Positions 1-64,000 of a stretch of 64,000 bases of DNA are shown here, in pieces. The stretch lies in assembly GCA_948567375.1 (NCBI GenBank), contig OX419761.1, positions 10,578,243 to 10,642,242 of the forward strand, in the 5' to 3' direction. The translations under genes and the position numbers were made by a program. Below the pieces are notes generated by a model. The model saw only the letters and a program-made list of their open reading frames with translations. It was not told the DNA's origin and did no database searches. The stretch comes from Lunularia cruciata. Taxonomy: Eukaryota > Streptophyta > Marchantiopsida > Lunulariales > Lunulariaceae. How positions within the stretch are numbered: the stretch's first letter is position 1; every line of letters begins with the position of its first letter.

Positions 1-1
1 G

Positions 2-3000
2 CAACAGAAAACGGAGCAAGTCAGTTTCAGCGTAAAGGATGCGATCAATCTCTTTGAGAAGAAAAGGAAGGAATCAGGTGATGCAGCAAACAAGAAAGCA
101 GCAAGGCAGGACAGCAGCAGACGTGGATCCACAGAAAGTGGAAGCTCTTCGTTTAACGATCGTGTCAAGCGCTGGAGTGGAGGAAGTGATGCTAGTAAGG
201 AAGCAGCTGCTAGGCGAAGGAAGGATGGAAGCCCTTTCGACGACTCAGACGTTAATTCCAAGCAAGGAAGCAGTACGGTGGACCAAGAGCTAAGAGCGGG
301 TCACTCAAATGCGCATCAGTCGAAATCAGAGGAGGATGAAGTGGAGAGTCGTCCTAGTCAGGAGGTAGATCAGGAGGAAATAGTCGGAGAGCAGCAGTCA
401 ATGTCGATTGGTCGCTTTATAGATATTGATGAGTCTGTTCTTCTGCAAAAGAGAGGTCAGGGTGGACAAAACCTCTCAAGGTCTTTGCCAAAATTCGAGG
501 CAGAAGCCGACTTGTATCATCAGGCCCAAAAGGACTCTACGCAAGGAGAGGAAATGATCCTGCCACAACAAGATGCGGATATCCATGCAATTGAGCAGCA
601 AGGCTATAATGGAAAACTAAGCGAGGCCGATGATTCCTTCATGCTCCCAGATCGTGCTCAGCTCCGTGATATCGGTCAAAAGGACAGAGGGCCTTGGGCT
701 GGCAGTCAAGAGTCCGAGATGATGGCTTCAATGTCTTACAAACAGGACCAGTTTAAGGACTCCGTGCAGGATGATTCATTTATTGTCCCAGCTCGAGTGC
801 CCACTCAGGACCAAAATTCCAACTGGAGGACTGCTGTCAATATGGAGTCTGAAATCTCCATCGATCAGCAAGCAGGAAACGTTGACAAGGATGCTGTAGA
901 TGCGTCTGCGTTCGCACCAGAGGACCTGATGTATATTCCAGAGCGAAATATTGGTCGGGAGTCACTAGGCAGACCTTGGACTACAGCTGACTATGACATG
1001 GAATTCTATGGTGAGAATTTTAAAGACGATGATGATCACAAGAGTGTTGTAGGTGATAGTGAATCTCCAAAGGACCAGCAGGGAAGGTTTTACGAGCAGT
1101 ATCGGGAGAAGAGAGATGCTAAGTTGAGGGAAGAGCCAGGCCCAAAGAGAGCTGAGCGCGAAGCTAAACTCAAGGCAATGCAAGAAGTCTTGGAGAAAAG
1201 GAAGGCTGAAATGGTTTCTAGAGGCGGAAGGCCAACTGAGAAATATGCATGTTCAGCCGATGCCCAGTTGCGTGCAGAGAAGCTAAGAGCTTTCAAAGCT
1301 GGCCTTTTGAAGAGCAAGAAGGAAAAGGTAATGAATTTCAGTCAATATGTTTTGTATTTTCTATCGTACAGTATCGCCGAAGTGTACACTTTGTACAAGT
1401 TGGTGTGTACGCCTATGATATCCTCTTTCTGGAAAGAAAATACTAGCTTGGGCATATTACTTCATTAATTTCGCCGATGATCGTACAAGCTTTATTTCTT
1501 CAAATTTTGCAGTTTTGAAGTTTAGATGGTTTGTACAGAAAAGAAATTCTCTATTGACTTTCTACCGTCCTCTTGTCAAACAGGAGGAAGAAGAAAGGAA
1601 GAGAATTGATGAGTTACGGTTGCAACGTCGGGAAAGAATTGCGGCAAGAAGTAGCCCAACTTCAGGCACTCAATCTGCTTCCTCTACGCCCCGGGCCACG
1701 AGGCAAACTCCAACCACCCCCAAAGGGTCCAATCCTCTACAAAGACTCTCACCGTCCAAAAGTCTGAAGGTGGGGACTGCAGGCACAGCAGGTCGTTCGG
1801 CTGTGCTATCATCACCCAAAGGAATCCCTGGGAAGCTAGGCTCATCTGGGGTGGCTGCTGGTCAACGTCGTGGACAAAACACATCAAGTCAAACAGCACC
1901 GGAGAACCCCCTTAGCCGGTCTGTCCCTTCGCTTGTAGACTTGCGCAAAGAAAATACCAAGCCTTCAGGACGTAGTTCTTTGGGTGATAAAGTAGGAGGC
2001 TCTGCGCGCATTCAGGCTAAATTCATAAGCAGTATGCATCGTTCCAAGAGCGCAAACGATGCTGCGCCGCTGGAGGCGAATGGGGGTGTTTCGACTCGCG
2101 CAGTTGCACGAGCCACAGTATTTTCTGACGATAAGAAACGTCGTTCAGTCTCATCACGGAAAAGTATATCAACGGTTACCGAGTTGAAGGCCGCAACGAA
2201 TTTAGCTTCACCTGACTCGGTATCAACACCACTGAAGATTGCAAAAGATCCTTTACCAGAGTCTGCTACTGCCAAGGCACCTAAAAAGACTAATACAGCG
2301 ACAGTGGCTCAGGACGCCAAGCCTTTCCTACGGAAGGGCACTGGAATCGGCCCAGGTTCCGGAGCTGTGGTGAGGAAGCTGAAATCTTCACAAATCTCAG
2401 ATACCACGAAGAGTATTGACGAGGATGCCCCCGACACCCCATCAGCACCTTCTCATGATGGGTTGCAGTCTGATCAAGAGGGCACGAAGGATGATGTACA
2501 CACGAAAACAGTGGAATCAGGAACCTCAGCACCAGCACTAGTCTCCTCAATCACCACAGAAGAAATAGAAAATGAAGATCTTACGTCAAAGGAGCCTCAA
2601 GATACTGTGGAAAGAGCAGGAAGTGGCCCTGGTTTTGTTGCCGTGCTAGCACCGGCATCTTCCCCCCAGGAGACAGTGGATGGTTTTGCACCCTCAGGGG
2701 AATCTGGTGCTACCACCATAGTGCTGCCTCAGACTTCAGCAGAACCAAAGGAAGACGAACATGCCAGTCGCCAAGATAAGGAGGATCGACAATCAGAGTC
2801 TAACGGAAACATGGAAGAAAAGGCCGTCGAAGCATATGAGGTGAAGCTTACTGAAGTTCTAGATTCTCCTGTACGACCAACGGTAGTGCCAAGTGTTGAA
2901 AACCATCAGGACTACGACGCACCTCTTACCCCTCTATCTCCAGCTGAATCGAACTTTACTGCTTTTCCCCTTGTTTCTACTCCAGAAGACTATAATGCGC

Positions 3001-4480
3001 CCCTTGCCCTGGCCTCACCCTCCCCTTCTCAAACTACTATGGCCCCTAACATAGAAGATTATGAATTTGTGTTGGCATCTCCATCTGATACAGTCGTGCC
3101 TGATGAGTATCAAGCCCCCGTTGCTGTAGCAACAACTTCACCTGTGACGAGTCCAACATCTCGGACCTTCCCTCAGCTGCAACGCTCTTTGTCCCCTGAT
3201 GCCAACAAAGTTGAGACAAGCAAGTCTCGCAAGAAATGGGGTGGATCACAAAAGTCTGCGCAACAGAGTTCGAAAGAAGCTCCCAAAGGTTTCAAGAGGC
3301 TCCTAAACTTTGGACGGAGAAGCTCAAAGGGTAACACTGCCAATGTAAGCGAATGGATTTCTGCCTCGACCGCATCCGAGGGAGATGATGATGCAGATGA
3401 AACCAAGGTCGGCGGGAGTCGCTTAAGTGACATTCCAAACAAGAAAGTCGAGTCGAGCAACAAGAATTCAAGGTCCAGAACAATGCAGAACGGTAAAGGC
3501 AACAACAACCTTAGGTACATGGGCGATAGTCCAGAGGCGACAAGAACTGAATCAAACGGATCTGCAGACCGGGGAAGCTGTGAGTTGCAACACCTTTATT
3601 CAATTCTCAATTTTTAGTGTTGTGTGTTGAGTCTATGGAGCAGAGTTTATTTTTTCTCACATTGGATGCCTTTCAAAGGAAAAAGGATCTCGTCACAGTG
3701 TCTTTTACTGTACATGTGTGACCTTCTTACTTCGATGATAATCCCAATCTAACCTCAAAACAATCTGAAGAACATATCCTTTTGGTCTCTGTTACCTCCC
3801 TAGTTCCTCCTTTTCCCAATACCCTTACCTATCCTCAACTGTGGCTCCTGCACCTAGTCCCAAAGCATCATGGTCCCTTACCCGCCCTCCGACTCCTTTT
3901 CTCAAGTGTCTGTCAAAAGGACCAATCCATCCTTCTCCTCTTGTGTCTCATCCATAAACCTTGTTTTTGAGTGCAGTGCTTTCCAGCACTTCCTGCTGTG
4001 GTACTTCACATTACTCTTGCTGCTGCCTAAGTTTCATCGCCTCACCATTTTCATGTCAAGACAGGTGGGGTGTCTGCAGTGCACACCATTGAAAACTTTA
4101 TTCCAGCCCCACCTCCCAATTATAGGTTGCGAGAAGACCACCTTACTGGACCTACCTTGCTGAAAGGTATTGTTTCCAGATGTTATGATTCGTGTTTTTG
4201 TGTGGCCATAAATGCTCAGGAAATGCAGCTTCCACTTCGTAGCATTTGAGTGGAAGTATCACACGACCTCCTATCCGGAAACCCAATGAAACAAATACCC
4301 TGGAAGTTGACCTCATATGTGGCTATTTTTAAAGCTTACTTCTATATCTTGGAGTCTGTTTGCAGTGTTATTGAATCTCCTAACATTTTAAGTGTGTCTG
4401 ATCTCGTTTTGCCAGTACCTCGGTCTTTCTTCTCTCTGTCATCCTTTCGGACAAAAAACGATTCGAAATATCGAGCCTGA
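2..4480 (+). CDS. CIP7-like (COP1-interacting protein-related) host gene, 5'-partial, three exons
   Basis: Exons read as 2-1327, 1584-3579 and 4416-4480. Intron 1 runs from gtaatg at 1328 to cag at 1583 (phase 0). Intron 2 runs from gtgagt at 3580 to ccag at 4415 (phase 1). The joined frame is open from the window edge to TGA at 4478-4480, 1128 codons, so the N-terminus lies upstream. Family signatures are the block FSVKDAINLFEKK near the start, DDSFMLP and DDSFIVP repeats, APEDLMYIPERN, a charged coiled-coil stretch (YEQYREKRDAKLREE onwards), EEEERKRIDELRLQRRERIA across the first splice, a long Ser/Pro/Thr-rich disordered middle, and the terminal PRSFFSLSSFR. Arabidopsis CIP7 is a nuclear coiled-coil protein that binds COP1 and promotes light-regulated gene expression; whether this relative does so is inference. 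The last exon codes for only about 22 residues, but its conserved motif and matching phase support it. Confidence 0.85.
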
Positions 4481-7400
4481 GGTGCGTTCGTGATCAGCAG
4501 AAGCATTGAAGGGCCGTGAGGTTTGATGTTTGGAGTGTGGCTACGGTTAAATATCTTCTCACAAGAATATAAGTTCCGAGGAAAGTCTGTATTAGGAAGT
4601 CTCATTGTGCATAGGTCTAAGTTAGCCACGCGATAAAGTATCATTATTACATCAAAGCCATGGAGGATTTTTCTCCGCGGAAGCTATGATTTTGTGTAGT
4701 CTCCAAACTATGCCATGTCTTAGGATATGACTAGTTGTCGAATGAGGAAAGTTATTTATAGCTCTTAAACGTCCTACTTTTAGTTGACTGCCAAGAGCAA
4801 AAGATGGCGGTACTTGATTGATTCATGAGTGTGATCTCGCCTCTTTCACCCTTCGGTGCATTAAAGCCCAGATGATTGTGGACTACTATAAGCAGTGGAC
4901 CATTTTAGCTTTAGGGAATCAGCGAAATCGACACCCATGTTCTAAAACTTTCAACTGCCGATTCCATTGCGAATTATTACCGTCTCCCTGACTGCAGCAA
5001 TGTTTATCGCGTGCAGGAGCGGAAGCTCGTCTTTTCGTAGTGGTATGTGTTGAATAATTCTGGATATTGAACCATGTTTCATGCTCATGTAACATCTCTG
5101 CTGACCTGCCCAACTTGAAACATATTGCATGTGTGGCTTTATAGGGTTGAGTGATCAACAGCCCTTATAAAGATGATATGCAGCAGGTGTATATAAAGTG
5201 TATTCTACTTCACGTATGATTGATGCTCGGTAAGAAACTAACCAGTTCAATTACTTCCTTCTTGCTCCGAACTTGATTAGCACCTTGCTGCCGGCATGAG
5301 ACCCTCGCTACTTGTTTGACCATGCATCACTCCTTTCTTATGCATGTGGGATATGTGAAACCTAGCTGTATAGCTAGCTAGTTTTATCCTAGGTAGTTTG
5401 AATTTATTCATCCATAATCATTGCATATGTTCTCGTCCTGACTTCCGTCACATGTATATCACTAGCACAATCACCGTGTCAGACACTTTATAACCCTACT
5501 TTTACGACCCCACTATTTAGGTGTGCTACATTCGCCTCTCTTGTTCATTGTTATTTACGCGTCGTCCTTTGTGAAATCCTTGCAGGAACGAGGAGGCTTG
5601 TCCCTGATTGCCATAAAGCCCTCATGTTGGCGAACTTTCTTTCAGACTTATTTTGAACCTAAACTGAGTACTCTAGGATGCCCCTTTATTTTTTCCGAAG
5701 CCGGAGTCCAGCTGTTGTAGATCTCAGTCTCTGAGAGAGCCGGAGACTGAAGTACCATAGCATGTGTAATGTATTCCACCTCAACCCAAAGTTTCCTCTC
5801 CTGCGCAATAGTTAGAAGCCTGAGTTTCCACTAGAGGATGGTCGACACTGTCAACCATATTTCCTTTTGTGGTTTTCTACAAGTTGTGTACCATAAATGT
5901 GCCCTTCTCCTATCTAGAAGAGGTCAGCAGTTCCCATGCGAAGACCAGTTCAGATGTATGTAGAACTATTTATACGAAATGCAGGAGAACAGCCTCCACC
6001 ATTTTGGAGAACCGGATGTTTTTAGTGCACCCTTATACAGTTATGGTTACAATGGAGTCCTGGTTCTTAGTAAATCACGTTTCAGCACGAAGATCCTATG
6101 AATCTCTTAATCATATTTCGGCATTTATGCGTCCTTCCGGTGGAACGGATTAGATGTCACCGTCGTGGTCAGATCACTTCTGCCTTGATGGCTGCCGTAC
6201 TAGTGTTAGCCACGCCTCCTTGGTACGGTTCTTCGGATCTTCTCGACCTGGTTTACGCTTAGTGAAGTAAGCATTTCAAAGTAATGTCTCACTTCATTCA
6301 TTTTTTCCATTTATACGACCTAGACTTCTACGTACAGGCCGTTTAACTGTTTCTATTGTGTGTAAAGGGTGAACCCTGGAGGCTCCCGAATATTGTTATC
6401 TTGCTGAGATGAAACTTACCCGTAGGACGACCATTCCCTTGGACACCGTCCTAATTTTCTTCGGAGCTTTAATGTGTTGACCAGGCCGAGTACAGTAACT
6501 GCACACATTATGTTAGAAAACGATAAATTTAAACCAGTAATTCGGTCGGAAAGCCGTTGAACACCTAATCAATGTACTTGTCCTAGACGCTGGTAGGACT
6601 GGCAAGAAACCGTCGTTTGAAACGGATGTGCACCACCTCCTCTTCATTAGTATAAACCCTCCACTCAAGCTCTTCCCTTCACAGCTGCGAAGTCCCTGGA
6701 TTTGCAGTTACCATAGCCTATAGCGGGCTCAAGTGTGGGACTGTCCAGGTATCTTCACAGAGAACATATTCCATAAGGTATTTGTACTCTATGGAAAACT
6801 AGAACACCCAAGAACATGCAATATTGGAAAGTAATTGCAAACCCTTCAAGCTGGGTATGCAGTCGACGATAAACGGGTTGTATTTTTAAGGGGAATATCG
6901 CCCCCTTGATGAACTCACGTAACTGTTGGTACATTTCCGACAACGGCTCTCTTGAGCACGGTATAACTTTCATGCATAGGACTAGACTAATGTGTTTGTG
7001 ATATGCAGTAAACTAGATACTTAGTCTGTATTGTCACGGGAATACTTGGGAGACTATTTGTCAGTTAATTAGTTTGTGTCTAAGTTATAAATGTGGATGT
7101 GTCAATGCAAACAGTATGTGTATCCAACCAGTTTTCGAATTGCGATTAAGGTTAATGATTCAAAAGCATCTGATGAATGAATTCATAACTGTAAACAGTC
7201 TCTGAGGGAGGTGCTCATTACGTACCAAAAGTTAATACTTCGACAATGTCGTTGCAACAAGACACTTAGTTTTGGCTTCTAGAGTATACCTTGCTGAACT
7301 GCAAATCCTAGGCAATCTGAATCAACGATCTCAGTCAAGAGTACCTATCGAGGTTTTGGCCACTCTTAGAGGTTTGCGCATAAAAGCGGGACAAAAGGAA

Positions 7401-8050
7401 ACTTCTATTGTATGTATGTTGTTGGACTCAAGGGTTGGGGTGAATGCTATGATTGGTATAAGGAGTACACGCCATCAACCCCAAATGCTTTGGATAATTG
7501 TTGTTTGGATGGATAACTCTATGAGATAGCAGATTCCTGAAATATTCATTACACAAACCAGTGAGACCATCATGCAATCGATGCATCATAATCACTGAAC
7601 TTGGTACATGTCAATTACCCATATCCTATAAAGGGCCATTTGTTCAATTTGTTTTCGAAACGTAATCTACGATCAAACATTTTCAGTAATAAAAATTAAA
7701 ATATATCTAGTAAAATTGACATGCATTTTCCTTTTATTGTAATATCTATCTAAAAATATCTAAAATTCATTTAACTTTTATAAATTTAAGTTAATTACAA
7801 TATGTATGAGTTGTCTTCCACATTACATCGTATAGATATTCACCCTCCGATTTATATAAATAGAATTATTTTGTTTGTTTGTTTATGTACAACTTCAAAA
7901 ATCAGAGTCTCATAGATCTCTTCTACCAGATCAATCTTTTACATAATTACTCGAAACTTAAGTGAAAGTAAATTCTAAAAAGTTAGCATAATCAAACTGG
8001 AACCGACACATCTTATTGTGCCGGTGAATTAAAAGGAGGTAAGATCATAA
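4481..8050. other. 3' UTR and intergenic sequence, no gene recognised
   Basis: After the stop of the CIP7-like gene there is about 3.5 kb with no convincing reading frame on either strand. The first part probably includes the 3' UTR. Composition is mixed until about 7660, then becomes strongly AT-rich to about 8000. I see no tRNA, LTR ends or protein motifs here. Confidence 0.5.
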
Positions 8051-10159
8051 GGTCCTCTCAACAGCTTTTGTTAAGTTACGAGTCCTCACAAATATGACTC
8101 AAAGTGCCATTTCTGACCATGTTGCTGATTAAGTCTTTCTATATTCACCGTAAAGGAAAAGGCTATTATGTAGACGGCATGAAGGATTGGAAGACCCCAT
8201 CAAGCAGTACAAGGGAGAGACAAAAGAGGTAAAATAGGGCAAGGCCTAAGTATTGATATGAGAAATCTGCACTACTATACTTAAAAGATATGAGCTTTGC
8301 AAGTCTAAAGGTCTGCAAACTACTGGAGCATCCAAAGAAGCATCACCTAGTGTCATTGCTCCCCTATGGATTGCAACAACCAATGCTCTCTATAGAGCAA
8401 TGGACACATGGTGTCTAAAGTATGCTACAAAGTATGAAACTGAGAGTGGTAGCCTTTGACATCTAATTATGATAAACTCTCATGCACTCTCGAACAAATG
8501 TGTTGAACGTCATGTCCATTGCTCCATATAACTCCAAGGCTAGAGGTGACCTTACTGCATACTCCTATACTTGGAGACCTTGCATGTTGCTCTTTTGCTC
8601 CTTGCCCATCTAGGGGGATGAGTACTCACTCCTTCCAAAATTGCATCATGCATAGGGTATGCAACCACAACATTTGCCACTGTTACATGATCATCTTGGA
8701 CCAAGTATAAGTCTGCTCTGACATGTGTTGTTTGCAAAGCAATACGAATGCTCTTTCCAAGCACAATATCCACTCTCTTGTGCCATAGAAAACACTAAAT
8801 CCCTGATGGTATCATGTGTAGCTATCCTCTGTCCTCCAAAAGGATATTGCGTCATATAGACTACTACTGCAACTAGTGTAGAACCTCACTCATAAATGAG
8901 TAATGAAGGTGTAGACGGGTGGACCAAACCTAGGCAAAACCTCATCACTATAGAGAAGGTAGTTTGTGCGAGTCAAAATGCCTTAATGCACGGTCAAGCT
9001 AGGATCTAAGAGCATGCATCCTTCGTGGAGCAAGAGTGAAGATGTGCTCTAATGGCTTGACATAATACTACAAGGACCAGGGAACTCTCCACGAGAGATG
9101 CAAGAGAGAAATGCAAGTTTCACACTCAAAATCTTCCAATGCCCCAAAGGAGCATCTTCTCTTTATTATATAGCAAAGAGGATCTCCTCAAAGGAAGCTC
9201 CACCCTTGGATCAGATACATGGATTGGTAGCCTGTCACCTAGCTCCATCCTTGGATTAGTTGTTTTGATGGGTGAGATGTCAGTCCTTGTCCTATCTAGT
9301 TGGTCAAATGGTTTTGACCAAAGGGAATCTTTAGGGAATCTTCTTATAGGGAGCTCAGAATTGCATGGATGAGGTACTATTTGAAAGCTCTTGACGAGAA
9401 ATATCATAGGGGGGAAAAGGCAAGCCTAATCTTCTTGAGGGGAGGAATTTTTCCATTTTTGAGGTGTAATTCATCTGTTTAGGCCTCCAAAATTGGCTCT
9501 AAAGTTTTTAGGCTATTTTTAGCTTTTTCCCTATTAATAGAAGTACTCTTTTGGTGACACCTCTGTCTGATCTACCTAGCCTATTATAAACAACATCCTT
9601 CTAGATATTACCAAGCCAATTTTCACCTCTAGATAATATATCTATCTGCTTGTATTACACCTGAGGAATGGATGTGCTCTAGTGGCTTGCGTATGTTGAC
9701 ACTATCATTCTATAAAGGAAGATTGCAAACCTTTGGTCCAATCTAATAGTAGTGAAGCAAAAAATGGAAGGTCCTCATATGCCCACGGGGATAGACCATC
9801 TCTCATCTGCCACAATAACAATTGGAGAGAAAGGATCCCTCCTCCACCTCTGTCATATATGTCTCCAAAATTAGCCTATCAACAACCACAAAATGATATG
9901 AAAGTACGGGTGCCAAGAGAGCTCAATTACCTAAAAATGCTATAGTTGCCATCTTTTCCATAGATAATAATCATACCCTCTGCACCCCTACCAATATATC
10001 TATCTTCATGCCAAATATTTTTTCATACACTCAAATGTCCTTGGTCCAATGATATCACCAAAGACTCCCATAGTCCTCCTATCAAAAGCTCTGAAACATG
10101 ATAGAAAGTCAAGGAAGGAGGAATTGTGCAAAGAAGGTAAGTTGGTTGATGTGCAATAT
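8050..10159 (-). mobile_element. LINE (non-LTR retrotransposon), 3' part, split by insertions
   Basis: Minus-strand translation in shifting frames gives a chain of LINE polyprotein motifs. Just left of the copia insertion it reads FDRRTMGVFGDIIG, the post-RT thumb region. Next comes a GMATIAFLGN-ALLAPVL-like block at about 9950-9890. Beyond the solo LTR at 9061-9659 there is a block like HDTIRDLVFSMAQESGY (about 8800) and then VANVVVAYP (about 8670), typical of the C-terminal part of this LINE type. The thumb motif continues directly from the RT fragment ending at 22944 once the copia element (10165-22938) is removed. Many stops and frameshifts show it is old and dead. The left end is not defined; 8050 is approximate. 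Confidence 0.55.
9061..9659 (-). repeat. Solo LTR, gypsy family C, inverted
   Basis: This is similar along its length to the reverse complement of 10315-11050 and to 58982-59529. Its right end reads gtattaca, the reverse complement of the LTR start tgtaatac; its left end (cataatac) has decayed. Flanks cttga (9056-9060) and cctga (9660-9664) fit a 5-bp target duplication with one change. It sits inside the LINE. Confidence 0.65.
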
Positions 10160-10164
10160 TAGAG

Positions 10165-10251
10165 TGATAATCTAGTTTGATAATACACAGATAAAGCATT
10201 CATCATGATCTCACAAGAAGATACGTGGTTCACCTCATTGAAGCTACGTCT
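10165..10251 (-). repeat. Copia B 3' LTR, remnant
   Basis: Starts tgataatctag and matches 22707-22793 closely, including the words acaagaagat and gtggttcacctcatt. It is cut off at 10251 where the gypsy A LTR begins. The remaining roughly 145 bp of the LTR are not found on the other side of gypsy A. Confidence 0.75.
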
Positions 10252-11680
10252 TGTAACACACATTTGTGCATGTGTGTGGTATTATGATATTTAGCTTAGT
10301 ATAACAAGTACCTGTGTAATACCAAGATCTAGCCATATGATCTATGTGAAATTTGGTTTGGTAACATCTAGAATGATGTTATACATGATGGTCAAAATAG
10401 ATAAGATAGAAGTATCACCAAAAGAGTACTTCTACTAATAGGGCAGAAACCGAAATAGACTTGAGAACCTTAGAACCAATAGCTAGACATATGATTTAAA
10501 GGTGAGAATTGGTTTGGTAACATCTGGAAAGATGTTACACATGATGGAATAAACAGATCAGAAAGAGATATCACCAAAAGGGGACTTCCACTAATAGAGT
10601 AGGAATCGAAATATGCCTGAAATCTTTGAAGGCAATTTTGGAGGCCTAAACGGATGAATTAGGCCTCAAAAATAGGTAGATCCCCCCCCAACAGAGGAAA
10701 GGTTGGCCTTCCCTCCCCTCTGCTTTGTCTTGTCAAGAGCTTTCCAACGGTACCTTACTCACGTGATTTTGAGATTCCTACAGGAAGATTCCCTAAAAGA
10801 TTCCCTCCGGTCAAAGCTTGTTTGACCAACCAGATAGGACCTAGACCAGACATGTTACCCATCCAAGTAAGTAATCCAAGGGTGGAGCTTGCTGACATGT
10901 CACCTATCTATGTCCCTAATCCTATGGTGGAGCTTCCTTGGAGGAGATCCTCTTTGTCTATATAATAAAGAGAAGGTGCTCCCTTGGAGCATCGAATGTT
11001 TGAGTGTGCAATCTGTGTTTTCTCTCTTCTCTTGTCCTTGGAGTATTACAACTTGAGAGATATTATTTATATAGTAAAAGGATGGTTCTACATTAGTCAT
11101 GATCAGCTAAATTTAGTCATAGCTAAGATAGAAGGAACCTTACTTTAGAGGAAGTGGAAAAGATGAGCATCACTATTTTGGATTCTAGTGTGTTGACTTG
11201 GTATTATTCCTAGGTGTTTGGCTTTGAGGAAAGAGTTGAGAACTCTTGGGCACGCAAGCCTTTTGTTTTGGATTCTTCTATAATCCAAGGATATCCAGTG
11301 TGAAAGAATCCTTGACTTAGTGGGTGGGTCAAGATAAGACCATATGCTTTGGGGAATATGCAAATGGATATTCCTTTCTATTTTTTTCTACCCTAAACTT
11401 TACTTGACTTTTAGCCTAGTAACTTGAGTTACTATGGTAAATAGTAACTTTAGTGCATAACTATTTCAAAATTATATAAACAAGGGGTGAGGAGGTACTC
11501 ATCATCCTTTCATTTGCAAATATCTCTCTCATTGAGTTCTCTAGTGAGCAATGTCTTGAGTCTTGGAGTGTTAGCCTTGGAGGAGTATGATGGAGTTAGG
11601 GTTCGTTGTTTTCTTAGTCCATGATGCACTACCATAATAGCCATTAGAGGTTCATCTTGAGTGAGAGACAGGCTGATTCA
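10252..11680 (+). repeat. Gypsy A 5' LTR, interrupted by a solo LTR
   Basis: Begins TGTAACACAC and ends near gctgattca. Without the 736-bp insert at 10315-11050 it is about 690 bp, matching the 3' LTR at 17398-18082 and two other copies (35596-36286 and 53821-54523, both inverted). The end at 11680 is chosen by comparing copies and is good to a few bases. Confidence 0.7.
10315..11050 (+). repeat. Nested solo LTR of gypsy family C
   Basis: Starts tgtaatac and ends gtattaca, a perfect 8-bp inverted terminal repeat with TG/CA ends. It is flanked by acctg (10310-10314) and acttg (11051-11055). The uninterrupted 3' LTR of gypsy A reads aacaagtacttgagag at this place (about 17450), which proves the insertion site. 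The first third contains a direct duplication of about 140 bp (about 10325-10455 against about 10470-10610). Confidence 0.85.
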
Positions 11681-13240
11681 AATTTTGGGTTCCGTTACTA
11701 GGACCTCTCTAGAAGGCAAGATAATGTTCCACATTCAATTCTACATTAGGCAGAAGGAGGCTATGAGAACTCACTTGGAGAGAACATTAGGGGAGGAGAG
11801 AGCTTAACTTATGTTAGAGAACCAAGACACATTTGTATACCTTGTAGTTCATTATGATGTCTTTGAGGTGATTTTATACATCTTGTACATATGAGAGGAT
11901 TTGAAGATTTGTGAGGTGGATTGCAGTTTTTGGGGATTAAGGTGATTTTGGGCAAAATGTCAAGTTTGAGATTTGGACTTGAAAATTCTACACATGATAG
12001 CTTGGATTATCTCTCAATTATCACACTTAAAATTATTTTAAGAGCTATTATGCATATTGGGTTATAATTTTTGAAAGTTGATAGGGTAAATTGCTCCCGC
12101 AACTGCATGATATTTGGAAAATTGTACAGAGTCAACCATTTCTTCAATTTTCATTTGATTATATTTAAAATTTCCAAGAAAATTAAGTGAATTTTATCCT
12201 ACCTTCTGAGTTAAAAATTAGTGAGATATCATTCTTGAGCAAGGAGTTATGAGTTTTTAAAGTGATGGGGGTGGTTTTTAGACCAAATCTGAAATATGTG
12301 TGCTGAATAGAAAGGTGTCAAGGCCAAATAGCTTGATGAAAAGATCTGAAATTTTGCAAAGAGAGATGCACTGAAATTGTGATTATATGGGAAAAATTTC
12401 AAAGGACTATGATATACAAGTTGAGAGATTTGATTGACATTGTGAAGAAGGGTCAATTCTACAGAGTTGAGATCTCATGCATGAGGAGTTTGAGAGCACC
12501 AAAAAGCATATTTTAGTGTTTAGATTCATCTTGAGAACATGGAGTGTCATCAAGAGTGGAATATGAAAGGTTCATCAAGGGTTTGAGGTGATTGTGGGGG
12601 TGGATTTGAGGAAAAGAGAATTTAGAATAGAATTTGAAGAGAGTGTTGAGAGGATCCAAAAACCTACATCACTTGGAAGGAAGAGTGAGTCTAAGTGCTT
12701 TCTATGTGGAGAGAAGAGACATAAGGTAAGTTCATGTCCATTGAACTTTGAGAGTGAGAGATTGAGAGAAAAGAGAGGATTAATTGACTTGGGTTTGCAT
12801 GTTGGATCTTCTTCACCAAGATTGAGAGGGAGAAGATCTAAGACCAAGGAGTTGTGTGAGGTTTGTGGAGTTGAAGGACTTCCAAAAGGACATGAGTATA
12901 GTGGAGTAACAACACTTTTGGAGACTTTGGTGAAGGATCTTGGAGAGAGTCTTAATACAACTACAGAAATACTACCATCTTCATCAGCTAGTACGCAAGA
13001 TTAGTGATGGAGATAATCTTTCAACTTATGGATAAACTATCCATGAAAGTTTGATTAATATGCACTCTAGAATTTGATGTTGCTATAGAAATCTTGGAGC
13101 AACCTGAAACTTTTGTGTTCCCTAGGGTGGATTACTCTCAAATGGTGTTAGTCATGTACATCCTTTATTAGTTATAGAATGAGAGAAAAGAAAAGAAAAA
13201 AAGAAAAATTGAGAGAAAAGAAAGATAGTGAGGGGTTAAG
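11681..13240 (+). other. Gypsy A leader between 5' LTR and gag
   Basis: About 1.5 kb of AT-rich, mostly non-coding sequence between the LTR and the gag ATG. It holds the zinc-knuckle reading frame listed separately. An antisense relative is at 34160-35595. No standard TGG-type primer site is recognisable just inside the LTR. Confidence 0.5.
12567..13004 (+). pseudogene. Extra zinc-knuckle reading frame in the gypsy A leader
   Basis: An open frame of about 145 codons with no ATG in frame; the previous stop is at 12564-12566. It encodes CFLCGEKRHKVSSC, a perfect C-x2-C-x4-H-x4-C knuckle at 12698-12739, followed about 50 residues later by a second Cys/His cluster, CEVCGVEGLPKGH. It is separate from gag, which starts at 13241. 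The inverted family copy (about 34370-34700) preserves recognisable but more damaged sequence. It could be an additional accessory frame of this family, a captured fragment, or the remains of an alternative gag exon. No function can be assigned. Confidence 0.45.
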
Positions 13241-14316
13241 ATGGGGAAACTTCCAATTTACTATGGCAAGGATGGAGAAGATGTGGAGGCCTTTGTGAGA
13301 GACTTCAAGAGAGCTTGCATAGGAAATACTGAGAGGAGGAAGAATGAGTGGGTCTCATTATTAACAGATTTCTTTGAGGATGCAGCACTTACATGGTATG
13401 AGTTAGAATACCAAAAGAGGGAGAGGAGAGATAGACAAGAAGAGTCTTGGGAGAGTTTGACTTCAACACTCATTGAGAAATTTCTTCCAGATGAGAGTTA
13501 TGAGAGGTTTATGAGTGAGATTACATTTCTCAAGTAAGGAGATGGAGAGAAAGTGAGAGTCTATGTGGAAAGAGTGGAAAAGTTAGAGTCTAGATTTTGC
13601 ATAGTGTTGAGGAAGGGTGGGGATGATGTGGAGACTACTCTGATTGGCATAGGCGCCATGCTCACCAAGAATTTTATGGGAAAGTTGAGACCACAAATTA
13701 GAAGCAAGGTGAGATATGAGAAACTTTCTTCCAAGGTGGAAGTTATCAAAATTGCAATTTGTATGGAGGAGAGTTTAGAAGGAGATGAGAGTGATTTGGT
13801 GGTGAAAGAGGTTGTGCATACTCCTCAAGGCTACAATTATGGTGGAACTTCTGATACTTTGGTGGAAAGGGTTGCACCGCAAGTAGTGGTTACTCCAATT
13901 CTTGCATCTCTACCAAAAGATCACTTCAAACCATCACAAAACAACTTGTATATCTCAAGATTAATATGATGCCACTATGGGAGAAGAGAGAGGTGTATCA
14001 TAATGTAAGGAGAGGACCTAGGAGTTATGGAAACTATCCATATAGAGGAGGCCAGCCAGCCAATAATTTCAATGATAGAAATTGTTTTGGTTGTGGAAGA
14101 AAATGCTATATCCAAAAGAATTGCCCAAATTCCACTTACCATGGAGGAAGGGGTTATGAGGGAGCCAATAGAGGGAAAGAGGGAGGAAGTGAAACCCAAG
14201 TGGCTCCTAATCTAAACAAAGGTAAGTGGATAACATGCAAAGATGTGGTTGAGAGCAAGTATGAGAAGGAGGAGTGCTCAAACCCCAAAGGTCTTCATTT
14301 GGATCTTTTGGCATAA
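13241..14316 (+). pseudogene. gag: Gypsy A gag
   Basis: Starts ATG GGG AAA at 13241 with PIYYGKDGEDVEAFVRDF, a retrotransposon gag capsid start (Retrotrans_gag type). A TAA at 13535-13537 interrupts the capsid after about 98 residues; the same position is a sense codon in the inverted copy at 33703-33942. Reading resumes in another frame at 13553-13969 (GEKVRVYVERVEKLE) and again at 13966-14316, where a nucleic-acid-binding knuckle CFGCGRKCYIQKNC is visible with Tyr in place of the zinc-binding His. Gag would form the virus-like particle. The gene is broken by at least one stop and frame changes. Confidence 0.75.
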
Positions 14317-14656
14317 GAGAAGAAGAGAGCTCGTTTTGCAGAGGATGCACACTATTTTCAAGGATTTACTCCTAGCCAAGATACTCCTATGCCTACTAGG
14401 AGCACTCGCACAAGCACTTCAACACCACCAACAACAAAGACTCCAAGAAAGAAGTTGGGGATGGAGTACTTCTTGATATCAAAGCAACAATGGAACTACA
14501 ATGTCTTGTAAGATGTTGGTAGTCACAAGGCTAACATCATAGTGAGCAAACTGATTGCTTTGAATCCTTCTTTGAGAAAGGAGCTTAGAGTAGATGGCTT
14601 GAGTTCTACAAGGAGAAAGAAGAAGAAGAAGAAGAAGGCAAAAAAATCCAGTATCA

Positions 14657-15010
14657 ATGGGGGTGGTGGATGCCAAGCTAACACCATGGGAGGCTTGTGA
14701 ATATGCTTCCAAGATTGATGTGAGAGTGAATGGTCACAACATCAAGGATGCATTGGTTGATGGAGGATCAGCAGTGAATGCCATGTCAGAAAGGTTGATG
14801 AAGAAGTTGGGTATGATATCCTCAAGACCTTCAACATTTGTGGTGAGCATGGCAAACAAGAAACAAGTTTGACCAGTAGGGGTGATGGATAACGTGGTAG
14901 TTTCAATTATGAGAGTTCAAAATCTCATGACTTTCCAAGTCTTGAAGGATTCAAGCTATGAATTACTTCTTGGGAGGCCATGGTTGAGAGCAGCACGCAC
15001 ACCTGATTGA
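14657..15010 (+). pseudogene. Gypsy A aspartic protease
   Basis: DALVDGGSAVNAMSERL places the catalytic Asp in a D-G-G triad, a variant common in plant gypsy proteases, followed by a flap-like segment. After a stop at about 14870 the frame continues to YELLLGRPWLRA, the conserved second hydrophobic block of retropepsins. The enzyme would mature the polyprotein. It is broken by the in-frame stop. Codons upstream (14320-14656) are Lys-rich and low complexity, without a motif. Confidence 0.65.
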
Positions 15011-15149
15011 TGACACAAAGGGTACTTGAGGATTGGGCCATCAAACCATAGAGTCATAGCTCATATGACTAACACTACCAACACTTCATATTCAAATACA
15101 CAATCTTTTGATTATTAGGAATCAGATTTTGAAGAAGGAGCAATGATTC

Positions 15150-17349
15150 ATGAACAAGGTATTTGAACTTTTCAGTGGGAAATTTGTGAGAGACTTCATT
15201 GATTACTTTTGTGTCTATGGGAGCAAGGAGGAGCACTTTGAGCACCTAATCAAGATCTTGCAATGCTTGGATGAGGCAAATGCATCACTCATCCTAGAGA
15301 AGTGCATTTTTGGATGTGAAGAAGGTCTACTTTTGGGGCACATCATCTTCAACGATGGAATAGTAATTGATCTTGAAAAGGTGAGGAAAATCTCAAACCT
15401 TCTATTCCCTTCAAGCTTGATAAAGTTACACCAATTCTTGGGGATAGTTGGGTACTATATGAAGTTCATCTTCTCATTTTCCAACAAGGCTTATGCATTG
15501 GCGATCTACATGAAGAAGGGTGTAGATTACATGATGATTTTGAAGGACAAGAAGGCTCTTAAAGCTTTTGAGAAGCTCAAGCAATCCCTTCTTATAGCTC
15601 CAATTCTTGCTAAACTTGATTGGAGTAAGCCTTTCATCCCTTACACTAATGCTTCTAATGTAGCTATAGGATGCACTCTTAGTCAATTAGACCAAGATGG
15701 GCAAGATCATCCAATAGCTTATGCTAGTAGGTAGATGGTTTCAACAAAAAAGAACTACTCTATCACAAAGAGAGAAGGATTGGCAGTGATCTTTGGCCTC
15801 AAGAAGTTGAGGCACTACTTGATTGGAGGGAAAATCACCATTCTCATAGATCAAAAGGCTTTGAAGTACATCTTCAACAAGCCTAATGTGGAAGGGAGGC
15901 TAGCAAGGTGGATGATACTCTTGTCTGAGTATGATTACACCATTGAGTGTAGGCTTGGAAAGAAACATGCAAATGTTGATTTGTTATCTAGGGCCTATGA
16001 TCATGATGGAGATGAGCTAATGGATAATTCCTTCCTGGATGAGGAGCTCATGAAAATCTCAATCACTCAAGAGGTTCCAATGGAGTATAAGGAGATTGTG
16101 GATTTTGTGAAAAGAGGTAACTATCTAGAAGGGATGCATGCTAGAGAGAGGAAGGCCCTTGCAGCAAGATCTAGACCTTACACAATGGTGGAGGATATTG
16201 TTTTTCACCAAGGAGTAGATGGTCTACGTCAAAGAGCAATGGGTAAGAAAGAGTCTGTCCTACTCATAAAAGAGTTTCATGAGGGTTTAGTGTGTGGAGG
16301 ACACTTTGCAAGAAAGGTGATTGCTTTCAAGATTCTAGATGCAGGTTACCATTGGGGAGGGATTTTCAAGGATTGTCTTGATTATTGCAAAACTTGTCAT
16401 GTTTGTCAAGCGTTTGCTAGAAAGTCTTCTTCCACTCCACCACTTAGATCAATTCCATTGCTAGGACCTTTGCAAAAGTGGGGAATTGGTTTTGTAGGTC
16501 CTCTCAATAGAACCCCAAGGAACAATTTGTACATTGTGGTAGTTACTAATCACCTTACCAAGTGGGTTGAAGCTAGACCATTGAGGGATAAGAATGAAGA
16601 TGAAGTTGGTAGACTTCTTTATGAACGCATTATCACTAGGTTTGGATGCTCTTTGGAGTTGGTTTTTGACAGAGGAGGAGAGTTTACAAGAAGCATCACT
16701 ACAACCATGGTATGACATTTCTCTATCACACATAGAGTAACTATATCTTAAAAGCCAAATTCTAATGGCTTGGCAGAGAGAACCAATCAGACCTTATGCA
16801 TGATGTTGGCCAAAGATGCAGAAATGGAGGGGGCTAAACATCATTGGGATAAGAGGATTCATGCAGTTTTGTTGGAGTATAAGACAACCATGAAGACTTC
16901 CATTGGATATTTTCTATTTCAATTGGTATATGATATTGAGTCCACCTTATCTATTCACTTTGATCTTTCTACCTTCCAAAGCATTCATAGGAGATTGAAG
17001 AAAGCACAAGGAGGTGATGTAGAGAAGTCAAGGAAGGATCAACTCATGGAATTGGAAGAGGCAAGAGAAATTGCTATGGTTTGAGTGGAGCAAGCCCAAA
17101 GGAAACAAAAAGAGAGCTATGACAAGAGGTAAGGGAAGAAGAAGGTGGAGCCTTTCAAAGAAGGTGATTCGGTATTTTTTTGATTCCATTCAATTCAACA
17201 GAGTGCAAAAGAAATTTTTGCCTAAGTACTTTGGACCTTTCATAGTGGAGAAGGTGTGGAGCAATTACACCTATGATCTCAAGGAGTTGGGAGGAAGACA
17301 CTTTTATAGGATTAACCATGATAAGTTGAAGATATATCATAGAAGGTAG
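15150..17349 (+). pseudogene. pol: Gypsy A reverse transcriptase (partial), RNase H and integrase
   Basis: Residues from 15150 begin inside RT at FVRDFIDYFCVYG, where the second Asp of the active-site dyad has become Tyr. All RT motifs before it are missing, so an internal deletion lies between protease and RT. The RT thumb and connection follow, then RNase H (PIAYASR, stop at 15732-15734, then ALKYIF and the HANVDLLSR end). The integrase zinc finger is H-H-C-C (CKTCHVC at about 16390). The core has G in the place of the first catalytic Asp (IGFVGPL), then FDRGGEFTRS, a stop at 16713, and NGLAERTN. The C-terminal part is at 17071-17349. It would copy RNA to DNA and integrate it, but is clearly dead. 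Confidence 0.8.
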
Positions 17350-17397
17350 AGAGGACTTCACCTTGAGGACAAAGTGAAAACTTAGTCCGAGAGTAAA

Positions 17398-18082
17398 TGT
17401 AATACCTATTTGTGCAGGTGTGTGGTATTATGACATTTGGCTTAGTATAACAAGTACTTGAGAGATATTATTTATATAGATAAAGGATGGTTCTACATTA
17501 GTCATGATTAGCTGAATTTAGTCATAGCTAAGATAGAGGGAACCTTAATTTAGAGGAAGTAGAAAAGATGAGCACCACTATTTTGGATTTTAATGTGTTG
17601 ACTTGGTATTATTCCTAGGTGTTTGGCTTTGAGGAAAGAGTTGAGAACTCTTGGGCCCGTAAGCCTTTTTGTTTTGGATTCTTCTATAGTTGAAGGATAG
17701 CCCAAGTGAAGGAATCCTTGACTTAGTAGTTGGGTCAAGATAAGACCATATGCTTAGGGGAATATGCCCATGTGAATGGATATTCCTTTCTACTTTTTGA
17801 CTTTACTTGAATTTTAGCCTAGTTACTTGAGTTTCTATGGTAAATAATAACTTTAGTGCGTAATTGTTTTACAAGTATATAAACAAGGGGTGAGGAGGTT
17901 TTCATCATCCTTTCATTTGCAAATATCTCTCTCATTGAGTTCTCTAGTGAGCAATGTCTTGAGTTTGGAATGTTAGCCTTGGAGGAGTATGATGGAGTTG
18001 GGATTCTTTGCCTTCTTAGTCCATGATGCGCAACCATAATAACCATCAGAGGTTCATCCTGAGTGAGAGATAGGCCGACTGA
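17398..18082 (+). repeat. Gypsy A 3' LTR
   Basis: Begins TGTAATACC and ends near ggccgactga. It is uninterrupted and therefore shows the pre-insertion sequence of the 5' LTR. Directly beyond it lies copia B coding sequence rather than copia B LTR. Confidence 0.75.
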
Positions 18083-19740
18083 TAGTCCATCAAAGCTAGA
18101 GCCTCATTGTATGAAGAAGTTTCCACTTCTTCCAAGATCAAAGCCATACCATCATCATTATCAAGAGAGATATCCTCATGTCCTTATTATGTTGAATCGG
18201 CCCATTTGCCAAAATGTTTAAGAGCAGAAATGGGACGTCCAAACATCCTCCTTGTTGATGACGTTGCTTGATCTTCTTGTGTTGACAGGTGTTGAGGTTC
18301 AATAGTCTCCTCATGCACTTGTAATTCCTCAATTTGGGAAACTTGCTCCTCTATGGGACCACCTTCTTGTGACTCATCATGAAACCATCATAATTAATCT
18401 CCCCCTCAACAATATTTAGAGGAGATTTTCCCTTGTCAATATGAGGAGCCAAAGATTTCTCCACCTTGGTCGATGATCTAAACTTATTGCACAAAGCATC
18501 TCTATCGACAATCAATTTAGAGGTGAGGAGATCCCACAACTTATAACCCTTCACACCACTCTAGTAGCAAAGAAAAATACATTTCTTGGAAGTAAGATCT
18601 AGCTTGGATCTACTGTCCTTAGGTATGAGAGGATATGCATTACATCCAAAGACTACTAAATGATTGTAATCTGCATGCCGTCCGTGCCTCATCTCAAATG
18701 GTGTCATGTAATGAATTGCACTGGAAGGAGAAAGATTTACTCTGTAAGCTATAGTGTTGATAGCTTCAGCCCAAAACACACGTGATAAACCTGATTGGGC
18801 TCAACATACTCCTCATCCGCTCTAATAATGTTTGATTGAGCCTCTCAGCAACACCATTTTGGTGTGGAGTACATATAATAGTGAGATGGCAAGTTATCCC
18901 CTCTTGTTGACAATACACCTCAAATTCTCCAAAAGTGCATTCCCCACCATTATCTGATCATAAAAATCTCACTGTCTTACTAGTCTGAGTCTCAACTTGG
19001 GTTTTCTACTTCTTGAAAGTAACAAAGACCTCAGAATTTGGATGTAGGAAATGAATCCATACAAACCTTGAATAATCATCGATGAAAGATACATAACATT
19101 GCTTTCCAGAATGTGATGGAGTAGGGGATGAGCCCCACACATATAGTAGAGAATTTTTGTTGGAACTATGACTTCCAATGCCAAAGCAATTTGATGTTGC
19201 TTCCCTAGTACACAATGCTCACAGAATTCTAAACTACTAGACCATAGTGTAGAAATAACGCCTTTCTTGCAAAGAATAGACATGCTCTTCTCACTAATGT
19301 GACCTAGCCTTGAATGACACAAGTAGTCAATCATATCATGAGATTTAGTAGCATGAGCTTCTCCAAAAATAGTGTTGCCTTCTAGCACATAAAGATTCTT
19401 GTGCCTTTTACCCATCAAGATGAGTTTTCTTTTAGCCATGAATCAAAGTACACCATCAATTACTTCCTATTGATGACCATTTGTGTCTAACATGCTAAGA
19501 GATATCAAGTTCTTCCTCATGTCAAGGATATGTCTGACATTAGTCAATGTGCGCACAAGACCATCAAACAATTGAATCTTAGCACATCTAGTGCCTACAT
19601 TTGACAAGGGTGATCATTCCCCATTAAAACTGAACCATTTGATATCAAGTAAGAACTAAAGAACTCTCTTTTGTAACACATATGGTATGAACAAGCACAA
19701 TCTAGAATCTATTCATCTCCTTTCATTGAAAAGAACTGCA
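18083..19740 (-). pseudogene. pol: Copia B protease-integrase, truncated at the start of RT
   Basis: In minus orientation: a protease-like WILDCACSYH at about 19715, the pre-integrase region (LYVLEGNTIF, then SRLGHISEKSM and CEHCVLGKQ, the His/Cys zinc site) at 19439-19180, and fragmented integrase core. The integrase C-terminal block AINTIAYRVNLSPSSAIHY to KKCIFLCY is at 18779-18561. A linker then reaches SSYNEALALMD, the sequence that normally precedes copia RT by a few residues. Coding similarity stops there, against the gypsy A LTR. Frame changes are frequent. Confidence 0.7.
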
Positions 19741-19849
19741 AAGTGCATATTGTTGGCATCATAGAGCATAGTCATCATCAAGCAGGGCATCCTATTCTTC
19801 TTGCTTGTTACCTTTTTCCACATTTTTTGAAGAAGGCACAACTGCTTTA

Positions 19850-20616
19850 CCACGACAATCTCTCTTAAGGTGGCCAGCTTTTCCACACTTTCAATAGAGC
19901 ACAATTTTGGGATCTCCCTCTAGACCAAGATCTAGTTTTAGATCTTTGCTCCCCACAATCTATCTGCATTTGAGTCCTTCCACAATTGACATTCAACACT
20001 GTTCTTGAAGGAGTCAAGGGTTGAGAAGACAACATCATCTTTTGTTGAAGATCATCTGTTAATAAAGCAATCACCACCTCATTGTAGGTGATGGTTTTTC
20101 CATCATGATGTAATAAAAATCATGACAAGGAGTGGTAGGACGTAGGGAGAGAACTCAACAAGTGGAGGGCCTTTCTCTCATCACTCAGGTCCTCTCTAAG
20201 ATTCTGCAAGTCCACAACAAAATCATTGAAGGCATCAATATGATCTTGTATCTTGGTCCCATTGTCCTTCATCTTGAAGCTCATCAGCTTCAAGGATGTG
20301 TAGAGATGATTTGACAACTCTTTCTGATGGTACTTTTGTTGTAGCTCATCAAAAAGAGTAATGCAATCCTTGTACTCACCCAATTGCTCTATGACATGTG
20401 GCTGTAGAGGTTAAACATTGTGTTTACAATTATCTCATGCATGTCATTCCAATCATCCTCTAACACCAAATCGGTCTTGGGTCTTAGCAATTTCCTAAAA
20501 CCATTGACCTTGAGCATACCTTTCACTTGACATTCCCATAGGAGATAATCAAAGCGTCCATCGTATGTGGCAATGTCAAATTTGTCTCCTTCAGTTTTCA
20601 TGATTGCCATCTCCAA
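19850..20616 (-). pseudogene. gag: Copia B gag
   Basis: Minus-strand frames at 20616-20389 and 20383-20120 give a UBN2/copia-type gag: FDYLLWECQVKGML near the start, then ELQQKYHQKELSNHLYTSLK and LSDERKALHLLSSLP. A knuckle remnant KCGKAGHLKRDC is at about 19905-19865, with a stop codon where its first Cys would be. A TAG/TGA break separates the two main frames. It would have been the capsid protein. Confidence 0.7.
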
Positions 20617-22692
20617 ACTTGCACCTCAAAGCTTGTTCTCAAACGTGATGCAATTTAGTACCTTACAAGGTCTTTCCTAAATTTGTGAAAGTAGCCATGA
20701 AGAGACTTGCTCAAGAAGTGACTCCCTTCTATGAGTAGTTTTTGAAAGTAAAGCTCAACTTATCTTGGAGTCACTGTGCTTTCAAAGCTCAATTGAAACT
20801 AGCTAAACCAAAATGGCTTGATATAGTAACTAGGCAATTGACAAACCAGCTTAGCTCTTGTACTCTTTACTACAAGAACTATGGATATCCCCATCCTCAA
20901 CAGCAGAAGCAACAAAGCAATTATTACAGTTTTGGGGCTCCTTCTTACTTGGAATCTATTTCAGATCAACCAGGTCAACACTCCCAAGCTCATGTAAAGC
21001 TCCAACAAAATACAGAAAAATTTTCATTGTCAAGTATGGGATATGTACTTCTGGTCTTGGCAAGGGCAGCAGAATCAACAGCAGCAGTCGTAGCAACAAC
21101 AACATCAACAGCTAGAGTCCGTGTGGCAAGGCCACAAGAATAGTATATCAACAAGCTATCACCTTCCAAGATGATGGCCACATGCTCCCAATGGAGTCAT
21201 TCAAATAATTTTACAGCAAGAGAGTCTAGCAAACACAATGTCCATCACAAAATTTGCTTCAGGCAACCAACAAGCTCATCTTTGTTTCCTTTCACAGGTT
21301 CTCCTTTGTTTTCTCCTTTGAAACTTGAACTCGGCCAAAGAATCCTTAAAACCCTCTTGACAATTCTCTTCCTGTCCGCCAATTCTCAAAAGCTTCTTTG
21401 ATCATTCTCTGTCCTTCCAAAACTCCTCTTGAGAGTACACTCCTGTTAAATCCCTCGTTTGAAACCTTTGATATCTCACTGTAAAATTTGCAACCCTCTC
21501 TGTCCTATAGCCTTTGACATCTCACTATTTTGGTAAAGCTCTCCTTTGAAAGTTCCGTTGCAAAAGCTCTTCCTTACACTCCTTTGATCAGACACTTTTC
21601 TCTTCTATCCATGAAACCCCTCTCCTTCAATATTCCTTGTCAATTATCTCTTCTCTTGTCAAAACCCCATTCTTTGGGATTCCAGCTGTCCATCAAAGCC
21701 CTCAATGCTTCTTCTTTTTTCTTTTGTCTTTCCCTACATGTCCAACCCTAATTTCTCTCAAGTATACTGTCCAACAAAATTTTTCTAAGCCCTCTCTTCT
21801 TCAAAATCTCAAGATCTCTCTATTCTGACCAAAACTTCTTTTTCAAGAGTTCTTCTTGTCCAGACACTAAGCTACCCCCTTTGAGAGTTCTTCCTGTCCT
21901 GGCCCAAAAGTCTCTTGAGATTTCCTTCCTGTCCAGCTCTACTTTTTCTTGAGTATTTTTCTTGACCAGACCCAAATCTCCTTCAAGATCTTTCTTCTGT
22001 CAACTCTCTAGTTTCCTTTCTTTGATAGTTTTCTGTGCTTCCAATCCATTCAAGATTTCTCTGACTTGGCTAACCTTTTTGAGACTTCTATGTTCTCTGC
22101 CTCTTGACCTTCTCTCTTGAGTTTGAAAATTTCCTTTCTTCTTGTCAAAACCCTCTTCAAGATTTTCTGTCCAGCGACCCCTCGCTAATTCCTCTCTTCT
22201 CTCCTCTCTCCAAAATCCTTTCAAAAAACCCTTCCTCACCTTACCCCTCTTCAAGAATTCAATCTTGCCAAGACCTTCAAAGTCTCTCTTCTCTTTGTCA
22301 CAACCTTCCTCACGAATCTCCTGTCTTGTCCCTTCTTCCTCAAGAATTCTTCTTCCCTGCAAAGACAACTTTGGGATCTCTTTCTCCTGTCTAGACTTCA
22401 GTCCTCCCAAAAATCCTTTGTGGGTTCACTCTTGCAAAACCCTCAAAGCCTTCCCTGTCTAAATTTTGACAAGAGATTATGATGTACCAGTTGTTAGCCA
22501 CCTAACTTCCAACACTTTCCCAATTCTCAAAAACTGCAATAATTTCAATTCTTGGTTCTTGATGGCACAACCTAATTTTCTCTTCTTGATGGAACTTCGA
22601 AAAGAAGTTCAAAAAATTTATTCATTGTGCTATGCAACCTCCTGAAAAAACTTTAGCCTTCAAGCAACTATAGGACATTGTCAACCAAATTT
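20617..22692 (-). other. Copia B leader between primer site and gag
   Basis: About 2 kb lies between the primer site and gag, unusually long for copia. On the plus strand 20640-21180 is unassigned and 21280-22460 is a pyrimidine-rich block listed separately. The remainder next to the primer site is ordinary sequence. Confidence 0.45.
21280..22460. repeat. Degenerate pyrimidine-rich tandem block
   Basis: The plus strand is almost continuously C/T-rich, made of loosely repeated phrases of about 45-60 bases such as cttcctgtcc, ttgagagttcttc and caaaaccctctt. Its complement gives long Lys/Glu/Arg-rich open frames (for example 22410-22000) that are compositional artefacts. A block of the same style is at 36287-37664. 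Confidence 0.55.
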
Positions 22693-22704
22693 GCTCTGAT
22701 ACCA
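22693..22704 (-). promoter_or_regulatory. Copia B primer-binding site
   Basis: The minus strand reads TGGTATCAGAGC, complementary to the 3' end of plant initiator tRNA-Met, the standard copia primer. It lies two bases inside the 5' LTR. Confidence 0.9.
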
Positions 22705-22706
22705 AT

Positions 22707-22938
22707 TGATAATCTAGTTGATAATACACAAATAAAACATTCACTATCTCACAAGAAGATGTGTGGTTCACCTCATTGAGGTTATGTCCATGGGAACATA
22801 CCAGATCTCATTTTTGATTATCCAAGTAATGTGTCAACCAAAGCTCCTATTGGCCTGCACATATAGTAGTCCAATCCTAGACTTACAAACACAATCAGGC
22901 TAACATGGGTTACTCTAGACTTGAGTTAACTCCTAACA
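22707..22938 (-). repeat. Copia B 5' LTR
   Basis: 232 bp from tgataatc to cctaaca on the plus strand (TG/CA ends). It is bounded by the primer site on one side and the target duplication tagag on the other. Confidence 0.8.
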
Positions 22939-22943
22939 TAGAG

Positions 22944-24640
22944 GAGAGTATACCAAATGCCACATGCGGATCTCCTAGTAGAAGAAAGTCATCTACATGG
23001 AGAATATCCTCTACAAGGGCAACATCTAAGAAGCACATGATAAAAATCCTCAGGTCCTACAAGCGCTCCAAGAATATGTAGTCCAACTATAGATGTGACA
23101 CACCTCTTTAGATGCTCAAGGTGGGGAGGGATACTTGAAGGTGACCACACTCTGCACTTTGATACCTTGACTCTCAAGCCTACAAGATGTAGCTTGGTTG
23201 TCAAGTGATCAAAGGACTGTCTTATCAAATCTACGAGGCCCACAACGTGTGTATTGTTTGCCACAAAGAAAAATACAACTTGGCATGGCAAAATTTGTAG
23301 ATAAGAGAGTTCTAAAGTGATCCATGTCAAACAAAGGTCTCCCTTAAGGATTTCCTTGTTGTGTACAATTGACTCCAAGATGGCGACTCATTCCTATGAC
23401 CAACCATGCTAGTAGTAAAGGGAAACAAGAAAGGCATGCAACCTCACAAAAAGAATGAAACTTGCCAAGGATCCACTGGCCTCCCTAAGCTTGTTGAAGA
23501 TGGATGCCCGAGAGATGCTATTTAAAGCATTCTCAACATCCACCTCTAGGTCAGAAAACTCCTATATATGAGTGCCTTGATATCTAGAAATATAGCCTCA
23601 CAAGTTCCAAGTGTAGCTACTCCAAATTGATGTGGGCTAAGGTGCTCTTGAAAGTGAGATTGATGTTGAATGACAATGTTGTGGATAACCAAATGCAAAA
23701 GATTCTTTCTAATAACACTAGATCTAATACCCCTTGTGTCCTTCCCCATCACAAGAAGTAGAGTAACAACTAACACCCAACTAACTAATGTAAGAATATC
23801 TCTCCTTGTTATTGTTATAACCACCTAAAAAAACTTGGTAATCCAATAGAAGGATCATCTGCCCAAAAGTAATCTCTAAAATGCGTATATACCATCCCTA
23901 ACAAACCTCATAAGGAGAGGCAAGGATTGTGCACTTGTGCAAAAAGTGACATATGAAGACATAAAACTTGTTCAAGCTGATAATCTGAGACCTCTAATGT
24001 TACTCACTCTCTTGTCATAGGATATAGTGATCATAGGGAAGAGATTCATTAGTGGGACTAGCCATGTACAAAGAGTGTAGTGCTTGTGCTGCTTTACTAA
24101 ACTCTCCCACTTGATGCGATGTCCTACACTATTGTAAGCAAGTGAATTATGTGGTATCATATGGGAGAACCTATCTCCCAAAACGTGCAGTCTAAACCAA
24201 CTCCTCCTAGGGCAGCCCAATCTTCTGCTTGAAATCAACAAAATTTAGCAACTATCTCTCTATGGCTTGCATGTCCCTCTATAGCATAACAAAGACATCA
24301 TTGGGAGAGTAAGAAGAATAAGAACCATGCTAAATTGTCCAAAGGATCATGTGCCAAACAATCAAGTGGTAGGCAAAAAGCTTATCTACCCTCATCATGG
24401 ACTGTATGGGGTAGCCTATTGAGTAGATGAGTACATGGAACACTAGTCTCAAATAACCCCAAGATACAACCAGCTTGAGATGCTAACCACTCACACGATT
24501 AGATCGGTATCCCTAGAATGATCAGCGAAAGGATAAACGTGCATAATCTAGAGTGTTATTGGTGTTGATGTGATTGTTCACCTCATATGAATATCCCAAG
24601 TGTTTGAATCATAATTCTTGTGCATCCTTCCTCCATGGAT
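22944..24640 (-). mobile_element. LINE, reverse-transcriptase part, split by copia B
   Basis: Minus-strand frames give the typical order of a non-LTR RT: HLSPHQFGVATLGTCEAI at about 23690-23600, SKCRVWSPSSIPPHLEHL at about 23200-23130, LGALVGPEDF at about 23080-23050, and GDPHVAFGIL at about 22975-22945, where copia B interrupts. The palm Asp pair is not preserved in one clear frame. Upstream (24241-23972) is a further open segment, probably N-terminal, without a motif I can name. Stops and shifts are frequent. The 5' end is undefined; 24640 is approximate. Confidence 0.55.
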
Positions 24641-25094
24641 CTTACCTCACTAGATAAAGTGTCAATGACATGGTGTATTTGTACATGACACACCTAACAT
24701 GGAGTAATTCGAGTCGCTTCTGGGCAGCCTCACATGGAGAAGTGTAACCATGGCTAGTATACGATAATATCATAATATGCAATGCTTTTTTCCATATTAT
24801 AAATTTGGTACTCTAAAAATTATAAAAATTTGTAGCTTTCAATTTACATCTCATAAGTTTTTTAAATTCCATTCTTGTAAAATTAAAATATAGATAAAAG
24901 ATTTAAAAATATGAATATCAATGTAAAGTAATCAGTTTAAATCCTTATTAAATCTAGATTTTTTCATAATTTTATATTAATTCTCTATAACTTTCAATCT
25001 AAAAGTACTAAAATTAAAAAATAAAAATAAAATTATTTACTTCGGTGTATACCGAAATGAACAAACGAAAATCTAGATAAACTATTTACTCTTA

Positions 25095-25096
<2 letters not shown>
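24641..25096. other. AT-rich sequence, nothing recognised
   Basis: Long A/T stretches without open frames or repeats that match other parts of the window. Confidence 0.4.

Positions 25097-25147
<51 letters not shown>
25097..25147. repeat. (TA)n microsatellite
   Basis: Uninterrupted AT dinucleotides of about 50 bp. Confidence 0.95.
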
Positions 25148-25150
<3 letters not shown>

Positions 25151-25985
25151 GAGTTGTCCAAAATTTCTCTCGTTTCTCTATCGTTCCTGCCCCACCCTCT
25201 CTCTCTACTCCTTTCAAAAAAGGGACCACCTTAACATTGGCATACTTTTCAGGGACTGTTGGGACAAAGCAAGAACCGGACACAGGATGGAGGAACACGT
25301 GCGCGTGGTCTTGAGGGCTGTCGCGTGGCAGCTCTCGTGTGGAAGAATCTCGGACTACACTCGACAGCCTCCCCGATTCAACGAGGTTCGATTGCCGAAA
25401 TTTTTCTGGGCATCTCTAAGGCTACCCAGGGTTTTCTTCAGTAGTACGCTTGGCGCTCGAGCGTTCCAAGAGCGCGATCCCGACCTTAACACGATAACTC
25501 GATAGGTCCACACAACAGAAGGTCAGACGATTGCGGAGATCATCGAGAGCAATTTGTTTCCTGACCTTGACAGGCTGATGACTGCTCCGCTCATTTGCTT
25601 CGACTTCTCCGGTGTAGGTGCGTTTACTGTACATTCCTAGCTTGAGGCGGAATTGTAAGAGAGACCGGGACTCAAAACTCTGTGCAATCTCTCGCATCTT
25701 TCTTGGTTCGATATGGTTAGTATATTATAATATTACTAACCGTCTTTTCGAGAAACTAACTAATCCGAGAAAGTATCCATAAGATTATAGTTCCTAAGCA
25801 CTACAATCCTACTATGTACCGTGTGAAGTTGCGGAGCATATCGTTTTTCCTGTATGTACTTCAACGACTAATCGCAGTACAGTGATCGGTTTGTCTTGCT
25901 ATATTTCTCCTCTTGTGTTCGTTTCATCCATTCTCTTGCTCAGATCGTCTTGACATGTGTGCGCTTTCTGTTTTCCATGTCTAGC
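25148..25985. other. Non-repetitive segment, no gene recognised
   Basis: More GC-rich than its surroundings, with short open frames on both strands (25259-25505 plus, 25697-25422 minus) and no family motif. The part at about 25918-25960 resembles 30768-30811, so it may belong to the same pre-insertion locus as the sequence right of copia E. Confidence 0.4.
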
Positions 25986-26049
25986 CGTGGACGTAGCTAC
26001 CGCCACGGCTGAAACAGGCTCACACCAACCTTCGAACCTTTATTTCCAT

Positions 26050-26103
<54 letters not shown>

Positions 26104-26330
26104 TGCAGGGATAGTCCCTCTGTCATCTGTCTAAAACTCCTGAATATAGACCTGCTTGACTTCATGAGTATTGACCACTCAAGATATCTAGTCACTTTAA
26201 TACTCAACCTTAGAAGAAGTGACTCAATATATATATATCCGTCCGCATGATACAGTAAGGAGTTTCCATCGGTCAAGTTTTGTTCTTGCTTTTGATCAGG
26301 CAAGTCACTTCTAGCAAGCCAAACATAACA
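25986..26330 (-). repeat. Copia E1 3' LTR, truncated
   Basis: Matches 29560-29879, with a (TA)n expansion at 26053-26100. The inner boundary is aaacataaca at 26330, followed by the complement of a purine tract (aactccacctttt). The outer roughly 90 bp seen in the other LTR are missing. Confidence 0.8.
26053..26100. repeat. (TA)n microsatellite inside the copia E1 LTR
   Basis: About 48 bp of AT dinucleotides at the place where the other LTR has only a short tatatata (29650-29660), so it expanded after insertion. Confidence 0.95.
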
Positions 26331-26359
26331 AACTCCACCTTTTGCTTGTATCCACCTTA

Positions 26360-28575
26360 TCATCCCAAAGAGCAACATTGAACATTGAGCAAGTTCATGC
26401 ATAACTTGAACTTCTCAACAAGAACAGGTTTAGTCAACATATCAGCTGCGTTTACCTCTGTGCCAATCTTTTGCAAATTGATTTCACCATTTGTCACAGC
26501 TGCTTCCCTGATAAAATGATGTCTCACATCAATATGCTTTGTCCTTGAATGATATACTTGATTCTTTGCCAAGTGAATAGCGCTTTGGTTATCACAAAAG
26601 AGTGTGGACTTCATATTAGGGAGTCCTATATCCTTGGCTAATGTTTGTAGCCATATTGCCTCTTTGGCAGCCTCAGTTGTTGCCATAAATTCTGCCTCTG
26701 TAGTAGAAAGAGCAATAGTAGATTGGAGAGTAGACTTCCAACTTACTGCACCACCAACAAGTGTAAAAACAAATCCGGTTGTAGACCTTCTCTTTGGCTA
26801 TAACCCTTTGCCACAAGCCTTGCTTTGTATCTATCTCCACCTGATTTTGGAAGTCCTTCCTTCCTCCGGAATATCCATCTGCAACCAATTGCCTTCTTTC
26901 CCATAGGCAAATTTTCAAGTCTCCAAGTTTGGTTTTTGGCCAAAGACTTCATCTCCTCTTCCATTGCACAATGCCACTTTTGACATTCTTGATCTTGTAT
27001 TGCCTGTTCATATGAAGAAGGCTCACCATTCTCCGTAAGAAGAGCATAAGGTACAAATGAATCATCAAATCTCTTTGGAGGCCTTCTATCCCTATTTGGA
27101 TACCTACGTTCATGAATCACTTCTGGGCTTTGCTCTTCTAATGGTTCACTTGGTAGATCTACATGAAGTGACATGTCTTCATTTCCAAGATCAATATCTA
27201 TCTTAACGAAATCTGACTGAATTTTTTTTCTCTTTTCTTTTGCTATAGTAATAGTCTTGATTGTACTAGTCTCATAAAAAACTACATCCCTAATCACAAC
27301 AAGACAACACCTGTCTGGATCCCACAATCTATATCCCTTCGTCTCCTTCTCATATCCCAAGAATATACATTTTCTAGATTTGGGATCTAACTTTGTCCTT
27401 TGTTCTTGTTGAATATGAACATAAGCTATGCATCCAAATACTCTAAGTGAAGAGTAATCAAAATTCCCACCTGTCCATTTTTCCTTAGGTGTTTTACACT
27501 CAATAGCAATAGAGGGAGAAATGTTTACCAAATGACAAGCCGTATTTATAGCTTCTGCCCAAAAAATCTTCTCCAATCCAGCGTTGCTTAACATACTTAT
27601 TGCTTTCTCCAAGAGTGTATGATTTATCCGCTCTGCCACACCATTTTGTTGAGGAGTATCCGGTATGGTAAAGTGATGAATTATCCCTTCACTCTTATAA
27701 TATCTATCAAACTCTCCAGATTTGTATTCTCCACCATTATCAGATCTCAAACACTTCACTTTCCTTCCAGTTTGTTTCTCAATCATCACCTTCCATTGTT
27801 TAAAGATAGAGAAGACCTCTGATTTTTGCTTCATGGTGTAGACCCATGCTCTCCTAGAGTAATCATCAACCAAAGACACAAAATATAATGCTCCAGATTT
27901 TGAAGCTATAGGTGCAGGGCCCCAAACATCAGAATGCACATAGTCAAAAATTCCCTTTGTGCAATGAACTCCTGTGTAAAAGCTTACCCTCCGTTGCTTT
28001 CCTATTACACAATGCTCACAGAATTTTAACTTACAACTTTTAAGGCCCTTCAGAAGTTGTTGCTTGGATAATTCACTTAGACCCCTTTCACTCATATGAC
28101 CCAAACGGAGGTGCCATAACTGAGTAAGATCTTCGGGATCTTCATTTTCAGAAATAGTACTTGCCACACCTCCAGTGATGGTCTCTCCAACAAGCTCATA
28201 AAGGTTTCCTATCTTCTTGCCCTTCATTACAACCAATGCTCCTTTTGATACCTTGAGTGTTCCATTTTTTGCTCCCCACCTCCAACCATTTGAGTCCAAA
28301 GTGCCTAGTGATATCAAATTCTTCCTTAACTCAGGAACATGCCTCACATCAGCAAGAGTCCTCACAATACCATCAAACATCTTAATGTGCATTGTACCAA
28401 TGCCAATAGCTTTACAAGCCATGTTGTTCCCCATTATTACAAATCCTCCATTGAATGATTTGTACTCATGAAACCACTCCTTATTTGGACACATATGGTA
28501 AGAGCAACCTGAGTCCAATATCCATGACTTCTCAAATTGATCTTTGTCTTGGTTAACACATAGGACATCATCCAC
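26360..28575 (-). pseudogene. pol: Copia E1 pol: protease, integrase, deleted RT, end of RNase H
   Basis: The frame 28575-26743 (610 codons) contains protease WILDSGCSYHMC, the zinc site (LRLGHMSERG and CEHCVIGKQ), the integrase core with YVHSDVWGP, CLRSDNGGEY and QQNGVAERIN (D, D, E), the block GCIAYVH to KKCIFLGYE-like, and the RT start WRLENLPMGKKAIGCRWIF to KARLVAKGYSQREG. The sequence then jumps to the late RNase H region (LQSTIALSTTEAEF in a shifted frame, then CDNQSAIHLAKN and SRTKHIDVRHHF at 26686-26360). About 1.3 kb including the RT active site is missing, by comparison with the normal copia arrangement. Closest in style to the plant Tnt1 group. Confidence 0.85.
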
Positions 28576-28588
28576 AACTCCAGATGAC

Positions 28589-29455
28589 TTAGCAACACTT
28601 GCTTGATCTGAAAGTTGACCTTGTTGGACTCAAGGCTCTTGTTGTTACAATCCTTCTTGAAATGTCCAACCTTCCCACAAATCCAGCACTTGCCTTTGAA
28701 ACCTCCAGTTCTAGACTTGGATCTTGATTTACTCCTGACCTGATCTCTCTCTCTCTTGTCCTTCCTCTGATAAATAGAGCCTCTGAATTTGTCTTTTCTT
28801 GGTTGGGTCTTTTTTGCATCTCATTGGACAATAATGCTGAAGTGACCTCCTCACAGTTTATATCATCCTTCCCATATAGAAGAGTTGTGACCAGATGCTC
28901 ATATGATGGAGAAAGTGAAGTTAATAACAACAATGCCTTATCCTCATCTTCTAACTTAACCTCTATGTTCATCAACTCACAAATTATTTTTTTGAAAGCA
29001 TTGAGGTGCTCCATAATACTCTGGCCTTCCTTCATCCTCAACATATACAACTTCTGTTTAAGAAACAGTCTATTTTTCAAAGACTTGGTCATATAAAGAT
29101 TCTCCAGTTTGGCCCATAGTTTTGGTGCAGATTCCTCATTCATAACATTGTATAGCAGTTCATCAGCAAGGTTCAACCTAATAGTGCTAATAGCTCCGAG
29201 ATCTGCATCTTCATCTTCCCCATCCTCATCACTTTTGTCCTCCTTTTTCTTCTTTAGTGCTCTATGTAGTCCTTGCTGGGCAAGAAGGTCCTTCATCTTC
29301 AGTTGCCAAAGTCCAAAATTGTTTTCCCCATCAAACTTCTCCACTGCAAATTTAGCATTTGATATGGATATCACCCCTGCCATTGCTTTGCTGTGGACTT
29401 GCTTCTGGACCCACTTCCCTGCACCCTCAGATCTCAAGACACTCTTAAGGACCAA
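28589..29455 (-). pseudogene. gag: Copia E1 gag
   Basis: Residues AGVISISNAKFAVEKFDG and NNFGLWQLKMKDLL are the N-terminal gag block; NLADELLYNVMNEESA and LLLLTSLSPSYEHLVT follow (UBN2-type capsid), with a Glu/Asp-rich insert (KSDEDGEDEDADLGA). The zinc knuckle CWICGKVGHFKKDC is encoded just downstream, but in a different frame from the capsid. The phase is set by a short (GA)n run at about 28740-28755. The reading frame opens at a non-ATG codon just inside the primer site; the first Met is near residue 25. Confidence 0.75.
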
Positions 29456-29459
29456 CTAT

Positions 29460-29471
29460 GCTCTGATACCA
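29460..29471 (-). promoter_or_regulatory. Copia E1 primer-binding site
   Basis: The minus strand reads TGGTATCAGAGC, complementary to initiator tRNA-Met, two bases from the LTR edge. Confidence 0.9.
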
Positions 29472-29473
29472 AT

Positions 29474-29879
29474 AGTTAGAAAATACAGTCCCAAGGGAAC
29501 TCTTCGCAATAGCACATCATAAGGCCCATTAAACATAAATCAGAGGACTAACAGGAAATAACTTGGTTCACTCCCTGTCCCGGAAGCTACCTCCACGGGC
29601 TGAGACAGGCTCACACCAACCTTCGAACCTTTATTTCCATTGCACATATGTATATATATACAAACACAGGGATAGTCCCTCTGTCATCTGTCTAAACTCC
29701 TGAATATAGACCTGCGTGACTTCATGAGTACTGACCACTCAAGATATCTAGTCACTTTAATACTCAACCTTAGAAGTGACTGAATATATATCCACATGAT
29801 ACAGTAAGGAGTTTCCATCAGTCAAGTTTTGCTCTTGCTCTTGATCAGGCAAGTCACTTATAGCAAGCCAAACATAACC
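29474..29879 (-). repeat. Copia E1 5' LTR
   Basis: 406 bp between the primer site and unique sequence. In minus orientation the first bases read GGTTATGTTTGGC where the 62292 copy reads TGTTATGTTTGGC, so the terminal base has mutated. Confidence 0.8.
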
Positions 29880-30136
29880 TCAAGTTCCATCATGTTTTCT
29901 TGCACGATAAGGGCCAGAATTTGTCGACATCGTGCTTGTCTTGCTGCTTGACATACGAGTCGGTTAGCAAGATTGATGACCTGTATGCTGTGGGTGCCCA
30001 AACTTTGGTAGAAACCAACAGCTCGCGTTGAGAAAGTCTCGCTATTTCGTGAATCCTGATTTGGAGCATCCCAGCTCGAACTAGAAGGGCCATGGGTTCT
30101 GCATATGTTAAACCGTAAGGCAATCATGTTAAACAA
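29880..30136 (-). other. Possible coding remnant of an unknown duplicated gene
   Basis: An open stretch of about 85 codons (NMIALRFNICRTHGPSSS onwards) whose later part resembles the duplicate at 31604-31455. It runs into the copia E1 LTR. I do not recognise the family. The shared peptide could equally be the trace of a duplicated non-coding segment. Confidence 0.25.
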
Positions 30137-30216
30137 ACTTTCGCACGGTAATCTTGCTCGTCAACGACAAGTAGAAAAAGAACTAGAAGTAGTCCATTTC
30201 TGCACTAAGTGTACAG

Positions 30217-30543
30217 TCATTTAGTCATGTACTTATTGACCACTTTGCTTATCGGCCCAATAAGATATAATCTGCCTGAAGGTTGCACGTCCTTCAAATA
30301 TTCGTAGGCGAAGCGGAAATAGGAACAAGCGTTGGAATCTGAAGGAGTCCAAAATGTCGAGAAAGAGTTCAAAAATGGTTGCTGTGCTCCTTCAATCTGC
30401 AATACTGCAGAGGCGACATGAACTTCGAGAATGTCTGCGAGGTATTTAACGAGCTCAAGCATCCCGTGGTCGCAGAAGTGGAGGAGGACACGAGTGCGAG
30501 GGAATACCCCCTCGATGCGACAAGCTGTCCTTGTCAATGGCAC
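30217..30543 (-). other. Open frame of 108 codons, unknown
   Basis: Minus strand, starting at an ATT-to-ATG-poor region without a clear promoter. It contains HFCDHGMLELVKYLADILEV and ends PISKVVNKYMTK. No motif is recognised. It lies directly upstream, on the same strand, of the remnant at 30136-29880 and could be an exon of the same gene. Low confidence. Confidence 0.2.
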
Positions 30544-32530
30544 ACTTTATCCAGGGCAAAGCGGAAATGCTGTAAAAATCATTTCCACCGTTACTTGACC
30601 TTCTCAACATTGAAAGAATATAGGGATTTGCACAGCCCTTCGGTGATGATTTTGTTTCGCTCCGTTGTCTTACTGAGAAATGCCTTCTCCTCCAGCACAC
30701 TTACGTCGCGTTTCCCTGCGTACGTCGCACCAGAACAGTGGTCCAAGAAACATAAGATTCTCCTGGTGCGTTTGTTTCATCTATTCTCTTGCGTAGATCA
30801 TCTTGACATGAGAGATTGTCCTCTTCTGTAGTAGGATGTCCAGGATAGATAGATATCCAGGCATGCAAAAGACGGCTCCTTAAACACGACATGTGAAGGA
30901 GACAAGTTTGGTTTTCCAGCTCGGTTTCCACAGAGACGAGAAGCATAACACACGTTTTGGCGGACATTTTCTTACTCAGTTTTCCTACCGTGTTCTTTTC
31001 ATTCAGTCTCTTGTTCTGATAGTTTTGAAATGTGAGAAAACGTGAGATTGTTTACCTTTGTTGCCGGATGTCAAGGGATTTGCACGAGCTCCTTTCAAAT
31101 TTGAAAGGTGCCAGCACCCTGTAATTATGCTATCTTATAGTAAACGCATGAACCGGAAACATGTTCAGAAACAGGTTAGTCTTCTGTCCACGAACATAGG
31201 AAGAATGACTGCCAAGAAACTGGAGACAGAATCAGACGATATATCTAACCCGCATGCAGTTTCAGCAAACTGCTTGTCGTAATTTCTAAACCCTTAATTT
31301 ACTCGAGGTTGAGATAAAGGCCAGTAGGACTGCAGCGCAGGGTATAGGATGGCCTTCAACCACGCCCACATTGAAGTGCTTAGGACTTCGGTTAAAACAA
31401 TATTCCTAAAATCACGCACAAAAACACTAACTCCCACTGAAGGTATAGGGGTTTTAATCCAAAGTTCCATAAGATAACCGGCATGTTCTTTTGGACGATG
31501 ATGGACAGAGTTTGGCCAAACTCGTGCTTCTCTTCGTCTTGGTGTTTAATACAAGCGTCGCTTTGGAGTATGTTCTGGAAACTAGTATGTTGCGGATGCA
31601 CCAATTTTAGTACAGATTAGCAGTTCACGCGCAGAAAATTCTATTACTGCATTACTGGTCATTCGCAGTAACCCAACTCGAACTGCAGAAGCATTTTATC
31701 TGCACATATCAATCGGTAAAGCGATCTTCGTTAGACAAACTTTCAAAGTCATGTCAATCACGACATGCATGATATTCTTGTCATGCAATGAAACATAAAA
31801 CCACCACTGGCAGTTGTTGGTTCTCCATTCAAGTGTACAGTCATTTGCAGAGGCAGCACTCTGGCTAACTGACTTTACACGAGATGAAGTTTACAGTGTC
31901 TGTGGAAATTGTTTTGTCGTCAAAGATTAACATGTCCAGATTCCAGTATATCATTCTCTATCTTGAACAGGTTTCCTTTCGTTGTTCACGAAGCAGGACA
32001 TTTATAGAATCTTACCTTTACAAATCAGAAAGCGGTTCAAACTTCAAACTCTCGGAACTGTTGGAAACGTAATATGAGATTTCGCACAGGTTTGCTTGTT
32101 AAAATGCTCACATAAGCTACAAAGTATAGTAAGCAATCGCTAAACACTTCAAATCATACTGAAAAACAAGCTCTCAACCTTCTAGTGTGTGCTACACAGA
32201 ACTCAAAATGCTCATCACTCCAGAAACAAACATCGCCAGAATTAAACTATAAGCAAACTACATCCATCTCATTGATTATGAGCACGTATCGGATAATGAA
32301 ATTTTATTACTACGTATCATTTGTTTCTGTGAAGGAATGGAGAATTTTCCCTTTACCTGAAGGCTTCATGTCTTTCTGACATGCACGATAATTCCAACAA
32401 ATCGTCCCGAAGTCATGTGACGAGAAAACTTGAGCAAGAAATCACAAGGTGAGAGGGAAAAAAATGTTCACTCTGTAGCCGTCTTGGGCCGCTGAACAAT
32501 ACAATGCCACGAGACGGCTACAGATTGAAT

Positions 32531-33079
32531 CCAACTAAACTCGTGGATATCCAATTAAGAAATGTAATTTTAGTTTCAGTTTCAAGTCTTTATTTCTAAA
32601 TCATTTCATATATAGAAAATAACACTAATATTAAAAATTAAAAATTACAGTGAATTAGAGTAATAAATTTGATATTATAACCTAATTTGGAAATTCTAGA
32701 TTGTAATTAATTGTATATAAATCTAAATATATTTATCAAAAATAATAATTTCCAGAGTGTAAAAGTGTTTTAATAATAATTGATTAAAAATAAGATATAA
32801 ATCATTAAACTACTAGCATGTATTGTGAATTTATTTTCACTCAATAAGATATTCAAACCTCTATCATACCATGCAATTCAACTTAAATTGAAATTAGATT
32901 CTATAAGATTAGTTAAACGAATCCAGATGAATAATTAAAATTTATAGTATAAAATAATAATTTATTAATTTGATTTTGATACTGAAATGTGGTTTATCCA
33001 TATATTTACAAGATTTTAATATTAATCTTAGCTCATTTCATACTTCTACAAATTGTATTTTAACATTATAATGAATATA
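32531..33079. other. AT-rich spacer
   Basis: A/T-rich sequence without open frames, between the unique segment and the truncated gypsy A2. Confidence 0.4.
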
Positions 33080-33086
33080 TCTAGTT

Positions 33087-34159
33087 TTAAACAATAGTCT
33101 TGAAACAAAGCTCCAAATGTTGTAGTAAAATTTTAACAATGGTAGCTTTAGAATAGGTCAAAACTAGAATAATTATGAAAATTGTTTGGATTAGGAGCCA
33201 TTGGGTTTCACTACCTTGCCCTTTCTCTCTATTGGTTCTATCGTAACACTTTCCTCCATGATAAATGGAATTTGGGTAATTTCTTTGGAGGTGACTTCTT
33301 TTTTCATAACCAAAATAATTTTTATCATTGAAATTGTTGGTTGGTTGTATTCCTCTATATGGATAGCTTCCATAACTCCTAAATCTTCTCCTTAGATTCT
33401 GATCCACCTCTCTCTTCTCCTATAGTTGTATTACAGTGATCTTGAGATCTACAGTAGTTGTTTAATGATGTTTGAAATGGATATTTTGGCAGAAATGCAA
33501 GAACTGGAACAATTATTACTTGTGGTGCAACCCTTGCAACCAAAGTATCAGAAGTTCCACCATTGTAATCTTGAGGATGATGCACAACCTCTTTCACCAC
33601 CAAATCACTATCATCCTCTTCAAAACTCTCCTCCATACGAATTGTAATCTTGATAGCTTCCACCTTTGAAAAAGGTTTCTCATATCTCATCTTGCTTCTA
33701 ATTCATGGTCTCAAACCTCCCACAAAATTATTGGTGAGCATGGCCTCTATGCCAATCATAGTAGTCTCCACATCATTCTCACCCTTCCTCAACACTATGC
33801 AAAATTTGGACTCTAACTTTTCCACTCTTTCCACATAGACTCTCACTTTCTCTCCATCTCTTTGCTTGAGAAAGATAACGTCATTGATCAATCTCTCATA
33901 ACTCTCATAAGGAAGAAAGTTCTCAATGAGTGTTGAAGTCAAAATCTCCCAAGACTCTTCTTGCCCATCTCTCTTCTCTCTTTTTTGGTATTCTCACTCA
34001 TACCATGTAAGTGTTGCATCCTCAAAGAAATCTGGTAATAATGAGGCCCACTCATTCTTCCTCCTCTCATTGTTTCTTATGCAAGCTTTCTTGAAGTCTC
34101 TCACAAAGGCCTCCTCATCTTCTCCATCATTGCCAAAGAAAACTAGAAGTTTCCCCATC
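33087..34159 (-). pseudogene. gag: Gypsy A2 gag
   Basis: Begins ATGGGGAAACTTCT at 34159 and parallels the gag of gypsy A: SYERLINDVIFLKQRDGEK at about 33880, MRYEKPFSKVEAIKITIRME at 33690, and the knuckle remnant NYFGYEKRSHLQRNYPN at about 33320, in which all three Cys have become Tyr. At least two frame changes separate the blocks. Confidence 0.7.
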
Positions 34160-35595
34160 TTAACCCCTCAATATCTTTGTTTTCTTTCAATTTCTTTTTT
34201 CTCTCACTCTATAATTAATAGAGTATGTACATGATTAACACCATTTGAGAGTAATTCACCCTAGAGAACTAAAAAGGTTCAGGTTGCTTTAAGATTTCTA
34301 TAACAATATAAAATCATAGAACACTCATGGATAGTTTATCCATACGTTGAAAGATTATCTCCATCACTAATCTTCAGAACTAGCTGATGAAAGTGGTAGT
34401 ATTTCTATAGCTGTACTAAGACTCTGTCCAAGATCCTTCACCAAAGTCTCTAAAAGTGCTTTTACTCCACTACACTCATGTCCTTTTGGAAGTCCTTCAA
34501 CTCCACAAATCTCACACAACTCCTTGGTCTTAGATCTTCTCCCTCCTCTCCATATAGAAAGTACTTAGACTCACTCTTTCCTCCAAGTGGTGTAGGTTTT
34601 TAGATCCTCTCAATACTCTCTTCAAATTCTATTTTAAACTCTCTTTTCCTCAAATCCACCCATACAATCACCTCAAACCCTTTGGAAACCTTACATAGTC
34701 TCAATTTCAACTCTTGATGACACTGCATGTTCCCAAGATGAATCTAAACACTCAAACATGCTTTTTGTTGCTCTCAAACTCCTCATGCATGAGATCTCAA
34801 CTCTGTAGAATTGAGCCTCCCTCACAATGTCACTAAAGTTTCTCAATTGTTATATCATAGTCCTCTAAAATTTTGCAAACTTGATCACAACCGCAGGGCG
34901 TCCATCCTTGAACAATTTCAGATCTTTTAATCAAGCCATTTGGCCTAAGCACCTTTCTATTTAGCACATATATTTCAGATTTGGTCTGAAAACCACCCCT
35001 CACTTTAAAAACCTTATAACTCTCCGCACAAAAATGATCTCTCTCTAATTTTTGTGTCAACAAGTAGGATACAATGCATTGGATTTTCTTGAAAAGTTTC
35101 AAAAAAATTTATTGAAAATTGAAGAAATGGCAGACTCTATACAATTTTCCAAAGAACACACAATTGCAAGAGCAGTCTATTAACTATCCTATTAACTTTC
35201 AAAAATTCTAGCCCAATGCGCATAGTAACTCTCACAATAACTTCAAGTTTGCTAACTAAAGGACAACCCAAACTATTACGTGTAGAAATTTCAAGTCCCA
35301 GATCTCAAACTTGAAATTTTTTCCAAAATTACCTTAATTCCAAAATCTGGAATCCACCTCACACAATCTCTCCAAATCTTCTCATATGTACAAGATGTAC
35401 AAAATCACCTCAAAGACATCATAATGAGGTAAATGGTTTACAAATTGGTCCAAGTTCTCTAACATAAGTTCAGCACTCTCCTCCCCTAATGTTCTCTCCA
35501 AGTGAGCTCTCATAGCCTCCTTTTGTCTAATATAGAATTGTACACAGAATATTATCTTGCCTTTGAGAGAGATCATGATAACAAAATCAAAAATG
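34160..35595 (-). other. Gypsy A2 leader
   Basis: Inverted relative of 11681-13240. The extra zinc-knuckle frame can be followed at about 34700-34370, but its knuckle Cys codons are mutated and it has a stop. Confidence 0.5.
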
Positions 35596-36286
35596 TGAGC
35601 GGGCTTGTCTCTCACTCAGGGTGAACCTTTGATGGCTATTATGGTAGCACACCATGGACTAAGAAGACAAGGAACTCCAACTCTATCATACTCCTCCAAG
35701 GCTAACATTCCAAGATTCAAGACATTGCTCACTAGAGAACTCAATGAAAGAGAGATAGTTGCAAATGAAAGGATGATGAATACTTTCTCACCCCTAGCTT
35801 ATATACTTGTGAAATTGTTACATACCAAAGTTATTAAATATTGGAGTAACTCAAGTTAAAAGTCAAATAAAGTCAAATAAAGTCAAAAAGCTAAAGGAAT
35901 ATCCATGCTCATAGGAATATTCCACTAAGAATGTGATCTTATCTTGACCCAACCACTAAATCAAGGATTCCTTCACATGGGTTATCCTTGGACTATAGAA
36001 GAATCTAAAACAAAAAGGCTTGTGGGTCCAGGAGTTCTCAACTCTTTCTTCAAAGCCAAACACCTAGGAATAAATCCAAGTCAATACACTAGAATCCAAA
36101 ATAGTGGTGCTCATCTTTTCCATTTCCTCTAAAGTAAAGTTCTCTCTATCTTAGCTATGACTAACTTTAGCTAATCATGACTAATGTAGAACCATCCTTT
36201 ATCTCTATATAAATAAGATCTCTCAAGTATTTGTAATACTAAGATAAATATCATAATACCACACACATGCACAAATGGGTGTTATA
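35596..36286 (-). repeat. Gypsy A2 5' LTR
   Basis: Plus-strand ends tgagcggg and gggtgttata, matching inverted 17398-18082 throughout. Confidence 0.75.
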
Positions 36287-36575
36287 GTCCAGACCTTGCC
36301 CTCAAGGGTTCTCCTATCCAAACCTCACTTCACTTTTGATGCCTCATCTCCTTTCTTCTTCTCTATTCATGCAAGCAAACCTCTCTCACCTTTGAATTTC
36401 TCTGCCCTACTTACCACACAAGTAACAAGCCCTTCACCTTTCAAAATTCTTCCCCTATAGTCCAAATCCCTTCCTTTGATAAATTTTCTCTCTTTCCTTG
36501 CAACCAAATCCTTTCCCTTTTGATTCTCTCTACTCACTATTCATCTATCTTGTCAGTTAGCCTATCTCCTTTGAG

Positions 36576-36631
<56 letters not shown>

Positions 36632-37664
36632 CAACCAGCCTCATCTCTTTTGATAATTATCCTCTGTCACAAACACCATATCTCTCCTCCCTTCTAAAGC
36701 CCTCTCTTCTAAAGCTTTTCTCTGTTGTTGTCATGCATAAGCCTTATCTCTTAAGTTCCTGCATAATCTTCTCTTCTCTCTCCCTCTATCCTGGCCAAAG
36801 CCCACTTCAAAAGCTCTTCTCTGCTGTTGTGCACAAGCCCTCTCTTCTTTCTCCCTTTGTCATGGCTAGACCCTCACTTTGAAATTTCTTTCCTTGCAGC
36901 ACTCTCTCTCACAAAACCCTTTTGATTCTGCTCCTTCTCTCTGTCCAGGAAAGCACTTCTCCTTTGGGAAGTCTCCCTATCAACCCTCCTATCCAAACCC
37001 TTTTCCTTTGAGTTTCTTCCCTACAGCCAAACTTCTTTGTTTCTTCCTGTCAAGCCAACTCTCTCTTTTTCCCTTTGAATCTATATTCCCTTGCATTCCA
37101 GACATTGCCTCTCAAAAATTCCTCTCTCTAGGCCTCTTCCTCTCAAAGGTTTTCTCCTCTCTTTGTCCTGCCAAAAGCCCATTCCATCCGTGACACGCAC
37201 TCCTGAAAAAGCCAAAGCCTTTCTCTCTTGCCAAAGCCTTTCTCTCTTGAGTTTTCTAGCACATCTATTCTTCCCTCTCCCTCTATCTTGGGCAAAGCCA
37301 CTTTGAAAATTCTTCTCTCTCCTTGATAGTTCTTCTCTTGGGAAATTATTCCTGTCCACCCTTTGTTCCCCTCTCTCCTCTTGATATTGCTCCTTCTCTC
37401 TTTGTCACCCCGGGTCACCCAAAACCTTCTCCTTTCAAAAATCCCCCTGTAGTCCAAAACACTCTTCTTCTAGACTCTTCTTTCTCTCTTCTCTCTGTCT
37501 TGGCCAAAGCCAATTCCTTTCAAAAAAAACCACCCTCTTCTCTTTATTCAGGCCTTTCCAAAACCCTTTCTCCTATTCAGTCTTTCCTCAAAGCCAAACC
37601 ATTTCTCCTATTCTGGCCTTCTCTCAAAGCCAAACCCTCTTTCCTAAATATTATCCCTTGTTTC
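36287..37664. repeat. Degenerate pyrimidine-rich tandem block with a (CT)n core
   Basis: The same kind of C/T-rich, loosely repeated sequence as 21280-22460 (phrases such as ctttgtcctgcc, ggccaaagcc and ctctcaaag), here about 1.4 kb. It contains a pure (CT)n run at 36579-36630. Long frames on the minus strand are composition-driven. It begins immediately at the gypsy A2 LTR end. Confidence 0.6.
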
Positions 37665-37797
37665 TAGTAACATAAATTTAGCTCCTGTGCAAACAAACAT
37701 AAAATTTAGCTCCCAAGGCATAGTAACAAAGATCTTTCTCTCAAGGCATACAAACATAAAATTTAGCTTCCATGGCATAGTAACACAAAATCTTGCT
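37665..37797. repeat. Short tandem repeat array, left half
   Basis: Three to four copies of a phrase of roughly 30-45 bp built around aacataaaatttagct and aaggcata. The array continues on the other side of the DNMT element at 47714-47885, so one array was split by that insertion. Confidence 0.7.
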
Positions 37798-37905
37798 TGT
37801 CGTGCGTATATACATCGCTACACAACATACATCGCTGTCAACATCATACACTATAAAAGCACAACTCACACATAAGTCATACATAGACTCTAAAGTGCCA
37901 CAATC
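37798..37905 (-). repeat. Terminal repeat segment B2 of the DNMT element
   Basis: 108 bp, identical to 38356-38463. In element orientation it follows A2 directly and ends at the target duplication with CGCACGACA. Confidence 0.9.
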
Positions 37906-38353
37906 AATCAGATTGCTTAACACTCTCAACTCAACTCAACTCAGATCAGTACTTGATCTGTCACTCTATAAACCGCCAACAACTGGGCACTGATTACAGT
38001 CAAGCCACACCCACTCAAGCATAGAGAATCCAGGTGACGCTCGCCGGCCTCTGTCCACCATAGCCAGGAACTCGAAGCCTCAACATCAGAGAAGTGAGCT
38101 CTCTGGAGCTCACTTCAAAACTATACCCCCTGGACTCGAGCTAGCCCTGAAACCCTAACGGTCCCGCTGACGGCACACTCGACGGTGCAAATGGTGCAAA
38201 GTGACGGTGGGCCCCACCGTGAAGTCAGTACCCTAAACACGAAATCTAACCGTCGGAAAGTAGTCCCTGAGAAACAGCTAGAATAACTCTAACTACCATC
38301 ACTGGAACTCTAGTGTCCGAGCATCTAGATGCAGAACTACAAATGGCGTGACA
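37906..38353 (-). repeat. Terminal repeat segment A2 of the DNMT element
   Basis: 448 bp, matching 47266-47713 with about six differences, five of them transitions. In element orientation it starts TGTCACGCC and is preceded by B1 and two bases (ac). Confidence 0.9.
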
Positions 38354-38355
38354 GT

Positions 38356-38463
38356 TGTCGTGCGTATATACATCGCTACACAACATACATCGCTGTCAAC
38401 ATCATACACTATAAAAGCACAACTCACACATAAGTCATACATAGACTCTAAAGTGCCACAATC
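38356..38463 (-). repeat. Terminal repeat segment B1 of the DNMT element
   Basis: 108 bp, identical to 37798-37905. In element orientation it follows a polypurine tract (ctaggggggc) that ends the internal region, the position where a 3' LTR would normally begin. Confidence 0.9.
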
Positions 38464-38629
38464 GCCCCCCTAGCTGACGGTTAGGTCCCTCTAACTCAAG
38501 ATAGCCATCTACTCTAAGTATATGGTATACCCTCTAATGGGCAAAGATCAGGAGGCCGGGTGCTATGGAGCCCCATCGTTAGTCGCCTGTCTGCAATCTA
38601 TACCATATAAAGAATGAACTAGCTATAGG

Positions 38630-39172
38630 TCAAATACATCTAGGACATAACCACTGTCCTTGAGGAACCACCATGAGGGGAGGAGTCATACATGCCATAT
38701 GCCATCCTCTCGAATAGCTATCACACACTAACATAGTAGCAACTCCACCAGAAGAGCCACATAACATACACCTCAAGCCTGCACGTACAAGTGCCAAGCT
38801 TGGGTCCATAGTACCATCAATGTTTGGAAGGTGGCATGGCGCACAATTGCGCACATGATCCTTCCAAACAACACCATCACGTCCTTCTAACACAAGGACT
38901 CCAGATGGCAAAACCTCACGCACTCTCAAGATAGTGCGGCCTGTAGAAACATCAAGTGTTGTCGGTGCTGTCTGCTGTAGATATACATAGTCGCCTGGAT
39001 GAAATCGACGGATCGAGGGTCTATAACCTCCTCCTCGAATGGTAGCATAGCGTAAAGTATCTCTATGCTGAGCAATCGCCAAGTTCTCAAAGGCCATCGG
39101 CATCACTCTCCAAAAGATCTCTGCCCGTTGAGAACATGCGCTCATCCATACATCGAGGTCATCCAAGTCCAA
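38630..39172 (-). CDS. Integrase C-terminal domain and PHD finger of the DNMT element
   Basis: 180 codons, the last coding block of the element and in the same frame as integrase, from which TGA (39220-39218) and TAA (39208-39206) separate it. Residues about 45-125 are the SH3-like integrase tail (FHPGDYVYLQQ, then TGRTILRVREVLPSGVL and DHVRNCAPCHLPN). Residues 132-179 form a PHD finger: C135-x2-C138, C150, H158, C161, W174, C176-x2-C179, with the usual PP and W landmarks. The fourth ligand, expected three residues after C150, is Tyr153 (codon tat at 38716-38714), so zinc site two is probably damaged. PHD fingers usually read histone H3 tails. In chromoviruses a chromodomain occupies this position, so a role in choosing integration sites is a reasonable inference. 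Confidence 0.8.
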   Translation of the reverse strand: MDLDDLDVWMSACSQRAEIFWRVMPMAFENLAIAQHRDTLRYATIRGGGYRPSIRRFHPGDYVYLQQTAPTTLDVSTGRTILRVREVLPSGVLVLEGRDGVVWKDHVRNCAPCHLPNIDGTMDPSLALVRAGLRCMLCGSSGGVATMLVCDSYSRGWHMACMTPPLMVVPQGQWLCPRCI

Positions 39173-39217
39173 AACTACAGTAGCATCTCGACGAATGGCT
39201 GCAGGTTAATCTGGATC

Positions 39218-39760
39218 TCATCCATAGAGTAGAAAGTATGGAGAGAAGGATGCTAAGGAGGCTTGCCGGCTGAACCGATAGCCCATGGCCAACCAAGGTA
39301 ACTGGAGATCCCAATCTCCCAAGTGGCCTCTCTGCAAACCATACTTTCGCAATCCTCTCTTCACAGTCTGAACCACTCTCTCTGCTAAGCCATCTGCCTC
39401 AGGGTGATCTCGGGATGTAGTACAATGATCAATCAAAGCCTTGTCACACAAGACCTGAAACTCTCCCAAGAACTCTGTACCCTGATCAGTCAAAACCTCA
39501 GCTTGTGCACCAAAATGACTAAGAACTCGATCCAGGAACGAGTAAGTTGTCCCTTCACTAGACTTGTCAGGAAGTGCCACCAACTCAATCCACTTGGAGA
39601 AGTGCTCCACCATCACCAAAACATACCGATGATGTCTCACAGTCAGCGGTAAAGGTCCGGCAAAGTCCAAACTCCAACGGTAACCCAATCCCATGATAGG
39701 TAATGGGTGTAACTGTGGCGTAGGAGCATTGAATGATGCTCTAACTCGGTCACAAACCAC
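39218..39760 (-). CDS. DDE integrase core of the DNMT element
   Basis: RNase H/retroviral integrase fold with all three acidic residues visible: Asp in WSLDFAGPLPL, Asp in VLTDQGTEFLGEF, Glu in DHPEADGLAERVVQTVK. The zinc-binding HHCC domain begins upstream, with HAHEELGHFGVKRTY at the end of the RNase H block and VVCDRV here, across a TAG at 39793-39791. It would join element DNA to the chromosome with a short staggered cut, in agreement with the 4-bp duplication. The TGA at its end replaces the Arg codon of the widely conserved gypsy Y-G-R-D-P motif. Confidence 0.85.
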   Translation of the reverse strand: MVCDRVRASFNAPTPQLHPLPIMGLGYRWSLDFAGPLPLTVRHHRYVLVMVEHFSKWIELVALPDKSSEGTTYSFLDRVLSHFGAQAEVLTDQGTEFLGEFQVLCDKALIDHCTTSRDHPEADGLAERVVQTVKRGLRKYGLQRGHLGDWDLQLPWLAMGYRFSRQASLASFSPYFLLYG

Positions 39761-39790
39761 ACATCTGGCAACAAACTGCTGTACCTCGGT

Positions 39791-40495
39791 CTACATACCG
39801 CACCACCAATAATGACTCTGGAGTAAGCTATATGTACGCTTTACTCCAAAATGTCCTAGCTCCTCATGAGCATGACGGACCAACTGTGGTCTCTGTGATG
39901 GAAGTGGTACTACTCGCACTCTACCATCCTCCCATACACGCAAAAGGTGTCTACTCTCCAATCTGAACCGTCTGGCTCGCTGAAGAACACGGTCTCTCTC
40001 CTTGGCCCCAACTGTGCCACCCACAACACCAGTGCGAAGATAGTCCATCACTAAGACATCATCATGAATGTCTCGCTGAACTGTACCAATATCTTCACTC
40101 TCTGGATTTGTGACCTCAATAACTCCTCCTGTATGCGCTGAGAGAGATACCACCAATGTCTCTGCAAATATACACAGAAAGGCTGATGCATGCCAACCTG
40201 GCACCATCTCCTCATCTGTCTCACCATGCCAACGTGCTCTGGTCTGATCCTGCTGGCTGGGACATGGGTTTCTACTCAACCCATCTGCATCACGGTTCAC
40301 CACTCCAGGTCTGTGAACAACCGTGAAATCATACTCCTGTAAAATCAGAGCCCATCGTGCAAGCTTCCCTGAAAGCTTGTCGGACTCCATCAACCACTTC
40401 AGCGGCTGATGATCAGTGATGAGAGTGAAGGGGTTACCAAATAGGTAACATCGGAAATGTGCTACTGCCCAAACTGTTGCCAAGCACTCCCTCAT
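39791..40495 (-). CDS. RNase H end, linker and integrase zinc finger of the DNMT element
   Basis: The frame starts within RNase H (ECLATVWAVAHFRCYLFG, LITDHQPLKWL, VVHRPGVVNRDADGLSR, supplying the catalytic Glu and Asp residues). A linker follows, then HEELGHFGVKRTYSLLQ of the integrase HHCC finger. It is shifted relative to the RT frame at about 40490, where a short indel disrupts the Y-E-G-E-C-L-A region. It degrades the RNA strand of the RNA-DNA hybrid. Confidence 0.8.
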   Translation of the reverse strand: MRECLATVWAVAHFRCYLFGNPFTLITDHQPLKWLMESDKLSGKLARWALILQEYDFTVVHRPGVVNRDADGLSRNPCPSQQDQTRARWHGETDEEMVPGWHASAFLCIFAETLVVSLSAHTGGVIEVTNPESEDIGTVQRDIHDDVLVMDYLRTGVVGGTVGAKERDRVLQRARRFRLESRHLLRVWEDGRVRVVPLPSQRPQLVRHAHEELGHFGVKRTYSLLQSHYWWCGM

Positions 40496-41741
40496 ATGAA
40501 CTATACTTCACCTCCGCTGAATTGTTGGAGCGACTAGCATAGGCCACCACAAACTCCTTCTCCTCATCATCATGCTGGGTGAGCACCGCTCCAAGCCCCA
40601 ACATACTCCAATCAGTGTGAACCTGAAATGGTCGTCCCCTGATCGGTCTCCTCAAAATAGGAGCAGATGTCAACCTCTCCTTGAGCTCTACAAAAGCTCT
40701 CTCCTGCTCATCTCCCCAACACCACTCTTGTGTAAGCTTGGTCAGCTTCGTCAAGGCCTTGGCAATGGCACTAAATCCTCTAACATAGTGGCGATAGAAG
40801 TTTGCCAACCCAAGGAATGCTCGCACTCTGCTCACATCCGTAGGCCGAGGAATACGTGCAATAGCCTCCACCTTGGTCTGCTGAACACCAAGTCCTCCGG
40901 GGTAGATAGTGTGACCCAAATACTCAACCTGCTCATGGAAGAACCTACACTTCCCAAGATGTAATTTGAGTCCATGAGATCTCAACCTCTCAAACACCTC
41001 CAACAACTGTCTCTCATGCTCCTCCACAGTAGTGCTATACACCAAAATGTCATCAATATAGCACCGAGCAAAATCCAGTCCAGCTAGGATCCTATCCATG
41101 ACCCTCTGGAACTCAGCAGGAGCATTCTTCAACCCAAATGGTAAGAATCTCCACTGATATAACACATCCTTGCCGTGAGGATCAATAGCCCAAAATGCTG
41201 TCTTGGACTTATCTTCCTCTCTGATCGGCAACTGATGATATCCCGCTCGAAGATCCAAAGTACTGAAGACCTTTGCATGCCCAATCGCATCAAAAATCTC
41301 CTCCGGTGTAGGCATGGCATATCGATCAGCCCTGGTCTGTCGGTTGATAGGACGGTAATCTCCACACATCCGCCTATCTGTATAGTTGCCATGCATATCC
41401 TTCTTGGCTGGCATCACTGTCGCTGATGCATACTCTCCATGTGAAATCTCCACCAAACCAGCCTCAAAAAGGTCACTACTCCGGCTCTGAATCAATGTCC
41501 TCTCCATCTCACTATATCGATAAGGACGTCGGAAAACAGGTGTGTCGCTAGTCAGCTCAATCCGTATACCAGGTCCCTTCAGAGCACCCAAATCCTTCAT
41601 ACTGAAGGCAAAACAACTCGTGTGACTCCTCAAGAACCTCCAAACCCTCCGTCTTTCCTCTCCAGTAAGCTTGGGTCCAAGATCTGGCTCCCAAGTATCC
41701 TCTGTAACTGTAGTAGGAGTGGAAGACGTACTGACTGGCTG
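40434..41741 (-). CDS. pol: Reverse transcriptase of the DNMT element
   Basis: Read from just after a TAG (41744-41742). It has the pre-RT block LTGEERRRVWRFLRSH, RT motifs GDYRPINRQTRADRYAMP, FSTLDLRAGYHQLPI, WRFLPFGLKNAPAEFQRVM and the catalytic CYIDDILVYS (Y-x-D-D intact), then GLKLHLGKCRFF, VEYLGHTI and the thumb RAFLGLANFYRHYV. RNase H starts at FQVHTDWSMLGLGAVLTQ. The frame runs out at 40434 after the frameshift near 40490. A normal full-length gypsy RT. The segment between the methyltransferase and RT (about 41930-41745) changes frame. Confidence 0.9.
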   Translation of the reverse strand, partial: QPVSTSSTPTTVTEDTWEPDLGPKLTGEERRRVWRFLRSHTSCFAFSMKDLGALKGPGIRIELTSDTPVFRRPYRYSEMERTLIQSRSSDLFEAGLVEISHGEYASATVMPAKKDMHGNYTDRRMCGDYRPINRQTRADRYAMPTPEEIFDAIGHAKVFSTLDLRAGYHQLPIREEDKSKTAFWAIDPHGKDVLYQWRFLPFGLKNAPAEFQRVMDRILAGLDFARCYIDDILVYSTTVEEHERQLLEVFERLRSHGLKLHLGKCRFFHEQVEYLGHTIYPGGLGVQQTKVEAIARIPRPTDVSRVRAFLGLANFYRHYVRGFSAIAKALTKLTKLTQEWCWGDEQERAFVELKERLTSAPILRRPIRGRPFQVHTDWSMLGLGAVLTQHDDEEKEFVVAYASRSNNSAEVKYSSYEGVLGNSLGSSTFPMLPIW

Positions 41742-41928
41742 CTACACTGGGCCCTTGGGAGCAATAGTGTCATGCTCCCGACCACTAGAGGTCCCAACCT
41801 CTGTGTGAAAAACTCCCTCCACTCTGGCTGCAAGCTCCATACGTCCTCTGGCTGCATCCCATGTGGACCAAGGGTGTAATCCAAGTAGCCCACACTCACC
41901 TGGATGGACTCCAAGTAGACCTCTCTCC

Positions 41929-42231
41929 CTAGTAGCTACTGGATGTGTCCCAAGAATACCATGTCCACTCGGTCCATCGCCCCCAGCATGCCTGAATCGT
42001 CTCGATAGGCACAGGGCTCACAAGTGTCCGAGTGGTGATGCCTATCAAGCGCATCCTACGCTGCTCTGCCAAACCAAGGCTCACAATCCAGGTCAAACAG
42101 TTCAGGTCCATAGCCTGACCTAACACCTGACGCCTAGATGCCTCTGACACTACTGGAACAGCGGTAATACCGGTGCAAAAACCCATCACCCGCTCTCTCT
42201 CATCAGCATTGGGCTCCACCAACTGCTGTAA
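41929..42231 (-). CDS. C-terminal motifs IX-X of the element's DNA methyltransferase
   Basis: Continues the protease-methyltransferase frame directly after TAG 42234-42232. NADERERVMGFCTG resembles motif IX (the E-R-x-x-x-M-G-F element that packs against the target recognition domain). RRQVLGQAMDLNCLTWIV resembles motif X, which closes the S-adenosylmethionine site. The block then ends at TAG 41931-41929. Without it the upstream protein would lack part of the cofactor pocket. Confidence 0.7.
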   Translation of the reverse strand, partial: LQQLVEPNADERERVMGFCTGITAVPVVSEASRRQVLGQAMDLNCLTWIVSLGLAEQRRMRLIGITTRTLVSPVPIETIQACWGRWTEWTWYSWDTSSSY

Positions 42232-44367
42232 CTATGAGTCCCAAACAAGTCCAGGTCCTCCCTCTCGAAAAGCATGAGAGCCTGGGAAACTCATGAGTGT
42301 GAGAAATGCAGCTCTAGGCTGTCCAACTAGATTCACCACTGCCATAGGTGACCTATCAGCCACTACGATTGTCTGAGACTGACGCCCAACATCCAAGATA
42401 TCATCAACAAGAATGTGGTCCAGTCGCTGAATCCCATCATAAGCACGCTGTAGAACCTCTCTGGGTAAGAGGTTTGTCCACCAAAGACGAAGACGATGAG
42501 CCCTTGATCCCACTCTGGCTGCATCTAACAATACAATAGGTCCCATCCAAGAATGGACCTGATGTGTACTCGCCACCACTCTAGTGTGAGAATCACCCAT
42601 CAATGGAACGTTCTCCAAAAGGTAAGCTGGAGAAACAGACTGATGAACCTGGAGATGTCGTAGTATCTGTAACATCTCCCAAAACACACCAGAACGAGGA
42701 TCCTGAAGACCCAAACCGCGGCCTGTACGTGTATGTCCCTGACATGGCCATCCAGAAATCACCAAGTGAATAGGCCCATGTCTCTCTAGGTCATGCGCCC
42801 CCAATAAGGAAATGTCTCCTGGTAAGGCCTTCTGGTAACCTCTGACTGCTGACATCGGTAATAACTCCGGATACCGATAGGCCAAGTGTGCCACATGATG
42901 TAGAGAGACTCGCCTAGCAGTCTCATCTCTCTCTACATACAAGTACCTCTGTACTCGGATACCCGCCTGTAACACCGCAGCTAGTCCGGTGCTGATCCCA
43001 CCAAACAACTCTAATAGACATATCCCCTCTACTGGATACTGCCAAGCAATGAGTGTGGTATCCAGAGGTGTCAAAGCAATCGCCTCTGGAAGCTCATCCT
43101 CACACTCATCCCCTGATGGTACGAAGGCTCCACTCCAAGCCTGCTGCACCAACTGATCTGCATGCTGCTGCAATGCCTCCTCTGAACTCCACAATGGAAC
43201 ATCCAAGGTGGATGGAACAATCCCACTCGTACTCCATAGCCGAGTGATCTCCTCTGGTATTGGATTATCCTCTGCATGGGCGTTCCCCTCCAACAAGTCA
43301 CCAGGCCAAGTAACTGCACCGCTGAAAGCCAAAACTGATGCTGCCATGGTCCCAGACTGTAGTAAGCCAAGACTGCCACTACTAAAGCGTACTGGTAGGC
43401 GACATACCCATCCCTCACCAGATTGCCAACCAGGTCTATAAGAGGCTGTCTCCTCCCAATAGTCAATACTGAAACCCATAGGGTATAACACTGCTCCCCC
43501 AACTAGCACATCATATGACTCAGCTATCGTCGCAATAGCCTGAGCTCTCACCACTGAGCTATCAGTCGGATGACCAGGCTGAACCTGGACAACAAGCTCC
43601 CCACGTGTGATGTACTGTGTTGAACCACCACCTAGAGATGTCTGGATCTGAAATGGACACTTCTCCACATCGGTCTTCCGTAACTCCAGACCAACAACTG
43701 CAGCCTTCCCCAACATAAGGGGCTGCGCACCAGAGTCTAACAAGACTCTCTGTGGTGTATAGACCTTCCCTGAAGGTCCCACCAAACGAAAGATCCCCCT
43801 CTGGTTATCCAATAGGACAACACCAGGTGTAAACCGCGCTCTCTCAAAGGCCGGTCTAGTTGGCAACTCCTCCAGTCTAGCCGCTGCTGCCTGCCATAAA
43901 CCACTGGTCGCTGAACGGATCCCATGCTCCTCAACCAAGTCAGCTCCACTACCAACCACCTCTGCTCTAGTAGTAGGAACTGCACCATCCCTACTCTCAC
44001 ACAACGTGGCAGCCAACCGGAACACTGGGGCTGGGTCAACTCCCAATGTAAACATGTCATTGGCTGAAAATAAAGGATACCGCATAATCAGCTGAGCCGC
44101 CCCCAACATCATGCTAGACTCAGTCTGTGTAGTAGCAGGTGGCTGACTAGCAGGTACTCCATCAGGTACTCCATCACCACCTACCACACCTGCACTGGGA
44201 TGTCTAGGAACCATGGATGTCTTCTGCAATGCCTCAAATAGCGTGAAAGACTGGGGAAGTCTGACCTGTCTCCCAACCTCTCCTCTCTGTGGGTCCAACT
44301 CCACTGATGCTCCTCTAGGCTCTAGAGCACGTACTGCACTCCTAGTCACTGTTGCAGATGCATCCAC
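42232..44367 (-). CDS. Aspartic protease fused to a DNMT3-like C5 cytosine methyltransferase
   Basis: 711 codons in frame with gag. Protease: VLLDSGAQPLML (D-S-G at residues 211-213) and YDVLVGGAVLYPMGF (about 285-300). Methyltransferase: motif I LLELFGGISTGLAAVLQAG (about 451-469), motif II YLYVERDE (about 476-482), motif IV LVISGWPCQG with the catalytic Cys542 (codon 42744-42742), motif VI LLENVP (Glu585), motif VIII SRAHRLRLWWTN (621-632), then a target recognition region. Motifs are in canonical order, unlike plant DRM enzymes, which are permuted. The LFGGISTG and RAHRLRLWW motifs are closest to DNMT3. It would methylate cytosine C5 in DNA. It lies between protease and RT within pol. Frame opening at 44367 is a GTG after TAG 44370-44368; readthrough from gag is more likely than initiation. 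Confidence 0.88.
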   Translation of the reverse strand: MDASATVTRSAVRALEPRGASVELDPQRGEVGRQVRLPQSFTLFEALQKTSMVPRHPSAGVVGGDGVPDGVPASQPPATTQTESSMMLGAAQLIMRYPLFSANDMFTLGVDPAPVFRLAATLCESRDGAVPTTRAEVVGSGADLVEEHGIRSATSGLWQAAAARLEELPTRPAFERARFTPGVVLLDNQRGIFRLVGPSGKVYTPQRVLLDSGAQPLMLGKAAVVGLELRKTDVEKCPFQIQTSLGGGSTQYITRGELVVQVQPGHPTDSSVVRAQAIATIAESYDVLVGGAVLYPMGFSIDYWEETASYRPGWQSGEGWVCRLPVRFSSGSLGLLQSGTMAASVLAFSGAVTWPGDLLEGNAHAEDNPIPEEITRLWSTSGIVPSTLDVPLWSSEEALQQHADQLVQQAWSGAFVPSGDECEDELPEAIALTPLDTTLIAWQYPVEGICLLELFGGISTGLAAVLQAGIRVQRYLYVERDETARRVSLHHVAHLAYRYPELLPMSAVRGYQKALPGDISLLGAHDLERHGPIHLVISGWPCQGHTRTGRGLGLQDPRSGVFWEMLQILRHLQVHQSVSPAYLLENVPLMGDSHTRVVASTHQVHSWMGPIVLLDAARVGSRAHRLRLWWTNLLPREVLQRAYDGIQRLDHILVDDILDVGRQSQTIVVADRSPMAVVNLVGQPRAAFLTLMSFPGSHAFREGGPGLVWDS

Positions 44368-44370
44368 CTA

Positions 44371-44580
44371 TGCTGCTCCGCACATGAAGTCCAAAGCATC
44401 TCTATCACCAGCATATGAGGTGGAAGCCTCAGCACCTGAATCTGATCTCCTATGAGCAATAGCCATACTAGCCAATCTCTGCTCCAACTGCTCAATCCGA
44501 GTAGCCATAGCTGTGTTAGAAGTAAGGGCAGGTACTGCACCCCTACTAGGTGTAGATCCTCTACCACCACCTCTACCACC
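44371..44580 (-). other. In-frame gag-protease spacer of the DNMT element
   Basis: Open between the TGA ending gag (44583-44581) and the TAG before the protease frame (44370-44368), all in one frame. It encodes a Gly-rich start and MATRIEQLEQRLASMAIAHR, a short predicted coiled coil. Its conservation of frame suggests an originally continuous gag-pol reading frame. Confidence 0.6.
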
Positions 44581-45972
44581 TCATCCTCCATGAACTGGAG
44601 CTCCTCTACTACCTGCCATAGCAGCCCTACCACTCCGTAACTCCGGGTGTAGGTCAAAACACCAGTCACTAGTGTGACCAAATCTGTGGCGATGCTCACA
44701 CTGCCTCTGTGCTGGTTGTGATGCACCAGAGGTATCAGGTCCGCTGCCCTGAGTACACTCTCTCCTATGGTGAGGTCCACCACAAGTCCAACAAGCAACA
44801 CCACCACTCACTGGCTGCTGCTGACCCGAAAATGAGGGTAAGGGTCTAACTCCACTAGGCCCTCCACTCGCTCCATAGGATCTGGGCTGTCCACCCTGTC
44901 CTCGAAAACCAACTGGGCGTGGTGCACTCTGCTGCACTCTAGAAGAAGTCACAACCGTGGATGAGGTCTCCCTACCAAATCCAGATGTCACCACTCTCTC
45001 CTCCACCATGTTGAGCTCAATACGCTTAGCCAAACCAAAGACTACTGCCAAAGTGGGCGAAGTAGCCTGCAACATTGTAGCATCACGAACTCTACGTCGC
45101 AACTCCCTGTCCAGTATCCCATACCAAAACTGGACTGCCTGGGCCTCAGTAACTCCCTGAGTGAAACTGATCAGCCGCCTCATGCGAGTGTATGCCTCGC
45201 GTAGGCTCTCTCCAGCCTTCCGCTGGAACTCCTGCAAGCTCCTCAGCTTGTCAGTCCGCACTCCCTGGTAGTTCTGCCTCAAACATAGGAAGAACTCCAC
45301 CATGGGGTTAAACCCCGGTACCACACCACCTCCTGCAGCGGTACCTCCACTCGTAGTAGCACTATCTCCAGCTAGTGCACCTCCACTAGCTCCACCAACA
45401 CTACTCGAGCTAGAACTCGTAGGTACAGCCGACCTACTCCTGGCCACCGAACCTGAAGTGATGGAGACATAGTGTGGAGACCAATACTGTCTCCATAACT
45501 CAATCTCCTCCAAATGAGCTCTCCTGAACTCATGGTAGTCGTCCATCGGTGGACCCTCCAAGTGCTGAAACAACCCCTTCCATGCCATGAAGGGTGTGAA
45601 CAAAGTCGGGTTCCGCATCTGCTGCAGATCACACCAACTATCAAACTCCTGGATGAAGTCATCCAACTCAATGGTACCCACAGTACCAGAGTAACGCCTA
45701 GGGCCTTTGGAGGCCCCATAAATCTTGTCCATGTCCCACAACAACGGTGCGGACACACCAAGTGCACTCTCAACTGAATCAGCTCTTGTGTCGAACTCCA
45801 ATTCAGAGTCAATCTCCTCCCTCACTAGGACCTGAGATACATGCTGATACCGAGTACCACTCCGAGTAAACCCACTGCGTACTGCAGGGCTAACTCCTCT
45901 GGAATCTCCAAAGAACTCCGTCGTGACAAAGTAACCACACCAACAAACCCGAACCACCAACTGCAACAGCAA
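44581..45972 (-). CDS. gag: Gag of the DNMT element
   Basis: 463 codons opening with TTG; the first Met is residue 81 (MDKIYGASKG, codon 45732-45730), a likelier start. Capsid region: PRRYSGTVGTIELDDFIQEF, then a Ser/Gly/Ala-rich linker (about 180-220) and MVEFFLCLRQNYQGV to EAYTRMRRLISFTQGV (Retrotrans_gag-like). Two nucleic-acid-binding knuckles follow near the C-terminus: CWTCGGPHHRREC (residues 394-406) and CEHRHRFGHTSDWC (425-438), the second with Arg where the second Cys should be. Forms the particle in which reverse transcription occurs. Ends at TGA 44583-44581. Confidence 0.8.
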   Translation of the reverse strand: MLLQLVVRVCWCGYFVTTEFFGDSRGVSPAVRSGFTRSGTRYQHVSQVLVREEIDSELEFDTRADSVESALGVSAPLLWDMDKIYGASKGPRRYSGTVGTIELDDFIQEFDSWCDLQQMRNPTLFTPFMAWKGLFQHLEGPPMDDYHEFRRAHLEEIELWRQYWSPHYVSITSGSVARSRSAVPTSSSSSSVGGASGGALAGDSATTSGGTAAGGGVVPGFNPMVEFFLCLRQNYQGVRTDKLRSLQEFQRKAGESLREAYTRMRRLISFTQGVTEAQAVQFWYGILDRELRRRVRDATMLQATSPTLAVVFGLAKRIELNMVEERVVTSGFGRETSSTVVTSSRVQQSAPRPVGFRGQGGQPRSYGASGGPSGVRPLPSFSGQQQPVSGGVACWTCGGPHHRRECTQGSGPDTSGASQPAQRQCEHRHRFGHTSDWCFDLHPELRSGRAAMAGSRGAPVHGG

Positions 45973-47265
45973 GTCGCAACCGCAAGTGCCCCACCAAGTG
46001 CCAACACCAACTAGACACCACCCACTAATGTAACTCTAACCGAGATAACTACACTAGGGGAAGGGCAACCTGTAACCTGCCATCATAACACGCACTCTCA
46101 CGGTCTGTAGGTCATCACTTCCTGCCTCACCGGAAAGAAACAAAGGTAGTCTGACTGGTCATCACTCCAGCCTCACCACCGAGAGCACACCAGAGCACGA
46201 ACGCTCAAAAGTCAAGGCACCTCACACAAACGTGGTGCACAAACAGGAAGCAGAGAATGGAGGGGATCCAATCACAAGAAATCTAAACAAAAACCCTCCA
46301 TCTCATAACACAACACGGGACTGACTCTGCCACCATTTGGCATTTGACATAAGAGTAGTTCGTATCTAAGTCCTAAGCTACCAGGATCACCAAGAATGGG
46401 ATCAAACTGCCTCTCCTAGCCAAAGCTACATGTGTATAGATAACAGTGGCACAGTCACTATGACAACAAGTGAGGGTGGACCAGTTGGCTAGGGCACCAG
46501 TCTAGGAACAAGAGATCTAGGGGTCAAACCCTGTTGCGCACAATCTAGCAAGAAAGGCAGATTTTGCCAACCAATGACCAAGATCTACACTAAACTAGCT
46601 AGCCTCACGCCAGCAAGCTGGCTTGCTGGCCCTTCTAGGCCTTCATAGCATCTCATAGCCCACAGCCCTATGCCTCGAAGCCTCTAAATGCCGAAATTCA
46701 GCCAAATGAGGCCTTTCTTGTTGCCACTTTGAACCTCCTCCAAAATTGGCGAAACTTCTCCAAATCTGCGAAACTCCTCCAAACTAGCGAAACTTCTCCA
46801 AATCTGGCCAAACAGCAAAACTCCTCCAATTCTGGCCCAAAAATCTGACATAAAATCTGACGTAAACCCTAAAGATGGATGTCCGCCAAATCTCCCGCTA
46901 ACTTTCCACTCGAGCCAAATTGACAAAACGGGTTTTTCCAAATCACAATTTCATGAGAAGAGCTTTCCAACTCCACCTTCAATTTCACTTTCTGAGCCCA
47001 ACTCGCAGCAAATTGGTCCTGCCTTCACCTCTTGAGCTCAAAATCACAACACTGCTAAAAAATTGCTCCTTCTTTGCTCAAAATTTGGCCAGCGCTTCTG
47101 CACACCGTCCGCCTAACTGCCAAATTTGCATCAACTACACGAGCTTCTGCACACTAGGGAAACACAGAACCTGAATCGAGCTACCACGATCCACCGAGCT
47201 TGGAGATACCACCAACACTCAACGTTCCTGCACCCGATTTCCCCCTGACTTCACTTCTCTGATGT
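45973..47265 (-). other. Leader of the DNMT element between terminal repeat A1 and gag
   Basis: About 1.3 kb, mostly non-coding. Immediately inside A1 the element strand reads attacatcagagaag. The core atcagag is shared with the initiator-Met primer site tggtatcagagc, but the leading TGG is absent, so a primer site is only suggested. A short tandem of aaactcctcc/aaacttctcc phrases is at 46745-46830. A tRNA-like stretch on the opposite strand is listed separately. Confidence 0.5.
46475..46540 (+). other. tRNA-like sequence (degenerate, SINE-head type)
   Basis: On the plus strand, antisense to the element: agttggctaggg resembles an A box and gggtcaaaccc resembles a B box at the expected spacing, with caccagtcta between, as in many tRNA-derived SINE heads. 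The T loop is one base short and no acceptor stem forms, so it is not a functional tRNA gene. Confidence 0.35.
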
Positions 47266-47713
47266 AATCAGATTGCTTAACACTCTCAACTCAACTCAAC
47301 TCAGATCAGTACTTGATCTGTCACTCTATAAACCGCCAACAACTGGGCACTGATTACAGTCAAGCCACACCCACTCAAGCATAGAGAATCCAGGTGACGC
47401 TCGCCGGCCTCTGTCCACCATAGCCAGGAACTCGAAGGCTCAACATCAGAGAAGTGAGCTCTCTGGAGCTCACTTCAAAACTATACCCCCTGGACTCGAG
47501 CTAGCCCTGAAACCCTAACGGTCCCGCTGACGGCACACTCGACGGTGCAAATGGTGCAAAGTGACGGTGGGCCCCACTGTGAAGTCAGTACCCCGAACAC
47601 AAAATCTAACCGTCGGAAAGTAGTCCCTGAGAAACAGCTAGAATAACTCTAACTACCATCACTGGAACTCTAGTGTCCGAGCATCTAGATGCGGAACTAC
47701 AAATGGCGTGACA
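47266..47713 (-). repeat. Terminal repeat segment A1 of the DNMT element
   Basis: 448 bp, the 5' end in element orientation, starting TGTCACGCC next to the target duplication tgct. It lacks the 108-bp B segment that follows A2 at the other end. Confidence 0.9.
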
Positions 47714-47885
47714 TGCTCTTGAGGCATACAAACAAATTTTTTTTCTCCTGAGGCATACAAACATAAAATTTAGCTTCCAAGGCATAATGAAAAAATTTCT
47801 TGCTCCCAAGGCATATGAACACAAAATTTTGCTCCCAAGGCATACTGTAACACACAAACCTCTGAGTTCGTTGTAACATAAACTC
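47714..47885. repeat. Short tandem repeat array, right half
   Basis: Four to five phrases of about 35-45 bp with ctcctgaggcata, aacataaaatttagc and cccaaggcat, continuing the array of 37665-37797. Confidence 0.7.
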
Positions 47886-47915
47886 ATACTAAATGGCACC
47901 AATGTTCTACGTATA

Positions 47916-50240
47916 TTATTTTCCTAATGACAATATGTTCCCATTGAGCAAATAGAATGGGAAGTGGTTGGAGAAGTCCACTCGGTTTTTGGTTGCTGAC
48001 CTTGTTGCATTGGTAGCTCTTACAAGATCAAACAAACTCTCAAACATCTTTTGTGATGTTGCACCACCACCATTGGTGTTGGAGGGTACCCAAGGTCTTG
48101 TCCACACCTGTGTGACTAGCAACTGGTAAGTCATGGGCTTCTTGAAAGTGCCCAAGTTGGAGATCATCCTTAGCTAGAACATAGATTTGGTTCTCATAGA
48201 ATAAAATCCTTCATTGAAGGAGAAGGTGTTGTACTCCTTGTTACATGCTGCAAGATCACCTTGTATCGTTTGAAAAAATGGATCTTGTTGTAAAGCTATC
48301 CAAAACTCAATGTGGATTTTGGAGTCAATTGACATCATCATAATTGCCATTGTGATGAGAGGAAGAGATTTCAAATCAAGTTGTTGTGATAGGGCATTGG
48401 AGATGACATGGAACTGACTAGTTTGTACTCAAGTTTGATATCAAAAAATTATAGCTGTTCTTCCCATATATGATGTTGACTCTTCATATGTTCCAAATGT
48501 AATGTCTACAACAAGGATTTGTGATTGGTTTGCATGATCACTTATTTCTCCAAGAGATAATACCTCCATACCTTAGTGGCATATACCATTGCTAGTTGTT
48601 CTCAATCTCAAGCAGAGTAATTCCTTTCTATGGTGTTTATTTGGCAAGACACAAAGGCAATGGGATGTAACCCATTTGGGAACTCATGTTGCAACACGGC
48701 TCCAATTGCAAAGTTAGAAGCATTGAAATTAACCACAGAAGGTAGCTAAGGGTCATATGGTTGAAGAATGGTCTTGAAGACACCATATATTTCAATATCT
48801 AAAATACTTCTTTGTGCTTGGTAGTCCACTTAAAAGCTCAAGTTCTCCCAAATGGTTGGTCAATGGTGTAGCATATGAGCATAGTAGTGGATAAACCATC
48901 TATAAAAATTTGCCAATCCATTAAATGCTCAAACTTCTATAACATCCTTTGGAATAGGCTAATCAATAATGGTCTTGATTTTCTACTATTCCATCTTGAT
49001 CCACTTCAATGAGATCTTGTGACCCAAGAAGATAAATTCCTTTTACCAAAAGGCACACTTTGATTTCTTGTAGTAAAACTTCCATTGATGTAGTCATCTT
49101 AGGACTTCTTGCATGTGATTTGTGTGTTTTAACTCTATCTTGCTATAGATTATTATCATCCAAGAACACCACCACATACCAATCCAATAGCCCATCCAAC
49201 ACACAATGCATCCAATCCATGAAGATTATTGGAGCATTAGTGAGCCCAAAAAAAAGAACTCTTCAATCAAAATGCCCATACCTTGTACAAAATGCAGTCT
49301 TTTGTATATCTTCTTTATCAATGGGAATTTGCCAATAGCTACTTTGGAGATCCAAATTGGAGAAGTATTGTGCACCACTCAATTGATCGAGCAAGTCATC
49401 AATTCAAGACAAGGGATATGAATTCTTCACTATTTCTTTATTGAACGATAATCAATACAAAAGCAAAGTCCACCATTCTTCGTTGGAACTAATAGTACCA
49501 GTGCTCCCCAAGAAGATATACTATATCATATGAAATCCTTCTTCAACAACTTTGTTAGTGTTATTTGGAGCTCATCCAACTCCTTTGGGGAGAGCCAATA
49601 GATTGGTCTACTCACTAGAGTAATTCTTGGCAATAACTCAATCTTGAAGTGCATACCACAATCAGAGTGTAATCCCTTCAATATATCATCTGAAAATACA
49701 TTTGAAAAATCTTGGACCATTTGATCAACCATTGCTTGGTGAGACCTTAGATCAACTTGATCCACACCACAAAAAAAGACTAATCTTCCTCCAAAGCTTG
49801 CTCTATGGATGCTTTGTTGACAAACTTCCCATCTTTGGATTGACTATTCTTTGGTGTCTTACACAAAAGGGCCAAACAACCTAATCAAAATTTTTTACCT
49901 TGGTATTGTACTTGAATTTATTTTTTGTTCTAATCAAATTGAATCTTATGATATTCAAGACAAGGTAGACCTAGAATGACATAATCATACTATAGAGGCA
50001 CCACTACAAACCTCATACACTCCAAATACTCCTTCCTAATCTTGAAGTTAACAAGATGTGTGGTATTGAATGAAAAACTTTCTACCATCCACAATTATCA
50101 ATCTACCTCCAATTACTAGCTTGATAGGAATATTTAATTCTTTTGCTAATAACATAGACATGTAATTCTATGAACTTCCAAAATCAACCAAAATTCTACA
50201 ATCAAAATTAGATATTATACCTTATAAGTGAAGCAAACTT
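47916..50240 (-). pseudogene. pol: Gypsy D pol remnant
   Basis: Minus strand: protease-like CRILVDFGSS at about 50200; RT N-terminus at 49765-49526 with VDQMVQDFSNVFSDDILKGL, then SRPIYWLSPKELDELQ and LLKKDFI, a standard gypsy RT entry. RT and RNase H continue in shifting frames to about 48400. The linker IEFWIALQQDPFFQTIQGDL at 48310-48250 corresponds to the region before the integrase zinc finger in plant gypsy elements. No intact enzyme. Confidence 0.65.
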
Positions 50241-51452
50241 GCATAGGTCAAGCCTTCAATCCCATTGGAGCTAATCACGCTCCATATAGGTGACTAAAAA
50301 TCTCATATTAGGATTCCTTGTTTCCCTGATCATTCCGCTCCACAAACCTCATTTGGACAATTTATCAAGATTGTTCATTCTTGAGTGAACATTCAACAAT
50401 GTGATGTCCGATCTGATAATGATAAGAGAAACCACCATTTTTCCGTAATATTTCTTGATCTATTGTGCCAAGTGGTCTTTGTTGGATGGCATCAATCTCC
50501 ATTGGTGCCAGCTCCTCCAACCAAGTGTAATGTGTGGTAGATTTTGTGAAGGTTAAGGTTGAGATCAAGTTGCCACAACCAAGGGATCAAAGCGCTCAGC
50601 CAATTGCATGGATTCTTTCAAGTGTTTTGGCTCCTTCATAGTCACTTCCAAATTTTTTTTTGTGACTTCAAGCTCCTAAAAAATTGATCAAGAGCCTCAC
50701 CATCCAATATATCTAGATTTTTCATAATGGTGTTATGGAATTATGTGATGTAGCTTCTTACAAAACCAATCTACGTCAACTCTACCAACTTATTTTGTAC
50801 AACTTGTATGCCATTTATCACTTGGAATTGCCTAATTATTGCACCCTTGAATTCTTCCTATATCAAGATTGGTGTAACAAATTGCCATTTTGCTTGCTCC
50901 ACTTGGAATTGCCACCATAATTTTGCCGCTCTTTCCAATTAGCTTGAAGCTAAGAGAATCTATTTCCATTCATCTTGAAGATTTGAAGCCTCAAAATAAT
51001 GTTCACAATCAAATACAAAATTCTCCATCATGCTTGAGAGATTCTTATCATCAAATGCCTTAGGTTTTGGAAATTGGATCACTCTTCTCCTTCTTGAAAT
51101 GTGCTCTTTATGTGCTGTTGTCGTTGATGGTCTCATTCATATAACAATTAAATAAGGTGCTCAATTTGTTGCTGCATAACAATGATAACCTCAAGCATTG
51201 TTGCCATACTACTACTCTATCACACTACCCCCAATTTATCTAAATTAACACATAGATACAACACATCCATTGTTATTCATAAGTTACAACCAAAAATACC
51301 AACCAAAAGTACAACCCAAAGTTCCTTGGAAAAGTTGATTGCATTCACAAAATTTTACCCAAAGTATGAGGTGATGAATTGTGTGAAATGATGTTTGGGT
51401 ATTACACATAAACAAAAATCCCAATGGTTTGGTGGAAATGAATCCCATTCCT
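50240..51452 (-). pseudogene. gag: Gypsy D gag and leader, copy 1
   Basis: The frame 50568-50365 encodes APMEIDAIQQRPLG and a degenerate knuckle with HHIVECS retained (Cys positions partly Tyr). Upstream capsid parts are recognisable by their similarity to copy 2 (51963-53145) rather than by motifs. Confidence 0.55.
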
Positions 51453-51465
51453 ACTCTAAAACCAA

Positions 51466-51950
51466 TATAAAAGATTGAGACAAAGGAGAGAAATAAGAGA
51501 ATGGGAGATTGGGACACTTGAATGATTGAAAAATCCAAATGCTTAGCATGGGCTTGGGCTTTGGTATTTATAGAGAGCATACAAGGCTCTTGAGAAATTT
51601 CTCATGAACTTTCCTAAAGCTACTTTCTTGGAGTGCAAGCTCAATTAATTAAGGAACTTCTCAAGAAGTTTCCTTCTATAAGCCATCTACTTAGCATGCA
51701 AGCTAAGCTAGTTGGAAGTTTCCCAAAAAACTTTCTTTTAAAAGCTACTTACTTGAGGTGCAAGTTAAGCTAGCCATGAAACTTCCTAAGAAGATTCCTA
51801 CTAGAAGTTGCCACTTGGCATGCATGTTACCCAATACTTGGAAGGTGCCAAGTAGCTTGTTAGGTACTTCTAGAATATTCTAGGCTAATTTGGCCTGTTT
51901 GCTACTTCATTAAATTTAACTAAATCAATGGTAAATTCCATATTGTTACA
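51466..51950 (-). repeat. Gypsy D LTR, copy 1, with internal tandem repeats
   Basis: Plus-strand right end ccatattgttaca (TGTAACAATATGG in element orientation). The interval 51595-51860 holds about four degenerate units of about 62 bp built on gcatgcaagctaagctag and gaagtttcc. A TATA-like tataaaag stretch lies near the inner edge. Confidence 0.65.
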
Positions 51951-51962
51951 AGGTAGCTCAAG

Positions 51963-53626
51963 TTCTCCTATTGGGATTCCTTGTTTCCATAATCATCATG
52001 CTCAACAAACTCCATTTGGGAAATTTTTTGGGGTTGTCCATTCTTGAGTGTACATTTAGCAATGCAATTATTAATTTGGCAATAATAAAAGAAACCACTA
52101 TTTTGTCATAATCTTTCCCTATCTATAAGGCCAAGTGGTTTTCATTAGATGACATCAATCTCCATTGGTACTAGTTCCTCCACCCATGTATAGCCTGTGG
52201 GCAAGTTATGTGAAGGTTAAGGTTGAGACCAAGTTTTCACAACCAAGGAATCATAGTGCTGAGCCAATTACATGGTTTCCTCCAAGTCTTTGGGCTCTTT
52301 CATGGTCACTTCCAATATAGTGCATGAATTCAAACCCCTCATAAATTGATCTAGAGCTTCATCTCCCAATATATTTAGAATTTGCATTATGGTGTTTGGA
52401 ATCAAGTGATATAGTTTCTTACAGAACTAACCTGCTTCAATTTTGCTAACCTATCTTGCGTTGCTCATGTGACATTTATAGCTTAGAATTTCCCAATTAT
52501 TGCACTCTTGAAGTCTTCTTATGTTGAGATTGGTATAACAAATTGTCATTTAGCTTGCTCCACTTAGAATTGCAACCATAGTTTTGCCACTCCATTGAAT
52601 TGTCTTGAAGCCAAGAGAATCTATCTTTCTTCATCTTGAAGATTTCTCTAGCTTCAAAATATCTTTCACAATCAAACACAAAATTATCCACTATGCCAGA
52701 GAGGTTCTTGCCTTCAATTAACTTGGGCTGCAAAAATTAGATTTGGTCTTCTTTTTTTCAAAATAGTGCTCTCTCTACATGCTCTTATTGTTGATGATCT
52801 CATTCTTCAATGATTAAGTAAAGTGCTTGATTTGTTACATCATGGCAATGATAACTTTGGGTATTGTTGCTATGGCTACTATTCTACTAAACTATCTACA
52901 TTTCATCTATGTTAACACATAGATGCAACACATCCACAAGTCTCCATAAGTTACAATCAAAAGTACCAAGGGTTCATTGGACAAGGTGATTGCATTAAAA
53001 AAATTAACCCAAAGCAAAGCATGAGATGATGAACTACATGAATTGATACGTGGGTAGAACATGGACACAAAAATCCCAATGGTTTGATGGAAATAGATTT
53101 AGTGGTCCATAAATTCCACCTATCCCATTCTTGCTCTAATACTAACATAAAAGACCAAGGAGAGAAATAGAAGAATGGAAGATCAGAATCAAAGATCACA
53201 TTGGGACTCTTGAATGAAGGAAATTTCAAATGCCTAGCATGAGCTTAGATTTTGGTATTTATTGGAAATATACAAGGCTCTTGAGAAGCTTCTTAGAAAG
53301 CTTCCTACAAGCTGCTTTTTTAAAGTGAAAGCCAAGATAATTGGGAAGCTTTCTTCTAGAAGCTACATACTTGACGTGCAAGATAAGCTAGTTTGGAAGC
53401 TTCCTAAGAATTTTTTTCTAGAAACCATCACTTGGCATGCAAGCTAAGCTAGTCAAGAAGCTTTTTTAGAAGTTGCCACTTGGCATGCACATTACTCAAT
53501 AATTAGAAGTTACCAAGTATTTTTCTAGATACTTCTAGAATATTTTTATAATTCTTGGGTTAATTTTACCTATTTGCTAGTTTGTTAGTCTTGGTAACTC
53601 ATCGATAAACTCCATATTGTTATACA
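51963..53626 (-). mobile_element. Second gypsy D LTR-leader-gag unit, minus strand
   Basis: Parallels 50290-51950 with many substitutions. LTR 53146-53626, primer-like site 53133-53144 (tagtattagagc on the element strand), leader and gag to 51963, where it abuts the LTR of copy 1. Gag residues are badly decayed. Either a tandem duplication or an independent, truncated element. Confidence 0.65.
53146..53626 (-). repeat. Gypsy D LTR, copy 2, with internal tandem repeats
   Basis: Aligns with 51466-51950. Degenerate units of about 50-62 bp at 53275-53510 (aagcttcctaag and gcatgcaagctaag phrases). Confidence 0.6.
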
Positions 53627-53820
53627 TTTGATGATCTATATATTTTTATGATGTAATAGATCAAATATACCAAATCCTCTTCCTTCTAACTATCAAGTAG
53701 AAATCCATTATATAGTAAAAAATAGTGATGTTTAGTGATTTCATACTCTATAATTTTGGTGAGGAATAATATAGACCAATGATAGGCTCTAAGGTCCCAA
53801 TGGTGTTTTAGATCATCTTG

Positions 53821-54523
53821 TGAGTCGTTGTGTCTCTCAATCAAGATGACCCTCTAATGGCTATTAAGGTAGTGCACCATGGACTAAGAAGGCAAGGAAC
53901 TCCAATTCCGTCACACTCTTCCGAAGCTAGAACTCCAAGACACCTCCAAGACCCAAGATATTTCTCACAAGAGCACTCAAGGATAAAGATATATTTAAAA
54001 ATAAAAAGATAATGAGTAACTCCTCACCCCTAGGTTGTATACTTGTGAAAAGGTTACATACTAAATTTATTAATTACTAAAGTAACTCAAGTTACTAAGT
54101 TAAAAGTTAAATAAAATCACAAAAAATCTAAAGTAATATCCAAGAACATGGGAATAATCCCATAAATAGATGGTCTTATCTTCACCTACCAACTAAGTCA
54201 AAGGTTTCTTCACATAGGTTATCCTTGAATTAAAGAAAAATCTGCACTAACAAGGCTTGTGAGCCCAAGAGTTCTCAACTCTTTCTTCAAAGTTAAATAG
54301 CTATGAATAATACCAAATCATTACACTAGAAGACAAGATAGTGATACTCGCTCTTTTCCTTTCCTCTAGAATAGGGTCACCTTTATCCTAGCTAGGACTA
54401 ATGCTAAATAATCATGACTAATGTAGAAGCTTAGTTAAACTCCATAAAGATAATATTTCTCCATTACTTGCAATACTAAACTTAATATCTTTATAGAGTA
54501 TACATGCATCAATGGGTGTTACT
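53821..54523 (-). repeat. Solo LTR of gypsy family A, inverted
   Basis: Resembles 35596-36286 from tgagtcgttgtgtctctc to gggtgttact. More diverged than the other three copies. No clear target duplication. Confidence 0.65.
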
Positions 54524-55779
54524 CCCAAATGATCATATTAACTATATTGAAATTGGAAGTATTGATTGAATGTTTGTTATTTGTATGAATCATAGAGATG
54601 TAGTTGCAAGATCTGATGCAAGGAATGCTGAACAAGTTTTGGGAGATCAAGATGATAATATAGAAATTCCACAAGTCAAGTACATACCTTTAGAAAAAAT
54701 CATGTAATGCAATAAGGATAACCATCCCAAATCCAATAACAATGGCCAAAGTACCTAGAGAGTCACTCATGAAAATGACACTAACCTTGATCAGCAATGA
54801 GGTCACATTGTTACTATGGATGAAAAAGACATGTTGTATTAAGTCTAACAAGGGACAATGTTCCATGGAAGTAGTAGAAAATTGAATCTCAAGAATCAAT
54901 CAATATTGTTGATTATTTATAATCAAGTTCACTAATCATACTTATCATTCTATAGGTGTGTTTGCATATGGATACTTGCATACACACATGGTACAATGCT
55001 TGGGTATAATTAGTGTTGGCAGAAAGAAGAGTGATCATTTGAAAAACAATTTTTTGAAAAATTTCCATTCCATAGATTCTATATAGATTGCTTGAACTCT
55101 ATTATCGGGGTTGAAGCAAAAGAAAAATAAACAAGAATACACGGAGGTATTTCTTAATCTACAAGCTATGATAACTTATATGAGCCCAATCGAAGCTCTT
55201 GAAAATTTCAAATAGTGATTAAAAGAGTGAATTTGCAAACAAGTAATGGTACAAAATCCTTTTACCATTTTTGGAGCCATTATATGTGCTCAAATAATAT
55301 TAGTAGCACTTGGAGGAGGTGAAGGAGAAGTCTCAACACAACACTATTAAGCTAAAACAATGCACTTTGGTGAACCAATTTGTATGGAATTAGGCAACAT
55401 TTGTTTTCAAAACAAAGGAGCATGACCGCTCCAAGGAGAATAGAGACGGATCAAAGAAAAGTGAGATGGAGTCCCACAAGGAGAAGGGGCTGGAGCAAAA
55501 TATTGACCTGGTTACAATTGTGGTTGAGTTGGGTAAATAGCTATTAGTTGTCATGCTTGCCTTCTTAAGGGCCCTTGGCCTCCATATAGGTAAACTTTGA
55601 ACAACTTGGAGAGATGAAACAAAGACAAGGATGATGAAATCACATTGGAAAACAAAGATTGCTAATAAATGTACCTTGCGGCCTTCAAGAGGAGTAAAAG
55701 AAAAGGGAGGAAGATGAAAAGTGCACAAAGGTTGAGAAAGATAAACACACAATTGATTGTTATAAATGAAGTCCTAAAA

Positions 55780-58700
55780 GGCAATCAGGTGAGAGTATTG
55801 ATAAACACTAGAACAAATAGAATTTCTTATCTCACTCTATTGCAATAAGGTTGGGAATGGCACTAGAGAAAGATGAGAATGAAGAAGTTGAGTTACCTTA
55901 TGGTCAAACAAAGAAGATTGAATGGTTACCTAAAAAGGTAACATTCTCTATAGAAGAATATGAGGAAGAAACTCAGTTGCAAGTGATACAATTAGTTTGT
56001 TAGGATATGATCTTAGGTATACCATGGATGGAGCACTACAACCTCACAAAAGATTGGAGAAGAAAAATAATGAGAACTAGCCAATGGAAGTTATAGAAGT
56101 TATGGAAATAGTTCTCTATTTCCAATTAGATAATTGGAAATAGAGAAAGATCTCAAATACAAGAATTGCATGTCTATGTCAAAAGGATAACAACAATTGG
56201 TAAGAAAAATATATAATTTATAGGTCTAATAAGAGAAGTCCAAATTTCATAATTCAATGAACAAGTTCTTGACAATTTGAAAGATATGGTCAATGAGTTT
56301 CAAGATGTCTTTTTGATGATTTACCCTTGGGATTACCACCAAAAAAGAGAGTAGATCATAAAATAAAGATACTTCTTAGGAAGACACCTCCTTATAAGGC
56401 ACCATATCAACTATCACCTCATGAGTTGGAGGAATGCAAGGCTCAAATCAAGAATATATTGCAAAAGGGTTTATTCAACCCAATGTATCACCGTATAGTG
56501 CTAATATCTTGTTTGTAAAGAAGAAGGACAATATGATACAAATGTCTATTGACTATCAAGGCCTAAATCAACAAATAGTGAAGAAAAAATACTCATTACC
56601 TCATATGTACAACATGCTTGATCAACTCAATGGAAAAAATCACTTCACCAAACTTGATCTACAAAGTGGTTATAACCAAATCAAAATCAGTAAGAAGACG
56701 GACACAAAAGTACCTTTAGAATAAACAAGGTATGGTCAATTTGAGTACCTAATGATGTAGTTCAACCTCACCAGCCCACCAACTACTTTCATGAGTTTGA
56801 TGAATGATATATTTTGTCCATATTAGGATAAAATTATTATCATTTTCTTGATGACATCTTAGTCTACAATAGGACAATGAAAGAACACAAGCAACATGTG
56901 TAAGAAGTACTCTTGATTTTGTTATAGGACAAGTTGTATTCCAAAGTCTCAAAGTGCAAGTTTTGCAAGTCTGAAGTATATTATTTGAGGTATAGAGTAA
57001 GTGCTAAAGGTATCCAATTTTTAATAGATGAAATAGATGTCATTAAAGAATGAGAGGCTCCAAAAGATCAACTCACATCAAGTGTTTCTTGAGATTGATT
57101 GGGTTTTATTGTTGATTTGTCAAGGACTTCTCCAAGATTGCACAACCTTAATGGCACTACTTGACAAGGAAAAGAAGTGGATGTGGAGAACCGCACAAGA
57201 ATTGGGCTTTCAAGAATTGAAAGATGCATTACTACATGAACCAATCTTAAAATAGTATGATCTAACACATCTAACACATCAAGTTGGCTATTGATGCATC
57301 AAGTGTTGCAATAGGAGGAGTTCTAAAATAAGCATGGAGTGATAGATGGCACTCAAATGTATGTTTCTCTCAAAAGTTATTTCTTGTAAAGATAGGCCAC
57401 AAATCACAAGTCTACTTTGAGACACAAAAAGATTTATTTGATTAATAGATTTTTTGGGTAGAATAGTCATATATATGGAAAGCAAAAAGTAACTTGCAAA
57501 TTCATTCACCCAAATACCTATGGTGAACAATCTAGTTGTAGAGATCAAGATGTAGAGCCAATGAGTCTTATTGCTATAAAGACTGACCCATAGATTATAG
57601 GAGCTCGATCATCCAAAGGCGTAACCAATGCCTAAGGACTCTCTTTTTGTGATGGTAGGTTATAGATCCCGGATGCTCTAGACTTAAGAACCACCATTTT
57701 AGAAGAATATCATGATTTTGCAATTGCAGGTCATGTTGGAGTGGACAAGACCTTAGATATAGTCAAATGCTATTACTATTTGGCCCAATATGAGCAATGA
57801 TATGATGGAGTTGCTTACTTTGTCAAAAAATAGTCTCTAATCAAGCTCTCATAGAACTCCTTCAATTCCTCCTTACTTGTACACAACATTGGGAACACGT
57901 CAACATGGATTTGGTTTGTGACTTGCCCAAGACCACCTCAAGTTTTGATTCCATTGTAATCTTTGTACAACAACTCAACAAAATGATTCATGTGTGTCCT
58001 ATTACCAAGGATACGACTATATCAAAATTACTTAGATTCTACTTATTTGTAGTATTTTCTCATCATATATTGTCTCAAAGTGCTCATCATTGATCGGGGC
58101 ACTCATTTTGGAGAACACTCTTTGGCATCTTCAAAACCAAACTTGCCATGTCTACGGTACACCATAAACAAAAAAATGTACAAAAAAAGTGGGCAAATTG
58201 GACTATCAAGGACATGCTCTAGAGCTCTACCTTAAAGGAGCAAGAAAGGTAAGACACATTGTACTCTTGTTGGTGGAATTTTCCTATAACAATTTAGTGA
58301 ATACATCTACATAGGTCACACCATTCTTCCTCACGTACGAGGAACATTATTTCACACCTTTGAGTCTGGTAAAGATTCACTTAGTGGCTACAAAGGTTGA
58401 TATTGTCAACACTTTTGTTTCTAGAATCCAACAAGGGTTGGAGAATGCCAAGAATTGGTTGCAAATATCCCAAAATTGACTGAAACAACATGTAGATACA
58501 CATCATAGGCACATGGAGTTCAGCATCAAGGATCAAGTGTGGCTTCCTATAACCAACCTTACATTTGTTGGCCCTTGTAAGCTGACCTTGTTTTATTTGC
58601 TCTTTTCCCATCATCCATTGAATTGGTGCAATGGCATATCACCTCAAGCTACCATCATACATGAAGATTTATATGGTGTTCCATGTTTCCTTGCTATGTA
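55780..58700 (+). pseudogene. pol: Gypsy C pol remnant
   Basis: Protease trace RVLINTRTNR at 55790 (catalytic triad altered) with DMILGIPWMEHYN at about 56010. RT: LSPHELEECKAQIKNIL at about 56415, FVKKKDN and SIDYQGLNQ, TKLDLQSGYNQIKI at about 56650, IIIIFLDDILVYN at about 56840 (F-L-D-D, close to the normal dyad). RNase H fragments lie at 57040-57560. Integrase: DFAIAGHVGVDKTL (zinc finger) at about 57715, VNMDLVCDLPK at about 57905 (first Asp) and DRGTHFGE at about 58095 (second Asp). Every domain is interrupted by stops or shifts. Confidence 0.75.
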
Positions 58701-58981
58701 AATATGCATACAAACCGCCCCACTTTTGTTCCATACAAGAAGCTCTACCTTATGCAACACTCATTGATAGCATAGAAGAAGACAAAATTGAACGTATTCC
58801 CTTGAAATACATTTGTGTACCTGCTATCCGCATGTGAAATATCTCAGACATTGGAAAGGGTTACTCATTATATGAGGCAACATGGGAGTCCACAGCTAAC
58901 TTGACCAATGCACCAATGTTAATGTAATCTTTTGAGCAACAACTTCACAACAAAGACATTATATCTTAAACACAAGAGGTT

Positions 58982-59529
58982 TGTAATATCATTAGAAATG
59001 TTATGGAAAATTTTCTAAGTAGATTAGTTAGAGGTGTCACCAATAGAGTACTTCCAGTAATAGGGTAGACATCAAAAACACCTTGAAAAATTTGAAGCCA
59101 ATTTTGGAGACCGAAACAAATGATTTAGACCTCAAAAAATAGAACCTTTTGTCCATAGGGAGAATAGTCATTACCTTCTCTCCCCTTGTTTGTCTTGTCA
59201 AGATCTTTCCAATAGTACCTCACCCATGCTGTTCTGAGCTTCCTCCAAAGATTCCCTTTGGTCAAACTTGTTTGACCAACTATATAGGACAAGAATTGAC
59301 ATGTCCCCAATCCATGCAATTAATCTAAGGGTGGAGCTTCCAAACATGTCACTAATCCATGTATTTGATCCAAGGGTGTAGCTCCCTTTGAGTGAATCAT
59401 TTTTGCTATATAATAAAGACAGGGTGCTCCTTTGGGGCATTGGATTATTGAAGAATGAAACATTGTATTTATTTTGTGTTTCTTCTCTTGTGTTTCTCTT
59501 GTGGATTCTCCTATCCTCAAAATATTACA
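58982..59529 (+). repeat. Gypsy C 3' LTR
   Basis: Starts tgtaatat and ends atattaca, preceded by a purine tract (cacaagaggt) as expected for a 3' LTR. Similar along its length to 10315-11050 and, inverted, 9061-9659. Confidence 0.75.
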
Positions 59530-62291
59530 CTCATTAAGTTCTTTAGCAATATCTTGAGTCTTAAAGGTGCCTTAGAGTTATACACTTGGAGTAATATCAT
59601 AGAGTTGGATTTTACTGGTGGGCATCCAGGTAAATAAATATAACAGGAATAATTTATCTACTCCACACACTATAGTACAAGAATCTGTACTAAACATACC
59701 TCCATTTATAGTATACACAACCATTCCACCTTCTCTGTCAGTTTTTTTCTTTCCTAGTAACCATCAAAGGTTAATCTTGACTGAGATACTAATTTGCTTA
59801 TAATTATCATAACAAGCATAGATACAAGTTCTTTTTACTCCACAGAAATTCAGATTTCCACAATGAAGAGATACCTATTCAAAACTTGAACAAAAGAGAA
59901 CTGGTCTCCTAAAGATGATAAAGTGCAAGAATATCAAATGGAAAGTAGTAAGTGAATTGCTATAGATGCAATAAGCAGAAGTTCAAGAGGCAAAGAAAAT
60001 AAACAAATAGATAAAAAAGGTGTAGAATCTTCTTAATGGAGGTAGATTCAATTGGAGAAAAGAGAACCAAATTTTAATTTTGCAATTTGAAGATAAGTGT
60101 TAGGTGTATATGTATTATGAAAGCTTAGATATGGTTTTCATTATTATCAATCCCTTTCTACAAATATGAATGGTAGAAAGAGAAGAAGTTGAGGCAAGAA
60201 AAATTGCAACTTATAATAAAGAAGTTTATATAGACCAAACATATGAAGAAGCCCTTAGCTAGGGAAATCAAAAGGGTGATATAGGTATTGAATCTCAAAA
60301 ATGTACCAAGAATTTAGTGAAGGATAGTAGAATCATTAAGGCTTTGCAGTGCTAATGAATAAAAGACTATTGGAGTTATCCATAGTTTTTTCAAAGATAA
60401 GTATTTGATATTGCAAATGATTAAAGGTGTTATCAACATTTTCTAAACACAATAAAATTGTAGCAATTAAGGAATTCATCCTTCATGATACTAAAACTAC
60501 CTATAGATAGTAATTATAGTAGGGAGTGATGTCCATAAGACTTACAGATGAGTGATGAACAAAATGGATGCTTGGCAAAAGTTATATATCTTTATGGGTT
60601 AAAATATCATAAATTGTGTATATTGTTTTAAGATGTGTCAAGAGTGATCTTCATGTCAAAAATATTTTCAATCTTGATTTCCAAAAAGCTTACAATTGAG
60701 TTTAAAAAAATTACCTCCAAGACTATGGAGGTCTTAAACATAGACCCATTGTTTATTTGGCTCATGAAAGAACTTACATAGGAGCTTGGTCATATGACAT
60801 AAATATAGACCCAATATCTATTCAACTCACAAACGAATTCATAAAAAATACCATAAGTACATCTGTAATGATTGGTGACAAAGGCAATCGAGGTGGAGAG
60901 TGGAGTATGCTAAAGCTACTCTTTGGTATTATTTGCGTTGGAGCCAAAGATCATATCCTTTGGTTATTACTTTTCTGATGGAGATGTTAGGTAAAAGAGA
61001 TTGCATAGGGAGAATAGAAGTTATTAAAATCACCAATACTAGATGATTGTAACATTAGCTTTTTTTGGTAAAAGAGCTACTAATATAAATAAATTGGAAG
61101 ACAAATTTAAAACAATACAAGATTAAAGAGTAGTACAAAACATTTTGATATAGGAACTTGTTGCTTCTTTTCTAGGAGTTGATTATTAACTTCCTAGCAA
61201 AGATACTCCATAGGAAGGTACTTCAACACCTTAAATCCCAAGGCAACCCAAGTCCACAAGAAAGTTCATGAGTAGTTTCTCAAAGGAAAGGAATTTTTTG
61301 CATAAAGTCACATAGGAAATTTTAGCTCATCTAGCTATGGAATAATTATACAACAAGAACGTTATGACTTAAAGGTGAGAGATTTGTAACCATACTTGGT
61401 TAGTAATAATTAGCAGAAGAAGCTTGTATTTAGTTGAGTATTCTGATTAGCACATAAGACTTGTCTATAAGTTCTTGAGTAGTAGAAAAATTGATATATG
61501 TTTAGTCATAAATGCATACATTGTGCATTGTCTATTGTAATGACTTGTGCATAAGATATTATTCCAGAATAAAATTTTAATATATTAATTAAATGTTCAG
61601 GTCTTATGTACTACACCATCAACTAGTATGAGAGATGATTGACATTTTTTTAATTGCACTTCAATAAATAAAGGAGAGAAAATGATTTTTAGAGATTTGA
61701 AATCCATTTCAACGGAATTAGTTTCTTATTTCAGACTACATAGATATACAGCAATTTCACTCATAGTCCAGAAGAGGATAGAAGTTTTTGAGCAAGCAAT
61801 TGGACGTAATAAACAAGTTGTACAGGAAGGAGCATTGTGCATATAACATATAGTTGTGCAACTCACACTACAAGCTATATAGTATGGCCAAAATGTAATT
61901 TGCAGATTAGATCTCAAAAATACCCAGTCTAATTCATAACAAGAGAGATAAGAAATGCAAAAGAGGTGGTGACAAAATCCCAGAATATTGAAATCAAAGC
62001 AAGTGCAAGGAGTTACAAGGAATTGTTTAGCATAAAAGGTTTTATAATATCTATATTTGGCATCTAACGTTGCAAAAGACATAATAGCACTTGAAATTTA
62101 GGATTGATTTTGCTCATTGATTTCACAAACACTAAGGTTTATTTTGCTAAATGCTCAGTATAACGTATAGTGAATTATAAACGTTTTATTTAATAAAAGA
62201 AATCTATTTCTATATACATAATAGAATTAGTTTTTGTTGTCTTTGTAGCTCATGGCAATTCTATCAAAAAACATAACTTTGCAGTCACATG
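59530..62291. other. AT-rich sequence, nothing recognised
   Basis: No domain, LTR pair or RNA gene is visible on either strand. The longest frames (60757-60978 plus, 62082-61726 minus) lack known motifs and codon structure. Probably old repeat-derived DNA. Confidence 0.4.
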
Positions 62292-62709
62292 TGTTATGTT
62301 TGGCTTGTTATTAGTGACGTGACTGATCAAGAGCAAGAGCAAACTCGCTGATGAAACATGCAGTGAGGATAGAGACAGTCGCTTGTCTAGATATGTTCAG
62401 TCATTACTAAGGCTAAGTATTAAAGTGACTAGATATCTTGAGTGGTCAATACTCATGAAGTTCAGCAAGTCAATATTCAAGAGTTCAGTCGGATGACAGT
62501 GCTTAGGGACTATCTCTATTTGTGTGTATATATATCTATGTGCAATGAGAAATAAATGTTCAAAGGCTGGGGTGAGCCTGTTTCAGCCCTAGAGGTAGCT
62601 TCCGCGGCAAGGAGTTAACCATGTTATTTCCTGTTAGTCCTTTGATTTATGTTTAATGGGCTTTATGATGTGCTATTGCAAGAGGTCCTTGAGAATGTAT
62701 TTTCTAACA
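62292..62709 (+). repeat. Copia E2 5' LTR
   Basis: 418 bp, TGTTATGTTTGG to TTTTCTAACA (TG/CA). Matches inverted 29474-29879. Confidence 0.85.
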
Positions 62710-62711
62710 AT

Positions 62712-62723
62712 TGGTATCAGAGC
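62712..62723 (+). promoter_or_regulatory. Copia E2 primer-binding site
   Basis: tggtatcagagc, complementary to the 3' end of initiator tRNA-Met, two bases after the LTR. Confidence 0.92.
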
Positions 62724-62727
62724 TTAG

Positions 62728-63800
<1,073 letters not shown>

Positions 63801-64000
63801 TGATGTTTTATGTGTTACCCAAGACAAAGATCAATTTGAGGAGTCATGGATATTGGACTCAGGTTGCTCTTACCATATGTGTCAAAATAAGGAGTGGTTT
63901 TATGAGTACAAACCATTCAATGAAGGATCTGTAATAATGGGAGAACAACATGGCTTGTAAAGCTATTGGCATTGTACAGTATACATTCAGATGTTTGATG
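63801..64000 (+). pseudogene. pol: Copia E2 protease start
   Basis: ESWMDIGLRL-type and LDSGCSYHMC coding (63850-63885, partly in shifted frames) corresponds to the D-S-G protease of copia E1, followed by NKEWFYEYKPFNE. An indel near 63940 changes frame. The window ends here. Confidence 0.65.

What the first reader, a model, noticed from the sequence alone, without database searches (positions are those of the whole stretch)
41929..44367. DNA cytosine methyltransferase embedded in a gypsy polyprotein between protease and RT
The frame following the protease D-S-G motif contains C5-methyltransferase motifs I (LFGGISTG), IV (GWPCQG, catalytic Cys codon at 42744-42742), VI (ENVP), VIII (RAHRLRLWW), IX-like and X-like in canonical order, then reading moves into RT. 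The order rules out a permuted DRM enzyme and the motif style is closest to DNMT3. Retrotransposon-encoded DNMTs are published for charophytes and dinoflagellates, so the principle is established; whether this lineage and plant are described I cannot tell. A transposon that writes the host's silencing mark could be self-silencing in order to persist, or could mark its own cDNA.
Basis: partly seen in the sequence, partly recalled or inferred. Interest (0 to 1): 0.88.

Follow-up and report, generated by a model that had tools for sequence, protein, structure and literature searches.

The report
Retrotransposon carrying its own DNA methyltransferase
A land-plant jumping gene of the gypsy type, present in thousands of copies in this genome, carries a DNMT3-like enzyme of the kind that writes DNA methylation marks, apparently made together with its particle-shell proteins, so a genomic parasite may write the mark its host uses to silence it.

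Summary
Confirmed. Window 37798-47713 (-) is a 9,916-bp Ty3/gypsy-type element with a DNMT3-type cytosine methyltransferase between protease and RT (Pfam 3.7e-6; PDB DNMT3A 7.5e-10; profile 8e-22). This copy is dead (nonsense codons, frameshifts), but the family is large: a catalytic-motif pattern occurs 2,970 times in the 566-Mb genome, 11 of 12 copies picked by RT carry the DNMT in place, and relatives occur in Marchantia, Calypogeia, Sphagnum, Closterium and a desert-crust contig. New anatomy: (1) split direct repeats (A1-ORFs-B1-A2-B2) with a DDE integrase, TG..CA ends and 4-bp target duplications; (2) the DNMT lies on the Gag side of one in-frame UAG in a tobamovirus-type readthrough context (UAG-CAR-YYA; 40 of 47 copies, and a relative with 50% DNMT identity), so it is probably made at Gag level; (3) a PHD finger ends the integrase; (4) in some distant relatives the DNMT sits between RNase H and integrase. 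The kind is known: de Mendoza et al. 2018 described KnitGypsy-Dnmt3 in a charophyte. Long-term purifying selection is clear; dN/dS within this genome is inconclusive. Best mechanism, inferred: methylation of the element's own cDNA inside particles.

The parts
37798..47713 (-). whole element, 9,916 bp, ends TGTC...GACA
   Evidence: repeat structure and flanks; same layout in 14 of 20 fetched genomic copies
47714..47717 (-). target-site duplication AGCA, 5' side of the element
   Evidence: 9 of 14 complete genomic copies have an exact 4-bp duplication by a strict rule
37794..37797 (-). target-site duplication AGCA, 3' side of the element
47266..47713 (-). split direct repeat A1 (448 nt)
   Evidence: 442 of 448 identical to A2; 5 of the 6 differences lie at CpG
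38356..38463 (-). split direct repeat B1
   Evidence: identical to B2
37906..38353 (-). split direct repeat A2; joined to B1 as GACA-AC-TGTC
37798..37905 (-). split direct repeat B2
38464..38473 (-). polypurine-tract-like CTAGGGGGGC directly before B1
   Evidence: the same motif in L078 at 6937
44581..45732 (-). Gag with zinc knuckles (motif read by eye), interrupted by TGA at 44583-44581 at its end; candidate start Met at 45732
   Evidence: 65% identical to Marchantia P0042; Met; stop positions
43060..44367 (-). aspartic protease region, DSG at about 43737-43729, preceded by a TAG lesion at 44370-44368
   Evidence: 58% identical to Marchantia
42046..43059 (-). DNMT3-type C5-methyltransferase: motif I 43017-42985, IV 42753-42736, VI 42615-42604, VIII 42504-42478, IX/X within 42231-42046; TAG lesion 42234-42232
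   Evidence: motif coordinates read off
41736..41744 (-). UAG CAG CCA: TMV-type leaky-stop context between Gag-PR-DNMT and RT
   Evidence: 40 of 47 genomic copies (window included) keep UAG-CAR-YYA; L078 has UAG CAA UCA
40434..41741 (-). reverse transcriptase and start of RNase H
   Evidence: RVT_1 5.9e-32
39791..40507 (-). RNase H and integrase H2C2 zinc finger (different frame from the RT: lesion)
   Evidence: frames
39218..39790 (-). integrase core (rve, DDE)
   Evidence: 2.7e-13; a TAG lies just before it
38630..39205 (-). integrase C-terminal part and PHD finger (about 38630-38770)
   Evidence: PF00628 1.6e-8; also in L078, P0030, P0031, P0123, P0126, P0128

Best explanation
It is a decayed copy of a large family of gypsy-type retrotransposons that carries a DNMT3-type DNA cytosine methyltransferase as a regular part of the element. 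Shown by sequence: the order Gag-PR-DNMT | UAG-CAR-YYA | RT-RH-IN-PHD; DDE-type insertion with 4-bp duplications; split direct repeats whose internal B1-A2 junction equals the two element ends plus 2 nt; the DNMT in 11 of 12 copies picked by RT, and conserved across lineages. Inferred: most ribosomes stop at the UAG, so Gag-PR-DNMT is the abundant product and a minority reads through into RT-IN. Protease then frees DNMT inside the particle, where it methylates (probably at CG) the element's double-stranded cDNA before integrase, helped by the PHD finger in choosing chromatin, inserts it. New copies would arrive already marked, which host maintenance enzymes would keep. This would protect the cDNA or limit harm to the host and so aid long-term persistence. 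My confidence: identity about 0.98, leaky-stop layout about 0.85, cDNA methylation in particles about 0.45, benefit by camouflage or self-restraint about 0.3.
For: DNMT3 affinity: Pfam 3.7e-6, PDB phmmer, profile E 8e-22 for DNMT3A against 2e-10 for 4onj ('DNA methyltransferase'; that it is a DRM is recalled) and 3.3e-6 for entries named DRM2. AlphaFold model of relative P0048 (pLDDT 81): all 50 rows shown are DNMT3-family entries (3A, 3B, 3C and complexes with 3L), TMt up to 0.84. Leaky stop: window UAG CAG CCA and L078 UAG CAA UCA, the only stop between two long same-frame ORFs in L078; 40 of 47 copies UAG+CARYYA, 44 of 47 UAG; of 2,068 TAGs in the window 3 have this context, this one included. 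In 18 of 22 proteins scored as Gag-PR-DNMT the chain ends 65-166 aa after the DNMT match, before RT. Insertion: exact TSDs in 9 of 14 complete copies. Ubiquity: 2,970 motif matches, reversed control 0; 11 of 12 RT-picked copies carry DNMT. Constraint: 84 of 85 element DNMTs with motif IV keep Cys (two rows corrected by eye); window vs L078 pS 0.73, pN 0.35. Trace of CG methylation on this copy: 5 of 6 A1/A2 differences at CpG, P=2.5e-5. SymbioDIRS DNMTs methylate CG de novo in yeast (PMC5890265 section 10).
Against: No activity, expression or methylome data here. The KnitGypsy DNMT gave no methylation in yeast, which its authors call inconclusive. Within this genome dN/dS is 0.49, but of five control frames two give 0.42 (the others 0.60, 0.75, 0.84), and RT (0.38) is more constrained than DNMT (0.51). 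CpG decay of the repeats is equally expected from host methylation, and 14 other copies show 86 of 359 differences as CpG transitions, a smaller share. In P0120, P0121 and P0039 the DNMT is joined to RT, and in P0123, P0126 and P0128 it lies between RNase H and IN, so Gag-level dosage is not universal; some Marchantia and Sphagnum gene models (P0008, P0011, P0033, P0034, P0043, P0045) also join DNMT to RT, perhaps by predicted splicing, which I did not check. Readthrough itself was not measured.
Confidence: 0.55

Rival explanations
1. The DNMT is a passenger, captured once and carried along, with no role in the element's cycle.
For: Within-genome dN/dS of 0.49 does not beat two of five control frames (0.42); singleton and shared variants in DNMT differ only modestly (N/S 46/19 vs 14/13).
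Against: At saturated synonymous distance motifs I-VIII keep 50% amino-acid identity, above Gag (31%) and PR (38%) though below RT (69%); catalytic Cys in 84 of 85; retained in 11 of 12 RT-picked copies; stop-free Gag-PR-DNMT frames persist, in 8 of the 36 best-scored copies (of 21,980 candidates).
Confidence: 0.1
2. The enzyme acts in trans on the host: it adds methylation broadly (decoy or saturation of silencing) rather than on its own cDNA.
For: About 3,000 copies give large potential dosage; de Mendoza et al. discuss such an effect for Symbiodinium.
Against: DNMT is fused to Gag-PR, which favours particle confinement; no ADD or PWWP domain was found in the Gag-PR-DNMT ORFs scanned by Pfam (window, P0042, P0046, L078); the K. 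nitens methylome is land-plant-like despite its elements.
Confidence: 0.2
3. The domain has lost DNA methylation and serves as an RNA methyltransferase or as a structural nucleic-acid-binding part of the particle.
For: No DNA methylation seen for KnitGypsy-Dnmt3 in yeast; some relatives have E for P in motif IV (WECQ).
Against: tRNA-methyltransferase (DNMT2-type) entries score far worse than DNMT3 (best 0.023 vs 7.5e-10; 4.7e-5 vs 8e-22); catalytic Cys, EN and AHR residues are invariant or nearly so in a 25-row alignment.
Confidence: 0.15
4. Chance nesting: a host DNMT3 gene piece and a gypsy element happen to lie together, or were joined by assembly error.
Against: DNMT, stop and RT lie in the same arrangement in the fetched copies (20 of 20 loci hold DNMT, stop region and RT in order); Marchantia and Calypogeia proteins join protease and DNMT; a separate assembly, L078, has the same layout.
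Confidence: 0.01

Closest known systems
KnitGypsy-Dnmt3 of Klebsormidium nitens (de Mendoza et al. 2018, PMC5890265; abstract, sections 9-11 and passages read)
   Same: Gypsy-type domains, intronless unpermuted Dnmt3-type DNMT inside the polyprotein, DIRS-like repeat structure (Fig. 4 legend), purifying selection reported (Ka/Ks < 0.2).
   Different: Described in the Pol ORF of a charophyte as an independent acquisition in the K. nitens lineage. Here a bryophyte-type family with about 3,000 copies, DNMT before a TMV-type leaky UAG, PHD finger and 4-bp TSDs. The main text has no hit for readthrough, gag, PHD or Marchantia; its figures were not seen. I could not compare sequences: no Klebsormidium-named record was in the hit lists.
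SymbioDIRS-Dnmt3 and SymbioLINE-Dnmt of Symbiodinium (same paper, passages)
   Same: Retrotransposon-borne DNMT; varying domain order in Pol in one family.
   Different: Tyrosine recombinase (DIRS) or LINE machinery, unrelated pol lineages.
PAT-like/DIRS elements with split direct repeats
   Same: A1-ORFs-B1-A2-B2 repeat layout (layout of PAT elements recalled; the term seen only in a search listing).
   Different: They use a tyrosine recombinase; this family has an rve integrase, TG..CA ends and 4-bp duplications.
TMV-type (Type I) leaky stop, UAG-CAR-YYA (PMC2754532, passages read)
   Same: UAG followed by CAR YYA, two same-frame ORFs.
   Different: There it is a tobamovirus replicase; here the junction between Gag-PR-DNMT and RT of a retrotransposon. 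A similar use in the soybean element SIRE1 is recalled, not read.
DNMT3A/DNMT3B
   Same: Catalytic domain sequence and predicted fold.
   Different: No ADD or PWWP found; fused to Gag and protease; 19-23% identity in the fold alignments of the relative P0048.

Membership tests
C5-cytosine methyltransferase, DNMT3 type | Motifs I, IV (PCQ), VI (ENV), VIII, IX/X in canonical order | tested here: met
   in this copy motifs IX/X lie after a TAG
C5-cytosine methyltransferase, DNMT3 type | Closer to DNMT3 than to DRM, DNMT2 or bacterial Dcm | tested here: met
   MET1/CMT and plant DNMT3 sequences were not at hand for a tree
C5-cytosine methyltransferase, DNMT3 type | De novo 5mC activity | not testable with these tools
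   no assay
DRM (rearranged) | Permuted motif order (VI-X before I-V; recalled) | tested here: not met
   order I-IV-VI-VIII-X
Ty3/gypsy retrotransposon | PR-RT-RH-IN order with rve integrase after RT | tested here: met
Ty3/gypsy retrotransposon | TG..CA ends and short fixed target duplication | tested here: met
   AGCA in window; 9 of 14 complete copies exact
Ty3/gypsy retrotransposon | Plain LTRs at both ends | tested here: not met
   A1...B1-A2-B2 split repeats in 14 of 20 copies; B1-A2-B2 in 18 of 20
DIRS/PAT tyrosine-recombinase elements | Split direct repeats | tested here: met
DIRS/PAT tyrosine-recombinase elements | Tyrosine recombinase, no target duplication | tested here: not met
   rve found, no recombinase family listed in Pfam scans; 4-bp duplications
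Chromoviruses | Chromodomain at the integrase C-terminus | tested here: not met
   PHD finger instead
KnitGypsy-Dnmt3 | Gypsy pol, Dnmt3 in polyprotein, DIRS-like repeats | tested here: met
   against the description in PMC5890265
KnitGypsy-Dnmt3 | Common descent with the K. nitens elements | tested here: inconclusive
   no K. nitens-named sequence among hits; Closterium relatives were found
TMV-type readthrough | UAG-CAR-YYA between same-frame ORFs | tested here: met
   readthrough itself not measured

The most novel reading that the evidence does not exclude
An old, streptophyte-wide lineage of retrotransposons makes a DNMT3 as a Gag-level particle enzyme, writes 5mC on its own cDNA before integration and pairs this writer with a chromatin reader (PHD) on its integrase. 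With thousands of copies per genome in at least one land plant, such transposon-encoded DNMTs would be a real, overlooked source of de novo methylation in bryophytes and charophytes.
Probability: 0.3. Interest if true: 0.88.

Novelty: new member of a known kind. Interest (0 to 1): 0.64.

Why it matters
Retrotransposon-borne DNMTs were described from one charophyte and from dinoflagellates. Here the same kind is a major, multi-thousand-copy component of a bryophyte-like genome, with relatives in liverworts, a moss genus and another charophyte, so it is not confined to K. nitens. The layout turns the open question of what the DNMT is for into testable predictions: Gag-level stoichiometry through a leaky stop, DNMT in particles, methylated cDNA. 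It also means that counts of 'DNMT3 genes' and methylome studies in bryophytes must separate host from transposon enzymes, and it gives a DDE-integrase element with split repeats, a combination useful for understanding how such repeats arise.

Tried and rejected
Searches of viral contigs: the window domain found nothing; the alignment A2 found 77 loci. The one with the lowest E-value is 36% identical over query residues 47-188; some others reach higher identity over stretches of 34-60 residues. They look like ordinary Dcm-type genes of phages or bacteria; I did not open them, so this is inference. In genome contigs 7 loci matched; only L078 (50% over residues 31-368) is the element; the other 6 are Streptomyces and Saccharothrix records with weak matches.

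Within-genome selection test: singleton against shared variants, pairwise dN/dS, neutral simulations (means 0.77 and 0.85) and frame controls. The simulations suggest constraint, but frame +1 and one reverse frame gave 0.42, below the true frame (the other three controls: 0.60, 0.75, 0.84), so I do not claim it. N/S of shared variants was lower than of singletons for Gag (0.93 vs 3.43) and DNMT (1.08 vs 2.42), hardly for RT (1.50 vs 1.63), not for PR (1.40 vs 1.18). No branch-by-branch analysis was made.

Literature on PHD in integrases and on DNMT-carrying transposons: of nine searches only PMC5890265 appeared, by title and abstract, as a paper on DNMT-encoding retrotransposons; most listed papers were not opened and the library lacks most subscription papers, so absence from print is not shown. 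The Ectocarpus paper (PMC12477816, passages) reports a DNA methyltransferase domain in a Sola1 DNA transposon, predicted to make N4-methylcytosine or N6-methyladenine: not this kind. In PMC9033089 (passages) I saw no such element.

Seven contigs of 60-85 Mb (lengths), an eighth (C8) reaching at least 63.9 Mb (a match position), and the DNMT tree position next to Calypogeia and Marchantia suggest a liverwort; this is inference.

A DNMT tree with plant MET1, CMT, DRM and DNMT3 could not be made: no such sequences at hand. The only outgroup was a human DNMT3A fragment with a long branch; 44 of 59 rows that passed the coverage rule were used there, 15 near-duplicates, fragments or spliced models being left out.
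Full report
Observation. On the minus strand of the window an open frame runs from 44367 to 42232. It holds an aspartic protease motif and then C5-methyltransferase motifs I, IV, VI and VIII in canonical order, with motifs IX and X after a TAG in the same frame. Pfam DNA_methylase matches at 3.7e-6, RT, RNase H and rve integrase follow downstream, and a PHD finger (1.6e-8) ends the integrase part. Against solved structures the best match is DNMT3A at 7.5e-10, with HaeIII at 1.7e-4 and DRM2 at 0.04. With a 15-row profile the values are 8e-22 for DNMT3A, 2e-10 for 4onj ('DNA methyltransferase'; that this is a DRM is recalled) and 3.3e-6 for entries named DRM2. An AlphaFold model of a relative (P0048, pLDDT 81) matches DNMT3-family entries in all 50 rows shown. 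The order rules out a permuted DRM.

Element. Two repeats are split in the manner of PAT/DIRS elements: A1 at the 5' end, then the genes, then B1-A2-B2. The ends are TGTC...GACA with a 4-bp duplication AGCA. The element sits in a short host tandem repeat visible on both sides. The internal B1-A2 junction is the right end, two bases, then the left end (GACA-AC-TGTC). The same arrangement occurs in L078 (GACA-GC-TGTC), and a polypurine-tract-like CTAGGGGGG precedes B1 in both. Twenty genomic copies were fetched from one chromosome, the first 20 listed there with exactly one mismatch to the motif-IV pattern. Of these, 14 show the full A1-B1-A2-B2 layout and 18 show B1-A2-B2 (L108 and L109 are identical; L103 was cut by the fetched range); 9 of the 14 have an exact 4-bp duplication by a strict rule. 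By eye, 16 of the 20 show the junction with a two-base spacer, single-base changes in the flanking tetramers allowed. So this is a DDE-integrase element with split direct repeats. My reading, which is inference: the B1-A2 junction serves as template for both ends, and the two extra bases are those an integrase trims.

The leaky stop. In the window the DNMT tail and the RT share a frame and are separated by UAG CAG CCA (41744-41736). L078, a 9,285-bp contig with a 127-bp terminal overlap filed under a cyanobacterial bin (AVDCRST; that this means desert crust is recalled), has a stop-free Gag-PR-DNMT frame across the overlap, then one UAG CAA UCA, then a stop-free RT-RH-IN-PHD frame of 1,047 aa in the same frame. 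Its DNMT is 50% identical to the window's over motifs I-VIII. Both fit UAG-CAR-YYA, the context essential for tobamovirus readthrough, for which 32% was measured for TMV in a plant reporter assay (PMC2754532, passages). In the window 3 of 2,068 TAGs on both strands have this context, this one included. Of 47 genomic copies (window included) 44 keep UAG and 40 keep UAG-CAR-YYA. Of 22 proteins scored as Gag-PR-DNMT, 18 end 65-166 aa after the DNMT match, before RT; the other 4 end within 3 residues of the match. The DNMT therefore lies on the Gag side of a probable recoding site. Against generality: P0120, P0121, P0039 and some annotated gene models (P0008, P0011, P0033, P0034, P0043, P0045) join DNMT to RT; the latter may be predicted splicing, unchecked. 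Readthrough itself was not measured.

Copy number. A degenerate 32-base pattern of motif IV with up to 3 mismatches occurs 2,970 times in the 565.8-Mb genome, and 0 times for the reversed control. At full length this would be about 29 Mb or 5% of the genome (my arithmetic). An RT pattern occurs 5,085 times; it may include other families. Among zero-mismatch RT hits on C1 up to 33.4 Mb, 14 of 31 had no partner in the DNMT places listed (my count); 12 of these 14 were fetched, and 11 of the 12 carry DNMT at the expected place at 95-98% identity, 1 does not. Of the 36 best-scored copies of the whole Gag-PR-DNMT (of 21,980 candidates), 8 have no stop in the match; the stops in the others are TAG or TGA with one TAA, as expected from decay of CAG and CGA. 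Of the 47 aligned copies 8 have neither stop nor frameshift from motif I to X; all 47 keep the motif-IV Cys, but 39 of them had been selected by that motif. L109 (identical to L108) and L085 (the window itself) were dropped before these counts. The window copy is dead: TGA 44583, TAG 44370, TAG 42234, a shift near 42010, a shift near 40500, and stops at 39793, 39220 and 39208.

Age and methylation trace. A1 and A2 of the window differ at 6 of 448 sites, 5 of them at CpG (40 of 448 positions are CpG in either copy; P=2.5e-5). In 14 other complete copies 359 of 6,197 sites differ, 86 of them transitions at CpG, with 8 to 76 differences per copy. None of the 15 is a very fresh insertion. The CpG excess in the window copy points to CG methylation of that copy; it does not show who did it.

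Relatives. Three protein searches (41, 90 and 37 hits at E <= 1e-3; in the last two only the candidates sharing most words were scored) found the family in records named Marchantia, Calypogeia, Sphagnum and Closterium and in many unnamed sequences. Of 133 sequences scanned, 87 matched a motif-IV pattern that leaves the catalytic position free; after setting aside two bacterial-type rows and correcting two misread rows by eye (P0022, P0028), 84 of 85 element DNMTs have Cys and one (P0023) has Tyr; the 46 without a match, many of them fragments, were not judged. The DNMT tree puts the window with Calypogeia, Marchantia and others at 100/100 (13 rows), apart from an L078-type group. The RT tree agrees for the rows it holds (window with Marchantia 99/99, L078 next 90/95). 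In P0123, P0126 and P0128 the DNMT lies between RNase H and integrase, and all three have the PHD finger. These and three similar rows group weakly on the DNMT tree (85/42), and the three form a 100/100 RT group. So the domain has changed place, or been captured again, while the PHD-bearing integrase stayed.

Selection. Window against L078: synonymous sites saturated (pS 0.73) while pN is 0.35 for DNMT, 0.26 for RT, 0.52 for Gag; the motif I-VIII part is more conserved than Gag and protease, less than RT. This is long-term purifying selection. Within the genome dN/dS is 0.49 over 1,081 pairs, below neutral simulations (means 0.77 and 0.85, lowest 0.68 and 0.70) but not below two of five control frames (0.42 each), so that test is inconclusive, as expected when most differences arise after insertion.

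How it works. Shown: anatomy, insertion type, conserved coding, conserved stop context, ubiquity. Inferred: Gag-level production, packaging, release by protease, methylation of cDNA, chromatin choice by PHD. Trans effects on the host methylome remain possible given the copy number.

What is known. de Mendoza et al. 2018 (PMC5890265; abstract, sections 9, 10, 11 and passages) described KnitGypsy-Dnmt3: gypsy domains, DIRS-like repeats, Dnmt3 in the Pol ORF, Ka/Ks below 0.2, no activity in yeast (inconclusive), interpreted as an acquisition in the K. nitens lineage. The present element is of that kind. Not found in the parts of that paper I saw or in the listings of nine library searches: the bryophyte-type multi-thousand-copy family, the leaky-stop layout with DNMT on the Gag side, the PHD finger, 4-bp duplications with split repeats, and the alternative DNMT position in relatives. 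Whether K. nitens elements share these could not be tested, because no K. nitens-named sequence was among the hits.

Noticed in passing
L078 (CADCWO010000201.1): A complete plant-type retrotransposon is binned in a cyanobacterial MAG of the genome collection: most likely misbinned eukaryotic DNA.
   Followed up: partly
P0123, P0126, P0128 (also P0031, P0127, P0129): Related PHD-integrase elements with the DNMT between RNase H and integrase (or directly before integrase); P0031 also has a G-patch.
   Followed up: partly
P0031, P0036, P0037, P0039, P0040, P0120, P0121, P0123, P0125, P0126, P0128, P0129: Motif IV reads W/P/F-E-C instead of W-P-C: the otherwise conserved proline before the catalytic Cys is Glu.
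   Followed up: no
L107:9284-10000 (given orientation): B-A-B is followed after 2-3 bases by the start of another A repeat, as if two elements were joined head to tail at a circle-like junction.
   Followed up: no
window 37678-37797 and 47713-47862: The element is inserted in a short tandem repeat (spacing 29 bp beside its 5' end) present on both flanks.
   Followed up: no
window 11051-18075: Another gypsy element with 89.5% identical LTR-like repeats (11051-11673, 17456-18075).
   Followed up: no
window 26083-29878: A copia-type element with 89% identical terminal repeats (26083-26329, 29646-29878); a related piece with a long GA-type repeat lies at 63284-63960.
   Followed up: no
window 1419-3617 (+): A 732-aa open frame, possibly a host gene exon; not searched.
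   Followed up: no
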